This document shows positions 1 to 35,909 of a DNA stretch of 35,909 bases, piece by piece. The stretch lies in the IMG/VR virus record IMGVR_UViG_3300032893_000186, positions 1 to 35,909 of that record; one strand, given 5' to 3'. The first letter of the stretch is position 1. Each line of letters begins with the position of its first letter. The position numbers and the translations under genes are program-made. The DNA is from a virus. Under the pieces are notes generated by a model, which was not told the origin of the DNA, did no database searches, and saw only the letters and a list, made by a program, of their open reading frames with translations.

Positions 1-1159
1 TCAGACATTAGGAATTGGCGGAGACGATAAAAAAGGCGGAGCTGGTGCAGCTGGCATGAGCATGATGGCGGGCTTAGGAGAAGCTGGCGGTGCATTGGCA
101 GTTGCTGGGTTGATTGGAGTAGCATTAAAACAGCTTGTAGACCTTTTGAGAGACTTACTTAAAGAACTTGCAAAACATTCTGGGATTTTGTCAGGAACCA
201 TGAAAATTCTCGAAAACTCTTTTACATTATTCATAAAACCTTTTGCTGATTTCTTGGGTTATTTATTAAGACCTCTTGCAATTCTTCTTTTAAGACTTGC
301 TATCGCATGGTATAAAAATATAGAGGGACCCATGACAACTTTAGGACAAGCTGCAGGAAATGCTCAGGTTAATCCTCTTGCAACAAAATCAATCGGAATA
401 GGCTCAATGTTTCCTGCTCTTGGAATAACAGGAGTTCCGCCTGAGTTTTGGTCGAAACTCTGGGATGGATTAAAAAAAGATTGGAATGACAAAGTTGTTC
501 CCTTTTTTCACAAAACATGGACTGATATTGTGACATTCTGGAATAAATTAGGTCCTCAAATTCAAACAGAAATAGACAACATCAAAACATGGTGGGCGAA
601 TAACATTACAAAGCCTGTCGAGGATGACATAACAAAGATTAAATTATGGTGGGAAAAAAACATAACAACTCCGATAGAGAATGATATCGCAAGTATAAAA
701 AAATGGTGGACTGATAACATCACAACGCCTATTCAAACATTTATCACAAACGTAAAAACTTGGTGGGCGGATAACATTACAACACCTATCAATAATTTTT
801 TTACTAACGCTAAAAATTGGATTAAAGATAATATAGAAACTCCTTTTCAAAATGCAATAAATAAAATTCAAGGCTGGATTAACAAAATTCTCAGCAGCAT
901 CGGATTAGGAAGTTCTACAAAGCATCAATTAGGCGGACTTGTATTAAGCCCTCAGACTGTATCTGTTGCAGAGAGAGAACCGGAGTATATTATTCCAATG
1001 AGCAAGATGGGACAGATGAACGGTGGCATGAATTATTCACCGAATATAACAATAAATGCGAACATCAGCAAAGACTATGATGTTAAACAGCTCGGTGAAA
1101 AATTAGCTAAATATTCAAGGGAGGCTATGGCTCGAAGGTCGAGCTATTACAACAGATAA
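1..1159 (+). CDS. Tail tape-measure protein, C-terminal part (5' end outside window)
   Basis: The frame is open from base 2 with no stop before it, so the gene is cut by the window edge; the ATG at 56 is probably internal. A Gly/Ala-rich stretch followed by a hydrophobic segment (from about residue 4 after ATG 56) precedes a run of five 19-residue Trp-Trp repeats. The C-terminus carries the pattern GGLV-(x)n-EREPEYIIP, which matches the end of many phage tape measures (GG..., then GEPEAVIP-like). Tape measures set tail length and are ejected with the DNA. The window's last gene is a matching N-terminus in the compatible frame, giving about 437 residues if circular. The stop overlaps the next ATG (TAATG). 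Function is inferred from motif and position between the chaperones and the hub. Confidence 0.85.
   Translation, partial: QTLGIGGDDKKGGAGAAGMSMMAGLGEAGGALAVAGLIGVALKQLVDLLRDLLKELAKHSGILSGTMKILENSFTLFIKPFADFLGYLLRPLAILLLRLAIAWYKNIEGPMTTLGQAAGNAQVNPLATKSIGIGSMFPALGITGVPPEFWSKLWDGLKKDWNDKVVPFFHKTWTDIVTFWNKLGPQIQTEIDNIKTWWANNITKPVEDDITKIKLWWEKNITTPIENDIASIKKWWTDNITTPIQTFITNVKTWWADNITTPINNFFTNAKNWIKDNIETPFQNAINKIQGWINKILSSIGLGSSTKHQLGGLVLSPQTVSVAEREPEYIIPMSKMGQMNGGMNYSPNITINANISKDYDVKQLGEKLAKYSREAMARRSSYYNR
590..874 (+). repeat. Five tandem 57-bp repeats coding 19-residue WW units in tape measure
   Basis: Each unit begins with Trp-Trp (Trp-Ile in the last) and continues as xxN-I-T-x-P-I-x-x-x-I-x-x-I-K-x, for example WWTDNITTPIQ. 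Period is 19 residues with no gaps. A diverged sixth unit (FWNKLGPQIQ...) may precede it. Regular aromatic repeats are known in tape measures, where copy number could tune length. Confidence 0.85.
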
Positions 1160-1545
1160 TGGCATATCAATTAGGGGGGGTCAGTTTAGGACAAGTTCAA
1201 AGTGAACAAGTCAAGGCAGACAACGGAGTTGTAGAGTTTCCTGTCCCTAATGGAACGCCAGACAAAGTTGAATTAGTTGCTGTTTTAGGTGCAATAAAAA
1301 GAATTAGCATCACCGGTGTGATAACCGGAACAGTTGTCCAGCTTCAAAATTTCGTTTCAAGTCTCGAGGGCTGGGTCATTGCAGGCGGACAAATTCCGAC
1401 AGCTACGTTGTATTATCAAAGTGATTTAATTTCTCCGAGCGGAACAATGTCTGTAAGAGTTGAGCATGCTGATTATGCGTGGGAACTTGGAGCTCCAACA
1501 AAATTAAATTACTCAATAGACATGGTTCAGGGTATCAACGCTTAA
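1159..1545 (+). CDS. Small tail protein after tape measure (distal-tail/adaptor candidate)
   Basis: A 128-residue protein with alternating polar and hydrophobic residues, predicted mostly beta by eye. It has no cysteines, no membrane segment and no recognised catalytic motif. Its ATG overlaps the tape-measure stop, and the hub-like gene begins two bases after its own stop, so the three are translationally linked. In siphoviruses and myoviruses this slot encodes a distal-tail or baseplate adaptor protein. That position is the only basis for the call; I do not recognise the family. Confidence 0.5.
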   Translation: MAYQLGGVSLGQVQSEQVKADNGVVEFPVPNGTPDKVELVAVLGAIKRISITGVITGTVVQLQNFVSSLEGWVIAGGQIPTATLYYQSDLISPSGTMSVRVEHADYAWELGAPTKLNYSIDMVQGINA

Positions 1546-1546
1546 A

Positions 1547-3406
1547 ATGGCTTTATACAAACTTGTCAGGCTGAATGGAATAGATGTCTCAAGCCAAGTC
1601 ATAGATTATCAAATTGAATTAAATTATCAAGACTTGATTGATGCTGTTTCGATTGATTTTCCTTTTGCTGCATTAACTTCTCTTGTAACTCCGACTATGT
1701 TTATGGATTTAAAGATTTATGAGAGCGATACATTGCCTGTTGAGATTGCAGCAAACAGAAAATTCTGGGGAGAAGTCAATAACATAGAAAGCAATTTTTC
1801 TCAAATCAAAATATCAGCTTTTTCTAAACTATGGATTGCAGTCAACACTCAAATCACAAAAGTTTATGACCAGAACATAGACCCTGAAGGGGGAGTAGGC
1901 TCTGAAATCTTTAAAGACCTATGCTCTGAAGCTGGATTAAATTATGACAATACGACAATTCAATCAACAGGGAATGTTATTCTTCTACCGAAATTTGTTT
2001 GCAATAGAACTGATGTTTTTGAAAGGATGCAATGTCTTTGCGATATTTATGGTTTTCAATTTTATTACAGACCAGACACTGATTTTGTTTATTTCGAGCC
2101 AGCTGGTTTTGCTTCTAATCCTAATATTTTTTACATCGGCGGTTCTAACAATGTCGTTCAAACTTATCCTACATGGAAGAATGATGTTCTAAGTTTATGC
2201 AATAAAGTTGAAATAGACGGTGCAACTCAATTAACTCAAATCACAGAGACATTCTCAGGAGATGGAGCAACAAAGGTTTTCACATTACAATATCAGCCTA
2301 ACAGCACACATGTATTAATTAGTGGAGTTGAAAAAAAAGGCGGAGTTCCGGGAGTTACTTCAGGGATTGACTATTATTTAGATACAACTAATAATTATGT
2401 TATCTTTCTTGTAGCACCGCCAGCAGGGACGAACAACATCGTAGTTCAGTATGCATATCCTCAGCCTACGCCAGTGATTATGAAAGATTTTGCAAGTTAT
2501 GAGCATTACGGTCGATGGATTACAAGAACAATGACTTATACAGATATTCTTAGTGTCACAGATGCAGAAAACAGAGGAAGAAATTTCTTAGCGATTTACG
2601 CATGGGAATTTTTAAGCACTACTGCGAAAGTTCTTCCTTCAGTTATAACTTCTATGAATTTGAAAGCAGGGCAATCTATTCGAGTGATTGATGCAAGACA
2701 AAATATAGATGAATGGATGCTTGTAAAAAGGATTACATTAAATTATCCTAACAGAGATGTTGAAGTAGACTTAGGCGACATGGAATGGAGAATTGCAAGA
2801 TTTGAGAATGATGCAGCAACAAGATTAAAAAGATTAGAGGAAGAGATGGCGAAAACAGGGGACATAGTCAATGAAACAAATGATTTGCCTCATACAATTT
2901 CTGTCAAAAAAAGATACATGAAAATCACAAATCAGACAATAACAAGTTCGAATATTTTTATCTTAGGTCATCCTACTTATGGAATTTTAGGGTCTTCTCA
3001 TCTCGGAGCAAGTGGATTGAGTTCAGAAAGTCCTTTAGTGATTTATCAAGGGCATAATGATTACACTGAAGATTTTCACGACAATGATTTTAAGGATGCA
3101 TCGACAACTGCAAACTGGAATAATTCAACTCATAGTTTAATCTTTACAGCAGTCAATCAATTCGGTCAGAGCACGAGTGTTGATTACAACAACGGAACAA
3201 TTACAAATGCAACACTCACAGCGACTGGTTACAATGCGAACTTCACTTTATATTTATCTGCGAATGGCGGAACAAACTGGGAAACAACTTCAAATGGAGT
3301 TAGTCATACATTCAGTCACACTGGAACAGACCTTAGATGGAAAATAGTTTTGACATCAGGCTCTTCTGGAACAATCACAAAAGTAAAAATTTCAAATTAT
3401 CATTAA
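1547..3406 (+). CDS. Baseplate hub / tail-tip protein
   Basis: A 619-residue protein. The N-terminal part (LVRLNGIDVSSQVIDYQIEL...) resembles the opening beta-domain of phage hub proteins of the gpD/gp27 type, with a possible second hub-like region ending around the NYPNRDVEVDLGDMEW segment. A Thr/Gly-rich insert (about 230-310) looks like a separate beta-domain. After a short charged helix (RLKRLEEEMAK, about 430) the last ~170 residues are Ser/Thr/Asn-rich beta sequence, with NGGTNWE and a terminal segment like a receptor- or sugar-binding module. Position directly after the tape measure and adaptor supports a tail-tip role in host contact. No lysozyme motif is visible. The hub assignment is stronger than that of the C-terminal module. 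Confidence 0.65.
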   Translation: MALYKLVRLNGIDVSSQVIDYQIELNYQDLIDAVSIDFPFAALTSLVTPTMFMDLKIYESDTLPVEIAANRKFWGEVNNIESNFSQIKISAFSKLWIAVNTQITKVYDQNIDPEGGVGSEIFKDLCSEAGLNYDNTTIQSTGNVILLPKFVCNRTDVFERMQCLCDIYGFQFYYRPDTDFVYFEPAGFASNPNIFYIGGSNNVVQTYPTWKNDVLSLCNKVEIDGATQLTQITETFSGDGATKVFTLQYQPNSTHVLISGVEKKGGVPGVTSGIDYYLDTTNNYVIFLVAPPAGTNNIVVQYAYPQPTPVIMKDFASYEHYGRWITRTMTYTDILSVTDAENRGRNFLAIYAWEFLSTTAKVLPSVITSMNLKAGQSIRVIDARQNIDEWMLVKRITLNYPNRDVEVDLGDMEWRIARFENDAATRLKRLEEEMAKTGDIVNETNDLPHTISVKKRYMKITNQTITSSNIFILGHPTYGILGSSHLGASGLSSESPLVIYQGHNDYTEDFHDNDFKDASTTANWNNSTHSLIFTAVNQFGQSTSVDYNNGTITNATLTATGYNANFTLYLSANGGTNWETTSNGVSHTFSHTGTDLRWKIVLTSGSSGTITKVKISNYH

Positions 3407-3407
3407 A

Positions 3408-3421
3408 GTAAATTATTTAAA
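3408..3421 (+). promoter_or_regulatory. Archaeal BRE+TATA promoter, GTAAATTATTTAAA
   Basis: GTAAAT fits the archaeal BRE consensus RNWAAW and is followed by TATTTAAA. The element ends 22 nt before the ATG at 3443, so transcription should start at or next to the start codon (leaderless mRNA). It lies just after the hub stop codon. Confidence 0.7.
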
Positions 3422-3442
3422 CAAAAAGAAGTTACAAAAAAC

Positions 3443-3826
3443 ATGGTAGGAGTTATAACAAATTCAGGCATGGGTATTCTTGGAGAGAGATTTGTTGATG
3501 TAAGTCCTACAAGTCCGGTTATCTCGAGATTTAAAGTAAGCACTGGAACAACCCCGCCATCGATAGGAGATACAGATGTAGGAAACCCGGGAGCAGCTTT
3601 TTCAAAGACTTTCGAGCCGGGATATCCGACTTTTGACAGCGTGAACAAAGAGATAAGTTATAGATGCACTCTTTTGACAACCGAAGACAACGGAATGTTA
3701 ATCTCTGAATTTGGAGCTTTTAATTCAACACCTACAATGTGGTGCCATGATGTTTTTACTGCTTTCTCAAAATCAAATACTCAGATAATAAATTTTGTAG
3801 GAAAGGACGACCTTGTAAACAGCTAA
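3443..3826 (+). CDS. Small tail/fibre-associated structural protein
   Basis: A 127-residue beta-rich protein. The C-terminal half, LISEFGAFN...DVFTAFSKSNTQIINFVGK, resembles a pattern seen in small phage tail and fibre proteins (EIGLFN...H..F....K......). It is the first gene after a strong leaderless promoter, and its stop overlaps the next ATG (TAATG). It lies in the tail-tip cluster, so a structural role is likely. The exact part is unknown. Confidence 0.5.
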   Translation: MVGVITNSGMGILGERFVDVSPTSPVISRFKVSTGTTPPSIGDTDVGNPGAAFSKTFEPGYPTFDSVNKEISYRCTLLTTEDNGMLISEFGAFNSTPTMWCHDVFTAFSKSNTQIINFVGKDDLVNS

Positions 3827-4026
3827 TGGAGAATGAAGAAATCATAAAGAAATGCGAAGAACTCGGGTTTGACATCAGTCAGCAGGCTTTGAATATTCTA
3901 AAGCTTCAGAACGATGTGTCTCAGCATCAGTTTTTCGAGTATCTAAAAAATCGAATGAAAACAGTAGCTGGAGAAGATGTCCTTAAATTCTTATTAAAGC
4001 AAGCAGAGGTAGGAAATGGCTCTTAA
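3826..4026 (+). CDS. Small hypothetical protein in tail cluster
   Basis: A 66-residue, probably all-helical, charged protein (IIKKCEELGFDISQQALNILK...). It has no zinc motif (one Cys) and no membrane segment. It is translationally coupled to the previous gene (TAATG), and the next ATG lies 11 nt inside its 3' end. I do not recognise it; an assembly helper among the fibre genes is possible but unsupported. Confidence 0.55.
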   Translation: MENEEIIKKCEELGFDISQQALNILKLQNDVSQHQFFEYLKNRMKTVAGEDVLKFLLKQAEVGNGS

Positions 4027-4294
4027 AACTTATTACGTCGACGGAGATATTTATTACGCTGCATCTGTCAACTGGGTCAATGGAATTATTGCAGAGACAG
4101 CAACTTATTCTTATACAAGCGGAGTTCTAACTCAAATTCAACAGACAGTCTCAGGTAGCACATTGACAACTGTATTTAATTACACAGGCGGTGTTATCAC
4201 TTCGACTGTTGAAACTCGAGACGGGCATACAGTCACAACTACATTTACATATACAAGCGGAGTTTTGACTTCGATGGGAAGGACGGTGGCTTAA
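4016..4294 (+). CDS. Small beta-repeat protein, YD-repeat-like
   Basis: A 92-residue protein made of about three ~22-residue units with the pattern Y-[ST/N]-Y-[TS]-x-G-V-[LI]-T (TYSYTSGVLT, VFNYTGGVIT, TFTYTSGVLT). This resembles the YD/RHS beta-wrap pattern, but the protein is far shorter than RHS proteins. It lies between small tail genes and a fibre gene, and its stop is one base from the next ATG. It is probably a small virion surface or fibre-linked protein. Confidence 0.5.
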   Translation: MALKTYYVDGDIYYAASVNWVNGIIAETATYSYTSGVLTQIQQTVSGSTLTTVFNYTGGVITSTVETRDGHTVTTTFTYTSGVLTSMGRTVA

Positions 4295-4295
4295 A

Positions 4296-5231
4296 ATGGC
4301 TGTCGGCGTTGTTGCAATAAATGGTCTCAAAGGAGCTATTCCAGCATGGATTAGTCAGGGAGATAGTGCAGCAATCGCTCTTGGAAATGCAGACATTCCT
4401 CAGGTAAAAAATGTTACAGGAATACAAATGGATGGAGATGCATATGCTTCTTTAAGCTTCATAAAAGACGGAGTTAATCCAATTTATTATGTTAGTGGAA
4501 CTTCAGGATATAATGCTTTAAATTTCACTTTTGATGGATTTGCTCACTATATAGGCAGTGGTGCAGTCAATGGCGGAGCTGCATCAGGGAATGTTTTTGC
4601 AGTTTGGAACTCAGCTAATCCTTCTGTAGATTTAGGACCCGTAGGTTCAAGCCCTCATTCAAGCGGAAATTGGAGCGTTGTTTACATGACAGGGAATTAC
4701 AAAAGATATGATTATAGCAGCACTCCGTCAAACATAATGTGCAGGCATAGTTCGGGGGATTTATCAAATCCAGTTTCAGGTTTTTCAAGCTGGGGGACAG
4801 AATTTACATCAGGTCAATACTCAGACACTGGAAACTGGACAGACAGCTCTAATGACAGCTTCGGAACAGATTATATTGCTTTCAGGGTTACTGGATTAAG
4901 CTCGACAAATTTTAATTCACTTATGCCAGCTTTTGCAATTCAAGGGACTGCAAGTTCAAGCTCTTCAATTTCTGCTGTGATTTGGAATTTCAATACATCA
5001 ACATGGGACGGTGTTCCGAATTATTCAATAAGCGGTTCAGGTGTAGGAACAGCAACATTTGGCTGGTATACAGGTCATGGACCTTTAGGCGGAATTATCA
5101 CATCTCCAGCAAATTATATTTCAAGTGGAACAGCTTATGTTAAAGTCAATCATGCAGGTTCAACTATCAACTTAGCTCATGTAGGCTATGTTGGACTAAT
5201 TCAATTAAATGTGATGCAGAACGCCCAGTAA
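4296..5231 (+). CDS. Putative tail fibre / receptor-binding protein
   Basis: A 311-residue Ser/Gly/Asn/Thr-rich protein with almost no charge clusters and many aromatic residues, typical of beta-sandwich or trimeric fibre tips. It has no signal peptide or catalytic motif that I can see. It lies between the small beta-repeat protein and the lysis genes, separated from both by one base. Its place after the hub fits a receptor-binding role; the call is by composition and context only. Confidence 0.5.
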   Translation: MAVGVVAINGLKGAIPAWISQGDSAAIALGNADIPQVKNVTGIQMDGDAYASLSFIKDGVNPIYYVSGTSGYNALNFTFDGFAHYIGSGAVNGGAASGNVFAVWNSANPSVDLGPVGSSPHSSGNWSVVYMTGNYKRYDYSSTPSNIMCRHSSGDLSNPVSGFSSWGTEFTSGQYSDTGNWTDSSNDSFGTDYIAFRVTGLSSTNFNSLMPAFAIQGTASSSSSISAVIWNFNTSTWDGVPNYSISGSGVGTATFGWYTGHGPLGGIITSPANYISSGTAYVKVNHAGSTINLAHVGYVGLIQLNVMQNAQ

Positions 5232-5232
5232 A

Positions 5233-5484
5233 ATGCCAAGAAAACAAGACGGTTGTGCTTTTGGAAGAGAAAGCAGAATAATGATAGAGAATACTCAGGG
5301 TGATATTTCTGAGATTAAAAAAACTCTTGTTGGAATAGATGGAAATGGCGGAATGGCTGCGAGAATTGAAGAGTTATTCAATCATCAAAGTTCGAGATTG
5401 CCGCCCTGGGTTACAGCATTAGGATGTGTAGCTTCAGGTGTTATTGTCGGATTGGTTGTTTATGTGCTAACTCATGTTCATTAA
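5233..5484 (+). CDS. Small membrane protein, holin/XhlA-like
   Basis: An 83-residue protein: a polar N-terminal half with IMIENTQGDISEIKKTLVGIDGNGG, then a single hydrophobic segment (about residues 59-79, WVTALGCVASGVIVGLVVYVL). The arrangement of amphipathic helix plus one C-terminal membrane span resembles small phage lysis-cassette proteins of the XhlA type. The neighbours are a hydrolase-like gene and a second membrane protein, which supports a lysis or membrane role. Confidence 0.5.
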   Translation: MPRKQDGCAFGRESRIMIENTQGDISEIKKTLVGIDGNGGMAARIEELFNHQSSRLPPWVTALGCVASGVIVGLVVYVLTHVH

Positions 5485-5485
5485 A

Positions 5486-6121
5486 ATGGTAAAAATGTGG
5501 GTCTGGTCTCTTGATAATGCAGATGAATTGATTTCATTCTGTTTAAACAAGAATATAGACAGAGTTTTTGTCACGACTGATGACATGATTTCAGTCAAGA
5601 AAATTCAAGACAAGGGAATAAAAGTCGATTATCTCTACGGCATTCAATGGACTAAAGATGAAGGGCAATTAAAATTCTTATTAGACAAAATCTCTCAAGG
5701 ATATGATGGATTGCATTTAGACATCGAGTGCAAAAACTGGTGGAATATTTTTTCTTATGCGAAATTCATGAAGAACTTGATTAAGCAGTTAAGTTCAAAG
5801 ATTTATCTAAATTGCGACATAAATCAGTTTGAAAGTTATTTCTTAGGAAAAATTCCTTGTGATGTAACTCTCATGGCTTACAGAAATGACTTTAAATCAA
5901 TTAAGAATTTAGTCAATAAGACTGTAAAAAACCCTAATTTCAAGTTCACAATAGGAGTAGAGACACAAGATATTCAACCGGCTTCAAATTCATTCTACAG
6001 CCTTGGAAATGCGGTTATGTCTAAAACTCTGCATGACCTATGGTGTTATTTCGGAAAATATCGCAATTTCGATGATGTTGCTGTTCATTATTACACAAGT
6101 TGGAAGGTTCTAAAAAATTGA
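5486..6121 (+). CDS. TIM-barrel glycoside-hydrolase-like protein (putative lysis enzyme)
   Basis: A 211-residue protein from ATG 5486, two bases after the previous stop (an upstream in-frame ATG at 5474 overlaps that gene and is less likely). Alternating strands and helices run through IDRVFVTTDD, IKVDYLYGIQW, YDGLHLDIECKNWW, SKIYLNCDI, DVTLMAYRND and KFTIGVETQD. This fits a (beta/alpha)8 barrel; the acidic DGLHLDIE strand end and the ET near the C-terminus are plausible catalytic acids of a glycosidase. It lies between two small membrane proteins, so a cell-envelope polysaccharide-degrading role is a reasonable inference. There is no signal peptide. The enzyme family is unresolved. Confidence 0.5.
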   Translation: MVKMWVWSLDNADELISFCLNKNIDRVFVTTDDMISVKKIQDKGIKVDYLYGIQWTKDEGQLKFLLDKISQGYDGLHLDIECKNWWNIFSYAKFMKNLIKQLSSKIYLNCDINQFESYFLGKIPCDVTLMAYRNDFKSIKNLVNKTVKNPNFKFTIGVETQDIQPASNSFYSLGNAVMSKTLHDLWCYFGKYRNFDDVAVHYYTSWKVLKN

Positions 6122-6128
6122 GGTGAGA

Positions 6129-6317
6129 ATGGGGAAATTAGAGAAGATTATTCGAAGAGAGAAAAGATTTGTAGACTTAGCTAAACATCAAGAATTATAC
6201 TGTGTTCATCATGATTGTTTTTTAACTCCTTATGAAGTTCTGACAAAAAGATGCTATATCGGTTATAGAGGACAAAGGTATTGTAAACACATCAGATTTG
6301 ATAACGTTATTCAATAA
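6129..6317 (+). CDS. Small basic Cys/His protein
   Basis: A 62-residue basic protein from ATG 6129, with GAGGTG three bases upstream (6120-6125) overlapping the previous stop. An upstream in-frame GTG at 6123 is less likely because it lies within the Shine-Dalgarno. Contains C-V-H-H-D-C and two further Cys (RCYIGYRGQRYCKH), a possible single zinc site. Function unknown; it lies within the lysis cluster. Confidence 0.5.
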   Translation: MGKLEKIIRREKRFVDLAKHQELYCVHHDCFLTPYEVLTKRCYIGYRGQRYCKHIRFDNVIQ

Positions 6318-6322
6318 TTCGA

Positions 6323-6336
6323 GTAAGTTATTTAAA
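6323..6336 (+). promoter_or_regulatory. BRE+TATA promoter variant, GTAAGTTATTTAAA
   Basis: One base differs from the common element (G for A at position 5). It ends 21 nt before the ATG at 6357, predicting a leaderless transcript for the holin-like gene. Confidence 0.65.
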
Positions 6337-6356
6337 GGGAAAAAGTCTATAGAGTT

Positions 6357-6587
6357 ATGGCAAAATTTTATCAATCTAAAAAATTCTGGTTCGCAATTGG
6401 CGGAGCAGTTGTTGAGATTGTAAATCATGTCTTTAACTTAGGCTTGCCTGATGCTGCAATACTCGGCATCACAATGGCTTACGTCGTAGGACAAGGTTTA
6501 GCAGACATCAACAAGTATCAAGAAATCGCTCAAAGCGTGCAAACCCAGATTGAAGAAGCAAAGAAAGCAGTCGATGCTCCAAAGTAA
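6357..6587 (+). CDS. Holin-like membrane protein
   Basis: A 76-residue protein with a charged start, two hydrophobic stretches (about residues 11-27 and 33-47) and a C-terminal amphipathic helix (IAQSVQTQIEEAKKAVDAP). The motif AYVVGQGLADINK resembles a conserved segment of a small phage holin-like family (AYIxGQGIAD). It is monocistronic by signals: its own leaderless promoter upstream and a T-rich terminator downstream. It closes the lysis region. Holin activity is inferred. Confidence 0.55.
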   Translation: MAKFYQSKKFWFAIGGAVVEIVNHVFNLGLPDAAILGITMAYVVGQGLADINKYQEIAQSVQTQIEEAKKAVDAPK

Positions 6588-6602
6588 AACCCAATCTATC
6601 TA

Positions 6603-6629
6603 ATTTTTTTATTCTTTTCGTTTTTTCTT
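6603..6629 (+). terminator. T-rich archaeal terminator
   Basis: A run of T tracts (ATTTTTTTATTC, then CGTTTTTTCTT) starts 16 nt after the stop of the holin-like gene. Oligo-T tracts on the coding strand are the usual archaeal intrinsic termination signal; no strong hairpin is needed. Confidence 0.55.
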
Positions 6630-6642
6630 AGTGGTTACACAA

Positions 6643-6651
6643 TTATATAAA
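6643..6651 (+). promoter_or_regulatory. TATA box TTATATAAA
   Basis: Ends 22 nt before ATG 6673, the spacing of the leaderless late promoters. It therefore decides the start of the following zinc-ribbon gene in favour of ATG 6673 over the upstream GTG 6631. Confidence 0.6.
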
Positions 6652-6672
6652 GTTAAACATATAATACTTTTC

Positions 6673-6831
6673 ATGATTTACACAAGGTCATGCAAAAAAT
6701 GCGGTGCTGATTATCAGACAGAGATGAAGCACTCAAATGTATGCCCGGAGTGTGATAAAAGTTGCAATCCTTCTTATGTCAACAAAAAGTTTGAGGACCG
6801 TAGCGTTTCCTGTGGAAAACGAAGGATTTAA
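6673..6831 (+). CDS. Zinc-ribbon microprotein
   Basis: A 52-residue protein with two CxxC knuckles (CKKC near residue 7 and CPEC near residue 24), plus two further Cys. The CxxC-x(n)-CxxC arrangement indicates a single zinc ribbon. The start was chosen from the TATA spacing. A longer frame from GTG 6631 would place coding sequence over the promoter. The C-terminal part (FEDRSVSCGKRRI) is encoded by DNA that runs into the non-coding stretch. Function unknown; a nucleic-acid-binding role is typical for such microproteins but unproven. Confidence 0.6.
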   Translation: MIYTRSCKKCGADYQTEMKHSNVCPECDKSCNPSYVNKKFEDRSVSCGKRRI

Positions 6832-6918
6832 ATAGCCCTTTTGGTGCTCCAAAGGACGCTTGAAGTGATAAAATTATTAAATTAATAGAATAATAATTAA
6901 TCAAATTCAAGAAACAAG

Positions 6919-7020
6919 ATGAAGTCGAAAAGTCCAGCTTTCCGACGGATTAGAGGTTTTATACATAAAATCCGTATACCACCTATACATAAAAACATTA
7001 AAAATAAAAAAATAAAATAA
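6919..7020 (+). CDS. Possible small basic protein (33 aa)
   Basis: A 33-residue ORF, very rich in Lys/Arg/His and Ile (MKSKSPAFRRIRGF...), with an AT-rich TATA-like stretch around 6888-6900. It overlaps the direct repeats and palindrome of the intergenic region, so it may be fortuitous and the DNA or RNA may be the functional entity. No recognisable Shine-Dalgarno. Confidence 0.25.
   Translation: MKSKSPAFRRIRGFIHKIRIPPIHKNIKNKKIK
6960..6994 (+). repeat. Direct repeat TATACATAAAA, two copies 24 bp apart
   Basis: Identical copies at 6960-6970 and 6984-6994, with the palindrome GTATAC between them. The spacing (about two helical turns) upstream of a ribbon-helix-helix gene suggests operator sites. 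Confidence 0.45.
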
Positions 7021-7114
7021 CCAGTAGCGTCGATGTTGGAGCTAAAATAAAAATAATTATTAAACTATTAAAATAATAATTTTATTTTCAAATAAATAAA
7101 TAACAATCTATAAA

Positions 7115-7417
7115 ATGGGAAGAAAAAAAACCGGAAAAAGAAGTGAGACCATATCTGTAAGTCTGCCTTTAGAACTTGTAGATTTTCTTAACAAGATACA
7201 GAATAGAAGTGAATACGTCGAGGATGCAGTAAGAAGAAAGATTTTTCTTGAAGCAAATCCTCAAGTTTTGCTGAGAGAGATTGAAAGAGAGAAGAGAGCT
7301 TTAGTGAAAAAGATGAATGACTTGAAAGACAAAGAAGAGGATATCTTAGCAAATCTCGCGGAAATGCAAAAGAAAAGAGAAGAGCAGGCTACAGCATTGT
7401 TTAAAATCCCACTTTAA
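7115..7417 (+). CDS. Ribbon-helix-helix DNA-binding protein with C-terminal coiled coil
   Basis: A 100-residue protein. Residues ~11-45 match the ribbon-helix-helix pattern: a strand ETISVSLP, a helix LELVDFLNKI, a turn NRSEY, then helix VEDAVRRKIFLE, as in CopG/MetJ-type regulators. Residues ~50-92 are a charged heptad-like coiled coil (LLREIEREKRALVKKMNDLKDKEED). Such proteins bind DNA as dimers at short palindromes or direct repeats; the upstream intergenic stretch contains both, so autoregulation is plausible. It is the first gene of the accessory block, with AT-rich TATA-like sequence (AAATAAATAAATAA) about 20 nt upstream. Confidence 0.75.
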   Translation: MGRKKTGKRSETISVSLPLELVDFLNKIQNRSEYVEDAVRRKIFLEANPQVLLREIEREKRALVKKMNDLKDKEEDILANLAEMQKKREEQATALFKIPL

Positions 7418-7418
7418 A

Positions 7419-7808
7419 ATGAAACATCTAAAAATCAGTATTGAAGCAATTCCTCACAAATCTCAACGTTACCCGACGGTGGGAGACTATTTTTTTAAAA
7501 AGGGAATTGAGCAAATAAAAGTCTCTAAGATAAATGCCAAAGAAGAATTTCTTATTGCAATCCATGAGCTTACAGAATGGTTTCTAACAGAACAAAGGGG
7601 AATAAAAGAAAAAGACATTTCTAAATTTGACAAAAAATTCGAGCAAGAGCGAAAAAAGGGATTACATTCTAATTCAGCAGAGCCCGGATTTGACAAAAGA
7701 GCTCCTTACAGAAAAGAACACGTTTTTGCAACAAAGGTCGAAAAGATGCTTGCGAAAGAGCTAAAAATAAACTGGAAAAAATATTCTAAAGAACTTAATA
7801 AGTTATAG
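7419..7808 (+). CDS. HExxE metalloprotease-like phage protein
   Basis: A 129-residue protein beginning one base after the RHH gene stop. The helix FLIAIHELTEWFL contains H-E-x-x-E (His49, Glu50, Glu53), followed by a conserved-looking downstream pattern: FDKKFE, AEPGFDKRAPYRKEHVFATKVEKMLAKEL-(x)4-W-x-x-Y. I recognise this layout from a family of small uncharacterised phage proteins resembling mini-zincins. The second His (KEHVFA) could complete a metal site. The substrate is unknown and proteolysis has not been shown by anything visible here. Confidence 0.55.
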   Translation: MKHLKISIEAIPHKSQRYPTVGDYFFKKGIEQIKVSKINAKEEFLIAIHELTEWFLTEQRGIKEKDISKFDKKFEQERKKGLHSNSAEPGFDKRAPYRKEHVFATKVEKMLAKELKINWKKYSKELNKL

Positions 7809-7811
7809 TAA

Positions 7812-7838
7812 TTTATATAAAACGATACATTTATAAAG
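7812..7838 (+). promoter_or_regulatory. Tandem TATA boxes before small-gene operon
   Basis: TTTATATAAAA (7812-7822) and TTTATAAAG (7830-7838) lie right after a stop codon and 50-70 nt before ATG 7890. They predict a leader of roughly 30-50 nt for the operon 7890-9012, unlike the leaderless late genes. Confidence 0.45.
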
Positions 7839-7889
7839 GCTATTATTCTATCCAATTCAAGTAAATCAATACATCTAAAACAATACAAA

Positions 7890-8027
7890 ATGACACAATG
7901 TAAAGAATGCAGTTTTGATTTAGACGGGAATTATTGTCCTAAGTGTGATTATTTTGAAAGAGCTCAAGAAGAACGAGCTCACTGGGAAATCAGAGATAAA
8001 TCAGAGGAACTCAAAGAAAGATGGTAG
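7890..8027 (+). CDS. Zinc-ribbon microprotein (45 aa)
   Basis: A 45-residue protein: CKEC at residues 4-7 and CPKC at about 16-19 form a compact zinc ribbon; the rest is a charged helix (FERAQEERAHWEIRDKSEELKERW). The next ATG (8021) lies inside its last codons, so the two are coupled. Function unknown. Confidence 0.55.
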   Translation: MTQCKECSFDLDGNYCPKCDYFERAQEERAHWEIRDKSEELKERW

Positions 8028-8155
8028 AAACACTCGAGGAAATCAGAAACAGATTAGCTCAAAAATACTATGATAAAGATTTTGATGACTTGATGTGTGT
8101 TCGAAGAGATATCATAGAAGATTACGCAGATGAAATTTTCAAGGAGCAAAAATGA
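8021..8155 (+). CDS. Small acidic hypothetical protein (44 aa)
   Basis: A 44-residue, helical, acidic protein (VETLEEIRNRLAQKYYDKDFDD...). It overlaps the previous gene by 7 nt and shares ATGA with the next one. No motif recognised. Support is the tight overlapping arrangement on both sides. Confidence 0.5.
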   Translation: MVETLEEIRNRLAQKYYDKDFDDLMCVRRDIIEDYADEIFKEQK

Positions 8156-8409
8156 AATTCAGAGTTGAATTAGAAGATGTTCCAGAAGAAATTGAAGCTA
8201 AAGACACAGTTGATGCGTTATCTAAAATAGTAGACAAAGTTCAACTTTTCGAGATAACTGAAGAAGATGAAATTGAAAGAGCGAGACAAAGGCAAGAGGA
8301 TATCATGCTCGAAGAAGCTCGGGAACGAGATTACGAGAAAAAATCAAAACTAAACAAAACCGGGAGGATAAAAAATGATGGAACTTGTATCAACAAAAGA
8401 AACACATAG
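8152..8409 (+). CDS. Small charged hypothetical protein
   Basis: An 85-residue protein with AAGGAG upstream of its ATG. An N-terminal strand pair (KFRVELEDVPEEIEAKDTVDALSKIVD) is followed by a long Glu/Arg-rich helix and a basic tail. It overlaps the next gene by 35 nt. Not recognised. Confidence 0.5.
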   Translation: MKFRVELEDVPEEIEAKDTVDALSKIVDKVQLFEITEEDEIERARQRQEDIMLEEARERDYEKKSKLNKTGRIKNDGTCINKRNT

Positions 8410-8581
8410 GCAATTTGAGATTAAGACAAAATCTTCAGATGGAAAAGAGCATAGTTTATGCTCAACTTTTCAGCTTTATGATGATGAATATTTTCTTACT
8501 CCAAACAGTTATGCGAGTTATTCTTTGATTGAATTAGAGGAATTAGTGAAGATTTCAAGAACCTTGAACAAGAGAAAATGA
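8375..8581 (+). CDS. Small hypothetical protein (68 aa)
   Basis: A 68-residue protein. GGGAGG at 8362-8367 lies 7 nt before ATG 8375, which favours this start over ATG 8378, even though it lies inside the previous gene. The middle is beta-like (QFEIKTKSSDGKEHSLCSTFQLYDDEYFLT), followed by a helix. It shares ATGA with the next gene. Not recognised. Confidence 0.5.
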   Translation: MMELVSTKETHRQFEIKTKSSDGKEHSLCSTFQLYDDEYFLTPNSYASYSLIELEELVKISRTLNKRK

Positions 8582-9012
8582 CTGAAACAAAGAAAGTAAT
8601 CGGATTGATTGAGACATTCAAAAAGAATGGCTTAGGTTTAAAGCTTCAAGACACAGATGAAGCTCAAGGAGACTGGTATAACACTTTTGACAAGAAGAAA
8701 TTCAGCGGATTAGAGAAAGGTCAAGAGATAGAGATTGAATACGTAGAAAAGGTTTCAAACGGGCAGACATTCAAGAACATTAAAGAAATCAATATTCTTG
8801 AGACTGCTCAAGAAATGCCTTTAAAACCTTCAGAAATGCCTAAGAACAACGTAGACCCTCAAAGAAAGGGTTATGACATGTCAATTTCAATGCAGAACGC
8901 AGGATTGATTGCAGCAGAGCTTGTAAAAGCCAATCAGACCAAAGAAGTCGAAGCAGCTAAAGTTTTTGTGACTGAGATATACAATCACTGCATGAAGCTC
9001 TTAGAGAATTAA
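8578..9012 (+). CDS. OB-fold-like protein, possible single-strand DNA binding
   Basis: A 144-residue protein. Residues ~5-72 read as a five-strand barrel: VIGLIETFKKNGLGLKLQD, DWYNTFDKKKFSGLEKGQEIEIEYVEKVSNGQTFKNIKEINIL, with the aromatic and basic residues expected on an OB-fold binding face. A Pro-rich linker (MPLKPSEMPKNNVDP) leads to a C-terminal helical region. This is the most replication-like protein I can see in the window and may bind ssDNA. It is the last gene before a T-rich terminator. The OB assignment is by pattern only. Confidence 0.45.
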   Translation: MTETKKVIGLIETFKKNGLGLKLQDTDEAQGDWYNTFDKKKFSGLEKGQEIEIEYVEKVSNGQTFKNIKEINILETAQEMPLKPSEMPKNNVDPQRKGYDMSISMQNAGLIAAELVKANQTKEVEAAKVFVTEIYNHCMKLLEN

Positions 9013-9013
9013 C

Positions 9014-9038
9014 TTTTTTTATTTTTTATTTTTTATTT
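9014..9038 (+). terminator. T-rich terminator
   Basis: Three T tracts of six or seven bases separated by A or TA begin 2 nt after the stop at 9012. Typical archaeal oligo-T termination for the operon 7890-9012. Confidence 0.6.
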
Positions 9039-9049
9039 CAATAGAAAGA

Positions 9050-9059
9050 TATATAAATA
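9050..9059 (+). promoter_or_regulatory. TATA box TATATAAATA
   Basis: Ends 26 nt before ATG 9085, directly after the terminator. Predicts a nearly leaderless transcript starting within a few bases of the ATG of the repeat protein. Confidence 0.55.
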
Positions 9060-9084
9060 CTAATATATGTAAAATAATATAAAA

Positions 9085-9573
9085 ATGAAAGACAAACAAA
9101 ACAATCAAGACTGCAACGGACTTCAGAATTGCAGAGGATGCATCAGGTGCAATAACTCGACAGGGTGCAATAACTCGACATGGTGCAATAACTCGACAGG
9201 GTGCAATAACTCGACAGGGTGCGATAACTCGACAGGGTGCGATAACTCGACATGGTGCAATAACTCGACAGGGTGCGATAACTCGACATGGTGCGATAAC
9301 TCGACAGGGTGCAATAACTCTGCTTATTGTATCTATTGCTGTGATTTGACTTTAGAAAAATTCATGGTTTTTAATCAATCAGTAAAAACAAAAGATGAAT
9401 TTTTGAAGATAAAAGATAAAATTACATCTCAATTAGGATACTACAAGCATCCTCAAGATTTGTCAGACCAAGACAAAAAATGGCTGAAAGAAAACATAGA
9501 ACAATTCGATGAAGTAATACTAAATAAAATTATCAATGATAGCAGAAAATCAGATAAACCAAAAGAACAATGA
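9085..9573 (+). CDS. Cys-rich hexapeptide-repeat protein (CNNSTG repeats)
   Basis: A 162-residue protein. After a short lead with CNGLQNCRGCIRC, ten six-residue units of C-[ND]-N-S-[TA]-[GWY] follow (about residues 22-81), then a Cys-rich junction (CIYCC) and a helical C-terminal half (FMVFNQSVKTKDEFLKIKDKI...). Regular Cys every sixth residue suggests either a metal- or disulphide-stapled solenoid. Each unit also contains overlapping N-x-S/T sequons, the target of archaeal N-glycosylation, though there is no signal peptide. Own TATA box upstream; shares ATGA with the winged-helix gene, so it heads an operon. Function unknown. Confidence 0.65.
   Translation: MKDKQNNQDCNGLQNCRGCIRCNNSTGCNNSTWCNNSTGCNNSTGCDNSTGCDNSTWCNNSTGCDNSTWCDNSTGCNNSAYCIYCCDLTLEKFMVFNQSVKTKDEFLKIKDKITSQLGYYKHPQDLSDQDKKWLKENIEQFDEVILNKIINDSRKSDKPKEQ
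9148..9327 (+). repeat. Ten tandem 18-bp repeats inside the hexapeptide-repeat gene
   Basis: Unit TGCRATAACTCGACAKGG, nine complete copies and a diverged tenth. Variation is restricted to position 4 (A/G, Asn/Asp) and position 16 (G/T, Gly/Trp); both change the amino acid and no silent differences occur among the nine. Confidence 0.9.
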
Positions 9574-9812
9574 AAGGACGAAAATTGAATTTAGATACAA
9601 CGGCTCAGATTTTATCTATTGTTGAAGAGCTTAAAGAGAAGAATGAAATTTCTTTCACTATTGCTAAAATTTCAAAAATCTATGAAGAAAGGTTTCAAAA
9701 AAAGATTTATTACGCAACAGTCTTTAGACATCTCAAAGAACTTGAAACAAAAAATCAAGTAAAAGAGATTATCATAAGCGGTTCAACATATAAATATTTC
9801 GAGGCGATATGA
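9570..9812 (+). CDS. Winged-helix DNA-binding protein
   Basis: An 80-residue basic protein. Helix LDTTAQILSIVEELKEKN, helix TIAKISKIYEERF, recognition-like helix YYATVFRHLKELETK, then a beta-wing VKEIIISGSTYKYFE, the order of a winged helix-turn-helix. It overlaps both neighbours by 4 nt (ATGA), so is co-translated with the hexapeptide-repeat protein and the zinc protein. Likely a transcriptional regulator, possibly of viral gene classes. Target unknown. Confidence 0.65.
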   Translation: MKGRKLNLDTTAQILSIVEELKEKNEISFTIAKISKIYEERFQKKIYYATVFRHLKELETKNQVKEIIISGSTYKYFEAI

Positions 9813-10138
9813 TGAAGTGTTTCAAATGCGGAAAAAGAAGATACGTTTTTAGAAACAAAAAGCATCCAGAAATCAAATGCTTCTGGTGTCCTAACTGCAA
9901 AGAAATCACGAGTTCTATAAATGATACAATAATCAAGACAATTAATTCTCAACAGAATAAGCCTATGACGACTGAAGAGGCTTTACAAAACTCAAAGGAA
10001 GAAAATAGCAGGGAAAAATCTTCAAGTCATACTTGCGAAGATATTCCATCTGTTGACTGTCCTCCCGGAGATGCAGGCATGTCTGTGTCTCCGTTGGACG
10101 CCTTGAAAAAACAAATTCAATCAGGAGAAATAAGATGA
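9809..10138 (+). CDS. Zinc-ribbon protein with disordered tail
   Basis: A 109-residue protein. The N-terminal 35 residues form a zinc ribbon (CFKC at 4-7, CPNC at ~27-30, with C near 24). The remainder is Ser/Glu/Pro-rich, low in hydrophobics and probably disordered, with two extra Cys. It overlaps the next ATG by 4 nt. Possibly a nucleic-acid or protein adaptor. Two start codons (9809, 9812) are possible. Confidence 0.55.
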   Translation: MMKCFKCGKRRYVFRNKKHPEIKCFWCPNCKEITSSINDTIIKTINSQQNKPMTTEEALQNSKEENSREKSSSHTCEDIPSVDCPPGDAGMSVSPLDALKKQIQSGEIR

Positions 10139-10437
10139 CAGAACTAAAGACGCTTAAAGATTTGAGATTAGATTCATTAGATGGTGATTATATTTATCTT
10201 AATGAGTTGCGAGCCGAGGCAATCAAGCGGATAAAATATTGGCAAGAAATGAAAGAAATTTTTAGTAGATGTGGAAATGTTGAAGGATATAATTGTGCAA
10301 AGATGATTAAAGAAGAATATAAATACTTTTTTAATATCACCGACGAGGATTTAAAGAAAAAAGAAATTCATGTGACTGATGTGAGCTTAGATAGGCATGC
10401 CTTTCCTGAAAATAAAATAACAAAAATAGAGGAATAA
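10135..10437 (+). CDS. Hypothetical protein
   Basis: A 100-residue protein, helical in its first two thirds (LNELRAEAIKRIKYWQEMKEIFSRCG...AKMIKEEYKYFF). GGAG lies upstream of its ATG. It is coupled to the zinc-ribbon gene before it and is one base from the SWIM gene. Not recognised. Confidence 0.5.
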   Translation: MTELKTLKDLRLDSLDGDYIYLNELRAEAIKRIKYWQEMKEIFSRCGNVEGYNCAKMIKEEYKYFFNITDEDLKKKEIHVTDVSLDRHAFPENKITKIEE

Positions 10438-10438
10438 A

Positions 10439-10852
10439 ATGTTCAAAGAAATAAAGCAAGAGTTCGAGATGCCTAAGGAATTAACTCCTCAGAATGTATG
10501 CTTTTATTCAAACACTTACAAGACATTTGTTGATGAATTAGGGAAACCGGTTGCAAATGTTTTAAAAAGAAAAGCTATTTTTTTCCTCGAGCATTGTGCA
10601 ATTACTTATGACAAAGAAAGAAAGTGTTATTATTGCATGCCCGTCAAAGGTTATAATTCAAGCGTCTATACTCTGGTTTACGATAAGTTAATCAAACAGT
10701 ATGAATGTAATTGTCAAGGTTTTCAAACTAAGAAATTCAAGGGAGAGAAACCTGTTTGCTCTCATTATCTTGCTCTGATTTTTCACTTCAAAATTAAACA
10801 CTGGAATGTCGGATTGCAAGATGCAGCAGACAGAATTGAGGAGCCGAAATGA
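10439..10852 (+). CDS. SWIM zinc-finger protein
   Basis: A 137-residue protein. The C-terminal half has YECNCQGFQ-(x)n-PVCSHYLALIF: C90-x-C92-x14-C107-x-H109, the CxCx(n)CxH signature of SWIM fingers, with the usual following helix LALIF. The N-terminal half is unassigned, with an additional C-Y-Y-C pair near 63-66. SWIM domains bind DNA or proteins and occur in plasmid, transposon and repair proteins. Here the protein is free-standing, so a DNA-binding accessory role is inferred. AGAGGA upstream of the ATG. Confidence 0.7.
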   Translation: MFKEIKQEFEMPKELTPQNVCFYSNTYKTFVDELGKPVANVLKRKAIFFLEHCAITYDKERKCYYCMPVKGYNSSVYTLVYDKLIKQYECNCQGFQTKKFKGEKPVCSHYLALIFHFKIKHWNVGLQDAADRIEEPK

Positions 10853-11019
10853 ATAAATTTGAAAAGTGCAAAAACTGCGAAGGAAAGGGATATATGATTG
10901 AAGACTTTCACATGATTTCAAGCCCTAAGATTTTAAGATGCCTTTTTGATTGCCCTTTTTGCAATGGTTTAGGAAAAGTAGAGATAGAAATTCAAGATAG
11001 GAGAACAAAAAGAAAATGA
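10849..11019 (+). CDS. DnaJ-type CxxCxGxG zinc-finger microprotein
   Basis: A 56-residue protein with two CxxCxGxG motifs, CKNCEGKG (residues 7-14) and CPFCNGLG (about 36-43), the hallmark of the DnaJ central zinc finger. There is no J-domain. It overlaps both neighbours by 4 nt. Such stand-alone motifs occur in small phage and bacterial proteins; a protein- or RNA-binding role is possible. Confidence 0.65.
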   Translation: MNKFEKCKNCEGKGYMIEDFHMISSPKILRCLFDCPFCNGLGKVEIEIQDRRTKRK

Positions 11020-11294
11020 TTGAACTTTTTGCTAACATTCAAATTCAAGAAGAGATAATCCCTTTAAAGATAATTGGGGTTTATTCAACAATCGACTTGT
11101 CAGAAAATAATAGAAAAGACTATGGAGCTGAACTTGAATATGAAGGTTACAAGCAAGAAATATTTCAGTTAACAGATGGAGCGACTAATCGATTAATTAT
11201 CAAGATTTCACAAGACACTTATGAGAAGCTCTATAAAGAATTAAACAAAGATATTGAAGAACAAAAACAAAAAGAAAATGAAAAGACAGAATAA
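11016..11294 (+). CDS. Hypothetical protein
   Basis: A 92-residue protein: beta-rich N-terminus (IELFANIQIQEEIIPLKIIGVYSTIDL), then a Glu/Lys helix at the C-terminus (YEKLYKELNKDIEEQKQKENEK). GGAG lies about 17 nt upstream. Coupled to neighbours by overlap. Not recognised. Confidence 0.5.
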   Translation: MIELFANIQIQEEIIPLKIIGVYSTIDLSENNRKDYGAELEYEGYKQEIFQLTDGATNRLIIKISQDTYEKLYKELNKDIEEQKQKENEKTE

Positions 11295-11508
11295 AGAAAT
11301 AAAAATTAACAGAATAAATGCTATTGTCAGAAAAGGAATTTACAAGGATAAAGAGATAGAGATAGACATAGGGCAGACTGGTCATACATCAAGTGTCAAA
11401 ATAAATGGAAAACAATTAAACAATGTCCTCGGAGCTCACATTCACATTCGAGCCGGAGAAATAACAAAAGTATGCTTGGAGCTTTTCAAAAATGGAAATA
11501 ATGATTAG
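11278..11508 (+). CDS. Small phage protein with beta-sandwich-like pattern
   Basis: A 76-residue protein from ATG 11278. An upstream in-frame ATG (11254) would add only Lys/Asn codons and increase overlap, so it is less likely. The stretch VKINGKQLNNVLGAHIHIRAGEITKVCLEL follows a pattern common in small phage proteins of unknown function (DG-x-x-L-x-x-V-x-x-(x)n-A-G-E-x-x-K-V-x-L-E-L). Confidence 0.55.
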   Translation: MKRQNKEIKINRINAIVRKGIYKDKEIEIDIGQTGHTSSVKINGKQLNNVLGAHIHIRAGEITKVCLELFKNGNND

Positions 11509-11698
11509 ATGCAGTCCTAAGGATGAGCATAAAGCGATTGAGTTTACAAGAGAAATCGTAAAGAGAGACTTAATTCCTATGCTGAAATCATTCGGATACA
11601 GCCCTACAAAGTATTCAGTCAAATACAGAACAAACAAGCTAAAAAATCACATAGTAAATAAACGGAGAATAAAATGCTGCAAACAGAAAAAACATTGA
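11492..11698 (+). CDS. Small basic hypothetical protein
   Basis: A 68-residue protein with a strongly basic C-terminus (NKLKNHIVNKRRIKCCKQKKH). A second in-frame ATG occurs at 11501. Overlaps upstream by 17 and downstream by 25 nt. The basic tail suggests nucleic-acid contact. Not recognised. Confidence 0.45.
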   Translation: MEIMIRCSPKDEHKAIEFTREIVKRDLIPMLKSFGYSPTKYSVKYRTNKLKNHIVNKRRIKCCKQKKH

Positions 11699-11973
11699 TG
11701 TTTGACATAGAAGAGAAAGGCACTTTGAAAGAAACTCTCGACTGGGTTACAGAAAAAGTAGTTGAGTTGACAAATGAATACTTAGTCACAAGAGTTTTAA
11801 TCGAAGAAATGAGATTGACTGTCAAAGGTGTTCCTCTAAAGACAGAAGGAAAAAAACCTATTTTGACGCCAGATGAAGCGAATGAAGTCAATCAATTAGT
11901 CGACGACAAGATAAAGGAAATACTTGCAAGAAGAGAGAAGCCTTTAGACCCTGTTCAAGAAAATCAAAATTAA
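11674..11973 (+). CDS. Hypothetical protein
   Basis: A 99-residue acidic protein, mainly helical (TLKETLDWVTEKVVELTNEYL, then ...TPDEANEVNQLVDDKIKEILARRE). GGAG upstream of the ATG. An internal ATG (11698) is a possible alternative start. Not recognised. Confidence 0.5.
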   Translation: MLQTEKTLMFDIEEKGTLKETLDWVTEKVVELTNEYLVTRVLIEEMRLTVKGVPLKTEGKKPILTPDEANEVNQLVDDKIKEILARREKPLDPVQENQN

Positions 11974-11976
11974 AAA

Positions 11977-12207
11977 ATGAAAAATAAAGACAATACCTTA
12001 GCGATAGCACTCGAGACAATCATTCCATTGACTATACTCGGAGCTGTTTTTGGATTTATTGCAAGCCAGTATTTCCCTTTTTGGGGATTTTGGACTTTTA
12101 TGAGTGTTCCATTCAGTTATTACAGATTAGGTTTAGCACCAGCTCATGTAGTATTATTTGCAGCCATCGGTGCTTTTTTAGGATGGATATTCAAAAAGAA
12201 AAAATGA
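11977..12207 (+). CDS. Small membrane protein with two transmembrane segments
   Basis: A 76-residue protein. Hydrophobic segments at about residues 8-28 and 53-72 flank a short aromatic loop (YFPFWGFWTFMSVPFSYYRLG); the C-terminus is KKKK, so both ends probably face the cytoplasm. It could be a second holin-like or a superinfection-type membrane protein. It lies away from the lysis genes, so I do not assign function. Confidence 0.55.
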   Translation: MKNKDNTLAIALETIIPLTILGAVFGFIASQYFPFWGFWTFMSVPFSYYRLGLAPAHVVLFAAIGAFLGWIFKKKK

Positions 12208-12218
12208 CACATTCCACA

Positions 12219-12230
12219 ACCCTAAAGGGT
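12219..12230 (+). repeat. Short inverted repeat ACCCTAAAGGGT
   Basis: A near-perfect 12-bp palindrome between two gene clusters, followed by a further AGGGTA. It could be an operator or a small hairpin. No clear TATA box is seen before the next gene. Confidence 0.35.
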
Positions 12231-12245
12231 AGGGTATCTTAAAAC

Positions 12246-12392
12246 ATGGAAAAACAAAAACTAATTTGTGCTGAATGCGGAAAAGAAATAGAATACGGAG
12301 AAGAAGTTGGACTTGGAGATGATACTGACGATGTTGTATGTAGTGATGAATGCTTGAATGATTATTTTAGTCACGATAATAGAGGAGAATAA
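12246..12392 (+). CDS. Small zinc-finger protein (48 aa)
   Basis: A 48-residue acidic protein: CAEC near residue 8 and CSDEC near residue 32, a C-x2-C-x(n)-C-x3-C finger similar to the TRASH/MYM style (ending CSDECL). The stop is 2 nt from the next ATG. Function unknown. Confidence 0.55.
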   Translation: MEKQKLICAECGKEIEYGEEVGLGDDTDDVVCSDECLNDYFSHDNRGE

Positions 12393-12394
12393 AA

Positions 12395-12673
12395 ATGGCA
12401 CACAAAATAGTAAAATTATTATCAGATGATGATGGAGTTGAATATTCAAAAGACGAACAAGTCTGGCATTTATCCATAGTTGTTACTGGAGACCCTTGCA
12501 CTCTTTGTTCTGGAGAATTTTATGGAGATGGAGAAAGTGCTTGTAAGTTCAAAGAGAAAATTGTAGAATATGGTGGAATAACTTGTAAAAAGTGTCTCAG
12601 AGAAATAGAAGAAATTAAGTCTATAAAATTATCACAAACTAAACTCGGAGGACGCAATTCCTCTCAAGCCTAA
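12395..12673 (+). CDS. Cys-rich zinc-binding protein
   Basis: A 92-residue protein with CTLCSGEF-Y-GDGESACKF and CKKC near residues 47 and 71. The CxLCxGE-(x)n-GGITCxKC arrangement suggests one four-Cys zinc site joined by a helix. GAGGAG lies 7 nt before the ATG. The neighbours on both sides are also zinc-finger genes. Function unknown. Confidence 0.55.
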   Translation: MAHKIVKLLSDDDGVEYSKDEQVWHLSIVVTGDPCTLCSGEFYGDGESACKFKEKIVEYGGITCKKCLREIEEIKSIKLSQTKLGGRNSSQA

Positions 12674-12701
12674 AGGCATTGAGTATCCTTGCGGTATTTA
12701 T

Positions 12702-12866
12702 ATGAAAGTAACTTGTCCTTACTGCGGTCACAATCAGATGTATGAATGTCGAAGTGATACTATCGCTCAAAAAAGGAAAAAATGCGTCTACTGCGGAAAA
12801 GACTTCACAGTCTATAAAAACATCAATGAAAACAATCTAACTTTACAAAAGGGAAAATGGCAATGA
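12702..12866 (+). CDS. Zinc-ribbon microprotein (54 aa)
   Basis: A 54-residue basic protein: CPYC at 5-8 and CVYC at about 30-33, each followed by Gly (CPYCGH, CVYCGKDF), a classic zinc ribbon. Its end overlaps the nuclease start (12857), so it is likely co-translated with, and may assist, the nuclease. Confidence 0.6.
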   Translation: MKVTCPYCGHNQMYECRSDTIAQKRKKCVYCGKDFTVYKNINENNLTLQKGKWQ

Positions 12867-13543
12867 AACATGAGATAACTTGTAAAGTTTGTGGCAAAAA
12901 GAAAATAATTTATCATAATGGGCTTTATTGTTCAAGAGAATGTTATAATTATGTTCATAAATTAAAAAGAAAGATTTGTCCTGTTTGTCAAAAAGAATTT
13001 CAACCAATTAACTATAAACAAATTCATTGTAATATTGAATGTTATTCAAAATCTGAAAAATTGAAAGATTTATCTTCAAAATCAAAAATGATACTTGATT
13101 GTTCAAAAAGAAAATACCATAAAGGATATAAAATGTCAGAAAGCACAAAAAAACATCTCGGAGAAATAGCTCAAAGTTCTATGCGTAAAGGAATAAATTT
13201 TGAATACAATGCTAAAAAATTCATTGAAAGACAACCAAACGTCATAGAAGTCATTAGAGCTGGTGCGAGTAAAGGAATAGATTTAACAGTTATATGGAAA
13301 GAAAACGATATGTTCCATATTACTAAAGAAGAGGTGAAATCAAGTTTGAGATGGATAAAAAGAAGAGATAAAAACCCGATATCTCTTTTAGAAAAAGATG
13401 ATAAAGAAAAACTTTTGATTGAATTAGAAAAGGGATTTGATATTTATTTGATTTATCGAGAATTAATTGGAAAAGTAACAAGAATTAAGAGAATAAAATT
13501 AGAAAGAGAAAATCTGCAACAAATAAACGCAGGAGTAGCTTAA
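12857..13543 (+). CDS. PD-(D/E)XK nuclease with zinc fingers and NUMOD3-like motif (Hjc-like)
   Basis: A 228-residue protein. Residues 9-70 carry two zinc-finger units (CKVC, YCSREC; CPVC, HCNIEC). Residues ~88-112 (HKGYKMSESTKKHLGEIA...) resemble the NUMOD3 DNA-binding module of homing endonucleases. Residues ~112-165 fit a PD-(D/E)XK core as in archaeal Holliday-junction resolvases: E116, I-R-A-G-A-S-K-G-I-D142-L, then E159-V-K161. It may cut branched or specific DNA. The coding end overlaps the tRNA-like gene by 15 nt, unusual and suggestive of a tRNA-associated mobile nuclease. The nuclease class is fairly clear; resolvase versus homing role is not. Confidence 0.65.
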   Translation: MAMKHEITCKVCGKKKIIYHNGLYCSRECYNYVHKLKRKICPVCQKEFQPINYKQIHCNIECYSKSEKLKDLSSKSKMILDCSKRKYHKGYKMSESTKKHLGEIAQSSMRKGINFEYNAKKFIERQPNVIEVIRAGASKGIDLTVIWKENDMFHITKEEVKSSLRWIKRRDKNPISLLEKDDKEKLLIELEKGFDIYLIYRELIGKVTRIKRIKLERENLQQINAGVA

Positions 13544-13616
13544 CGGTCAGAGCAATCAGAGATAGTCCGGATATAACGTCTCTGAGAGTATAGAGGTTCA
13601 ATTCCTCTCTCTTGCA
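13529..13616 (+). tRNA. tRNA or tRNA-like gene with insertion in the anticodon arm
   Basis: The acceptor stem GCAGGAG pairs with CTCTTGC (one G-U), a D-arm GCT...AGC encloses a loop with GG, and the T-arm is AGAGG-TTCAATT-CCTCT. The discriminator is A616 and no CCA is encoded. The anticodon region has 15 nt more than a normal tRNA. An extended TCAGAGA/TCTCTGA helix closes a 16-nt loop, so either an intron is present or this is not a decoding tRNA. No reading of the loop gives U33 and I cannot assign an anticodon. The first 15 nt overlap the nuclease coding end. Confidence 0.6.
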
Positions 13617-13752
13617 CTCATAGTCATACGGGAAAGCCATTAAACTTGCCTTACTCACTTACCGTTGGATAGGTTTGTTTATCGAACCCAAGTATAGCGA
13701 GCTCTGATGTGGGTGTGCTTGACAGTTCCGAAGAGACGGAAACATAATCAAA
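13617..13752 (+). ncRNA. Structured non-coding stretch after the tRNA
   Basis: A 136-nt gap without an ORF but with several hairpins: GGTTTG/CGAACC (13671-13687 region) and TTCCG/CGGAA just before the next gene. It is less AT-rich than its surroundings. This could be a processed leader, an unknown small RNA, or a remnant of a mobile element. No family recognised. Confidence 0.3.
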
Positions 13753-13887
13753 ATGGAAACAATAGAGGAAATCAGTAAAAAACTTTCAAAACAAAATGAA
13801 ATTTTAGCATGGAAACTCAAAAATCAATTAGACAAAGCAGACAAGATAAAAAAATTAATAAAAGAACTATATCAGCTTACACAATGA
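13753..13887 (+). CDS. Small coiled-coil protein (44 aa)
   Basis: A 44-residue, Lys-rich, fully helical sequence (IEEISKKLSKQNEILAWKLKNQLDKADKIKKLIKEL) with a heptad-like pattern. It shares ATGA with the YkgJ-type gene that follows. Not recognised. Confidence 0.5.
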   Translation: METIEEISKKLSKQNEILAWKLKNQLDKADKIKKLIKELYQLTQ

Positions 13888-14336
13888 AGGAAAAAAATAG
13901 AATACTTGATGCAGAATTTTTAAGAAAAAATAATCTTCATATCTTAGGGATGAATGTTAATCTTTATGGATTGGATTACAAAGGTAAAAAGTATCTTGTT
14001 GTCAGAGAAGGATTTTGTGACCCTAAGAAATGCAATTCTGCATGCTGCAAGTTAGTCTGTTTTAATGACAATGAAAAAAAGAAATCTTACTGGAAAAACT
14101 TCTTTGATGAAGGGAAGTTTGCTTTTATCTTAAAAAGAAAATGCAAAATGTTAAAAAGAAATGGGCTTTGCAAACTATGGGGAAAAAATCTCCCTGGAGC
14201 TTGTCAGCAGTTTCCTCATCCTGAAGATGCAGTTTATTTAGAAAATTCAGACAAATGCTCTTTTCAATTCAGGCTCATCGGAGAATGGTTCGAAACTAAA
14301 AAAACTTTAAAAAATGTCAGAAGAAAAAAAAGATGA
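13884..14336 (+). CDS. YkgJ-type Cys-cluster protein
   Basis: A 150-residue protein from ATG 13884, which overlaps the previous stop by ATGA. The upstream ATG 13809 is in frame but would overlap by 79 nt. Cysteines are arranged as C-x4-C-x3-CC-x3-C (FCDPKKCNSACCKLVC), then C-x(n)-L-K-R-N-G-L-C-K-L-W-x(n)-PGACQQFP, which fits the YkgJ/CxxCxxCC family that ends in RPxxCRxFP. Such proteins are thought to bind zinc or iron-sulphur; their role is not established. A second member lies at 18714. Confidence 0.6.
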   Translation: MKEKNRILDAEFLRKNNLHILGMNVNLYGLDYKGKKYLVVREGFCDPKKCNSACCKLVCFNDNEKKKSYWKNFFDEGKFAFILKRKCKMLKRNGLCKLWGKNLPGACQQFPHPEDAVYLENSDKCSFQFRLIGEWFETKKTLKNVRRKKR

Positions 14337-14616
14337 AGTAGTTAACCTTTTAAGAAAGCTCTCAACTCAAGACGAAAGATTTGAGGTCACAATGAGCATG
14401 CTCAATGACTTAATCTTAGCTATGCAAACGGTTCTGAATGTTTTAATCAAGAAAAAGGTTTTTACAGAAAAAGAATTTATAGCAGAAAAAAACAAAGTCT
14501 ACAAAGATGCATGTGAAAATCTAAAGAAAAACAGAAAAGAAATAATCAATGCAGCAGAAAAATTAACTAAAGAAAGACTTGAAGAAAATAAGAAAAATAC
14601 AAACTATGCGGGATGA
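14314..14616 (+). CDS. Helical hypothetical protein
   Basis: A 100-residue protein with probable coiled coil throughout (NLLRKLSTQDERFEVTMSMLNDLILAMQTVLNVL..., then a Lys/Glu-rich helix). It overlaps the YkgJ-type gene by 23 nt and the HNH gene by a few codons. Not recognised. Confidence 0.45.
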   Translation: MSEEKKDEVVNLLRKLSTQDERFEVTMSMLNDLILAMQTVLNVLIKKKVFTEKEFIAEKNKVYKDACENLKKNRKEIINAAEKLTKERLEENKKNTNYAG

Positions 14617-14845
14617 AAGACTTAAACTCTGGAGACAAGCTGTTTTAATAAGAGATAACTTTACTTGTCAAAAATGCAAAAAGAGGAATACTCCTTTCAT
14701 GTTAGAAGCTCATCACAAGATAAGCCCTAATCAGAGACCAGATTTGAAGTATGACATAAAAAATGGAGAAACCAGATGCAAGAATTGCCACAGAAAAGAA
14801 AAATCCTCTAAAGTCTGGTTCATACTTAACAAAAGACGGCTATAG
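14606..14845 (+). CDS. HNH endonuclease
   Basis: A 79-residue protein from ATG 14606 (ATG 14579 is also in frame). The order W-R-x-A-V-L-I-R-D-N-F-T-C-Q-K-C, L-E-A-H-H-K-I-S-P, N-G-E-T-R-C-K-N-C-H is a complete HNH with two CxxC zinc knuckles (QKC and KNC) and the catalytic HH. Small phage HNH enzymes near terminase genes help DNA packaging or act as homing nucleases. It precedes and overlaps a second, different HNH gene in another frame. Confidence 0.75.
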   Translation: MRDERLKLWRQAVLIRDNFTCQKCKKRNTPFMLEAHHKISPNQRPDLKYDIKNGETRCKNCHRKEKSSKVWFILNKRRL

Positions 14846-15131
14846 AATGATTTACAAGCCCGGATATCGTTCTTCTAATCAGAATAATTATTGCCTTGAA
14901 CATCGCTACGTTGTCGAGCTCTACATCGGGAGATTTCTCAAGAAAAAAGAAGCGGTTCATCATTTAAATTCAAAAAGAACAGACAATAGAATTTCTAATT
15001 TAATGTTATTCAGTTCACAAAAAGCTCACAAAACTTTTGAAAATAGATTAAGACGAGAAGGATGGACGCATTATCTAAGACTTCAAGTCCGGGACAGATG
15101 GGTTCCTTATAAGCGAAAAGTATTTAAATAA
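14763..15131 (+). CDS. HNH homing-endonuclease-like protein
   Basis: A 122-residue protein. DGYRMIYKPGYRSS-(x)n-LEHRYVVELYIGRFLKKKEAVHHLNSKRTDNRISNLMLF matches the HNH_3/homing pattern (GY...P, EHR-x-V-x-E-x-x-L-G-R, VHH-(x)n-DNRxxNL). A start at 14847 would lose DGYR, which is part of the conserved block. The start at 14763 keeps it but overlaps the previous gene by 83 nt. The two HNH frames may instead be one gene split by a frameshift. Confidence 0.65.
   Translation: MEKPDARIATEKKNPLKSGSYLTKDGYRMIYKPGYRSSNQNNYCLEHRYVVELYIGRFLKKKEAVHHLNSKRTDNRISNLMLFSSQKAHKTFENRLRREGWTHYLRLQVRDRWVPYKRKVFK
15121..15130 (+). promoter_or_regulatory. TATA box TATTTAAATA
   Basis: Ends 20 nt before ATG 15150 and overlaps the end of the HNH-like gene. 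Predicts a leaderless transcript for the small membrane protein and the ParB-Mom-terminase block behind it. Confidence 0.6.
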
Positions 15132-15149
15132 AGCAATAGATAAATTACT

Positions 15150-15269
15150 ATGGTAAAACAAAACATCTTAGAAAAGATTTTATTGTTCTTTTTATCAGTC
15201 TTAGGGACTGCAGCGTTTGTTTCATTCTTAATCTGGCTCTTGGTTATCATGTGGAGAGCTATTTTATAA
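15150..15269 (+). CDS. Single-span membrane microprotein (39 aa)
   Basis: A 39-residue protein: short basic N-terminus (MVKQNILEK) followed by a near-continuous hydrophobic stretch (ILLFFLSVLGTAAFVSFLIW...). It has a well-placed TATA box and ends one base before the ParB-like ATG. Function unknown; a small holin, or an anchor protein, is possible. Confidence 0.5.
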   Translation: MVKQNILEKILLFFLSVLGTAAFVSFLIWLLVIMWRAIL

Positions 15270-15270
15270 A

Positions 15271-15825
15271 ATGGAAATAGAAACAATAAAGAATACAGAA
15301 TTAAAGCACTTTGAAGGAAACCCGAGAAAAATCTCTGATGAAGAATTAGAAAAACTCAAAAGAAGTTTAATTCAATTTTCTTTTGTCGAGCCTTTAGTGA
15401 TTGATGAAAATAACGTAGTAATCGGCGGAAATCAAAGACTTTTAGCTTCTACTAAATTATCAGAAGAGGGAAAACAATTCACTACAATAGAAGATGAAAA
15501 AGGAAATCCTGTTTCTATTGATTTAAGCTTAATTCCTTGCTACAGAGCAAAAGGATTAACTGAAGCAAGAAAGAAAGCCCTGAATGTTGCTCTCAATAAA
15601 ATAAGCGGGGAATTTGACTTAGAGAAACTTCCTGAGTTTATCAAGTCTATAGAGGATGAAGACAAAGACGCTGTAGTTCTAACCGGTTTTGATGAAGACG
15701 AAATTACAGCAATGTTTGAAGAACCAGAGTTAGCTACAGAACCAGTGAGCGAAGACGAACAAGGTGACTTAGACAGCAACTTAATCAAGTGCCCCAAATG
15801 CGGACATGAGTTCAGTAAATATTAA
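15271..15825 (+). CDS. ParB/sulfiredoxin-domain protein with C-terminal zinc knuckle
   Basis: A 184-residue protein. Residues ~17-60 (NPRKISDEELEKLKRSL...EPLVIDENNVVIGGNQRLLA) match the ParB/Srx nucleotide-binding core including the GGxxR box (GGNQR, 52-56). A helical region (KALNVALNKISGEFDLEKLPEFI) follows, and the C-terminus has CPKCGHEF, suggesting a half zinc ribbon. Phage ParB-like proteins of this type frequently neighbour DNA-modification and packaging genes. Here it overlaps the Mom-like gene by 20 nt, arguing for a joint role in DNA modification or packaging. Confidence 0.75.
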   Translation: MEIETIKNTELKHFEGNPRKISDEELEKLKRSLIQFSFVEPLVIDENNVVIGGNQRLLASTKLSEEGKQFTTIEDEKGNPVSIDLSLIPCYRAKGLTEARKKALNVALNKISGEFDLEKLPEFIKSIEDEDKDAVVLTGFDEDEITAMFEEPELATEPVSEDEQGDLDSNLIKCPKCGHEFSKY

Positions 15826-16507
15826 ACTAAACTGGTGCAGTCATCAAGCTGCAGAATTTGCATGCAAGTTTTATCATTATTCTAAATGCATGCCTTCTCC
15901 GCCAACTGTTCGCATAGGCGTCTGGGAAAATAATAAATTCATAGGAGTTATAATTTTCTCAAGAGGAGCAAGTTCAAACATCGGAAAACCTTTTAAGTTA
16001 AATCAAAACGAAATAGTTGAACTGACAAGAATAGCTTTAAAGTCTCATCAAACACCGGTTACAAAGTTTCTATCTATTGCAATAAAAATGCTAAAAAAAC
16101 ACTCACCGGGAATAAAATTGATTGTTTCTTACGCGGACCCTAATCAAGGTCACTTAGGTAAAATCTATCAAGCATCAAACTGGATTTACACTGGACAAAC
16201 AGTAAAAACTACATTATATTTTGACAAAACCGGAAAAAAATTTCATTCAAGACAAGTCTCAGAAAAAGGATTTAACAAACAATACGGAGAAAGAAGAACT
16301 TGTCCTAAGCCTTCTCAGTTAAGACACGTAAGACAATTAGGAAAGCATAAATATTTATACCCTTTAGACAACTTAGTTAAATCATCAATACTTAAATATA
16401 AAAAAGAGTATCCTAAATGCGAGCTTAGTTTAACAGCAGAACAGTCTTCTCTCCAGAAGAAAAGCGAAGGTTCAACTCCTATCAGCTCGCACCAAATTAT
16501 TCAATAA
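15806..16507 (+). CDS. Mom-like DNA-modification GNAT protein
   Basis: A 233-residue protein. The pattern HYSKCMPSPPTVRIGVWENNKFIGVIIFSRGAS, ELTRIALKS, LKLIVSYADPNQGHLGKIYQASNWIYTG (Tyr-Ala-Asp-Pro at ~109-112) is that of the Mom family, whose Mu member converts adenine to N6-carbamoylmethyladenine to block restriction. The GNAT-type core occupies residues ~1-150. The last ~45 residues are low in conservation signals; about 25 of them are encoded by the tRNA-like element at 16419. Overlap with the ParB-like gene suggests one operon. Chemistry in this virus is inferred from family only. Confidence 0.75.
   Translation: MSSVNIKLNWCSHQAAEFACKFYHYSKCMPSPPTVRIGVWENNKFIGVIIFSRGASSNIGKPFKLNQNEIVELTRIALKSHQTPVTKFLSIAIKMLKKHSPGIKLIVSYADPNQGHLGKIYQASNWIYTGQTVKTTLYFDKTGKKFHSRQVSEKGFNKQYGERRTCPKPSQLRHVRQLGKHKYLYPLDNLVKSSILKYKKEYPKCELSLTAEQSSLQKKSEGSTPISSHQIIQ
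16419..16494 (+). tRNA. tRNA-like element embedded in the Mom-like coding sequence
   Basis: Perfect 7-bp acceptor GCGAGCT/AGCTCGC, TA at 8-9, D-arm GTT...AAC, T-loop TTCAACT, discriminator A and encoded CCA. Between D-arm and T-arm the length is that of an intron-less tRNA, giving T33 and CTC (Glu) at 34-36. However the anticodon arm pairs well only in a shifted register (TCTTC/GAAGA, 6-nt loop), and the T-stem has a bulged A. The whole element is in frame inside the Mom-like gene. It may be a tRNA mimic or decayed tRNA rather than a decoding tRNA. Confidence 0.55.
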
Positions 16508-16519
16508 CAGACCATCAAA

Positions 16520-17017
16520 ATGCCATCAAAAATAGAGGTTCAGTTGATAGAGGATTTAAGTGATTTCCCTAAGAAGCTTAGAAGAAAGAGAATACTTAAT
16601 TTTTTCAAGTCTCAGGGCTCAACAGACTTCTCTCAAAGATTTTTAGCTAAGTCTTTTAATTTAGACCAAGAAACAATTGCAAGAGATTTGAAAGCAATGC
16701 CTAATGAAATTCACAAAATAGATGCAAGAAAAATAATGTTTGAGTTCACTGTATTGAAAAGCAAATGCTCAAAAGAACTTTTAAGGATTATAAACAGCAA
16801 AGAAGCGAAGCCTTTCGAGAAGGTCGCTGCAATGAAAGAAGCACTTACAATAGCAGACAAAGAAATAAATAATGCAGCAAAGTTAGGATTTATTGAACTT
16901 CCTTCACAGCAGATAGAGATAACTGAAAACAAAAAAGTTTTATTCTTTTCAATAATTAAACAAGCCAGTGAACAAAATGATGAACGTAGAAGAATATGCC
17001 TTGAGGAAAGTCAGTAA
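16520..17017 (+). CDS. Putative small terminase / HTH protein
   Basis: A 165-residue basic protein. Residues ~20-60 (RRKRILNFFKSQGSTDFSQRFLAKSFNLDQETIARDLKAM) read as a helix-turn-helix, followed by a long helical region (CSKELLRIINSKEAKPFEKVAAMKEALTIADKEIN) suited to ring assembly. It precedes and overlaps the large terminase by 41 nt, which is the usual position of the small subunit that recognises packaging sites. Sequence alone does not prove TerS. Confidence 0.6.
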   Translation: MPSKIEVQLIEDLSDFPKKLRRKRILNFFKSQGSTDFSQRFLAKSFNLDQETIARDLKAMPNEIHKIDARKIMFEFTVLKSKCSKELLRIINSKEAKPFEKVAAMKEALTIADKEINNAAKLGFIELPSQQIEITENKKVLFFSIIKQASEQNDERRRICLEESQ

Positions 17018-18350
17018 TCTATCTCAGTCTTTTAAGTTTTTCAACAGAGAGATTATTTCAGACGCTTATGGAGAGGAATATAAAATAGCTCCGCATACTG
17101 ACAAATGGGCTGATATTCTTCAGTTCAACAAGAGAGCTGCAATTCTCAGTGCAAGATTGCATCTTAAAAGCACAACACTTTATCATTATCTTGCCTGGGA
17201 ACTTTTAAGAAATCCTCAGAGAGATATAGAAGTCCTTTATCTTTCATACAAATCAGACATGGCTCAGTATCATACAAAGAAGATTAAAGAATTAATCAAA
17301 AGGCATCCGCTTTTTCAAGATTACAAGGACATGACAACAGCAGAAGGAATTTTAAAATTCAGCATAGATGAAGTTCATAAATTCACAGTTGAACCAGAAG
17401 GAATACTTTCATTCAAAAGAGGAAGACACCCGGATATCGTTATCTGTGACGATATACTTGCAGACCCAAGTCAGGAATTAAATCTTCAAATCATAAACAA
17501 AATAACAAGAATAGTCTTCGAGGATGTAATGAACTTGCCTAAGAAAGAAGGAAAGTTATTCATAGCCGGGACATCAGCTCATCAAGAAGATGTATTTTTT
17601 CAAATCAAAAAGAAAGCACTTGACTTTAACTGGTCTGAATGGAAAGCAATTACAAACGAAATAACTCATGAAGTCCTCTGGAAAGAACAGTTTCCTTACG
17701 ACTGGTTAATTCAAAAAAGAAAGCAAAACGAGAAAGCGTTTAATAAAGAATTTATGTGTAGTCCAGTTTACTCAGAGGATGCATTTTTTACAAGAGACCA
17801 GTTGAACAAAATAATAGATACAGAATTAAAAAAGACTGTTTCTTACGAGGGAGACTTAGACATTCTCGCTGGTTTAGACATCGGAAAGCACGCTCATCCT
17901 TCACACTTCGCAGTGTTCAAGAAAGAAAACAATGTTTATACTGAATTATATCACGAGTTTTTTGACAATGTAGATTACAAAGACCAAGTGAAGAGAATAA
18001 ATGAACTAATCGGAACATTACGTATAGACAAAGTTTACTTTGATAACACTCGAAATGAGTTTGAACCTTTTTTAGAGCAAGGAATAATAGACAAAAATAT
18101 CTGGGTTCCTGAAGTGTTTTCATTGAAAAGAAAGAACTTCTTAGCTCATAACTTTTTTACATTAGCTACAAATGAAAGAATTAAATTAATAAATGATGAT
18201 AGACAATTTCAGAGCATACTGGCTGTAAACAATGATTTAGATGCCTTAGAGAGCTCTGAAGGTCATGGTGATGCCTTCTGGAGCATTAGTTTAGCTGTTC
18301 AAGAAAAAGCTCCAATGCAAGGCGGAATACTCACGAATTTCGATTTGTGA
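16977..18350 (+). CDS. terL: Terminase large subunit
   Basis: A 457-residue protein. An N-terminal ATPase has a divergent Walker A-like segment (LSARLHLKSTT, ~57-67, lacking the usual GxGKS glycines) and Walker B DIVICDD (~153-159). The C-terminal RNase H-like nuclease has three acidic positions at LDIGKHA (D301), VYFDNT (D356) and GHGDAF (D432). This is the packaging motor and headful or cos nuclease. The start may be ATG 16977 or 16980; the GTG at 16968 is less likely. It overlaps the putative small subunit. The tRNA gene starts 4 nt after its stop. Confidence 0.9.
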   Translation: MMNVEEYALRKVSNLSQSFKFFNREIISDAYGEEYKIAPHTDKWADILQFNKRAAILSARLHLKSTTLYHYLAWELLRNPQRDIEVLYLSYKSDMAQYHTKKIKELIKRHPLFQDYKDMTTAEGILKFSIDEVHKFTVEPEGILSFKRGRHPDIVICDDILADPSQELNLQIINKITRIVFEDVMNLPKKEGKLFIAGTSAHQEDVFFQIKKKALDFNWSEWKAITNEITHEVLWKEQFPYDWLIQKRKQNEKAFNKEFMCSPVYSEDAFFTRDQLNKIIDTELKKTVSYEGDLDILAGLDIGKHAHPSHFAVFKKENNVYTELYHEFFDNVDYKDQVKRINELIGTLRIDKVYFDNTRNEFEPFLEQGIIDKNIWVPEVFSLKRKNFLAHNFFTLATNERIKLINDDRQFQSILAVNNDLDALESSEGHGDAFWSISLAVQEKAPMQGGILTNFDL

Positions 18351-18353
18351 TGC

Positions 18354-18491
18354 TGCGAGATAGGGTAGCGGTTATCCCATTGCCCCCATATAGAGACTTC
18401 GGGTTTCCCGAGCAAAGTTTCCCTGGTTTGACTTTGTTCCCGAGGCTCTCGAGATAGGCAAAGACCGGCGGTTCAAATCCGTCTCTCGCAA
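18354..18491 (+). tRNA. Intron-containing tRNA, apparent CAT anticodon
   Basis: Acceptor TGCGAGA/TCTCGCA (7 bp), D-arm GGG/CCC with GG in the loop, anticodon stem TTGCC/GGCAA, variable AGACC, T-arm GGCGG-TTCAAAT-CCGTC, discriminator A491. A 65-nt insertion (18391-18455) lies at the canonical archaeal 37/38 site and folds on itself (CTTCGGG/CCCGAGG, CAAAGT/ACTTTG). The spliced loop reads C-C-C-A-T-A-A, giving CAU (Met or Ile2), but position 33 is C rather than U, and I could not find a canonical bulge-helix-bulge. No CCA is encoded. Confidence 0.65.
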
Positions 18492-18498
18492 TACGGAG

Positions 18499-18546
18499 AT
18501 TGCATCGAGGAGTTTTGGTTAACACCTCTTTTCGCCTTGATGCAAT
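18499..18546 (+). repeat. Hairpin between tRNA and next gene
   Basis: ATTGCATC pairs with GATGCAAT (8 bp) and an inner GAGG/CCTC extends the stem. It begins 7 nt after the tRNA and ends 12 nt before ATG 18559. It could be a 3' processing signal, a regulatory leader or a small RNA. Confidence 0.5.
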
Positions 18547-18558
18547 TTCCTAACAAAA

Positions 18559-18756
18559 ATGAAAACATGCTTAGTTTGCTTCAAAGAAATAAAAAAAATA
18601 ATATCAAAAAATTCAGTAAGAAAGAAATATTATGTTTACGATGGTCATGTCAATGGAAAACTTAGTTTTTGCAGAGACTGCTGGATTGAAATAGTCAAAG
18701 GAGTTGAAAAAGAATGGAAGAAAAAACAAGAGATGAATTATACAAAAGAGGATTAG
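18559..18756 (+). CDS. Zinc-knuckle protein (65 aa)
   Basis: A 65-residue basic protein: CLVC at 4-7 and CRDC at about 37-40 bracket a beta-rich middle; the C-terminal helix is Lys-rich. Probably one zinc ribbon. It overlaps the YkgJ-type gene by 43 nt. Function unknown. Confidence 0.5.
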   Translation: MKTCLVCFKEIKKIISKNSVRKKYYVYDGHVNGKLSFCRDCWIEIVKGVEKEWKKKQEMNYTKED

Positions 18757-19223
18757 AATACTTTTACAAAGAAGATAAAATATTTTATCCGAAACTAAAC
18801 ATAGAGCAAGGGACAAAAGTCGCTCAATTTTTGTTCTCTAAATTTAAATGCTCTCACTGCGGGATATGCTGCGAAGGGAATTTAAACAGAAAATTCTTCA
18901 GGCAAGACATGGATAAAATCTGCAAGTTTCTTAATATTAGTCACAAGCAATTCAAGAAAAACAATACAGTAATGTTCAATAAGCATGGCGGTAAATGGTT
19001 AGGAAAATGCCCTTATCATGAAAATAACAAGTGTTCTATCTGGGATGCGAGACCTCTTGTTTGCAGACAGTTTCCTTTTAATCACATAGTTCAAGAAAAC
19101 AATGAAATAAAATTCATCCCTCAGTCTTTCTGCAAGCCTTACATCATTCTGCTTTATATAATCTTTTGTCAAGACATCACGCAAGAACAACGAGTAAATT
19201 ATTTAAAGGACTTTGATTTATAG
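18714..19223 (+). CDS. YkgJ-type Cys-cluster protein (second copy)
   Basis: A 169-residue protein. KCSHCGICCEG, then D-x-x-K-I-C-K-F-L-N, GKCPYHENNKCSIWDARPLVCRQFPF: a full CxxCxxCC ... C-x(n)-C-x-I-x-x-x-R-P-x-x-C-R-x-F-P signature of the YkgJ family, closer to consensus than the copy at 13884. The family is thought to bind zinc or iron-sulphur; its function is unresolved. Its 3' end contains the promoter-like element of the portal gene. Confidence 0.75.
   Translation: MEEKTRDELYKRGLEYFYKEDKIFYPKLNIEQGTKVAQFLFSKFKCSHCGICCEGNLNRKFFRQDMDKICKFLNISHKQFKKNNTVMFNKHGGKWLGKCPYHENNKCSIWDARPLVCRQFPFNHIVQENNEIKFIPQSFCKPYIILLYIIFCQDITQEQRVNYLKDFDL
19194..19207 (+). promoter_or_regulatory. GTAAATTATTTAAA inside the end of the YkgJ-type gene
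   Basis: An exact copy of the late promoter lying within coding sequence (codons for ...RVNYLK). It ends 40 nt before the portal ATG 19247, longer than the leaderless spacing, predicting a leader of about 15-20 nt, or it may be fortuitous. Confidence 0.4.
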
Positions 19224-19246
19224 AATTATCACTTGAATTTCATGCT

Positions 19247-21418
19247 ATGGCGAAAATCTTAGGTTTAGAAATCATCAAAAAAGGAGATTTTGAAAAGTTA
19301 CAAAAAACAGTTCAAAAATACAAAGACGACGTGACTGCTCTGAGACCAAAGCTCGATGAGCTGTATTTGATTAGTTCTGACGTTTCTGGAGCGAAAGTCG
19401 CTTTTTATCCTTTTCCGGTATCTTATCTTTATCAAATTGCAATCGGTTCTGATGTAGTCAGAACTGTTCTAAACGTCAAGATTAGAGAAAGTTTCAGAAA
19501 AGGATTGAAGATTGAGCCGAAGTTTCATTACAAGTGCATGAACTGCGGAAAAGAATTTAAGCATGAACCTCAGACTGAAAGATGCGATAACTGCCAAGGA
19601 ACTCTCAGACAACCGATGGAAGAGCAGAAACTTTTAATCGAAGAAAAATTAAACAAAATCAATGACAACAATCAGACAATTATTGATTTATTCAAAACCA
19701 CTGAATGGGATGAAGGAGTTGTTGACAATGGATTTATTATTTTTCTAAAGCAGTATTTCTATGACAACGATGGAAAGATTGTAACTGGAAGAATAAGGGA
19801 AATAATTAGAGGAGACCCGAGAGTTATCAATCTAATCGCAGACAAGAAAGGTCGAAGAGGGTATAATGATGAAGGAAAAAGAGTTTATGCTTGCCCTGAA
19901 TGTCGAGATAAGTTATACAATGAAGATGAAGTAAATGCGTTAAATGCTAAATGCCCGATGTGTCATACTCATTTATACTCAGCTCACTTCTCAGCAAAAG
20001 AAAAAGAAAGCAATTATGTTTATTATTTAGACAATGAAGTTATTTTATTCTCAGAGTATAATCCCGGATTGCTTTACGGATTTCCGCCATTACTTTCAAT
20101 CTGGAGAAAAGTTCAAGCTTTAATCTTCATGGATAACTATATGATGATGTTCTATCAAAAACAAAGACCGCCTAAAGGGCTTTTAATCATCAATACAGCT
20201 AATTACGAAAGCGTCAAAAAAGCATGGGAAGAAACAAAATCTGAAACAAGAAAAGACCCTCATGCTATATCTCCCTGGATTATTGAGAACAAAGAAGGTC
20301 GTAATTTAGCTCAGTGGATAGACTTCATGAGCTCCCTTAAAGAAATGGATTATGGAGAAACAAGAAACGAAATGAGAAGACAAATCGGAGCTATCTACGG
20401 TGTCATGCCTATGTTCAGTGGAGACATTCAAATGTCCGGGGGATTGAACAACGAAGGGCTTCAGATGACTATGACTAATAGAGAGATTGAGAAAGTTCAT
20501 TCTATTTACAATAAAATTCTCAGAAAAATAGCAGATGAATTTAATGTCACAGATTATGTTGTTGAGTTAGAACCTTCTGAAGAGAGAGATGAAAAAGCAG
20601 ACTTAGAGACAATGGGCTTGAAAATAGACAATGCAATGAAGATGAAAAACATGGGCTTCAAAGTTGTTTACAATGAAGACGGAGAAAACTTCAAATTTTC
20701 TAAAGAGCCGGAAATTTCAGCTTTAAATTCATTAAGTAGTTTAAGTCAGACTTCTAACGACCAGAGGTTCGAAGGAGAGCCGAGGAATGTCAAAAGAGCT
20801 GATAGTCCGGTTACTTCAGATACAGCAGGAGTTTTTAATCCACTTTTCTCGCCGAAGAGAAGAAAGTTCAAAGAGAATGTTCTTGCAGCGTTTAAGTCTG
20901 TTCAAGAGGAAGTAGAGAAAGAACTAAACATTAATATCATTCACAAAGCAGAGAAATCTGATGAATTAGTTGAAGCAATAACAGACGCTTTGTTCAAAAG
21001 AAAGTTCGATGGAATTTCTAAACTAAGCTCAGACAAAATCAAGAACGCAATTCTCAAAGGTATTCTATTAAAACAAAGTATTCCTGAGATAATGAAAGAA
21101 ATCCAGAAATACGGCGTCACAGCAGAGCAAGCTGAAGTAATCTCAAGAACAGAAACTCAAGCAATTCAATTAAAGATGCGAGAGTTCAATTATTCTGAAG
21201 CAGACCCTAACGATGAATTAAAATACAAATGGATAGGTCCAGAGGATGACAGAACATCTGAAGTGTGCAAGAGAATTACAAAGAGAACAAACAAAGGAGT
21301 GAGCATGAGTGAATTAAAGAACATCATAGACAAAGAAGCTGCAAAAGACGGCTTAGTTGCCCGTGAATGGACACCTCATCCTAATTGCAGGCACACTTTC
21401 GTTAGGTCATTTAAATAA
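19247..21418 (+). CDS. Portal protein fused to MuF-type head morphogenesis domain
   Basis: A 723-residue protein. Residues ~1-500 are a portal: VAFYPFPVSYLYQIAIGSDVVRTVLNVKIRE, long helical wing and stem (YGETRNEMRRQIGAIYGVMPMFSGD). Two zinc ribbons are inserted in the portal body (C97/C100/C113/C116 and C216/C219/C236/C239). The C-terminal ~180 residues match the Mu gpF/SPP1 gp7 family: VISRTETQAIQ, W-x-G-P-E-D-D-R-T-S-E-V-C, ending HPNCRHTF. The portal forms the dodecameric DNA gate; MuF-type domains are minor head proteins, often ejected. The fusion is complete and in frame. It follows the terminase and precedes the capsid genes as expected. Confidence 0.88.
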   Translation: MAKILGLEIIKKGDFEKLQKTVQKYKDDVTALRPKLDELYLISSDVSGAKVAFYPFPVSYLYQIAIGSDVVRTVLNVKIRESFRKGLKIEPKFHYKCMNCGKEFKHEPQTERCDNCQGTLRQPMEEQKLLIEEKLNKINDNNQTIIDLFKTTEWDEGVVDNGFIIFLKQYFYDNDGKIVTGRIREIIRGDPRVINLIADKKGRRGYNDEGKRVYACPECRDKLYNEDEVNALNAKCPMCHTHLYSAHFSAKEKESNYVYYLDNEVILFSEYNPGLLYGFPPLLSIWRKVQALIFMDNYMMMFYQKQRPPKGLLIINTANYESVKKAWEETKSETRKDPHAISPWIIENKEGRNLAQWIDFMSSLKEMDYGETRNEMRRQIGAIYGVMPMFSGDIQMSGGLNNEGLQMTMTNREIEKVHSIYNKILRKIADEFNVTDYVVELEPSEERDEKADLETMGLKIDNAMKMKNMGFKVVYNEDGENFKFSKEPEISALNSLSSLSQTSNDQRFEGEPRNVKRADSPVTSDTAGVFNPLFSPKRRKFKENVLAAFKSVQEEVEKELNINIIHKAEKSDELVEAITDALFKRKFDGISKLSSDKIKNAILKGILLKQSIPEIMKEIQKYGVTAEQAEVISRTETQAIQLKMREFNYSEADPNDELKYKWIGPEDDRTSEVCKRITKRTNKGVSMSELKNIIDKEAAKDGLVAREWTPHPNCRHTFVRSFK

Positions 21419-21420
21419 TA

Positions 21421-21490
21421 CTTTTGCGAAGTCAAAAGAACTCGAGTGAGGGAGACTATAATGTTGATTTACATGAAGCATAGTCCCCTC
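21421..21490 (+). repeat. Two hairpins upstream of the ATP-grasp gene
   Basis: Hairpin 1 is CTTTTG/CAAAAG with a 6-nt loop (21421-21438). Hairpin 2 pairs GAGGGAGACTAT with ATAGTCCCCTC (21448-21490) with one mismatch or bulge and a 20-nt loop. They lie between the portal stop and the next promoter, so could end the portal transcript or form a small RNA. Confidence 0.5.
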
Positions 21491-21496
21491 TCATAA

Positions 21497-21507
21497 TATA
21501 TATAAAA
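21497..21507 (+). promoter_or_regulatory. TATA box TATATATAAAA
   Basis: Ends 26 nt before ATG 21533, giving the ATP-grasp gene its own nearly leaderless start independent of the portal gene. Confidence 0.6.
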
Positions 21508-21532
21508 CAATACTTAAAAAACTTACTATAAA

Positions 21533-22822
21533 ATGAAAATCCTTGTTGTTTCACATGACGGGCTCGCAAGTGACTTAGTCAAGATACTTCAAGAAGAAGG
21601 TCATGAAGTTTTGTTCAATATTTCAACTTTTACATGCTTAGACATCATGGATGGATTAGTTGAGAAAGTTCATTACTTCGCTGATTACATTAATTCTGTT
21701 GATTTGATTATTTTTGATGATGTAGGCTTCGGAAAGTTTCAAACAACTCTTAGAAAGAACAATTACAATGTTGTCGGCAGTTCTGAATGGGGAGACAAGA
21801 TTGAAGAGGATAGAGACTTCGGCGAAGAAATTGCTAATAAGATAGGGATGAAAACTCCGGAGACTTTTGAGTTCGATGACTTTGATGAAGCAATTAATCA
21901 CATAAAAGAAAACAAAGGTCAATGGATTGTCAAGTTCAACGGAAAAGTTGCAAACAATAAAGAATTACTATACCTATCTGAGAAAGATGACAGCTCTGAT
22001 TTGATTTCAATTTTAACTCATTACAAAAACACATGGAACAAAAACTGGAATGTTGATTTTATTTTATCAAGAAAGGTTGAAGGAATAGAGATGGCAGTCG
22101 GAGCTTACTTCGATGGAGAGAAATTTGTCGAGAATACAATCAACATAAACTTCGAGCATAAAAGATTATGCAATTCTGACTTAGGCTGCATGACTGGCGA
22201 GATGGGGACTGTTATAAAATTCTGTGAGAAATCTGAAATGAAATTATTTAATGAAACATTAAAGAAATTAGAGAATGACTTGAAAGAAAGCGATTATCAA
22301 GGATGCATTGACATTAACTGTATTATAGACAAAGAAGGAACTCCGTGGTTTGTAGAGTTTACATCACGCTTCGGCTATCCTGCTTTGAACATCGAAGCAG
22401 AAGGTCTGAAGGGATGGGGCGACTTCTTGTATTCCCTGTCAAATGGGGAAGGAACAGCGGAAACCGATAAAAGCTGGTTAATCGGAGTTGTTCTTGCTGT
22501 GCCGCCCTTCCCCTACAATGCAAGAGTTCAGTTCGACAGATTAAGCAAAGAAAGCCCGATTATTCTTGATGATTTAAATGAAGAGGAAAAAACTCATGTT
22601 CACTACGGAGATGTCAAATCAAAAGATGGTTCACTCTGCATCGGCGGAGACTTCGGTTATGCTCTGATTGTCACAAACAAAGGAAAAACAATAAAAGAAG
22701 CTCAAGAGAAAGCTTATGAAATTTGCAAGAAAATTGTAATTCCTAACAAGTTCTATAGAACTGATATCGGAGACAGAGTTATAAAAGATTTAGAAGAATT
22801 AAAAAAATTAGGATATTTATAA
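21533..22822 (+). CDS. PurD-like ATP-grasp ligase
   Basis: A 429-residue protein with the domain order of phosphoribosylamine-glycine ligase: an N-terminal pre-ATP-grasp domain (MKILVVSHDGLASDLVKILQEEGHEV), the ATP-grasp core with WIVKFNG (ATP-binding Lys), FILSRKVEGIEMAVGAYF and DINCIIDKEGTPWFVEFTSRFGYPA (metal-binding acidics with an FTxRFG-type motif), and a C-terminal PurD-like domain (IGVVLAVPPFPYN...GDFGYALIVTNKGKTIKEAQEKAYEICK). Typical PurD has the same length. The location inside the head operon argues against simple purine synthesis. It may ligate an amino acid to a viral macromolecule or act with the Mom-like modification, but that is inference. Confidence 0.75.
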   Translation: MKILVVSHDGLASDLVKILQEEGHEVLFNISTFTCLDIMDGLVEKVHYFADYINSVDLIIFDDVGFGKFQTTLRKNNYNVVGSSEWGDKIEEDRDFGEEIANKIGMKTPETFEFDDFDEAINHIKENKGQWIVKFNGKVANNKELLYLSEKDDSSDLISILTHYKNTWNKNWNVDFILSRKVEGIEMAVGAYFDGEKFVENTININFEHKRLCNSDLGCMTGEMGTVIKFCEKSEMKLFNETLKKLENDLKESDYQGCIDINCIIDKEGTPWFVEFTSRFGYPALNIEAEGLKGWGDFLYSLSNGEGTAETDKSWLIGVVLAVPPFPYNARVQFDRLSKESPIILDDLNEEEKTHVHYGDVKSKDGSLCIGGDFGYALIVTNKGKTIKEAQEKAYEICKKIVIPNKFYRTDIGDRVIKDLEELKKLGYL

Positions 22823-22823
22823 A

Positions 22824-23021
22824 ATGGATTTATTTTCAAAATTAGAGGAATTATTAAAAGGCATGCAGAGAAGCCTTGACATAAATGTTTCTACAGCTTT
22901 TGATTATTATTCAAGCAGAGCTGATGAAATTCTAAAGAAATCAACAGGTCATGAATATGATGCAATAAGAACTTCTTATGTGATGATGCTCAATGCTGCG
23001 AAAAACAGGGGAATGATTTAA
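22824..23021 (+). CDS. Small helical head-operon protein
   Basis: A 65-residue protein, helical throughout (DLFSKLEELLKGMQRSLDINVSTAFDYYSSRADEIL...). It lies one base after the ATP-grasp stop and directly before the neck gene. Not recognised; its place suggests a minor head or neck role. Confidence 0.5.
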   Translation: MDLFSKLEELLKGMQRSLDINVSTAFDYYSSRADEILKKSTGHEYDAIRTSYVMMLNAAKNRGMI

Positions 23022-23471
23022 ATGCAAATTCAAGTCAAGACAAGAAATCCGGATATGAAGACGTTCACCGATGAAATGAGAAATCAAGTGTTAAATGAAT
23101 TATGCGAATATACTTTTGCTCGCTCGCAAGAAAATCTTCTAAGCTTCGGTGCAAGTGATACAGGGTTTCTTTTGAAAAGCGGACGAAGAGATATCTCAGG
23201 AAAAAAGAAGTTTATTATTTATGATGCTCCTTATGCAGCAGATGTTGAATACGGGACAAGACCGCATTTTCCTCCGGTTGAAGCAATTCAAGCATGGGTT
23301 AAAAGAAAATTGCATGTCAAAGATGAAAAAAAGAGCAAAGAAATAGCTTTCTCGATTTGTCAAGCTATATCAGTTCATGGAACAAAAGCAAGACCTTACA
23401 TCAGAAATGCATTAAACGAATTAGATTATGTCAAATTTTCTGTAGTTGCTGGAAAGATTAGAATTAAGTAA
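23022..23471 (+). CDS. HK97 gp10-like neck / tail-completion protein
   Basis: A 149-residue protein. YDAPYAADVEYGTRPHFPPVEAIQAWVKRKLHV and SICQAISVHGTKARPYIRNAL match the HK97 gp10 family pattern (YA-x-x-V-E-Y-G-T-x-x-H-x-P, W, hGTxAxPFxRxAL). These proteins seal the head-tail joint. Unusually, it lies before the protease and capsid genes, separated from the other connector genes at 33 kb. Its stop codon TAA forms part of the next promoter. Confidence 0.8.
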   Translation: MQIQVKTRNPDMKTFTDEMRNQVLNELCEYTFARSQENLLSFGASDTGFLLKSGRRDISGKKKFIIYDAPYAADVEYGTRPHFPPVEAIQAWVKRKLHVKDEKKSKEIAFSICQAISVHGTKARPYIRNALNELDYVKFSVVAGKIRIK

Positions 23472-23481
23472 ATTATTTAAA
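23468..23481 (+). promoter_or_regulatory. BRE+TATA promoter GTAAATTATTTAAA
   Basis: Exact copy; ends 21 nt before ATG 23502. The stop codon of the neck gene (23469-23471) is inside the element. Predicts a leaderless protease transcript. Confidence 0.7.
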
Positions 23482-23501
23482 AGGGAAAAATATATATTTC
23501 T

Positions 23502-24194
23502 ATGGCAGAAATTATTCAAACTCCTTTTGTGACAGATGAAAAACAAAGAATTTTTCAAGCATGGGGTTCTGTAGAAGTCAGAGACAAAGCCGGTGAGATG
23601 CTTCCTATGGAAGAATTTAAGAAAATCATGCCTATCATTATGAAACGAGGCGGTTCTCTGATGGACACTCATTCTAACAGAAAAATCGGACAGATACTTA
23701 ATTACGAATTTAAAGAGCATCCTGAACTTCACAAAGAAGGAGTGTTCTTAACTTGCATGGTTTACAATGATTATCCTACTGATGATTTAGTCTGGGATGG
23801 AATTAAGCAAGGTCAATACACAGGTTTATCATTCGGCGGAATGAGAAGCAAGTTTGATTACAAGTTCGAGCCCGGACAAGAGCCGACTAAGATTTTGAGA
23901 GGATTAGAGGGTTATGAATTTAGCGTTGTAGAAAAACCCTGCAATCAACCAGCTCTCATGGCTAATGTAAACATGCTCGCAAAATCTGATACTATGGAAA
24001 CTCAAACAGAAAAATCTGGAATACAAGGACAAGAGGTCACGCCTGTTGCTCCTGACAAAGAACCTTTGAATGAAGAGGAAAGCAAACTCTCGGATATGTC
24101 TGTTATCGTCAAGGAATTAAAATCTTTGAATGAGACAATGAAGACTTACAAGATAAACAAGTCTATCCTGAAATGTCTTGCTAAAAAAAAGTAA
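23502..24194 (+). CDS. HK97-type prohead protease
   Basis: A 230-residue protein. Expected catalytic His is in MDTHSNRKIG (H57) and Ser in YTGLSFGGM (S110), followed by the family hallmark YEFSVVEKPCNQPALM (like E-x-S-x-V-x-x-P-x-N-x-x-A). The last ~70 residues are polar, probably removed or scaffold-linked. It cleaves capsid or scaffold precursors during head maturation. It precedes the scaffold-like and major capsid genes, as in HK97-like viruses. The stop codon is inside the next promoter. Confidence 0.85.
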   Translation: MAEIIQTPFVTDEKQRIFQAWGSVEVRDKAGEMLPMEEFKKIMPIIMKRGGSLMDTHSNRKIGQILNYEFKEHPELHKEGVFLTCMVYNDYPTDDLVWDGIKQGQYTGLSFGGMRSKFDYKFEPGQEPTKILRGLEGYEFSVVEKPCNQPALMANVNMLAKSDTMETQTEKSGIQGQEVTPVAPDKEPLNEEESKLSDMSVIVKELKSLNETMKTYKINKSILKCLAKKK

Positions 24195-24204
24195 ATTATT
24201 TAAA
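24191..24204 (+). promoter_or_regulatory. BRE+TATA promoter GTAAATTATTTAAA
   Basis: Exact copy overlapping the protease stop (24192-24194). The first ATG (24213) is only 9 nt away, but ATG 24228 lies 24 nt away, the leaderless distance, so the element argues for the shorter start. Confidence 0.65.
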
Positions 24205-24227
24205 GAGGGCTTATGTCAGAACAAGAG

Positions 24228-24305
24228 ATGGATGAAGAAATTGAGGCAGAAAACATTGATGATGATTGTGACGACTTCGGAGATGAAGACGAAATCGACT
24301 ATTAA
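24228..24305 (+). CDS. Very small acidic protein (25 aa) in capsid operon
   Basis: A 25-residue ORF, almost all Asp/Glu (MDEEIEAENIDDD...), directly behind a strong promoter. The frame extends upstream to ATG 24213 (30 residues). It is too short for recognition. Strong acidity could suggest a scaffold or maturation helper, or the sequence may only be a leader for the scaffold and capsid genes. Confidence 0.4.
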   Translation: MDEEIEAENIDDDCDDFGDEDEIDY

Positions 24306-24343
24306 ATTCAAATTTCAAAATTAAATTAACAAGCATTTAAAAA

Positions 24344-24787
24344 ATGGAAAACGAAAACACCAAGAAAGAAGGAAACGAAGTCTTGATGGCTTTAAGCGAA
24401 ATAAAGCAATTACTACAAAGCTTGCTTGAAAAGATGAGTGAGACCCCAGCCGAAGCTGCAAGTCCTGAAGAGCCTAAAAACCCTGAAGAGACAAAAGCTG
24501 ACACCAGTAAAATCGGTGCTCAAGGCGAAAAGGTTGTCTTGCCTAAAGACGTATCTGAAGATGTTCATTCAAACCCTCAGGGTTCGGATAACGACAAAGT
24601 GCACGTTGCACAGAAATCAGATGAAGTCTTAAAAGCAGGAAAAGTCTCTCCAAGACCAGCAGTGGTAAACGATGTTTCTCCAGAAGCTGAAAACGAAAGT
24701 CCGGCTATGAAAGTTGCACACAGCAAGATGAATTTTGCTGATGTTCACAAGATGGCTCGAAAATTCGCTCCAGCAAGGAGGTTTTGA
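24344..24787 (+). CDS. Scaffold-like protein upstream of capsid
   Basis: A 147-residue protein: an N-terminal amphipathic coiled coil (ALSEIKQLLQSLLEKM), a long Glu/Pro/Ser-rich disordered middle, and a basic C-terminal helix (DVHKMARKFAPARRF). This is the usual composition of a capsid scaffold or delta domain, and it lies between protease and capsid. Its end contains the capsid Shine-Dalgarno. Function is inferred from composition and position. Confidence 0.55.
   Translation: MENENTKKEGNEVLMALSEIKQLLQSLLEKMSETPAEAASPEEPKNPEETKADTSKIGAQGEKVVLPKDVSEDVHSNPQGSDNDKVHVAQKSDEVLKAGKVSPRPAVVNDVSPEAENESPAMKVAHSKMNFADVHKMARKFAPARRF
24775..24781 (+). promoter_or_regulatory. Strong Shine-Dalgarno AAGGAGG for the capsid gene
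   Basis: Lies 8 nt before ATG 24790 and fixes that start over the in-frame TTG at 24784. The strength fits the high demand for capsid protein. Confidence 0.75.
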
Positions 24788-24789
24788 AA

Positions 24790-25923
24790 ATGGTCACACA
24801 ACCATACATCAGAACAATAGAAGACATGGAAAAGCTTTATTACTACGGTGAAGGAACTCAATCTGTAGAAAAGATTGATGCACCCGTTTTGTCAACGACT
24901 ACAGGTGTCTACAATGCTATATACGGTGCTCAGGTTTGGTCTTTGTTGAACCAAGAAGCTAATGCATTCGGGGTATTGCCAAAATTCCCATGGAGCAGAA
25001 GCGGTTGGAGAAACATGTCTGCAAGAGCAGGTTCGACAGCTGATGGTGGAGTAGCCGAGGGCGGAGCTTTACCTGACAGTATTAAACCTACATTTGAAGA
25101 AGTCAGCACTAAGCCTAAGACTGTAGCTCACGTGTTTGAAGTTTCTGAAGTGCAGCAATTCTTAACCGAGACAGATGATGCCATCGGTGACCTTGAAATG
25201 ATGCGAGGTATGATGGGAGTTAAGCACAAAGAAGCTATCAACCAACAGCTATTAGCAGCAGTAGAAGCTGGATTAGCCGGAAACAACTTCGAAAGTATTG
25301 ACAGAGTTTGTTGTTCTAAAGCTGAAGTCACAGATTGTAGCATAACATCGAATTACGGTGATATCTACGGCTGGGACAGAGACAGTGCAACAACTCACGA
25401 TGCTTATGTCGACGAGAACAGCAATACTGACAGATATCTTACAGATGACATGCTTAGAGGAATGTTAACAACCTTGCAACAGAACGGAGCAAATCCGACA
25501 ATCTGGTTGACAGGCTGGGACACTTTCTCAAGAATAGTCAGCTTGTATGACCCTCAGGTCAGATACAATGTTGTCGGAGAGACAATGGCAAGCGTGGGCG
25601 TTAATGGAATTAACACTCAAGCTGGTTTTGGTTTCGGTGTAAAGGTTTCAACCCTTTACAATATCCCTTTAATCATTAGCAAGGATGTCTACAAGGACAC
25701 TATATCAAGAATTTATCTTCTTGATACAAGCGACCCTGAAGGATATGGAGTGCCAAGGATGGGGATAGCGATTGCAAGACCAACACAATATTTCGAAGCT
25801 GGTATCGACAAGGGCGACCCATTCCCAGTTGCGAAGTTCACAACTAAAGGAATGTATCGAACAATGGGCGAGCTGATTTGCAGAGTTCCTCAATACCAAG
25901 GTAAGATACGAGACTTGAAATAA
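24790..25923 (+). CDS. Major capsid protein, HK97 fold
   Basis: A 377-residue protein. A P-domain/spine-like segment (HVFEVSEVQQFLTETDDAIGDLEMMRGMMGVKHKEAINQQLLAA) and a C-terminal A-domain with WLTGWDTFSRIVSLYDPQVRYN and LYNIPLIISKDV fit the HK97 capsid pattern, as does the size. It follows protease and scaffold-like genes and is followed by a T-rich terminator. It has three Cys close together (RVCCSKAEVTDC) that could stabilise the shell. Confidence 0.85.
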   Translation: MVTQPYIRTIEDMEKLYYYGEGTQSVEKIDAPVLSTTTGVYNAIYGAQVWSLLNQEANAFGVLPKFPWSRSGWRNMSARAGSTADGGVAEGGALPDSIKPTFEEVSTKPKTVAHVFEVSEVQQFLTETDDAIGDLEMMRGMMGVKHKEAINQQLLAAVEAGLAGNNFESIDRVCCSKAEVTDCSITSNYGDIYGWDRDSATTHDAYVDENSNTDRYLTDDMLRGMLTTLQQNGANPTIWLTGWDTFSRIVSLYDPQVRYNVVGETMASVGVNGINTQAGFGFGVKVSTLYNIPLIISKDVYKDTISRIYLLDTSDPEGYGVPRMGIAIARPTQYFEAGIDKGDPFPVAKFTTKGMYRTMGELICRVPQYQGKIRDLK

Positions 25924-25940
25924 AGCCTAAGCCTTCACAA

Positions 25941-25971
25941 TTTTATTTTATATTTTTATTTTTTTATTATT
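25941..25971 (+). terminator. T-rich terminator after capsid gene
   Basis: Repeated T tracts (four to seven T) begin about 18 nt after the capsid stop, the expected archaeal signal at the end of a highly expressed gene. Confidence 0.6.
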
Positions 25972-25996
25972 CATACTAAAAGAAGCTCAAAGAACA

Positions 25997-26200
25997 ATGA
26001 ACAAGAAATTCAAGCTGAAAGATGGCGGTGCTTATGTATCAACATTTAGAGCAGAACCATCCGGAAACAGTTACAATGTCTTCAGAAACAAGGCTTTCGA
26101 GCCTATGGAAGAAGACGTTGAATTTTTCAAGAAGCATGAAGCTTTTGTTGAATGTTCTGAAGATACGAGCTTAATCAAAAAACTTAAATTGAAAAAATAA
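25997..26200 (+). CDS. Small hypothetical protein after capsid
   Basis: A 67-residue basic protein (MNKKFKLKDGGAYVSTFRAEPSGNSYNVFRNKAFEPMEEDVEFFKKHEAFVEC...). Small proteins of this kind (G..YV.., then a PxxVxF-like strand) often follow capsid genes in phages. Role unknown; head-tail joining is possible. Confidence 0.5.
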   Translation: MNKKFKLKDGGAYVSTFRAEPSGNSYNVFRNKAFEPMEEDVEFFKKHEAFVECSEDTSLIKKLKLKK

Positions 26201-26207
26201 ACAAAAA

Positions 26208-26465
26208 ATGACAGGAAGTTTTTCATACACTGTTGACAAGCAAGCTGTAACAGGCAATCTGAAAAAGAAGTTAGGGACTTTCACAAGTTCGGGCGGAGCG
26301 ACTGGCGGAGCTATTGTAACTGGATTGTATAAAATCTACGGATTTACAATCACAAATACAAGCGGAACATCTGTTAGTGCTGCATCTGTTTCGATTTCTG
26401 GGGGAACTGCAACAATAACTACAGATGCCAATGTGGTTGGCTTATGGACAGCTGAAGGATACTGA
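26208..26465 (+). CDS. Small beta-rich virion protein (decoration candidate)
   Basis: An 85-residue protein, Gly/Thr/Ser-rich: VTGNLKKKLGTFTSSGGATGGAIVTGLYKIYGFTI, then strand-turn repeats. The TSSGGATGG-x-I-x-TGL motif is familiar from small phage structural proteins near the capsid gene. It may decorate the head. Seven bases after the previous gene. Confidence 0.5.
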   Translation: MTGSFSYTVDKQAVTGNLKKKLGTFTSSGGATGGAIVTGLYKIYGFTITNTSGTSVSAASVSISGGTATITTDANVVGLWTAEGY

Positions 26466-26473
26466 GGTTCAAT

Positions 26474-26629
26474 ATGACATATACTGTGAAACTCCTTGAG
26501 GGAGACCGCTCTTCAATAGAAAGTGCTGTAGAAAATTATCTTAATGGGCTTTCAAGTCCTACAATAGATAGAATAGATATTGCTCATTTCACAGCAGACA
26601 GAATTTGGGTATTGATAATTACACATTAA
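26474..26629 (+). CDS. Small protein, paralogue of the next gene's N-terminus
   Basis: A 51-residue protein (MTYTVKLLEGDRSSIESAVENYLNGL...DIAHFTADRIWVLI). It aligns with the first ~50 residues of the next protein (RDTVETDVANYLNGEL...ASADRIWINI), so the pair arose by duplication. Too short for the original track but closely spaced on both sides. Confidence 0.5.
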   Translation: MTYTVKLLEGDRSSIESAVENYLNGLSSPTIDRIDIAHFTADRIWVLIITH

Positions 26630-26631
26630 AA

Positions 26632-26982
26632 ATGACAAACGTTTATAAAAACGTCTTGCTCATAGGGAATAGAGATACCGTCGAGACAGATGTTGCAAAT
26701 TATTTAAATGGAGAACTTGCAGAAAGTGATACTTTCATAGATGCAAGTATAGCAAAGGCATCAGCAGATAGAATATGGATTAACATTACAACATACGGTT
26801 CTTTGGCTGAAACTAAGACTTATACAAATACATTATTACTCAAGAAAAGAGGATTAACCAGCACGTATACAAATACAGTTCTGTTGAAGAAAAAAATTAC
26901 AAAAACTTATTCAAATACTCTTTTAATCAAAAAGGAAATAACAAAAACTCATACGATGGACGTGATTTTGTATCATGCGTAA
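26632..26982 (+). CDS. Small structural protein ending in four 14-residue repeats
   Basis: A 116-residue protein from ATG 26632, two bases after the previous stop (ATG 26605 would overlap it). N-terminal ~58 residues are the paralogue of the preceding gene. From about residue 61, four units follow: KTYTNTLLLKK, STYTNTVLLKK, KTYSNTLLIKK and KTHTMDVILYH. These match the repeats of the proteins at 29330 and 31056. Its stop is inside the next promoter. Probably part of a repeat-based virion structure. Confidence 0.6.
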   Translation: MTNVYKNVLLIGNRDTVETDVANYLNGELAESDTFIDASIAKASADRIWINITTYGSLAETKTYTNTLLLKKRGLTSTYTNTVLLKKKITKTYSNTLLIKKEITKTHTMDVILYHA

Positions 26983-26992
26983 ATTATTTAAA
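26979..26992 (+). promoter_or_regulatory. BRE+TATA promoter GTAAATTATTTAAA
   Basis: Exact copy over the previous stop codon. It ends 45 nt before ATG 27037, so a start about 22-25 nt downstream gives a ~20-nt leader containing AAGGA (27023-27027), unlike the leaderless copies. Confidence 0.6.
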
Positions 26993-27036
26993 ACAATTCA
27001 TACTCAATTCGATAATTAAACTAAGGAAAAAACAAA

Positions 27037-27612
27037 ATGGGAGCTACTGTAAACATTCAGGAAGGAAACGGAGCCAGTGTCACATGGACAACCATAACAG
27101 CTGGCAGATACTGCACTGAAGATGCATACAATCCCGGAACAACTGACCCTTGTGTTGTTCCTGACAGCGGTCTAAATTACAGCTTCTGGAAACACCATTC
27201 TTTGAGCATCGGCGGTTCATACACGCAGATTACAAACATAAGATGGTATACCGACGGAGCTATAGGCTGGACTTTAGGAACAAACGGACTTCTCGGAGTT
27301 GGTTTAAGAGATAGTGGAGACAACGGATGCCCTGCTGCGAACTATCAGCAAGCATTAGGAACAGTCGGAACAACAGGATATTATCTCAAAGACAACACGA
27401 ACGGACATGCGTATTATAAGGGACAGACCGCGGGACCCGGCAATGCACAAAACTACACTGCTGGAAGTCCATTGACTATTGATAACACCACAACCTACAC
27501 AGGAACTGTGACAGCCACAAAATCATGTGTAAGTCAGGTTATTATCGATACAGATGCAACTCAGGGAACTCAAGCAGCCGAGACGTTTACTTTCAAATGG
27601 GATGAGATATAA
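27037..27612 (+). CDS. Virion structural protein
   Basis: A 191-residue beta-rich protein, Gly/Thr/Asn-rich with many aromatics (SFWKHHSLSIGGSYTQITNIRWYTDGAIGW...). The ending SQVIIDTDATQGTQAAETFTFKWDEI is similar to small structural proteins of environmental phages. Strong promoter and leader suggest abundance. Possible head-decoration or fibre component. Confidence 0.5.
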   Translation: MGATVNIQEGNGASVTWTTITAGRYCTEDAYNPGTTDPCVVPDSGLNYSFWKHHSLSIGGSYTQITNIRWYTDGAIGWTLGTNGLLGVGLRDSGDNGCPAANYQQALGTVGTTGYYLKDNTNGHAYYKGQTAGPGNAQNYTAGSPLTIDNTTTYTGTVTATKSCVSQVIIDTDATQGTQAAETFTFKWDEI

Positions 27613-27613
27613 A

Positions 27614-27633
27614 CTTAATGTTAAGGCATTAAG
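27614..27633 (+). repeat. Perfect 7-bp hairpin CTTAATG/CATTAAG
   Basis: Begins 1 nt after the stop of the structural gene, with a 6-nt loop. A second weak stem (AAGGC/TGCCCT region) follows. It may stabilise or end the abundant upstream transcript. Confidence 0.5.
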
Positions 27634-27664
27634 ATAAGGCGAACTTTGCCCTCAATACAATGAA

Positions 27665-28087
27665 ATGATAGACTTAGCTAATACAATAGTTGAAATAGCA
27701 AAGAAGCATCCTGAAGAAAGGTTCTTCTGGATAGCCTACTATAGCGACGGCTCTATTTTTCCGCAGTTCGATTTTGATACTTATAGCGAAAACTTGTTCA
27801 AGGACATTGACTTGAACAAGCTTCGTGCTTTTTCTTGGTTTCCTTTATTTCCTGATTTAGACAGTGAATTTAAAATTCTATTAGACAGCAATAAGAAGCT
27901 TATAGCGTTCAAAACTTGTTCTAAGACGTATTCTGCTAACTCTGACATGAAAATCATCCAGCAAGGCGATAAGAAGGTTATAGCCTATGTTTTGGGCTGG
28001 CAAGAGATAGGAAACAATGAAAATAAGGTTTTGACTTACATTACAGAAAAACAAGTGATTATTTCGAGCAAAACTCTTGAGGTGTAG
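27665..28087 (+). CDS. Hypothetical protein in fibre region
   Basis: A 140-residue protein with an aromatic N-terminal half (PEERFFWIAYYSDGSIFPQFDFDTYSENLF) and a beta-rich C-terminal half. The W-x-x-x-Y-x-D-G-S pattern is seen in some phage proteins of unknown function. Its end contains the GAGGTG that serves the next gene. Not recognised. Confidence 0.5.
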   Translation: MIDLANTIVEIAKKHPEERFFWIAYYSDGSIFPQFDFDTYSENLFKDIDLNKLRAFSWFPLFPDLDSEFKILLDSNKKLIAFKTCSKTYSANSDMKIIQQGDKKVIAYVLGWQEIGNNENKVLTYITEKQVIISSKTLEV

Positions 28088-28088
28088 A

Positions 28089-29321
28089 ATGGTCAGAAAA
28101 TGGTATGTTAATGACCCTAAGATAACAGACACTGACTGGAACCCGATGGTTGATGAGCTTGACAAAACTCTTGTAGATAGCTCTGATACGACTTCTGCTT
28201 TTTTATGGAATAAATTATCAGCTGGCACAGGGATTAGTCTGAGTGTTGTTAATCCTTCAGGAAATGAAAAAATTCTGATAACAAATACAAGCTCAGGCGG
28301 AACTCCGAGCGGAAACTCAGGGGATGTTCAATTCAATAATTCTGGGAATTTTGGAGGAGATGATGACTTTTACTGGGATAATATAAAAAAGAATTTAGGA
28401 ATTGGGACAACTTCGCCTACTGCAAGATTGCATTTGCCAGGAGGAGCAGAGGCAACTGGAAAGGCTCCATTAAAATTCACAACAACTGGTGCATTATTAG
28501 ATAATCTTGAAGCGGGAGCATTTGAAAGCTTGAATGATGATTTATATTACACCATACCTACTGGACCTCAAAGAACAGGGGTTGTATTAAGCGAGGAACC
28601 ATTAAGTGAGAATTGCATAACTTTCGCTTCAGTAAACGGCAGACTAAATTTCGACGGAAATTTAACCTTTATAACTGATACTCTATCAACTCCGAAAATA
28701 TCCACATCAGAGGTTATACTCAATTCTGCTGCAGCATATACAACCGACGGAGCAATCTGGAATGACAGCACTTATAATTGTCACAGTTCTTTTATCAACG
28801 GAGTAAGGCAGAAAATCAATACTGTTTTATTTGTTCAATCTTCGCCTCAGACTGTAGTGAATACTGGAAGTGAGACCACGCTAATAGGTTCAGGAGACAA
28901 CACCCTCACAATTCCAGCTTTTTTCTTTACGCCCGGAAAAACAATCAGAATAAGAGGTTGGGGTTATTATTCAACAGCGTCAATATCTCAAGGGACATTA
29001 ACAATTAAAGTAAAAATAGGTTCAACAGTGGTTAGTTACGCTTTGATTTCTCAAACTCAAGGAATAACAAACAAAGGATGGAGAATTGATGATGAATTTA
29101 CTTGCACAGGAGCAGGAACATCAGGAAGTCTTTGGGCTCAGGGAAGAGTAGACATGGACATTGTGTCTTTCACAACTGCTGCATACTGGATGACAAACAC
29201 AACCCCTGTGGCAATAAACACTACAAATTCTTACAATTTAGACGTAACAGCAACTTATTCTAATCCTTCGCTTTCAAATAGCATAACCTCAACTAATTTC
29301 GTGTTTGAGGTTTTGGATTGA
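28089..29321 (+). CDS. Tail/head fibre protein
   Basis: A 410-residue protein from ATG 28089, which has GAGGTG 4 nt upstream; the TTG at 28077 is rejected. SGDVQFNNSGNFGGDDDFYWDNIKKNLGIGTTSPTARLHLPG is a hallmark of phage fibre and bacteroid-type surface proteins (LGIGTTSPxARLH). The ~170-residue C-terminal part ending TNFVFEVLD resembles a fibre-tip beta-sandwich. It probably forms trimers and contacts the host. The next gene uses an identical GAGGTG arrangement. Confidence 0.65.
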   Translation: MVRKWYVNDPKITDTDWNPMVDELDKTLVDSSDTTSAFLWNKLSAGTGISLSVVNPSGNEKILITNTSSGGTPSGNSGDVQFNNSGNFGGDDDFYWDNIKKNLGIGTTSPTARLHLPGGAEATGKAPLKFTTTGALLDNLEAGAFESLNDDLYYTIPTGPQRTGVVLSEEPLSENCITFASVNGRLNFDGNLTFITDTLSTPKISTSEVILNSAAAYTTDGAIWNDSTYNCHSSFINGVRQKINTVLFVQSSPQTVVNTGSETTLIGSGDNTLTIPAFFFTPGKTIRIRGWGYYSTASISQGTLTIKVKIGSTVVSYALISQTQGITNKGWRIDDEFTCTGAGTSGSLWAQGRVDMDIVSFTTAAYWMTNTTPVAINTTNSYNLDVTATYSNPSLSNSITSTNFVFEVLD

Positions 29322-29329
29322 GGTGTATC

Positions 29330-30772
29330 ATGGCTGTTGGCTGCTTTGACGGGAATGTTTTTGACGGGAATGTTTTTGATGTTACTTCTGTAGTGATTAC
29401 GACTTATCTTATGGATGTCAGGCTCGAGCACGGAAAATTTAAAGATTATTCTATGGACTTGATTGTAAAAAAGCCTAAGACAAGTTCTTATTTCATGGAT
29501 ATTATGATTAGGGGAAAAATATCAGAGACGTATACAATGGACACACTTCTCGCAGTTGAAAAAATCAAAACGTATCTAATGGACGTTATGCTCAAAGGAA
29601 AAGTTTCAAAAACTTATACTATGGATATTAGATTAGAACATCCGTGGTGGATGGATTATTATTTTGATGTCATTCTGAAAAAAAGTCTTTCAGATGTTTA
29701 CTACATGGATTTAATTCTCGAGAAGATAGGAAATAAAACATATTCTATGGACACATGGATAAAAAAGAAAGAGATTATTTCATACTTAAATGACTTGATT
29801 ATAGAGAACAGAAATGTAAAGAAAAACTATACAATGGATTTGATTATAAGAACAACTAAAAACTATTTCATGGACGTAAGGCTTGCTAAAAAGCCTTTTG
29901 AAGATTATTACATGGATGTTTTAATTCAAAGCCCTAAAAACTACTGGGCTCTTTTTGATGTCTGCTTGCAGAAATGGTTTACAAAGTCTGCTGATTTTGA
30001 CTTAATCCTCGAGAAAAAAGGAGAACTTACTTACTCTATGGACTTGATAATTTCTAAAATAAACTCAAGTGATTACACAATGGACTTGATTTTGCAGAAA
30101 GCTTTGATTAAAACAGCTGATTTTGATGTCTTGCTTCAGAAGGCAATAGATAAAACCTATGACATGGATGTTTTGTTAAGCCTTGAGAATAGTAAAAATT
30201 ATTCAATGGATGTTCTCTTGAAAAATAAAATACTTGAGAATTACAATTTAGATTTATTGCTTCAAAAAGCCATGAAAGAATTGTATACTCTCGACTTAAT
30301 TCTGAAAAAAGGATTTTCTAAAGATTATACATTTGATGTTATTCTAAAAAAGAAAATTCTGTCTAACTATCTTCTTGATTTGATACTTCAGAAAAAGATG
30401 ATTATTCAAGAGACTATGGACTTAATCTTAATGAAAAGAAAAAATAAAACATATTCAATGGATGCTCTGTTGAAGAAAATAAAAACAGAGGCTTATCTCA
30501 TGGATGCTCTGTTAGTTCTTGCAAGAAGATTGAATTACACTATGAGTTTGATTTTGGTCAAGGCGAAGAATAAAGTTTACACAATGGATTTGATTATTCT
30601 AAGATATCCTCATAAATCATACACAATGGACTTGATTATAGCACCGAAGGCAGAGGAAATATTTGTAAGGTCAACTCAGGGAAATCCTGTTTATACTAAA
30701 TCAATTCAAGCTGAGAATGTATACATGAAGGCAAAGCAATGCTCAAATGTCTATCTTAAGGCTAATCAGTAA
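29330..30772 (+). CDS. Giant 14-residue-repeat protein (about 30 repeats)
   Basis: A 480-residue protein from ATG 29330 (GAGGTG upstream at 29320-29325; TTG 29318 rejected). After ~23 residues containing a duplicated DGNVF, it is almost wholly 30 units of 14 residues with consensus K-x-Y-x-M-D-[LV]-[LI]-[LI]-x-K-x-x-x. The tail has four ~10-residue units V-Y-x-K-x-x-Q-x-x-N. Alternating small and hydrophobic residues suggest one or two short beta-strands per unit, as in a beta-solenoid rod. Neighbours are fibre genes; two other proteins share the unit. No catalytic motif or membrane segment. Function unknown; a long fibre shaft or whisker is a fair inference. Confidence 0.7.
   Translation: MAVGCFDGNVFDGNVFDVTSVVITTYLMDVRLEHGKFKDYSMDLIVKKPKTSSYFMDIMIRGKISETYTMDTLLAVEKIKTYLMDVMLKGKVSKTYTMDIRLEHPWWMDYYFDVILKKSLSDVYYMDLILEKIGNKTYSMDTWIKKKEIISYLNDLIIENRNVKKNYTMDLIIRTTKNYFMDVRLAKKPFEDYYMDVLIQSPKNYWALFDVCLQKWFTKSADFDLILEKKGELTYSMDLIISKINSSDYTMDLILQKALIKTADFDVLLQKAIDKTYDMDVLLSLENSKNYSMDVLLKNKILENYNLDLLLQKAMKELYTLDLILKKGFSKDYTFDVILKKKILSNYLLDLILQKKMIIQETMDLILMKRKNKTYSMDALLKKIKTEAYLMDALLVLARRLNYTMSLILVKAKNKVYTMDLIILRYPHKSYTMDLIIAPKAEEIFVRSTQGNPVYTKSIQAENVYMKAKQCSNVYLKANQ
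29399..30658 (+). repeat. About 30 tandem 42-bp repeats coding 14-residue units
   Basis: Units remain in strict 14-residue register apart from a few indels of one or two residues. The invariant core is the Asp at position 6 (nearly all units) with Tyr at position 3. DNA identity between units is low, so the array is old, not a recent expansion. Confidence 0.85.
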
Positions 30773-30782
30773 ATTATTTTAA
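30769..30782 (+). promoter_or_regulatory. BRE+TATA promoter variant GTAAATTATTTTAA
   Basis: One extra T shifts the TATA part. It contains the stop codon of the repeat protein. The start codon is 47 nt away, so a leader of about 25 nt carrying a Shine-Dalgarno is expected. Confidence 0.55.
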
Positions 30783-30816
30783 CTAAAAACAATTCAAAAT
30801 ACAGAAATAAACTGAC

Positions 30817-30822
30817 AGGAGG
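30817..30822 (+). promoter_or_regulatory. Consensus Shine-Dalgarno AGGAGG
   Basis: Lies 6 nt before ATG 30829, in the leader predicted from the promoter at 30769. Shows that leadered, SD-driven translation coexists with leaderless starts in this genome. Confidence 0.7.
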
Positions 30823-30828
30823 CTAAAA

Positions 30829-31059
30829 ATGGAATTTATGATACAAAAAGTCGGAAAGGATACCATTGATGGAGTAGAGTGTGATGTCTATATGAAGTAT
30901 ACATTTGACGGAGAGATACTGAAGCCAGTAAACAGGTTTTCTGTCCCTTTGAACAATAGGCATATTGCTTCTTTTCAAAAGATGATAGCAGACTTGCAGG
31001 AAGAAAATTCTTTAGTAGATAATCCTAAATTATTGCTTCCAGATAAAGAGGACTTATGA
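30829..31059 (+). CDS. Small hypothetical protein between repeat proteins
   Basis: A 76-residue protein: a beta-rich start (FMIQKVGKDTIDGVECDVYMKYTFDGEIL), then a helix (RHIASFQKMIADLQEEN). It has a consensus Shine-Dalgarno and overlaps the next gene by 4 nt (ATGA). Not recognised; possibly a chaperone for the large repeat or spike proteins. Confidence 0.5.
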   Translation: MEFMIQKVGKDTIDGVECDVYMKYTFDGEILKPVNRFSVPLNNRHIASFQKMIADLQEENSLVDNPKLLLPDKEDL

Positions 31060-32747
31060 CAACATATACTGCAGTTAGTGGGGGCGGAAACTGGTCATCT
31101 AATTCAACATGGAGCCCTTCAGGACATCCAGTTCAAGGAGATACGGCTATTCTTAATTCCAGTTCAGGAAATGTCACAGTTGATGTAGCATCTGCTTGTG
31201 ATGATTTAGATTGCACAGGATATACTAACACATTGACTTTATCTGCTGGATTGACTTGTTATGGAAATTGGGTTTCAACTAACGGTTTTTCTCCTAATGG
31301 AAATACAGTAACTTTCGCAGCAACTTCATCTAAAAATCTTACTTGCACTTGGGCTACTTTTGCTGGTGTAATTTTCAATGGAGCAGGCGGAGAATGGACT
31401 TTACAGCATGGATTTGAAGCGACTGGAACGGTAACTTATACGGCAGGGACTTTACATCTTAACGGAAAAGACTTTTATCAGGATACAGGAAACGCAACAA
31501 TAGGCAATGGATTTACTTTAGACATAGGCAGTGGTTCTTTTAATCTGCAATCTAACGGAGATTTTACAGTAGGAAATGGAGCTACTGTAACAATAGCTGC
31601 AGGAAGTGTAAATAATACTATGGGTATTTATGTAACTGGAACAGGTGTTTTTACTTGTTCAGGTTCGGCATATATCGCACCTTTTGGTTCAATTTCTTTA
31701 AACGGAAATTTCACGCCTTCAACGTCTACGGTTAGAATGAGGTCAAACTATACTACAAATATAACTTCAGCAAGTCTTTTTTATAATTTAATTGTTGGGC
31801 AATATGGCTCAGGAAGTCCTACTTTGCTTAGCAGTATTGTTGTTCAGAATGACTTTACTATCTACACAGGAGACAGTTTGAATGCTAATGGATACAACAT
31901 AACAGTTGGAGAGAATTGGACTAACAATGGTTCATTTACTGCTGGTTCAGGTTCAGTTATATTTAATGATGCAACTAAAACTTCTGTTATAACTGGAGCA
32001 ACTACATTTAACACGATTTATTGTCACACTCAAGACAAAACAATTAACTTTACTTCAGGTCAAACATTCACTTGCTCTGCTTTTGATTTTGTTGGAGCAT
32101 CCAGTCATTTGATTACAATAGGCTCAACTTCAACATCACAGCATACTCTATCAAAGTCATCAGGAACTGTATCAGTTAGTTATTGCTCTATTTCATACTC
32201 AAATGCAACAGGCGGAGCAACATGGGACGCTTTTTTAAGCAACGGTTGTGTCGACGGCGGAAACAATTCAGGCTGGATTTTCTCGAGCTTCACAACAAAA
32301 ACAAAGACATACACTATGGACGGACTTTTGTTGAAGCACATTACAAAGACTTATTCAAACACAGTTTTAATCAAGAAAGGAATAACTAAGACCTTTTCAA
32401 ATTCTCTATTGTTGAGAAAAAGCCTGACAGATAATTACTCAAATACTCTTTTACTGAAAAAGTTAGGATTGACTAAAAGTTATACAAACACTTTATTGAT
32501 AGGAAAAAACATAACAAAAACATACTCAAACTCAGCTATCCTAAAAAAAGGATTGATTGAGACTTATACAAACACTTTGATTATCAGAAAATACGGAGTT
32601 ACTAAAACATATACGATGGATTTGATACTTTACACTTCTCATGTCACATTCAAAAACTATTCAATGGATTTAAAATTACTCCCTGTTGCAAGGAAAATCT
32701 ATCTGCAATCAGAGCAAAGCAATCCATTTTATGTGAAATCCAGTTAG
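31056..32747 (+). CDS. Beta-helix spike protein with nine C-terminal 14-residue repeats
   Basis: A 563-residue protein. The N-terminus (SGGGNWSSNSTWSPSGHPVQGDTAIL...VTVDVASACDDLDC) resembles the opening of G8/pectate-lyase-like beta-helix proteins (GGGxWSxxxTWxxGxxPxxGDT). The long Thr/Ser/Asn/Gly-rich middle (to ~410) suits a right-handed beta-helix. Residues ~417-540 are nine 14-residue repeats (KTYTMDGLLLK, KTYSNTVLIKK...). The C-terminal SEQSNPFYVKSS resembles the end of the 29330 protein. Probably a surface spike anchored or extended by the repeat domain. No catalytic residues identified. Confidence 0.65.
   Translation: MTTYTAVSGGGNWSSNSTWSPSGHPVQGDTAILNSSSGNVTVDVASACDDLDCTGYTNTLTLSAGLTCYGNWVSTNGFSPNGNTVTFAATSSKNLTCTWATFAGVIFNGAGGEWTLQHGFEATGTVTYTAGTLHLNGKDFYQDTGNATIGNGFTLDIGSGSFNLQSNGDFTVGNGATVTIAAGSVNNTMGIYVTGTGVFTCSGSAYIAPFGSISLNGNFTPSTSTVRMRSNYTTNITSASLFYNLIVGQYGSGSPTLLSSIVVQNDFTIYTGDSLNANGYNITVGENWTNNGSFTAGSGSVIFNDATKTSVITGATTFNTIYCHTQDKTINFTSGQTFTCSAFDFVGASSHLITIGSTSTSQHTLSKSSGTVSVSYCSISYSNATGGATWDAFLSNGCVDGGNNSGWIFSSFTTKTKTYTMDGLLLKHITKTYSNTVLIKKGITKTFSNSLLLRKSLTDNYSNTLLLKKLGLTKSYTNTLLIGKNITKTYSNSAILKKGLIETYTNTLIIRKYGVTKTYTMDLILYTSHVTFKNYSMDLKLLPVARKIYLQSEQSNPFYVKSS
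32301..32670 (+). repeat. Nine 42-bp repeats coding 14-residue units
   Basis: Units of [KT]-x-Y-[ST]-[NM]-[TD]-x-[LI]-[LI]-x-K-x-[GIL]. Inner units use S/T-N-T, outer units use T-M-D, the form found throughout the 29330 protein. Confidence 0.8.
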
Positions 32748-32748
32748 A

Positions 32749-32762
32749 GTAAATTATTTAAT
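32749..32762 (+). promoter_or_regulatory. BRE+TATA promoter variant GTAAATTATTTAAT
   Basis: Ends 21 nt before ATG 32783: leaderless spacing. Immediately after the spike stop codon. Confidence 0.65.
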
Positions 32763-32782
32763 AAAGAAAAACGTGAAAAAAG

Positions 32783-33064
32783 ATGGCGAATGAATACCAA
32801 AAGGGTGAGGATGCAATTTTGACACTGAATACATACAGTGATGCAAGTAGAACTGCTTTGATTGATGTTGATACAGTCAAGTTGACTGTCAAAAAGAACG
32901 ACGGGACTATAGTCGTGAACAATCAAGATGCAGTTCATTCATCAACTGGAACGTATACATACATCTATCGAACAACAGACGACGGAATTTACAGCATCTT
33001 TTGGACCGCAACACTCGCTTCACTTGTAACTAAAACGGAGGACTTTTTGAAAGTTCAGAACTAA
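32783..33064 (+). CDS. Small Ig-like virion protein
   Basis: A 93-residue beta-sandwich-like protein: KGEDAILTLNTYSDASRTALIDVDTVKLTVKKNDGTIVV, SSTGTYTYIYRTTDDGIYSIFWTATL, following the pattern V-x-L-x-I-x-x-x-D-G-x-x-V...SxGTYxYxY...GxYxxxW of Ig-like or BppU-N-like phage domains. First gene of the connector-tail block behind a leaderless promoter; overlaps the next ATG by one base. Confidence 0.55.
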   Translation: MANEYQKGEDAILTLNTYSDASRTALIDVDTVKLTVKKNDGTIVVNNQDAVHSSTGTYTYIYRTTDDGIYSIFWTATLASLVTKTEDFLKVQN

Positions 33065-33705
33065 TGGGCGTCACATGGTATACAACAACTGAGAGAGTAG
33101 CTGGATTATTGCAAGTTCCAGTGTTCAATGAAACTACAAGCCCTGCAAGAGAAGCAGTCGAAGACAGCATAAATGAAGCAGAGGATGAAATCGACAGGGT
33201 TACAAATCATGCATGGAGAGAAAAAACAATCACTCAAGAGATGCATAATCTCGAAGATAGCGGATACAGAGCATATACTGGTGTTCCTCTTTTCCTGCAT
33301 CACAGAAAAATCAAGACATTAGACAATCAAAAAGGCGATTTAATCGAAATCTGGGACGGAAGTTCATGGGTTGATTATATCACAACCTATCAAGAAGGTC
33401 GAGACAAAGATTTCTGGTTAGACTACGAGCAAGGAGTTATTTTCATAAGAACAAGACCGCCTTTCTTGCCTAAGGTTTTTATTGCAAGAATTACATACCG
33501 CTACGGTGAAAGTTCAGTTCCGAAAGATATTGAAAAAGCTGCAACAATCATGGCTGCACAGGATTTGCTCATGTCAGATGACAGAAGTGTTTTGCTCCCT
33601 GAAGGGACAAGCAATATAACTTTATCTGAGAAAAGGCATCTCTGGGATGAAGAAATTGAAAAGATTTTAAACAGATACAAAGAAACTGTTGTTGCAATCT
33701 TGTAG
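33064..33705 (+). CDS. Head-tail connector / adaptor protein
   Basis: A 213-residue protein. An N-terminal helical part (TTERVAGLLQVP...AREAVEDSINEAEDEIDRVTNHAW) and a C-terminal helix pair (IEKAATIMAAQDLLMSD) flank beta sequence with GVPLFLHHRKIKTL and ITYRYGESSVP. This matches head-completion adaptors of the HK97 gp6/SPP1 gp15 type (TYRYG-x-x-x-VPxDI-x-x-A). It joins portal and tail. Position before tail terminator and tube genes agrees. Confidence 0.75.
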   Translation: MGVTWYTTTERVAGLLQVPVFNETTSPAREAVEDSINEAEDEIDRVTNHAWREKTITQEMHNLEDSGYRAYTGVPLFLHHRKIKTLDNQKGDLIEIWDGSSWVDYITTYQEGRDKDFWLDYEQGVIFIRTRPPFLPKVFIARITYRYGESSVPKDIEKAATIMAAQDLLMSDDRSVLLPEGTSNITLSEKRHLWDEEIEKILNRYKETVVAIL

Positions 33706-33718
33706 TAAATTATTTAAG
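33705..33718 (+). promoter_or_regulatory. BRE+TATA promoter variant GTAAATTATTTAAG
   Basis: Directly at the previous stop; ends 37 nt before ATG 33755, giving a short leader that includes the GTAAGTAAGT repeat. Confidence 0.55.
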
Positions 33719-33738
33719 GAAACTCCCCTTTAAAAAAA

Positions 33739-33760
33739 GTAAGTAAGTAAAAAAATGGAA
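33739..33760 (+). repeat. Leader repeat GTAAGTAAGT + A-run, copy 1
   Basis: GTAAGTAAGT followed by seven A and TGGAA, spanning the start codon of the tail terminator gene. An identical 22-base copy spans the start of the tail chaperone at 35195. No Shine-Dalgarno is present in either. Confidence 0.7.
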
Positions 33761-34180
33761 TTATTAGACAGCGTATTAACGCTTCTCAGTTCAAACTGGG
33801 ATAGCACGAACACAGACAAAGAAACACCTGTTTTCAAAAAGGTTTTCGATGTGAAGAGGTTTGACTTAGGAGTTAAAGCAGTTATTCTACTTTATCAAGT
33901 TTCAGACATTCCAGCACCTAATGGAATAGGTCATACTTCAGACATGGAAGCTCAAAGCATTTCTATTGATATTAGAACGATGTCAACTCGAGCTCATTCA
34001 ATAAAATTAAGAGATGAAGTCAAAAGAATAATCAAGGGAAAAATGACTTATCCAGTTACTGGGTTTGATGAATGTCAAATTCAAAGGATTACAGACTTAT
34101 CAGACAAGACAATTAAATTATTCAGATTTGTTATTGATGTTGAGTTCAAAGCATTAAATCAAATCATAACTCCTTTATAG
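33755..34180 (+). CDS. Tail terminator / completion protein
   Basis: A 141-residue protein. MELLDSVLTLLSSNW, then MEAQSISIDIRTMSTRAHSIKLRDEVKRII and ITDLSDKTIKLFRFVIDVEFKAL follow the fold order of small tail terminator proteins (helix; strand; R-x-x-x-x-x-x-D-E-V-x-R-I helix; L-x-D-x-x-x-x-x-x-R-F-x-x-D-V-E-F). It caps the tube and joins it to the head. It lies just before the tube gene as expected. Confidence 0.65.
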   Translation: MELLDSVLTLLSSNWDSTNTDKETPVFKKVFDVKRFDLGVKAVILLYQVSDIPAPNGIGHTSDMEAQSISIDIRTMSTRAHSIKLRDEVKRIIKGKMTYPVTGFDECQIQRITDLSDKTIKLFRFVIDVEFKALNQIITPL

Positions 34181-34214
34181 TAAAATTTCATAATTAAATT
34201 AACGAGGAAAAAAC

Positions 34215-35180
34215 ATGGGTTTCACAACAAAACAAAGTTACCTTTTAGCAGGTAAAGAAAGCGTCTACGGAACAGCAGTGACTGCAAATAAAGACATGGG
34301 TCTGGTTCAGAATTTCACGCCTACAGATAAGAACAACTTGATTACAAGCTTCAACTTGGGTTCAAGAACTCCAGCGAGCATTGTTGCAGGAAAGTATGAA
34401 GCAGCAGTTGATGGAGAAATTCAAGTCAACAACGGCAGAATTTTTGAATACATTTTCGGCGGTGTTACGCACACGCAGACAAGCAGTGACTGGAAACATG
34501 CATTTACGATAGCATCTGAAACGCCAAGTTTTACAACAGAAATGGGTATTGTTGGGACAAGCAGCTATGTCTGGGATTGGGCTGGATGCAAGATTGCGAA
34601 CGCAACAGTTTCAATAGCCCTTAACGGGATATTGAACGTTAAGTTCACAGGATTTGCAAAAAACCCTACAACAGGCTCGACAAGCCAAAGCTACACACCA
34701 ACAGGATTAGCTGTTTTGCCGTTCACGACAGCATCAGTTGCAGTCGGAGCAGCAGGTTCAGAAACAACTCTCGGAGAAGTTCAAAGTTTTGATTTAACAA
34801 TCAACGAGAACGCTGAGGCTGTTTTTGGATTAGGCAGCAGATTAACTCAAGAAGCTGTTGCAAAAAACTTGACTTTGGATTTTACTTTTGTTATGGCTTT
34901 TCAGAACATGACTGAATACACAAGATTTTTGGGCGGTGGTTCAACACCGGCGACAACTGATGTAACAGCATTTAGCCTCGTGTTTGATGCGAACAACGGA
35001 GTAACTCTCGGCTCAGGTAGAAGAGAGTTTTATATTCAGTTGTCAAGTGTCAAATACGAAGAGACGAACAATAAGATGACTGTTGGAGAGACAATCTATT
35101 CAGAATTTAGAGGAAGTGCTACAGGATTGGGCTCGAACGGTTGTTTTTACGTCGATAACATAAGCAATACAAACTGGTGA
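34215..35180 (+). CDS. Major tail tube protein
   Basis: A 321-residue protein. The N-terminus KQSYLLAGKESVYGTAVTANKDMGLVQNFTPTDK is typical of tail tube proteins (GKExxxGTxxxxx...), followed by repeated beta segments (KYEAAVDGEIQVNNGRIFEYIFG; TVSIALNGILNVKFTGFAKN; FDLTINENAEAVFGLGSR). GAGG lies 7 nt before the ATG, with AT-rich TATA-like sequence upstream. No sheath gene accompanies it, so the tail is probably non-contractile. Confidence 0.78.
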   Translation: MGFTTKQSYLLAGKESVYGTAVTANKDMGLVQNFTPTDKNNLITSFNLGSRTPASIVAGKYEAAVDGEIQVNNGRIFEYIFGGVTHTQTSSDWKHAFTIASETPSFTTEMGIVGTSSYVWDWAGCKIANATVSIALNGILNVKFTGFAKNPTTGSTSQSYTPTGLAVLPFTTASVAVGAAGSETTLGEVQSFDLTINENAEAVFGLGSRLTQEAVAKNLTLDFTFVMAFQNMTEYTRFLGGGSTPATTDVTAFSLVFDANNGVTLGSGRREFYIQLSSVKYEETNNKMTVGETIYSEFRGSATGLGSNGCFYVDNISNTNW

Positions 35181-35194
35181 TGCTAAAATTAAAT

Positions 35195-35216
35195 GTAAGT
35201 AAGTAAAAAAATGGAA
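35195..35216 (+). repeat. Leader repeat GTAAGTAAGT + A-run, copy 2
   Basis: Identical over 22 bases to copy 1 at 33739, again spanning the ATG. A shared leader of two tail genes about 1.45 kb apart points to common translational control or duplication. Confidence 0.7.
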
Positions 35217-35498
35217 GTAGAAATAAACCTAAAAGGCGAAACAAAGAAAATTCAAGTAAAAGACATACTTGGAAGACACCAAACTGAATACGTGAAAGCA
35301 GTTGCAGCTATGCAGAAAGGAACAGAGGAAGGAATGTTAGGCTTCATAAACTATAGAGACACTATGGTCAGAGAGCTTACAGGATTTTCTCAAGAAGATT
35401 TAGAAGCGATGCCTCTTGTTGAAAAGAACAAGATAATCGATGCAATAGAAGGACAGCTCGCGTTATTCAAGGGCGACAGAAATTTTTTGATGAGGTAG
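35211..35498 (+). CDS. Tail assembly chaperone, G-like
   Basis: A 95-residue protein, beta-rich start (VEINLKGETKKIQVKDILGRHQTEYVKAV) and helical end (FSQEDLEAMPLVEKNKIIDAIEGQLALF). It lies between tail tube and tape measure, the slot of lambda gpG-type chaperones. Near its 3' end AAATTTTTTG contains slippery heptamers, and the -1 frame leads into the next ORF. The chaperone binds the tape measure during tail assembly. Confidence 0.7.
   Translation: MEVEINLKGETKKIQVKDILGRHQTEYVKAVAAMQKGTEEGMLGFINYRDTMVRELTGFSQEDLEAMPLVEKNKIIDAIEGQLALFKGDRNFLMR
35483..35489 (+). promoter_or_regulatory. Predicted -1 frameshift site TTTTTTG
   Basis: In the zero frame the codons are AAT TTT TTG, so T-TTT-TTG fits X-XXY-YYZ. 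The preceding A-AAT-TTT also fits. The zero-frame stop TAG follows at 35496. After slipping back one base the frame reads F-D-E-V-G-D-A-V and stays open to 35753. Confidence 0.7.
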
Positions 35499-35755
35499 GC
35501 GATGCAGTTGGCTTGCTTGTCAGGTTTAAACATCCTGAGATGGTAAGAGACCTCATTAAGAAAGGAGAATTGAACCCTTACGTAGTCGTGCCTATCAATA
35601 TGCTCCGATTGAGCAGAGAGTTCGGCTGGACGCCAACTCAGATACTCAACGAGAATGTCTTTTGGCTGAATTGTTATGAACGCATGCTTGATGAAATTGA
35701 TGAAGCTCATGGAAGCTCAATAACAAAACAAGAAAAAAGAGAGTTAGGAATATAA
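35486..35755 (+). CDS. Tail assembly chaperone T-like extension, made by -1 frameshift
   Basis: About 89 codons in the -1 frame relative to the G-like gene (DEVGDAVGLLVRFKHPEMVRDLIKKGELNPYVVVPINMLRLSREFGWTPTQIL...). It has no ATG upstream of its conserved start; the only initiation codon near is a TTG at 35513 with no Shine-Dalgarno. Like lambda gpGT, it is therefore probably a fusion to the 95-residue chaperone. The C-terminal FGWTPTQILNENVFWL is typical of T-type chaperone domains. It ends in TAATG with the tape-measure start. Confidence 0.7.
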   Translation, partial: FDEVGDAVGLLVRFKHPEMVRDLIKKGELNPYVVVPINMLRLSREFGWTPTQILNENVFWLNCYERMLDEIDEAHGSSITKQEKRELGI

Positions 35756-35909
35756 TGGCAATACAAGAGCACAAAGTCAAAGTAACATTTGAAGGCGACA
35801 CGAAAAAGATGGAGAGTGACTTAGACAAGTCTCTCAAAAAAACTCGAACTCTTGATATTAAAGCAAATGTTCAGGATTTCTGGAAAGGTATGCAAAAAGG
35901 TGCTCTTCA
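35755..35909 (+). CDS. Tail tape-measure protein, N-terminal part (3' end outside window)
   Basis: 51 complete codons starting MAIQEHKVKVTFEGDTKKMESDLDK, a typical tape-measure opening (KVxFEGDTxKxxxxLxxxxK). It is cut by the right edge after two bases of codon 52; these plus base 1 of the window form CAT, and the frame continues into the C-terminal part at the left edge. The start overlaps the chaperone stop by one base. Confidence 0.8.
   Translation, partial: MAIQEHKVKVTFEGDTKKMESDLDKSLKKTRTLDIKANVQDFWKGMQKGAL

Follow-up and report, generated by a model that had tools for sequence, protein, structure and literature searches.

The 14-residue units found in three genes of the virus record IMGVR_UViG_3300032893_000186 (35.9 kb; the window analysed here is the whole record, 35,909 nt) are not unique to this virus, and matches in other genomes indicate that they belong to a repeat family that is widespread across many tailed viruses. 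It is reasonably likely, in our view, that the unit serves as a shaft module in the host-recognition fibres of a tailed-virus group that is probably mostly archaeal. Each unit would consist of one beta-strand core of 8–9 residues and a loop of about five residues, and the arrays would form beta-rods that keep receptor-binding heads off the virion surface. A cassette between the capsid and head-tail adaptor genes (Table 1) encodes at least two array proteins together with a companion and a phrog_11178 protein. Some array proteins bear an adhesin-like head (lectin-like, propeller or probable beta-helix), and protein A is almost wholly repeat. In contractile relatives, one array protein carries the baseplate domain phrog_1160.

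TerL, portal, tail tube and tape measure genes are present in the record. The MCP is 36% identical to that of HVTV-1 and 26% identical to that of Methanofastidiosa virus vir519, and this likeness makes an archaeal host likely. The record is probably circularly permuted, since its tape-measure gene runs open at base 2 and the genes for the tail chaperones are located at the opposite end. Elsewhere, 9085–9573 encodes a Cys-rich protein with about 10 hexapeptide repeats ([GW]C[ND]NST) and many N-x-S/T sequons. The protein encoded at 21533–22822, between the portal and capsid genes, resembles a PurD-like ATP-grasp enzyme (phosphoribosylamine-glycine ligase) on a reading of its sequence alone, and a similar ORF is present in a Portnoybacteria contig (L085, 1890–3176).

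Table 1. Array genes and cassette members in the window
Feature	Position	Strand	Length	Remarks
MCP	24784..25923	+		phrog_24667; upstream cassette edge
Protein C	26632..26982	+	116 aa	small N-terminal domain and four units (NT, NT, NT, MD)
Companion protein	27037..27612	+	191 aa	no family assignment; in many viruses a homologue lies ahead of the array genes
Second companion	27665..28087	+	140 aa	phrog_11178; usually just 3' of the 27037 homologue
Fibre-like protein	28077..29321	+	414 aa	NLGIGTTSPTARLHL motif and beta-rich C-terminus, by sequence reading; directly 5' of protein A
Protein A	29330..30772	+	480 aa	ATG 29330, stop 30772; 30 units at aa 22-440
Protein B	31056..32747	+	563 aa	N-terminal Ser/Thr/Gly-rich domain, then array, then tail
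Protein B C-terminal array	32298..32690	+		nine units: MD, NT, NS, NT, NT, NS, NT, MD, MD
Head-tail adaptor	33064..33705	+		phrog_17057 strongly, phrog_442 weakly; downstream cassette edge

The repeat unit and its predicted structure

The array of protein A is highly regular. An earlier sequence-only reading had put it at about 30 units of 14 residues; 30 were counted, and 27 of the 29 spacings are exactly 14, with one of 15 and one of 12. Tyr, Met and Asp are conserved in 26, 21 and 29 of the 30 units, respectively, and the last core position is Leu, Ile or Val in every unit. Identity at lag 14 was 0.343, compared with 0.080 ± 0.013 in shuffled sequences (z ~20), and the observed maximum was reached by none of 2000 shuffles. 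The protein has a short N-terminus (CFDGNVFDGNVFDV), with GAGGTG five bases 5' of the ATG. Its tail (30650–30769) consists of about four 10-residue motifs of the form [VI][FY]x[KR][SA]xQxxN.

Counting likewise confirmed the nine C-terminal units claimed for protein B, which begin at aa 415 (spacings 14–16; lag-14 z 7.5), and the four claimed for protein C (spacings 15, 14 and 14; z 4.4), whose start is most likely the ATG at 26632 rather than the mechanical TTG at 26605. The proposed M-D and N-T sub-types are both real and can be read off the unit order of proteins B and C. The same reading had called Asp almost invariant, which holds for M-D units but not for N-T units, where Thr or Ser takes its place. 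The N-terminal domain of protein B gave a weak, sub-threshold match to DUF7305 (E 3e-4) and is probably beta-helical. The tail of protein B (32690–32744) begins with the same 10-residue motif that opens the tail of protein A; a C-terminal module common to both proteins is possible.

The age of the array was evaluated at the codon level. Identity at lag 14 for the three codon positions was 0.48/0.57/0.36 against a background of ~0.3, with third positions near background, and synonymous codon agreement between units was at chance (59 vs. 58 expected). The units are strongly divergent from one another and their synonymous sites are saturated. These results argue for an old 14-residue period that selection on the protein has maintained. 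Tandem repeats are often born by slippage, and the array could in principle be a neutral or selfish expansion with no virion role; we regard this as very improbable, given that the period has stayed exact in the protein while synonymous sites are saturated and that linkage to the cassette is conserved.

AF2 prediction of ten protein A units, using an 11-row gap-free in-register alignment, yielded one strand of 7–10 residues per unit (pLDDT 46, pTM 0.39). A more regular dialect, from L071, gave pLDDT 54 and pTM 0.48, with the other four models at 30–41, and in both runs strands were predicted and helix was absent. Foldseek matched these low-confidence models mostly to beta-solenoids, among them ice-binding proteins, FapC and autotransporter passengers, but with probability ≤0.09 and TM-scores mostly of 0.1–0.3, and the matches are not meaningful; the arrays also differ from those solenoids in having no sequence relation to them and an Asp rather than an Asn or Thr ladder. 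Of the beta-solenoid rod originally proposed, a regular beta-rich unit is supported, and the solenoid itself is neither proved nor excluded by these models. Monomer prediction would fail for an obligate oligomer too.

Three known architectures were rejected. A coiled coil is contradicted by the hydrophobicity correlation at lag 7 (−0.14) as well as by the helix-free AF2 models. An RTX beta-roll, built on the nonapeptide GGxGxDxUx, is contradicted by the absence of any lag-9 or lag-18 signal and by the Gly content of protein A (1.4%). Triple beta-spiral shafts, such as those of the adenovirus fibre and reovirus sigma1, have a 15-residue repeat; they resemble the arrays in that a short hydrophobic beta repeat forms a shaft under a receptor-binding head. 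However, the best lag here is 14, not 15, Pro is as scarce as Gly in protein A (1.4%), Asp is near-invariant, and the arrays are common to several genes per virus.

The repeat family and its conserved cassette

Protein searches with protein A in viral_contigs and phages returned no matches. Because the low-complexity filter of tblastn may hide repeats, DNA-pattern scans replaced direct protein searches. In viral_contigs a three-unit pattern gave 14 matching stretches, of which several proved to be genuine relatives; a two-unit pattern added others. In total, 498 units (about 500) were collected from 28 ORFs in 17 records, a count that takes in 11 protein B units, two of them outside the B array. 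The family consensus is T-K-T-[YF]-T-[IVML]-D-x-[LI]-[LIV]-x(5). With records weighted equally it becomes T-K-T-[YF]-T-[IVL]-D-[AGVIL]-[LI]-[LIV]-[KQ], with Asp at ≥81% and Asn at ≥8%, both lower bounds since a few spurious ORFs are included. Length changes are confined to the loop, and insertions occur only before T-K-T. A pattern for the N-T dialect matched no virus besides this one.

The earlier statement that no characterised domain has this period and core was upheld: the repeat of this virus matched no family in Pfam, PHROGs, NCBIfam or PDB, and the arrays of its relatives matched no named family. On L012, Polo_box_4 scored above cut-off with no single stretch passing alone, which we attribute to a chance resemblance of the repeat. 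Among the matches listed by literature searches on 14-residue repeats, none was relevant. The pattern matches inspected in the genome collection, L020 excepted, were chance low-complexity or antisense frames; a G016 match with 6 stops and a Portnoybacteria ORF lying antisense to a coiled-coil gene were rejected. No arrays were found in 152 Methanobacteriota genomes, one spurious match aside. L113 encodes an all-repeat protein (5170–6468) of period 14 with a Glu-Ala core, in a divergent dialect (RxTKxVEALTxIFE; lag-14 identity 0.344); its N-terminus, LYPSNTLYPSNTLYPG, recalls FDGNVFDGNVFDV of protein A. L081, from a Victivallales MAG, holds a 3368-aa ORF (6481–16584) that lies in a provirus-like region and combines beta-propeller-like repeats with degenerate 14-residue arrays.

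The gene neighbourhood was then assessed through the companion gene. Two scans gave 35 companion loci, which are not independent events, some coming from near-identical or previously found contigs; profile-detected arrays were present in 20 of the 35, always on the same strand. Where at least 5 kb of downstream sequence was available, an array was found at 17 of 17 loci (16 canonical and the divergent L113), compared with 0 of 16 control terminase loci. The order MCP, companion, phrog_11178 gene, fibre/array genes, adaptor is complete in this virus. It recurs with a PHROG-named MCP and adaptor in L094 and L108, with an upstream MCP in L091, L111, L113, L119 and L122, and from companion through tape measure in L107. 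The MCP families differ among the carriers, suggesting that the cassette is transferred from one capsid lineage to another or persists longer than they do. In L005 and L020, the gene directly 5' of the array gene encodes a product that the 27665 protein weakly resembles. The 414-aa fibre-like protein had no database match, and a scan with the head-tail adaptor found no relatives. Companion proviruses were not found in 398 Thermoproteota and 152 Methanobacteriota genomes, in a scan that had no positive control. The original reading of these as virion genes is supported by their context, yet it had missed the widespread family, the conserved cassette, and the joining of arrays to adhesin-like heads and, in relatives, to a baseplate domain.

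Virion location and function

The arrays are associated with baseplate, adhesin and head-tail genes, as for phage adsorption apparatus. They follow LamG/DUF2341 lectin-like domains in L005, L066, L072 and L119, a weak DUF4082 match in L076, and Asp-box propellers in L092. In addition, arrays flank the baseplate domain phrog_1160 in L092, L101, L093, L112 and the Methanosarcinales virus vir525 (BK063673). The last resembles the present virus in having 14-residue array-like units and a companion homologue, the latter 2 kb upstream of the phrog_1160 protein; unlike this virus, it is contractile and its arrays are degenerate, whereas proteins A, B and C carry no phrog_1160 domain and no phrog_1160 gene is fused to an array here.

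Proteins A, B and C are putative virion components, placed there by gene order and domain content. Gene position suggests genes of the head-tail junction, and the domain fusions suggest the tail or baseplate. The fibres might instead be attached to the head, as turret-like decorations. The haloarchaeal virus HFTV1 is described as having trimeric turrets on the MCP hexamers of its head and as often binding cells head first (PMC12494034, PMC9973310); its turrets (gp30/gp31), as reported there, likewise belong to an archaeal tailed virus and share with the proposed fibres a host-binding structure that is stalked, trimeric and topped by a carbohydrate-binding head (PMC12494034). They differ in that the turrets as described in that source have no 14-residue array, and proteins A and B have no sequence match among PDB chains. 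This alternative is consistent with the cassette lying between MCP and adaptor and with an MCP related to those of haloarchaeal viruses. However, arrays are fused to the baseplate domain in the five viruses above, and some G002/G018 arrays lie within the tail module. We therefore consider head fibres unlikely.

The array could also act as an adhesive surface, a ladder binding glycans or the S-layer, rather than as a mechanical shaft. Its recurrent Lys/Asp pattern, the nearly all-repeat protein A and the frequently lectin-like fused domains fit this idea. Conservation, however, is focused on the hydrophobic core and Asp, as expected for structure, and the loop varies, making an adhesive role quite improbable. 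The shaft remains the reading we prefer.

Array sharing within genomes

Among the 12 array-positive records searched whole, eight carry at least two array ORFs. For G003, G006, G014 and the B–C pair of this virus, within-genome similarity was reached by no between-record pair involving those ORFs. The B–C similarity was reached by 0 of 50 between-genome pairs; A–B similarity is weaker and was reached by 12 of 50. Synonymous codon agreement was at chance for B–C, L071 and L004, indicating no recent DNA exchange. Such dialect sharing is what docking would predict, and common descent under common constraint would predict it as well.

One explanation is that each array protein forms its own homo-oligomeric fibre and the arrays of different genes never meet, dialects being shared through common descent and shared conditions. 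Arrays confined to one gene in G004, G007, G008 and G009, the differing dialects of A and B, and dialect sharing with recent DNA exchange in one pair (L067/L075; 113 vs. 81.5) argue for it. Against it stand the multiple array genes of most whole-searched records and the N-T dialect common to B and C with no synonymous-codon excess. We place such independent stalks not far short of an even chance. As for the co-assembly proposed earlier, dialects shared within a genome with no recent DNA exchange make it plausible, and A and B share less. We put forward only tentatively that, within one virus, different subunits dock together through their arrays, with dialect as the matching code; protein A would then form the shaft, to which B and C would add the tip and base. 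Rather unlikely, in our judgement, is the broader proposal that docking is the general role of the 14-residue strand, through which the baseplate, shaft and receptor-binding subunits of one virus, all in the same dialect, co-fold into a composite beta-fibre.

An uncatalogued repeat family and its carrier cassette in tailed viruses are now defined, and the combination of the 27037 companion, phrog_11178 and an array provides a sequence handle by which genes for adsorption may be sought among viral dark matter. If the strand is a docking unit, heads could be swapped by recombination and the interface would need no redesign. If arrays dock across subunits, they would offer an unusual modular route to composite fibres with exchangeable receptor-binding heads.
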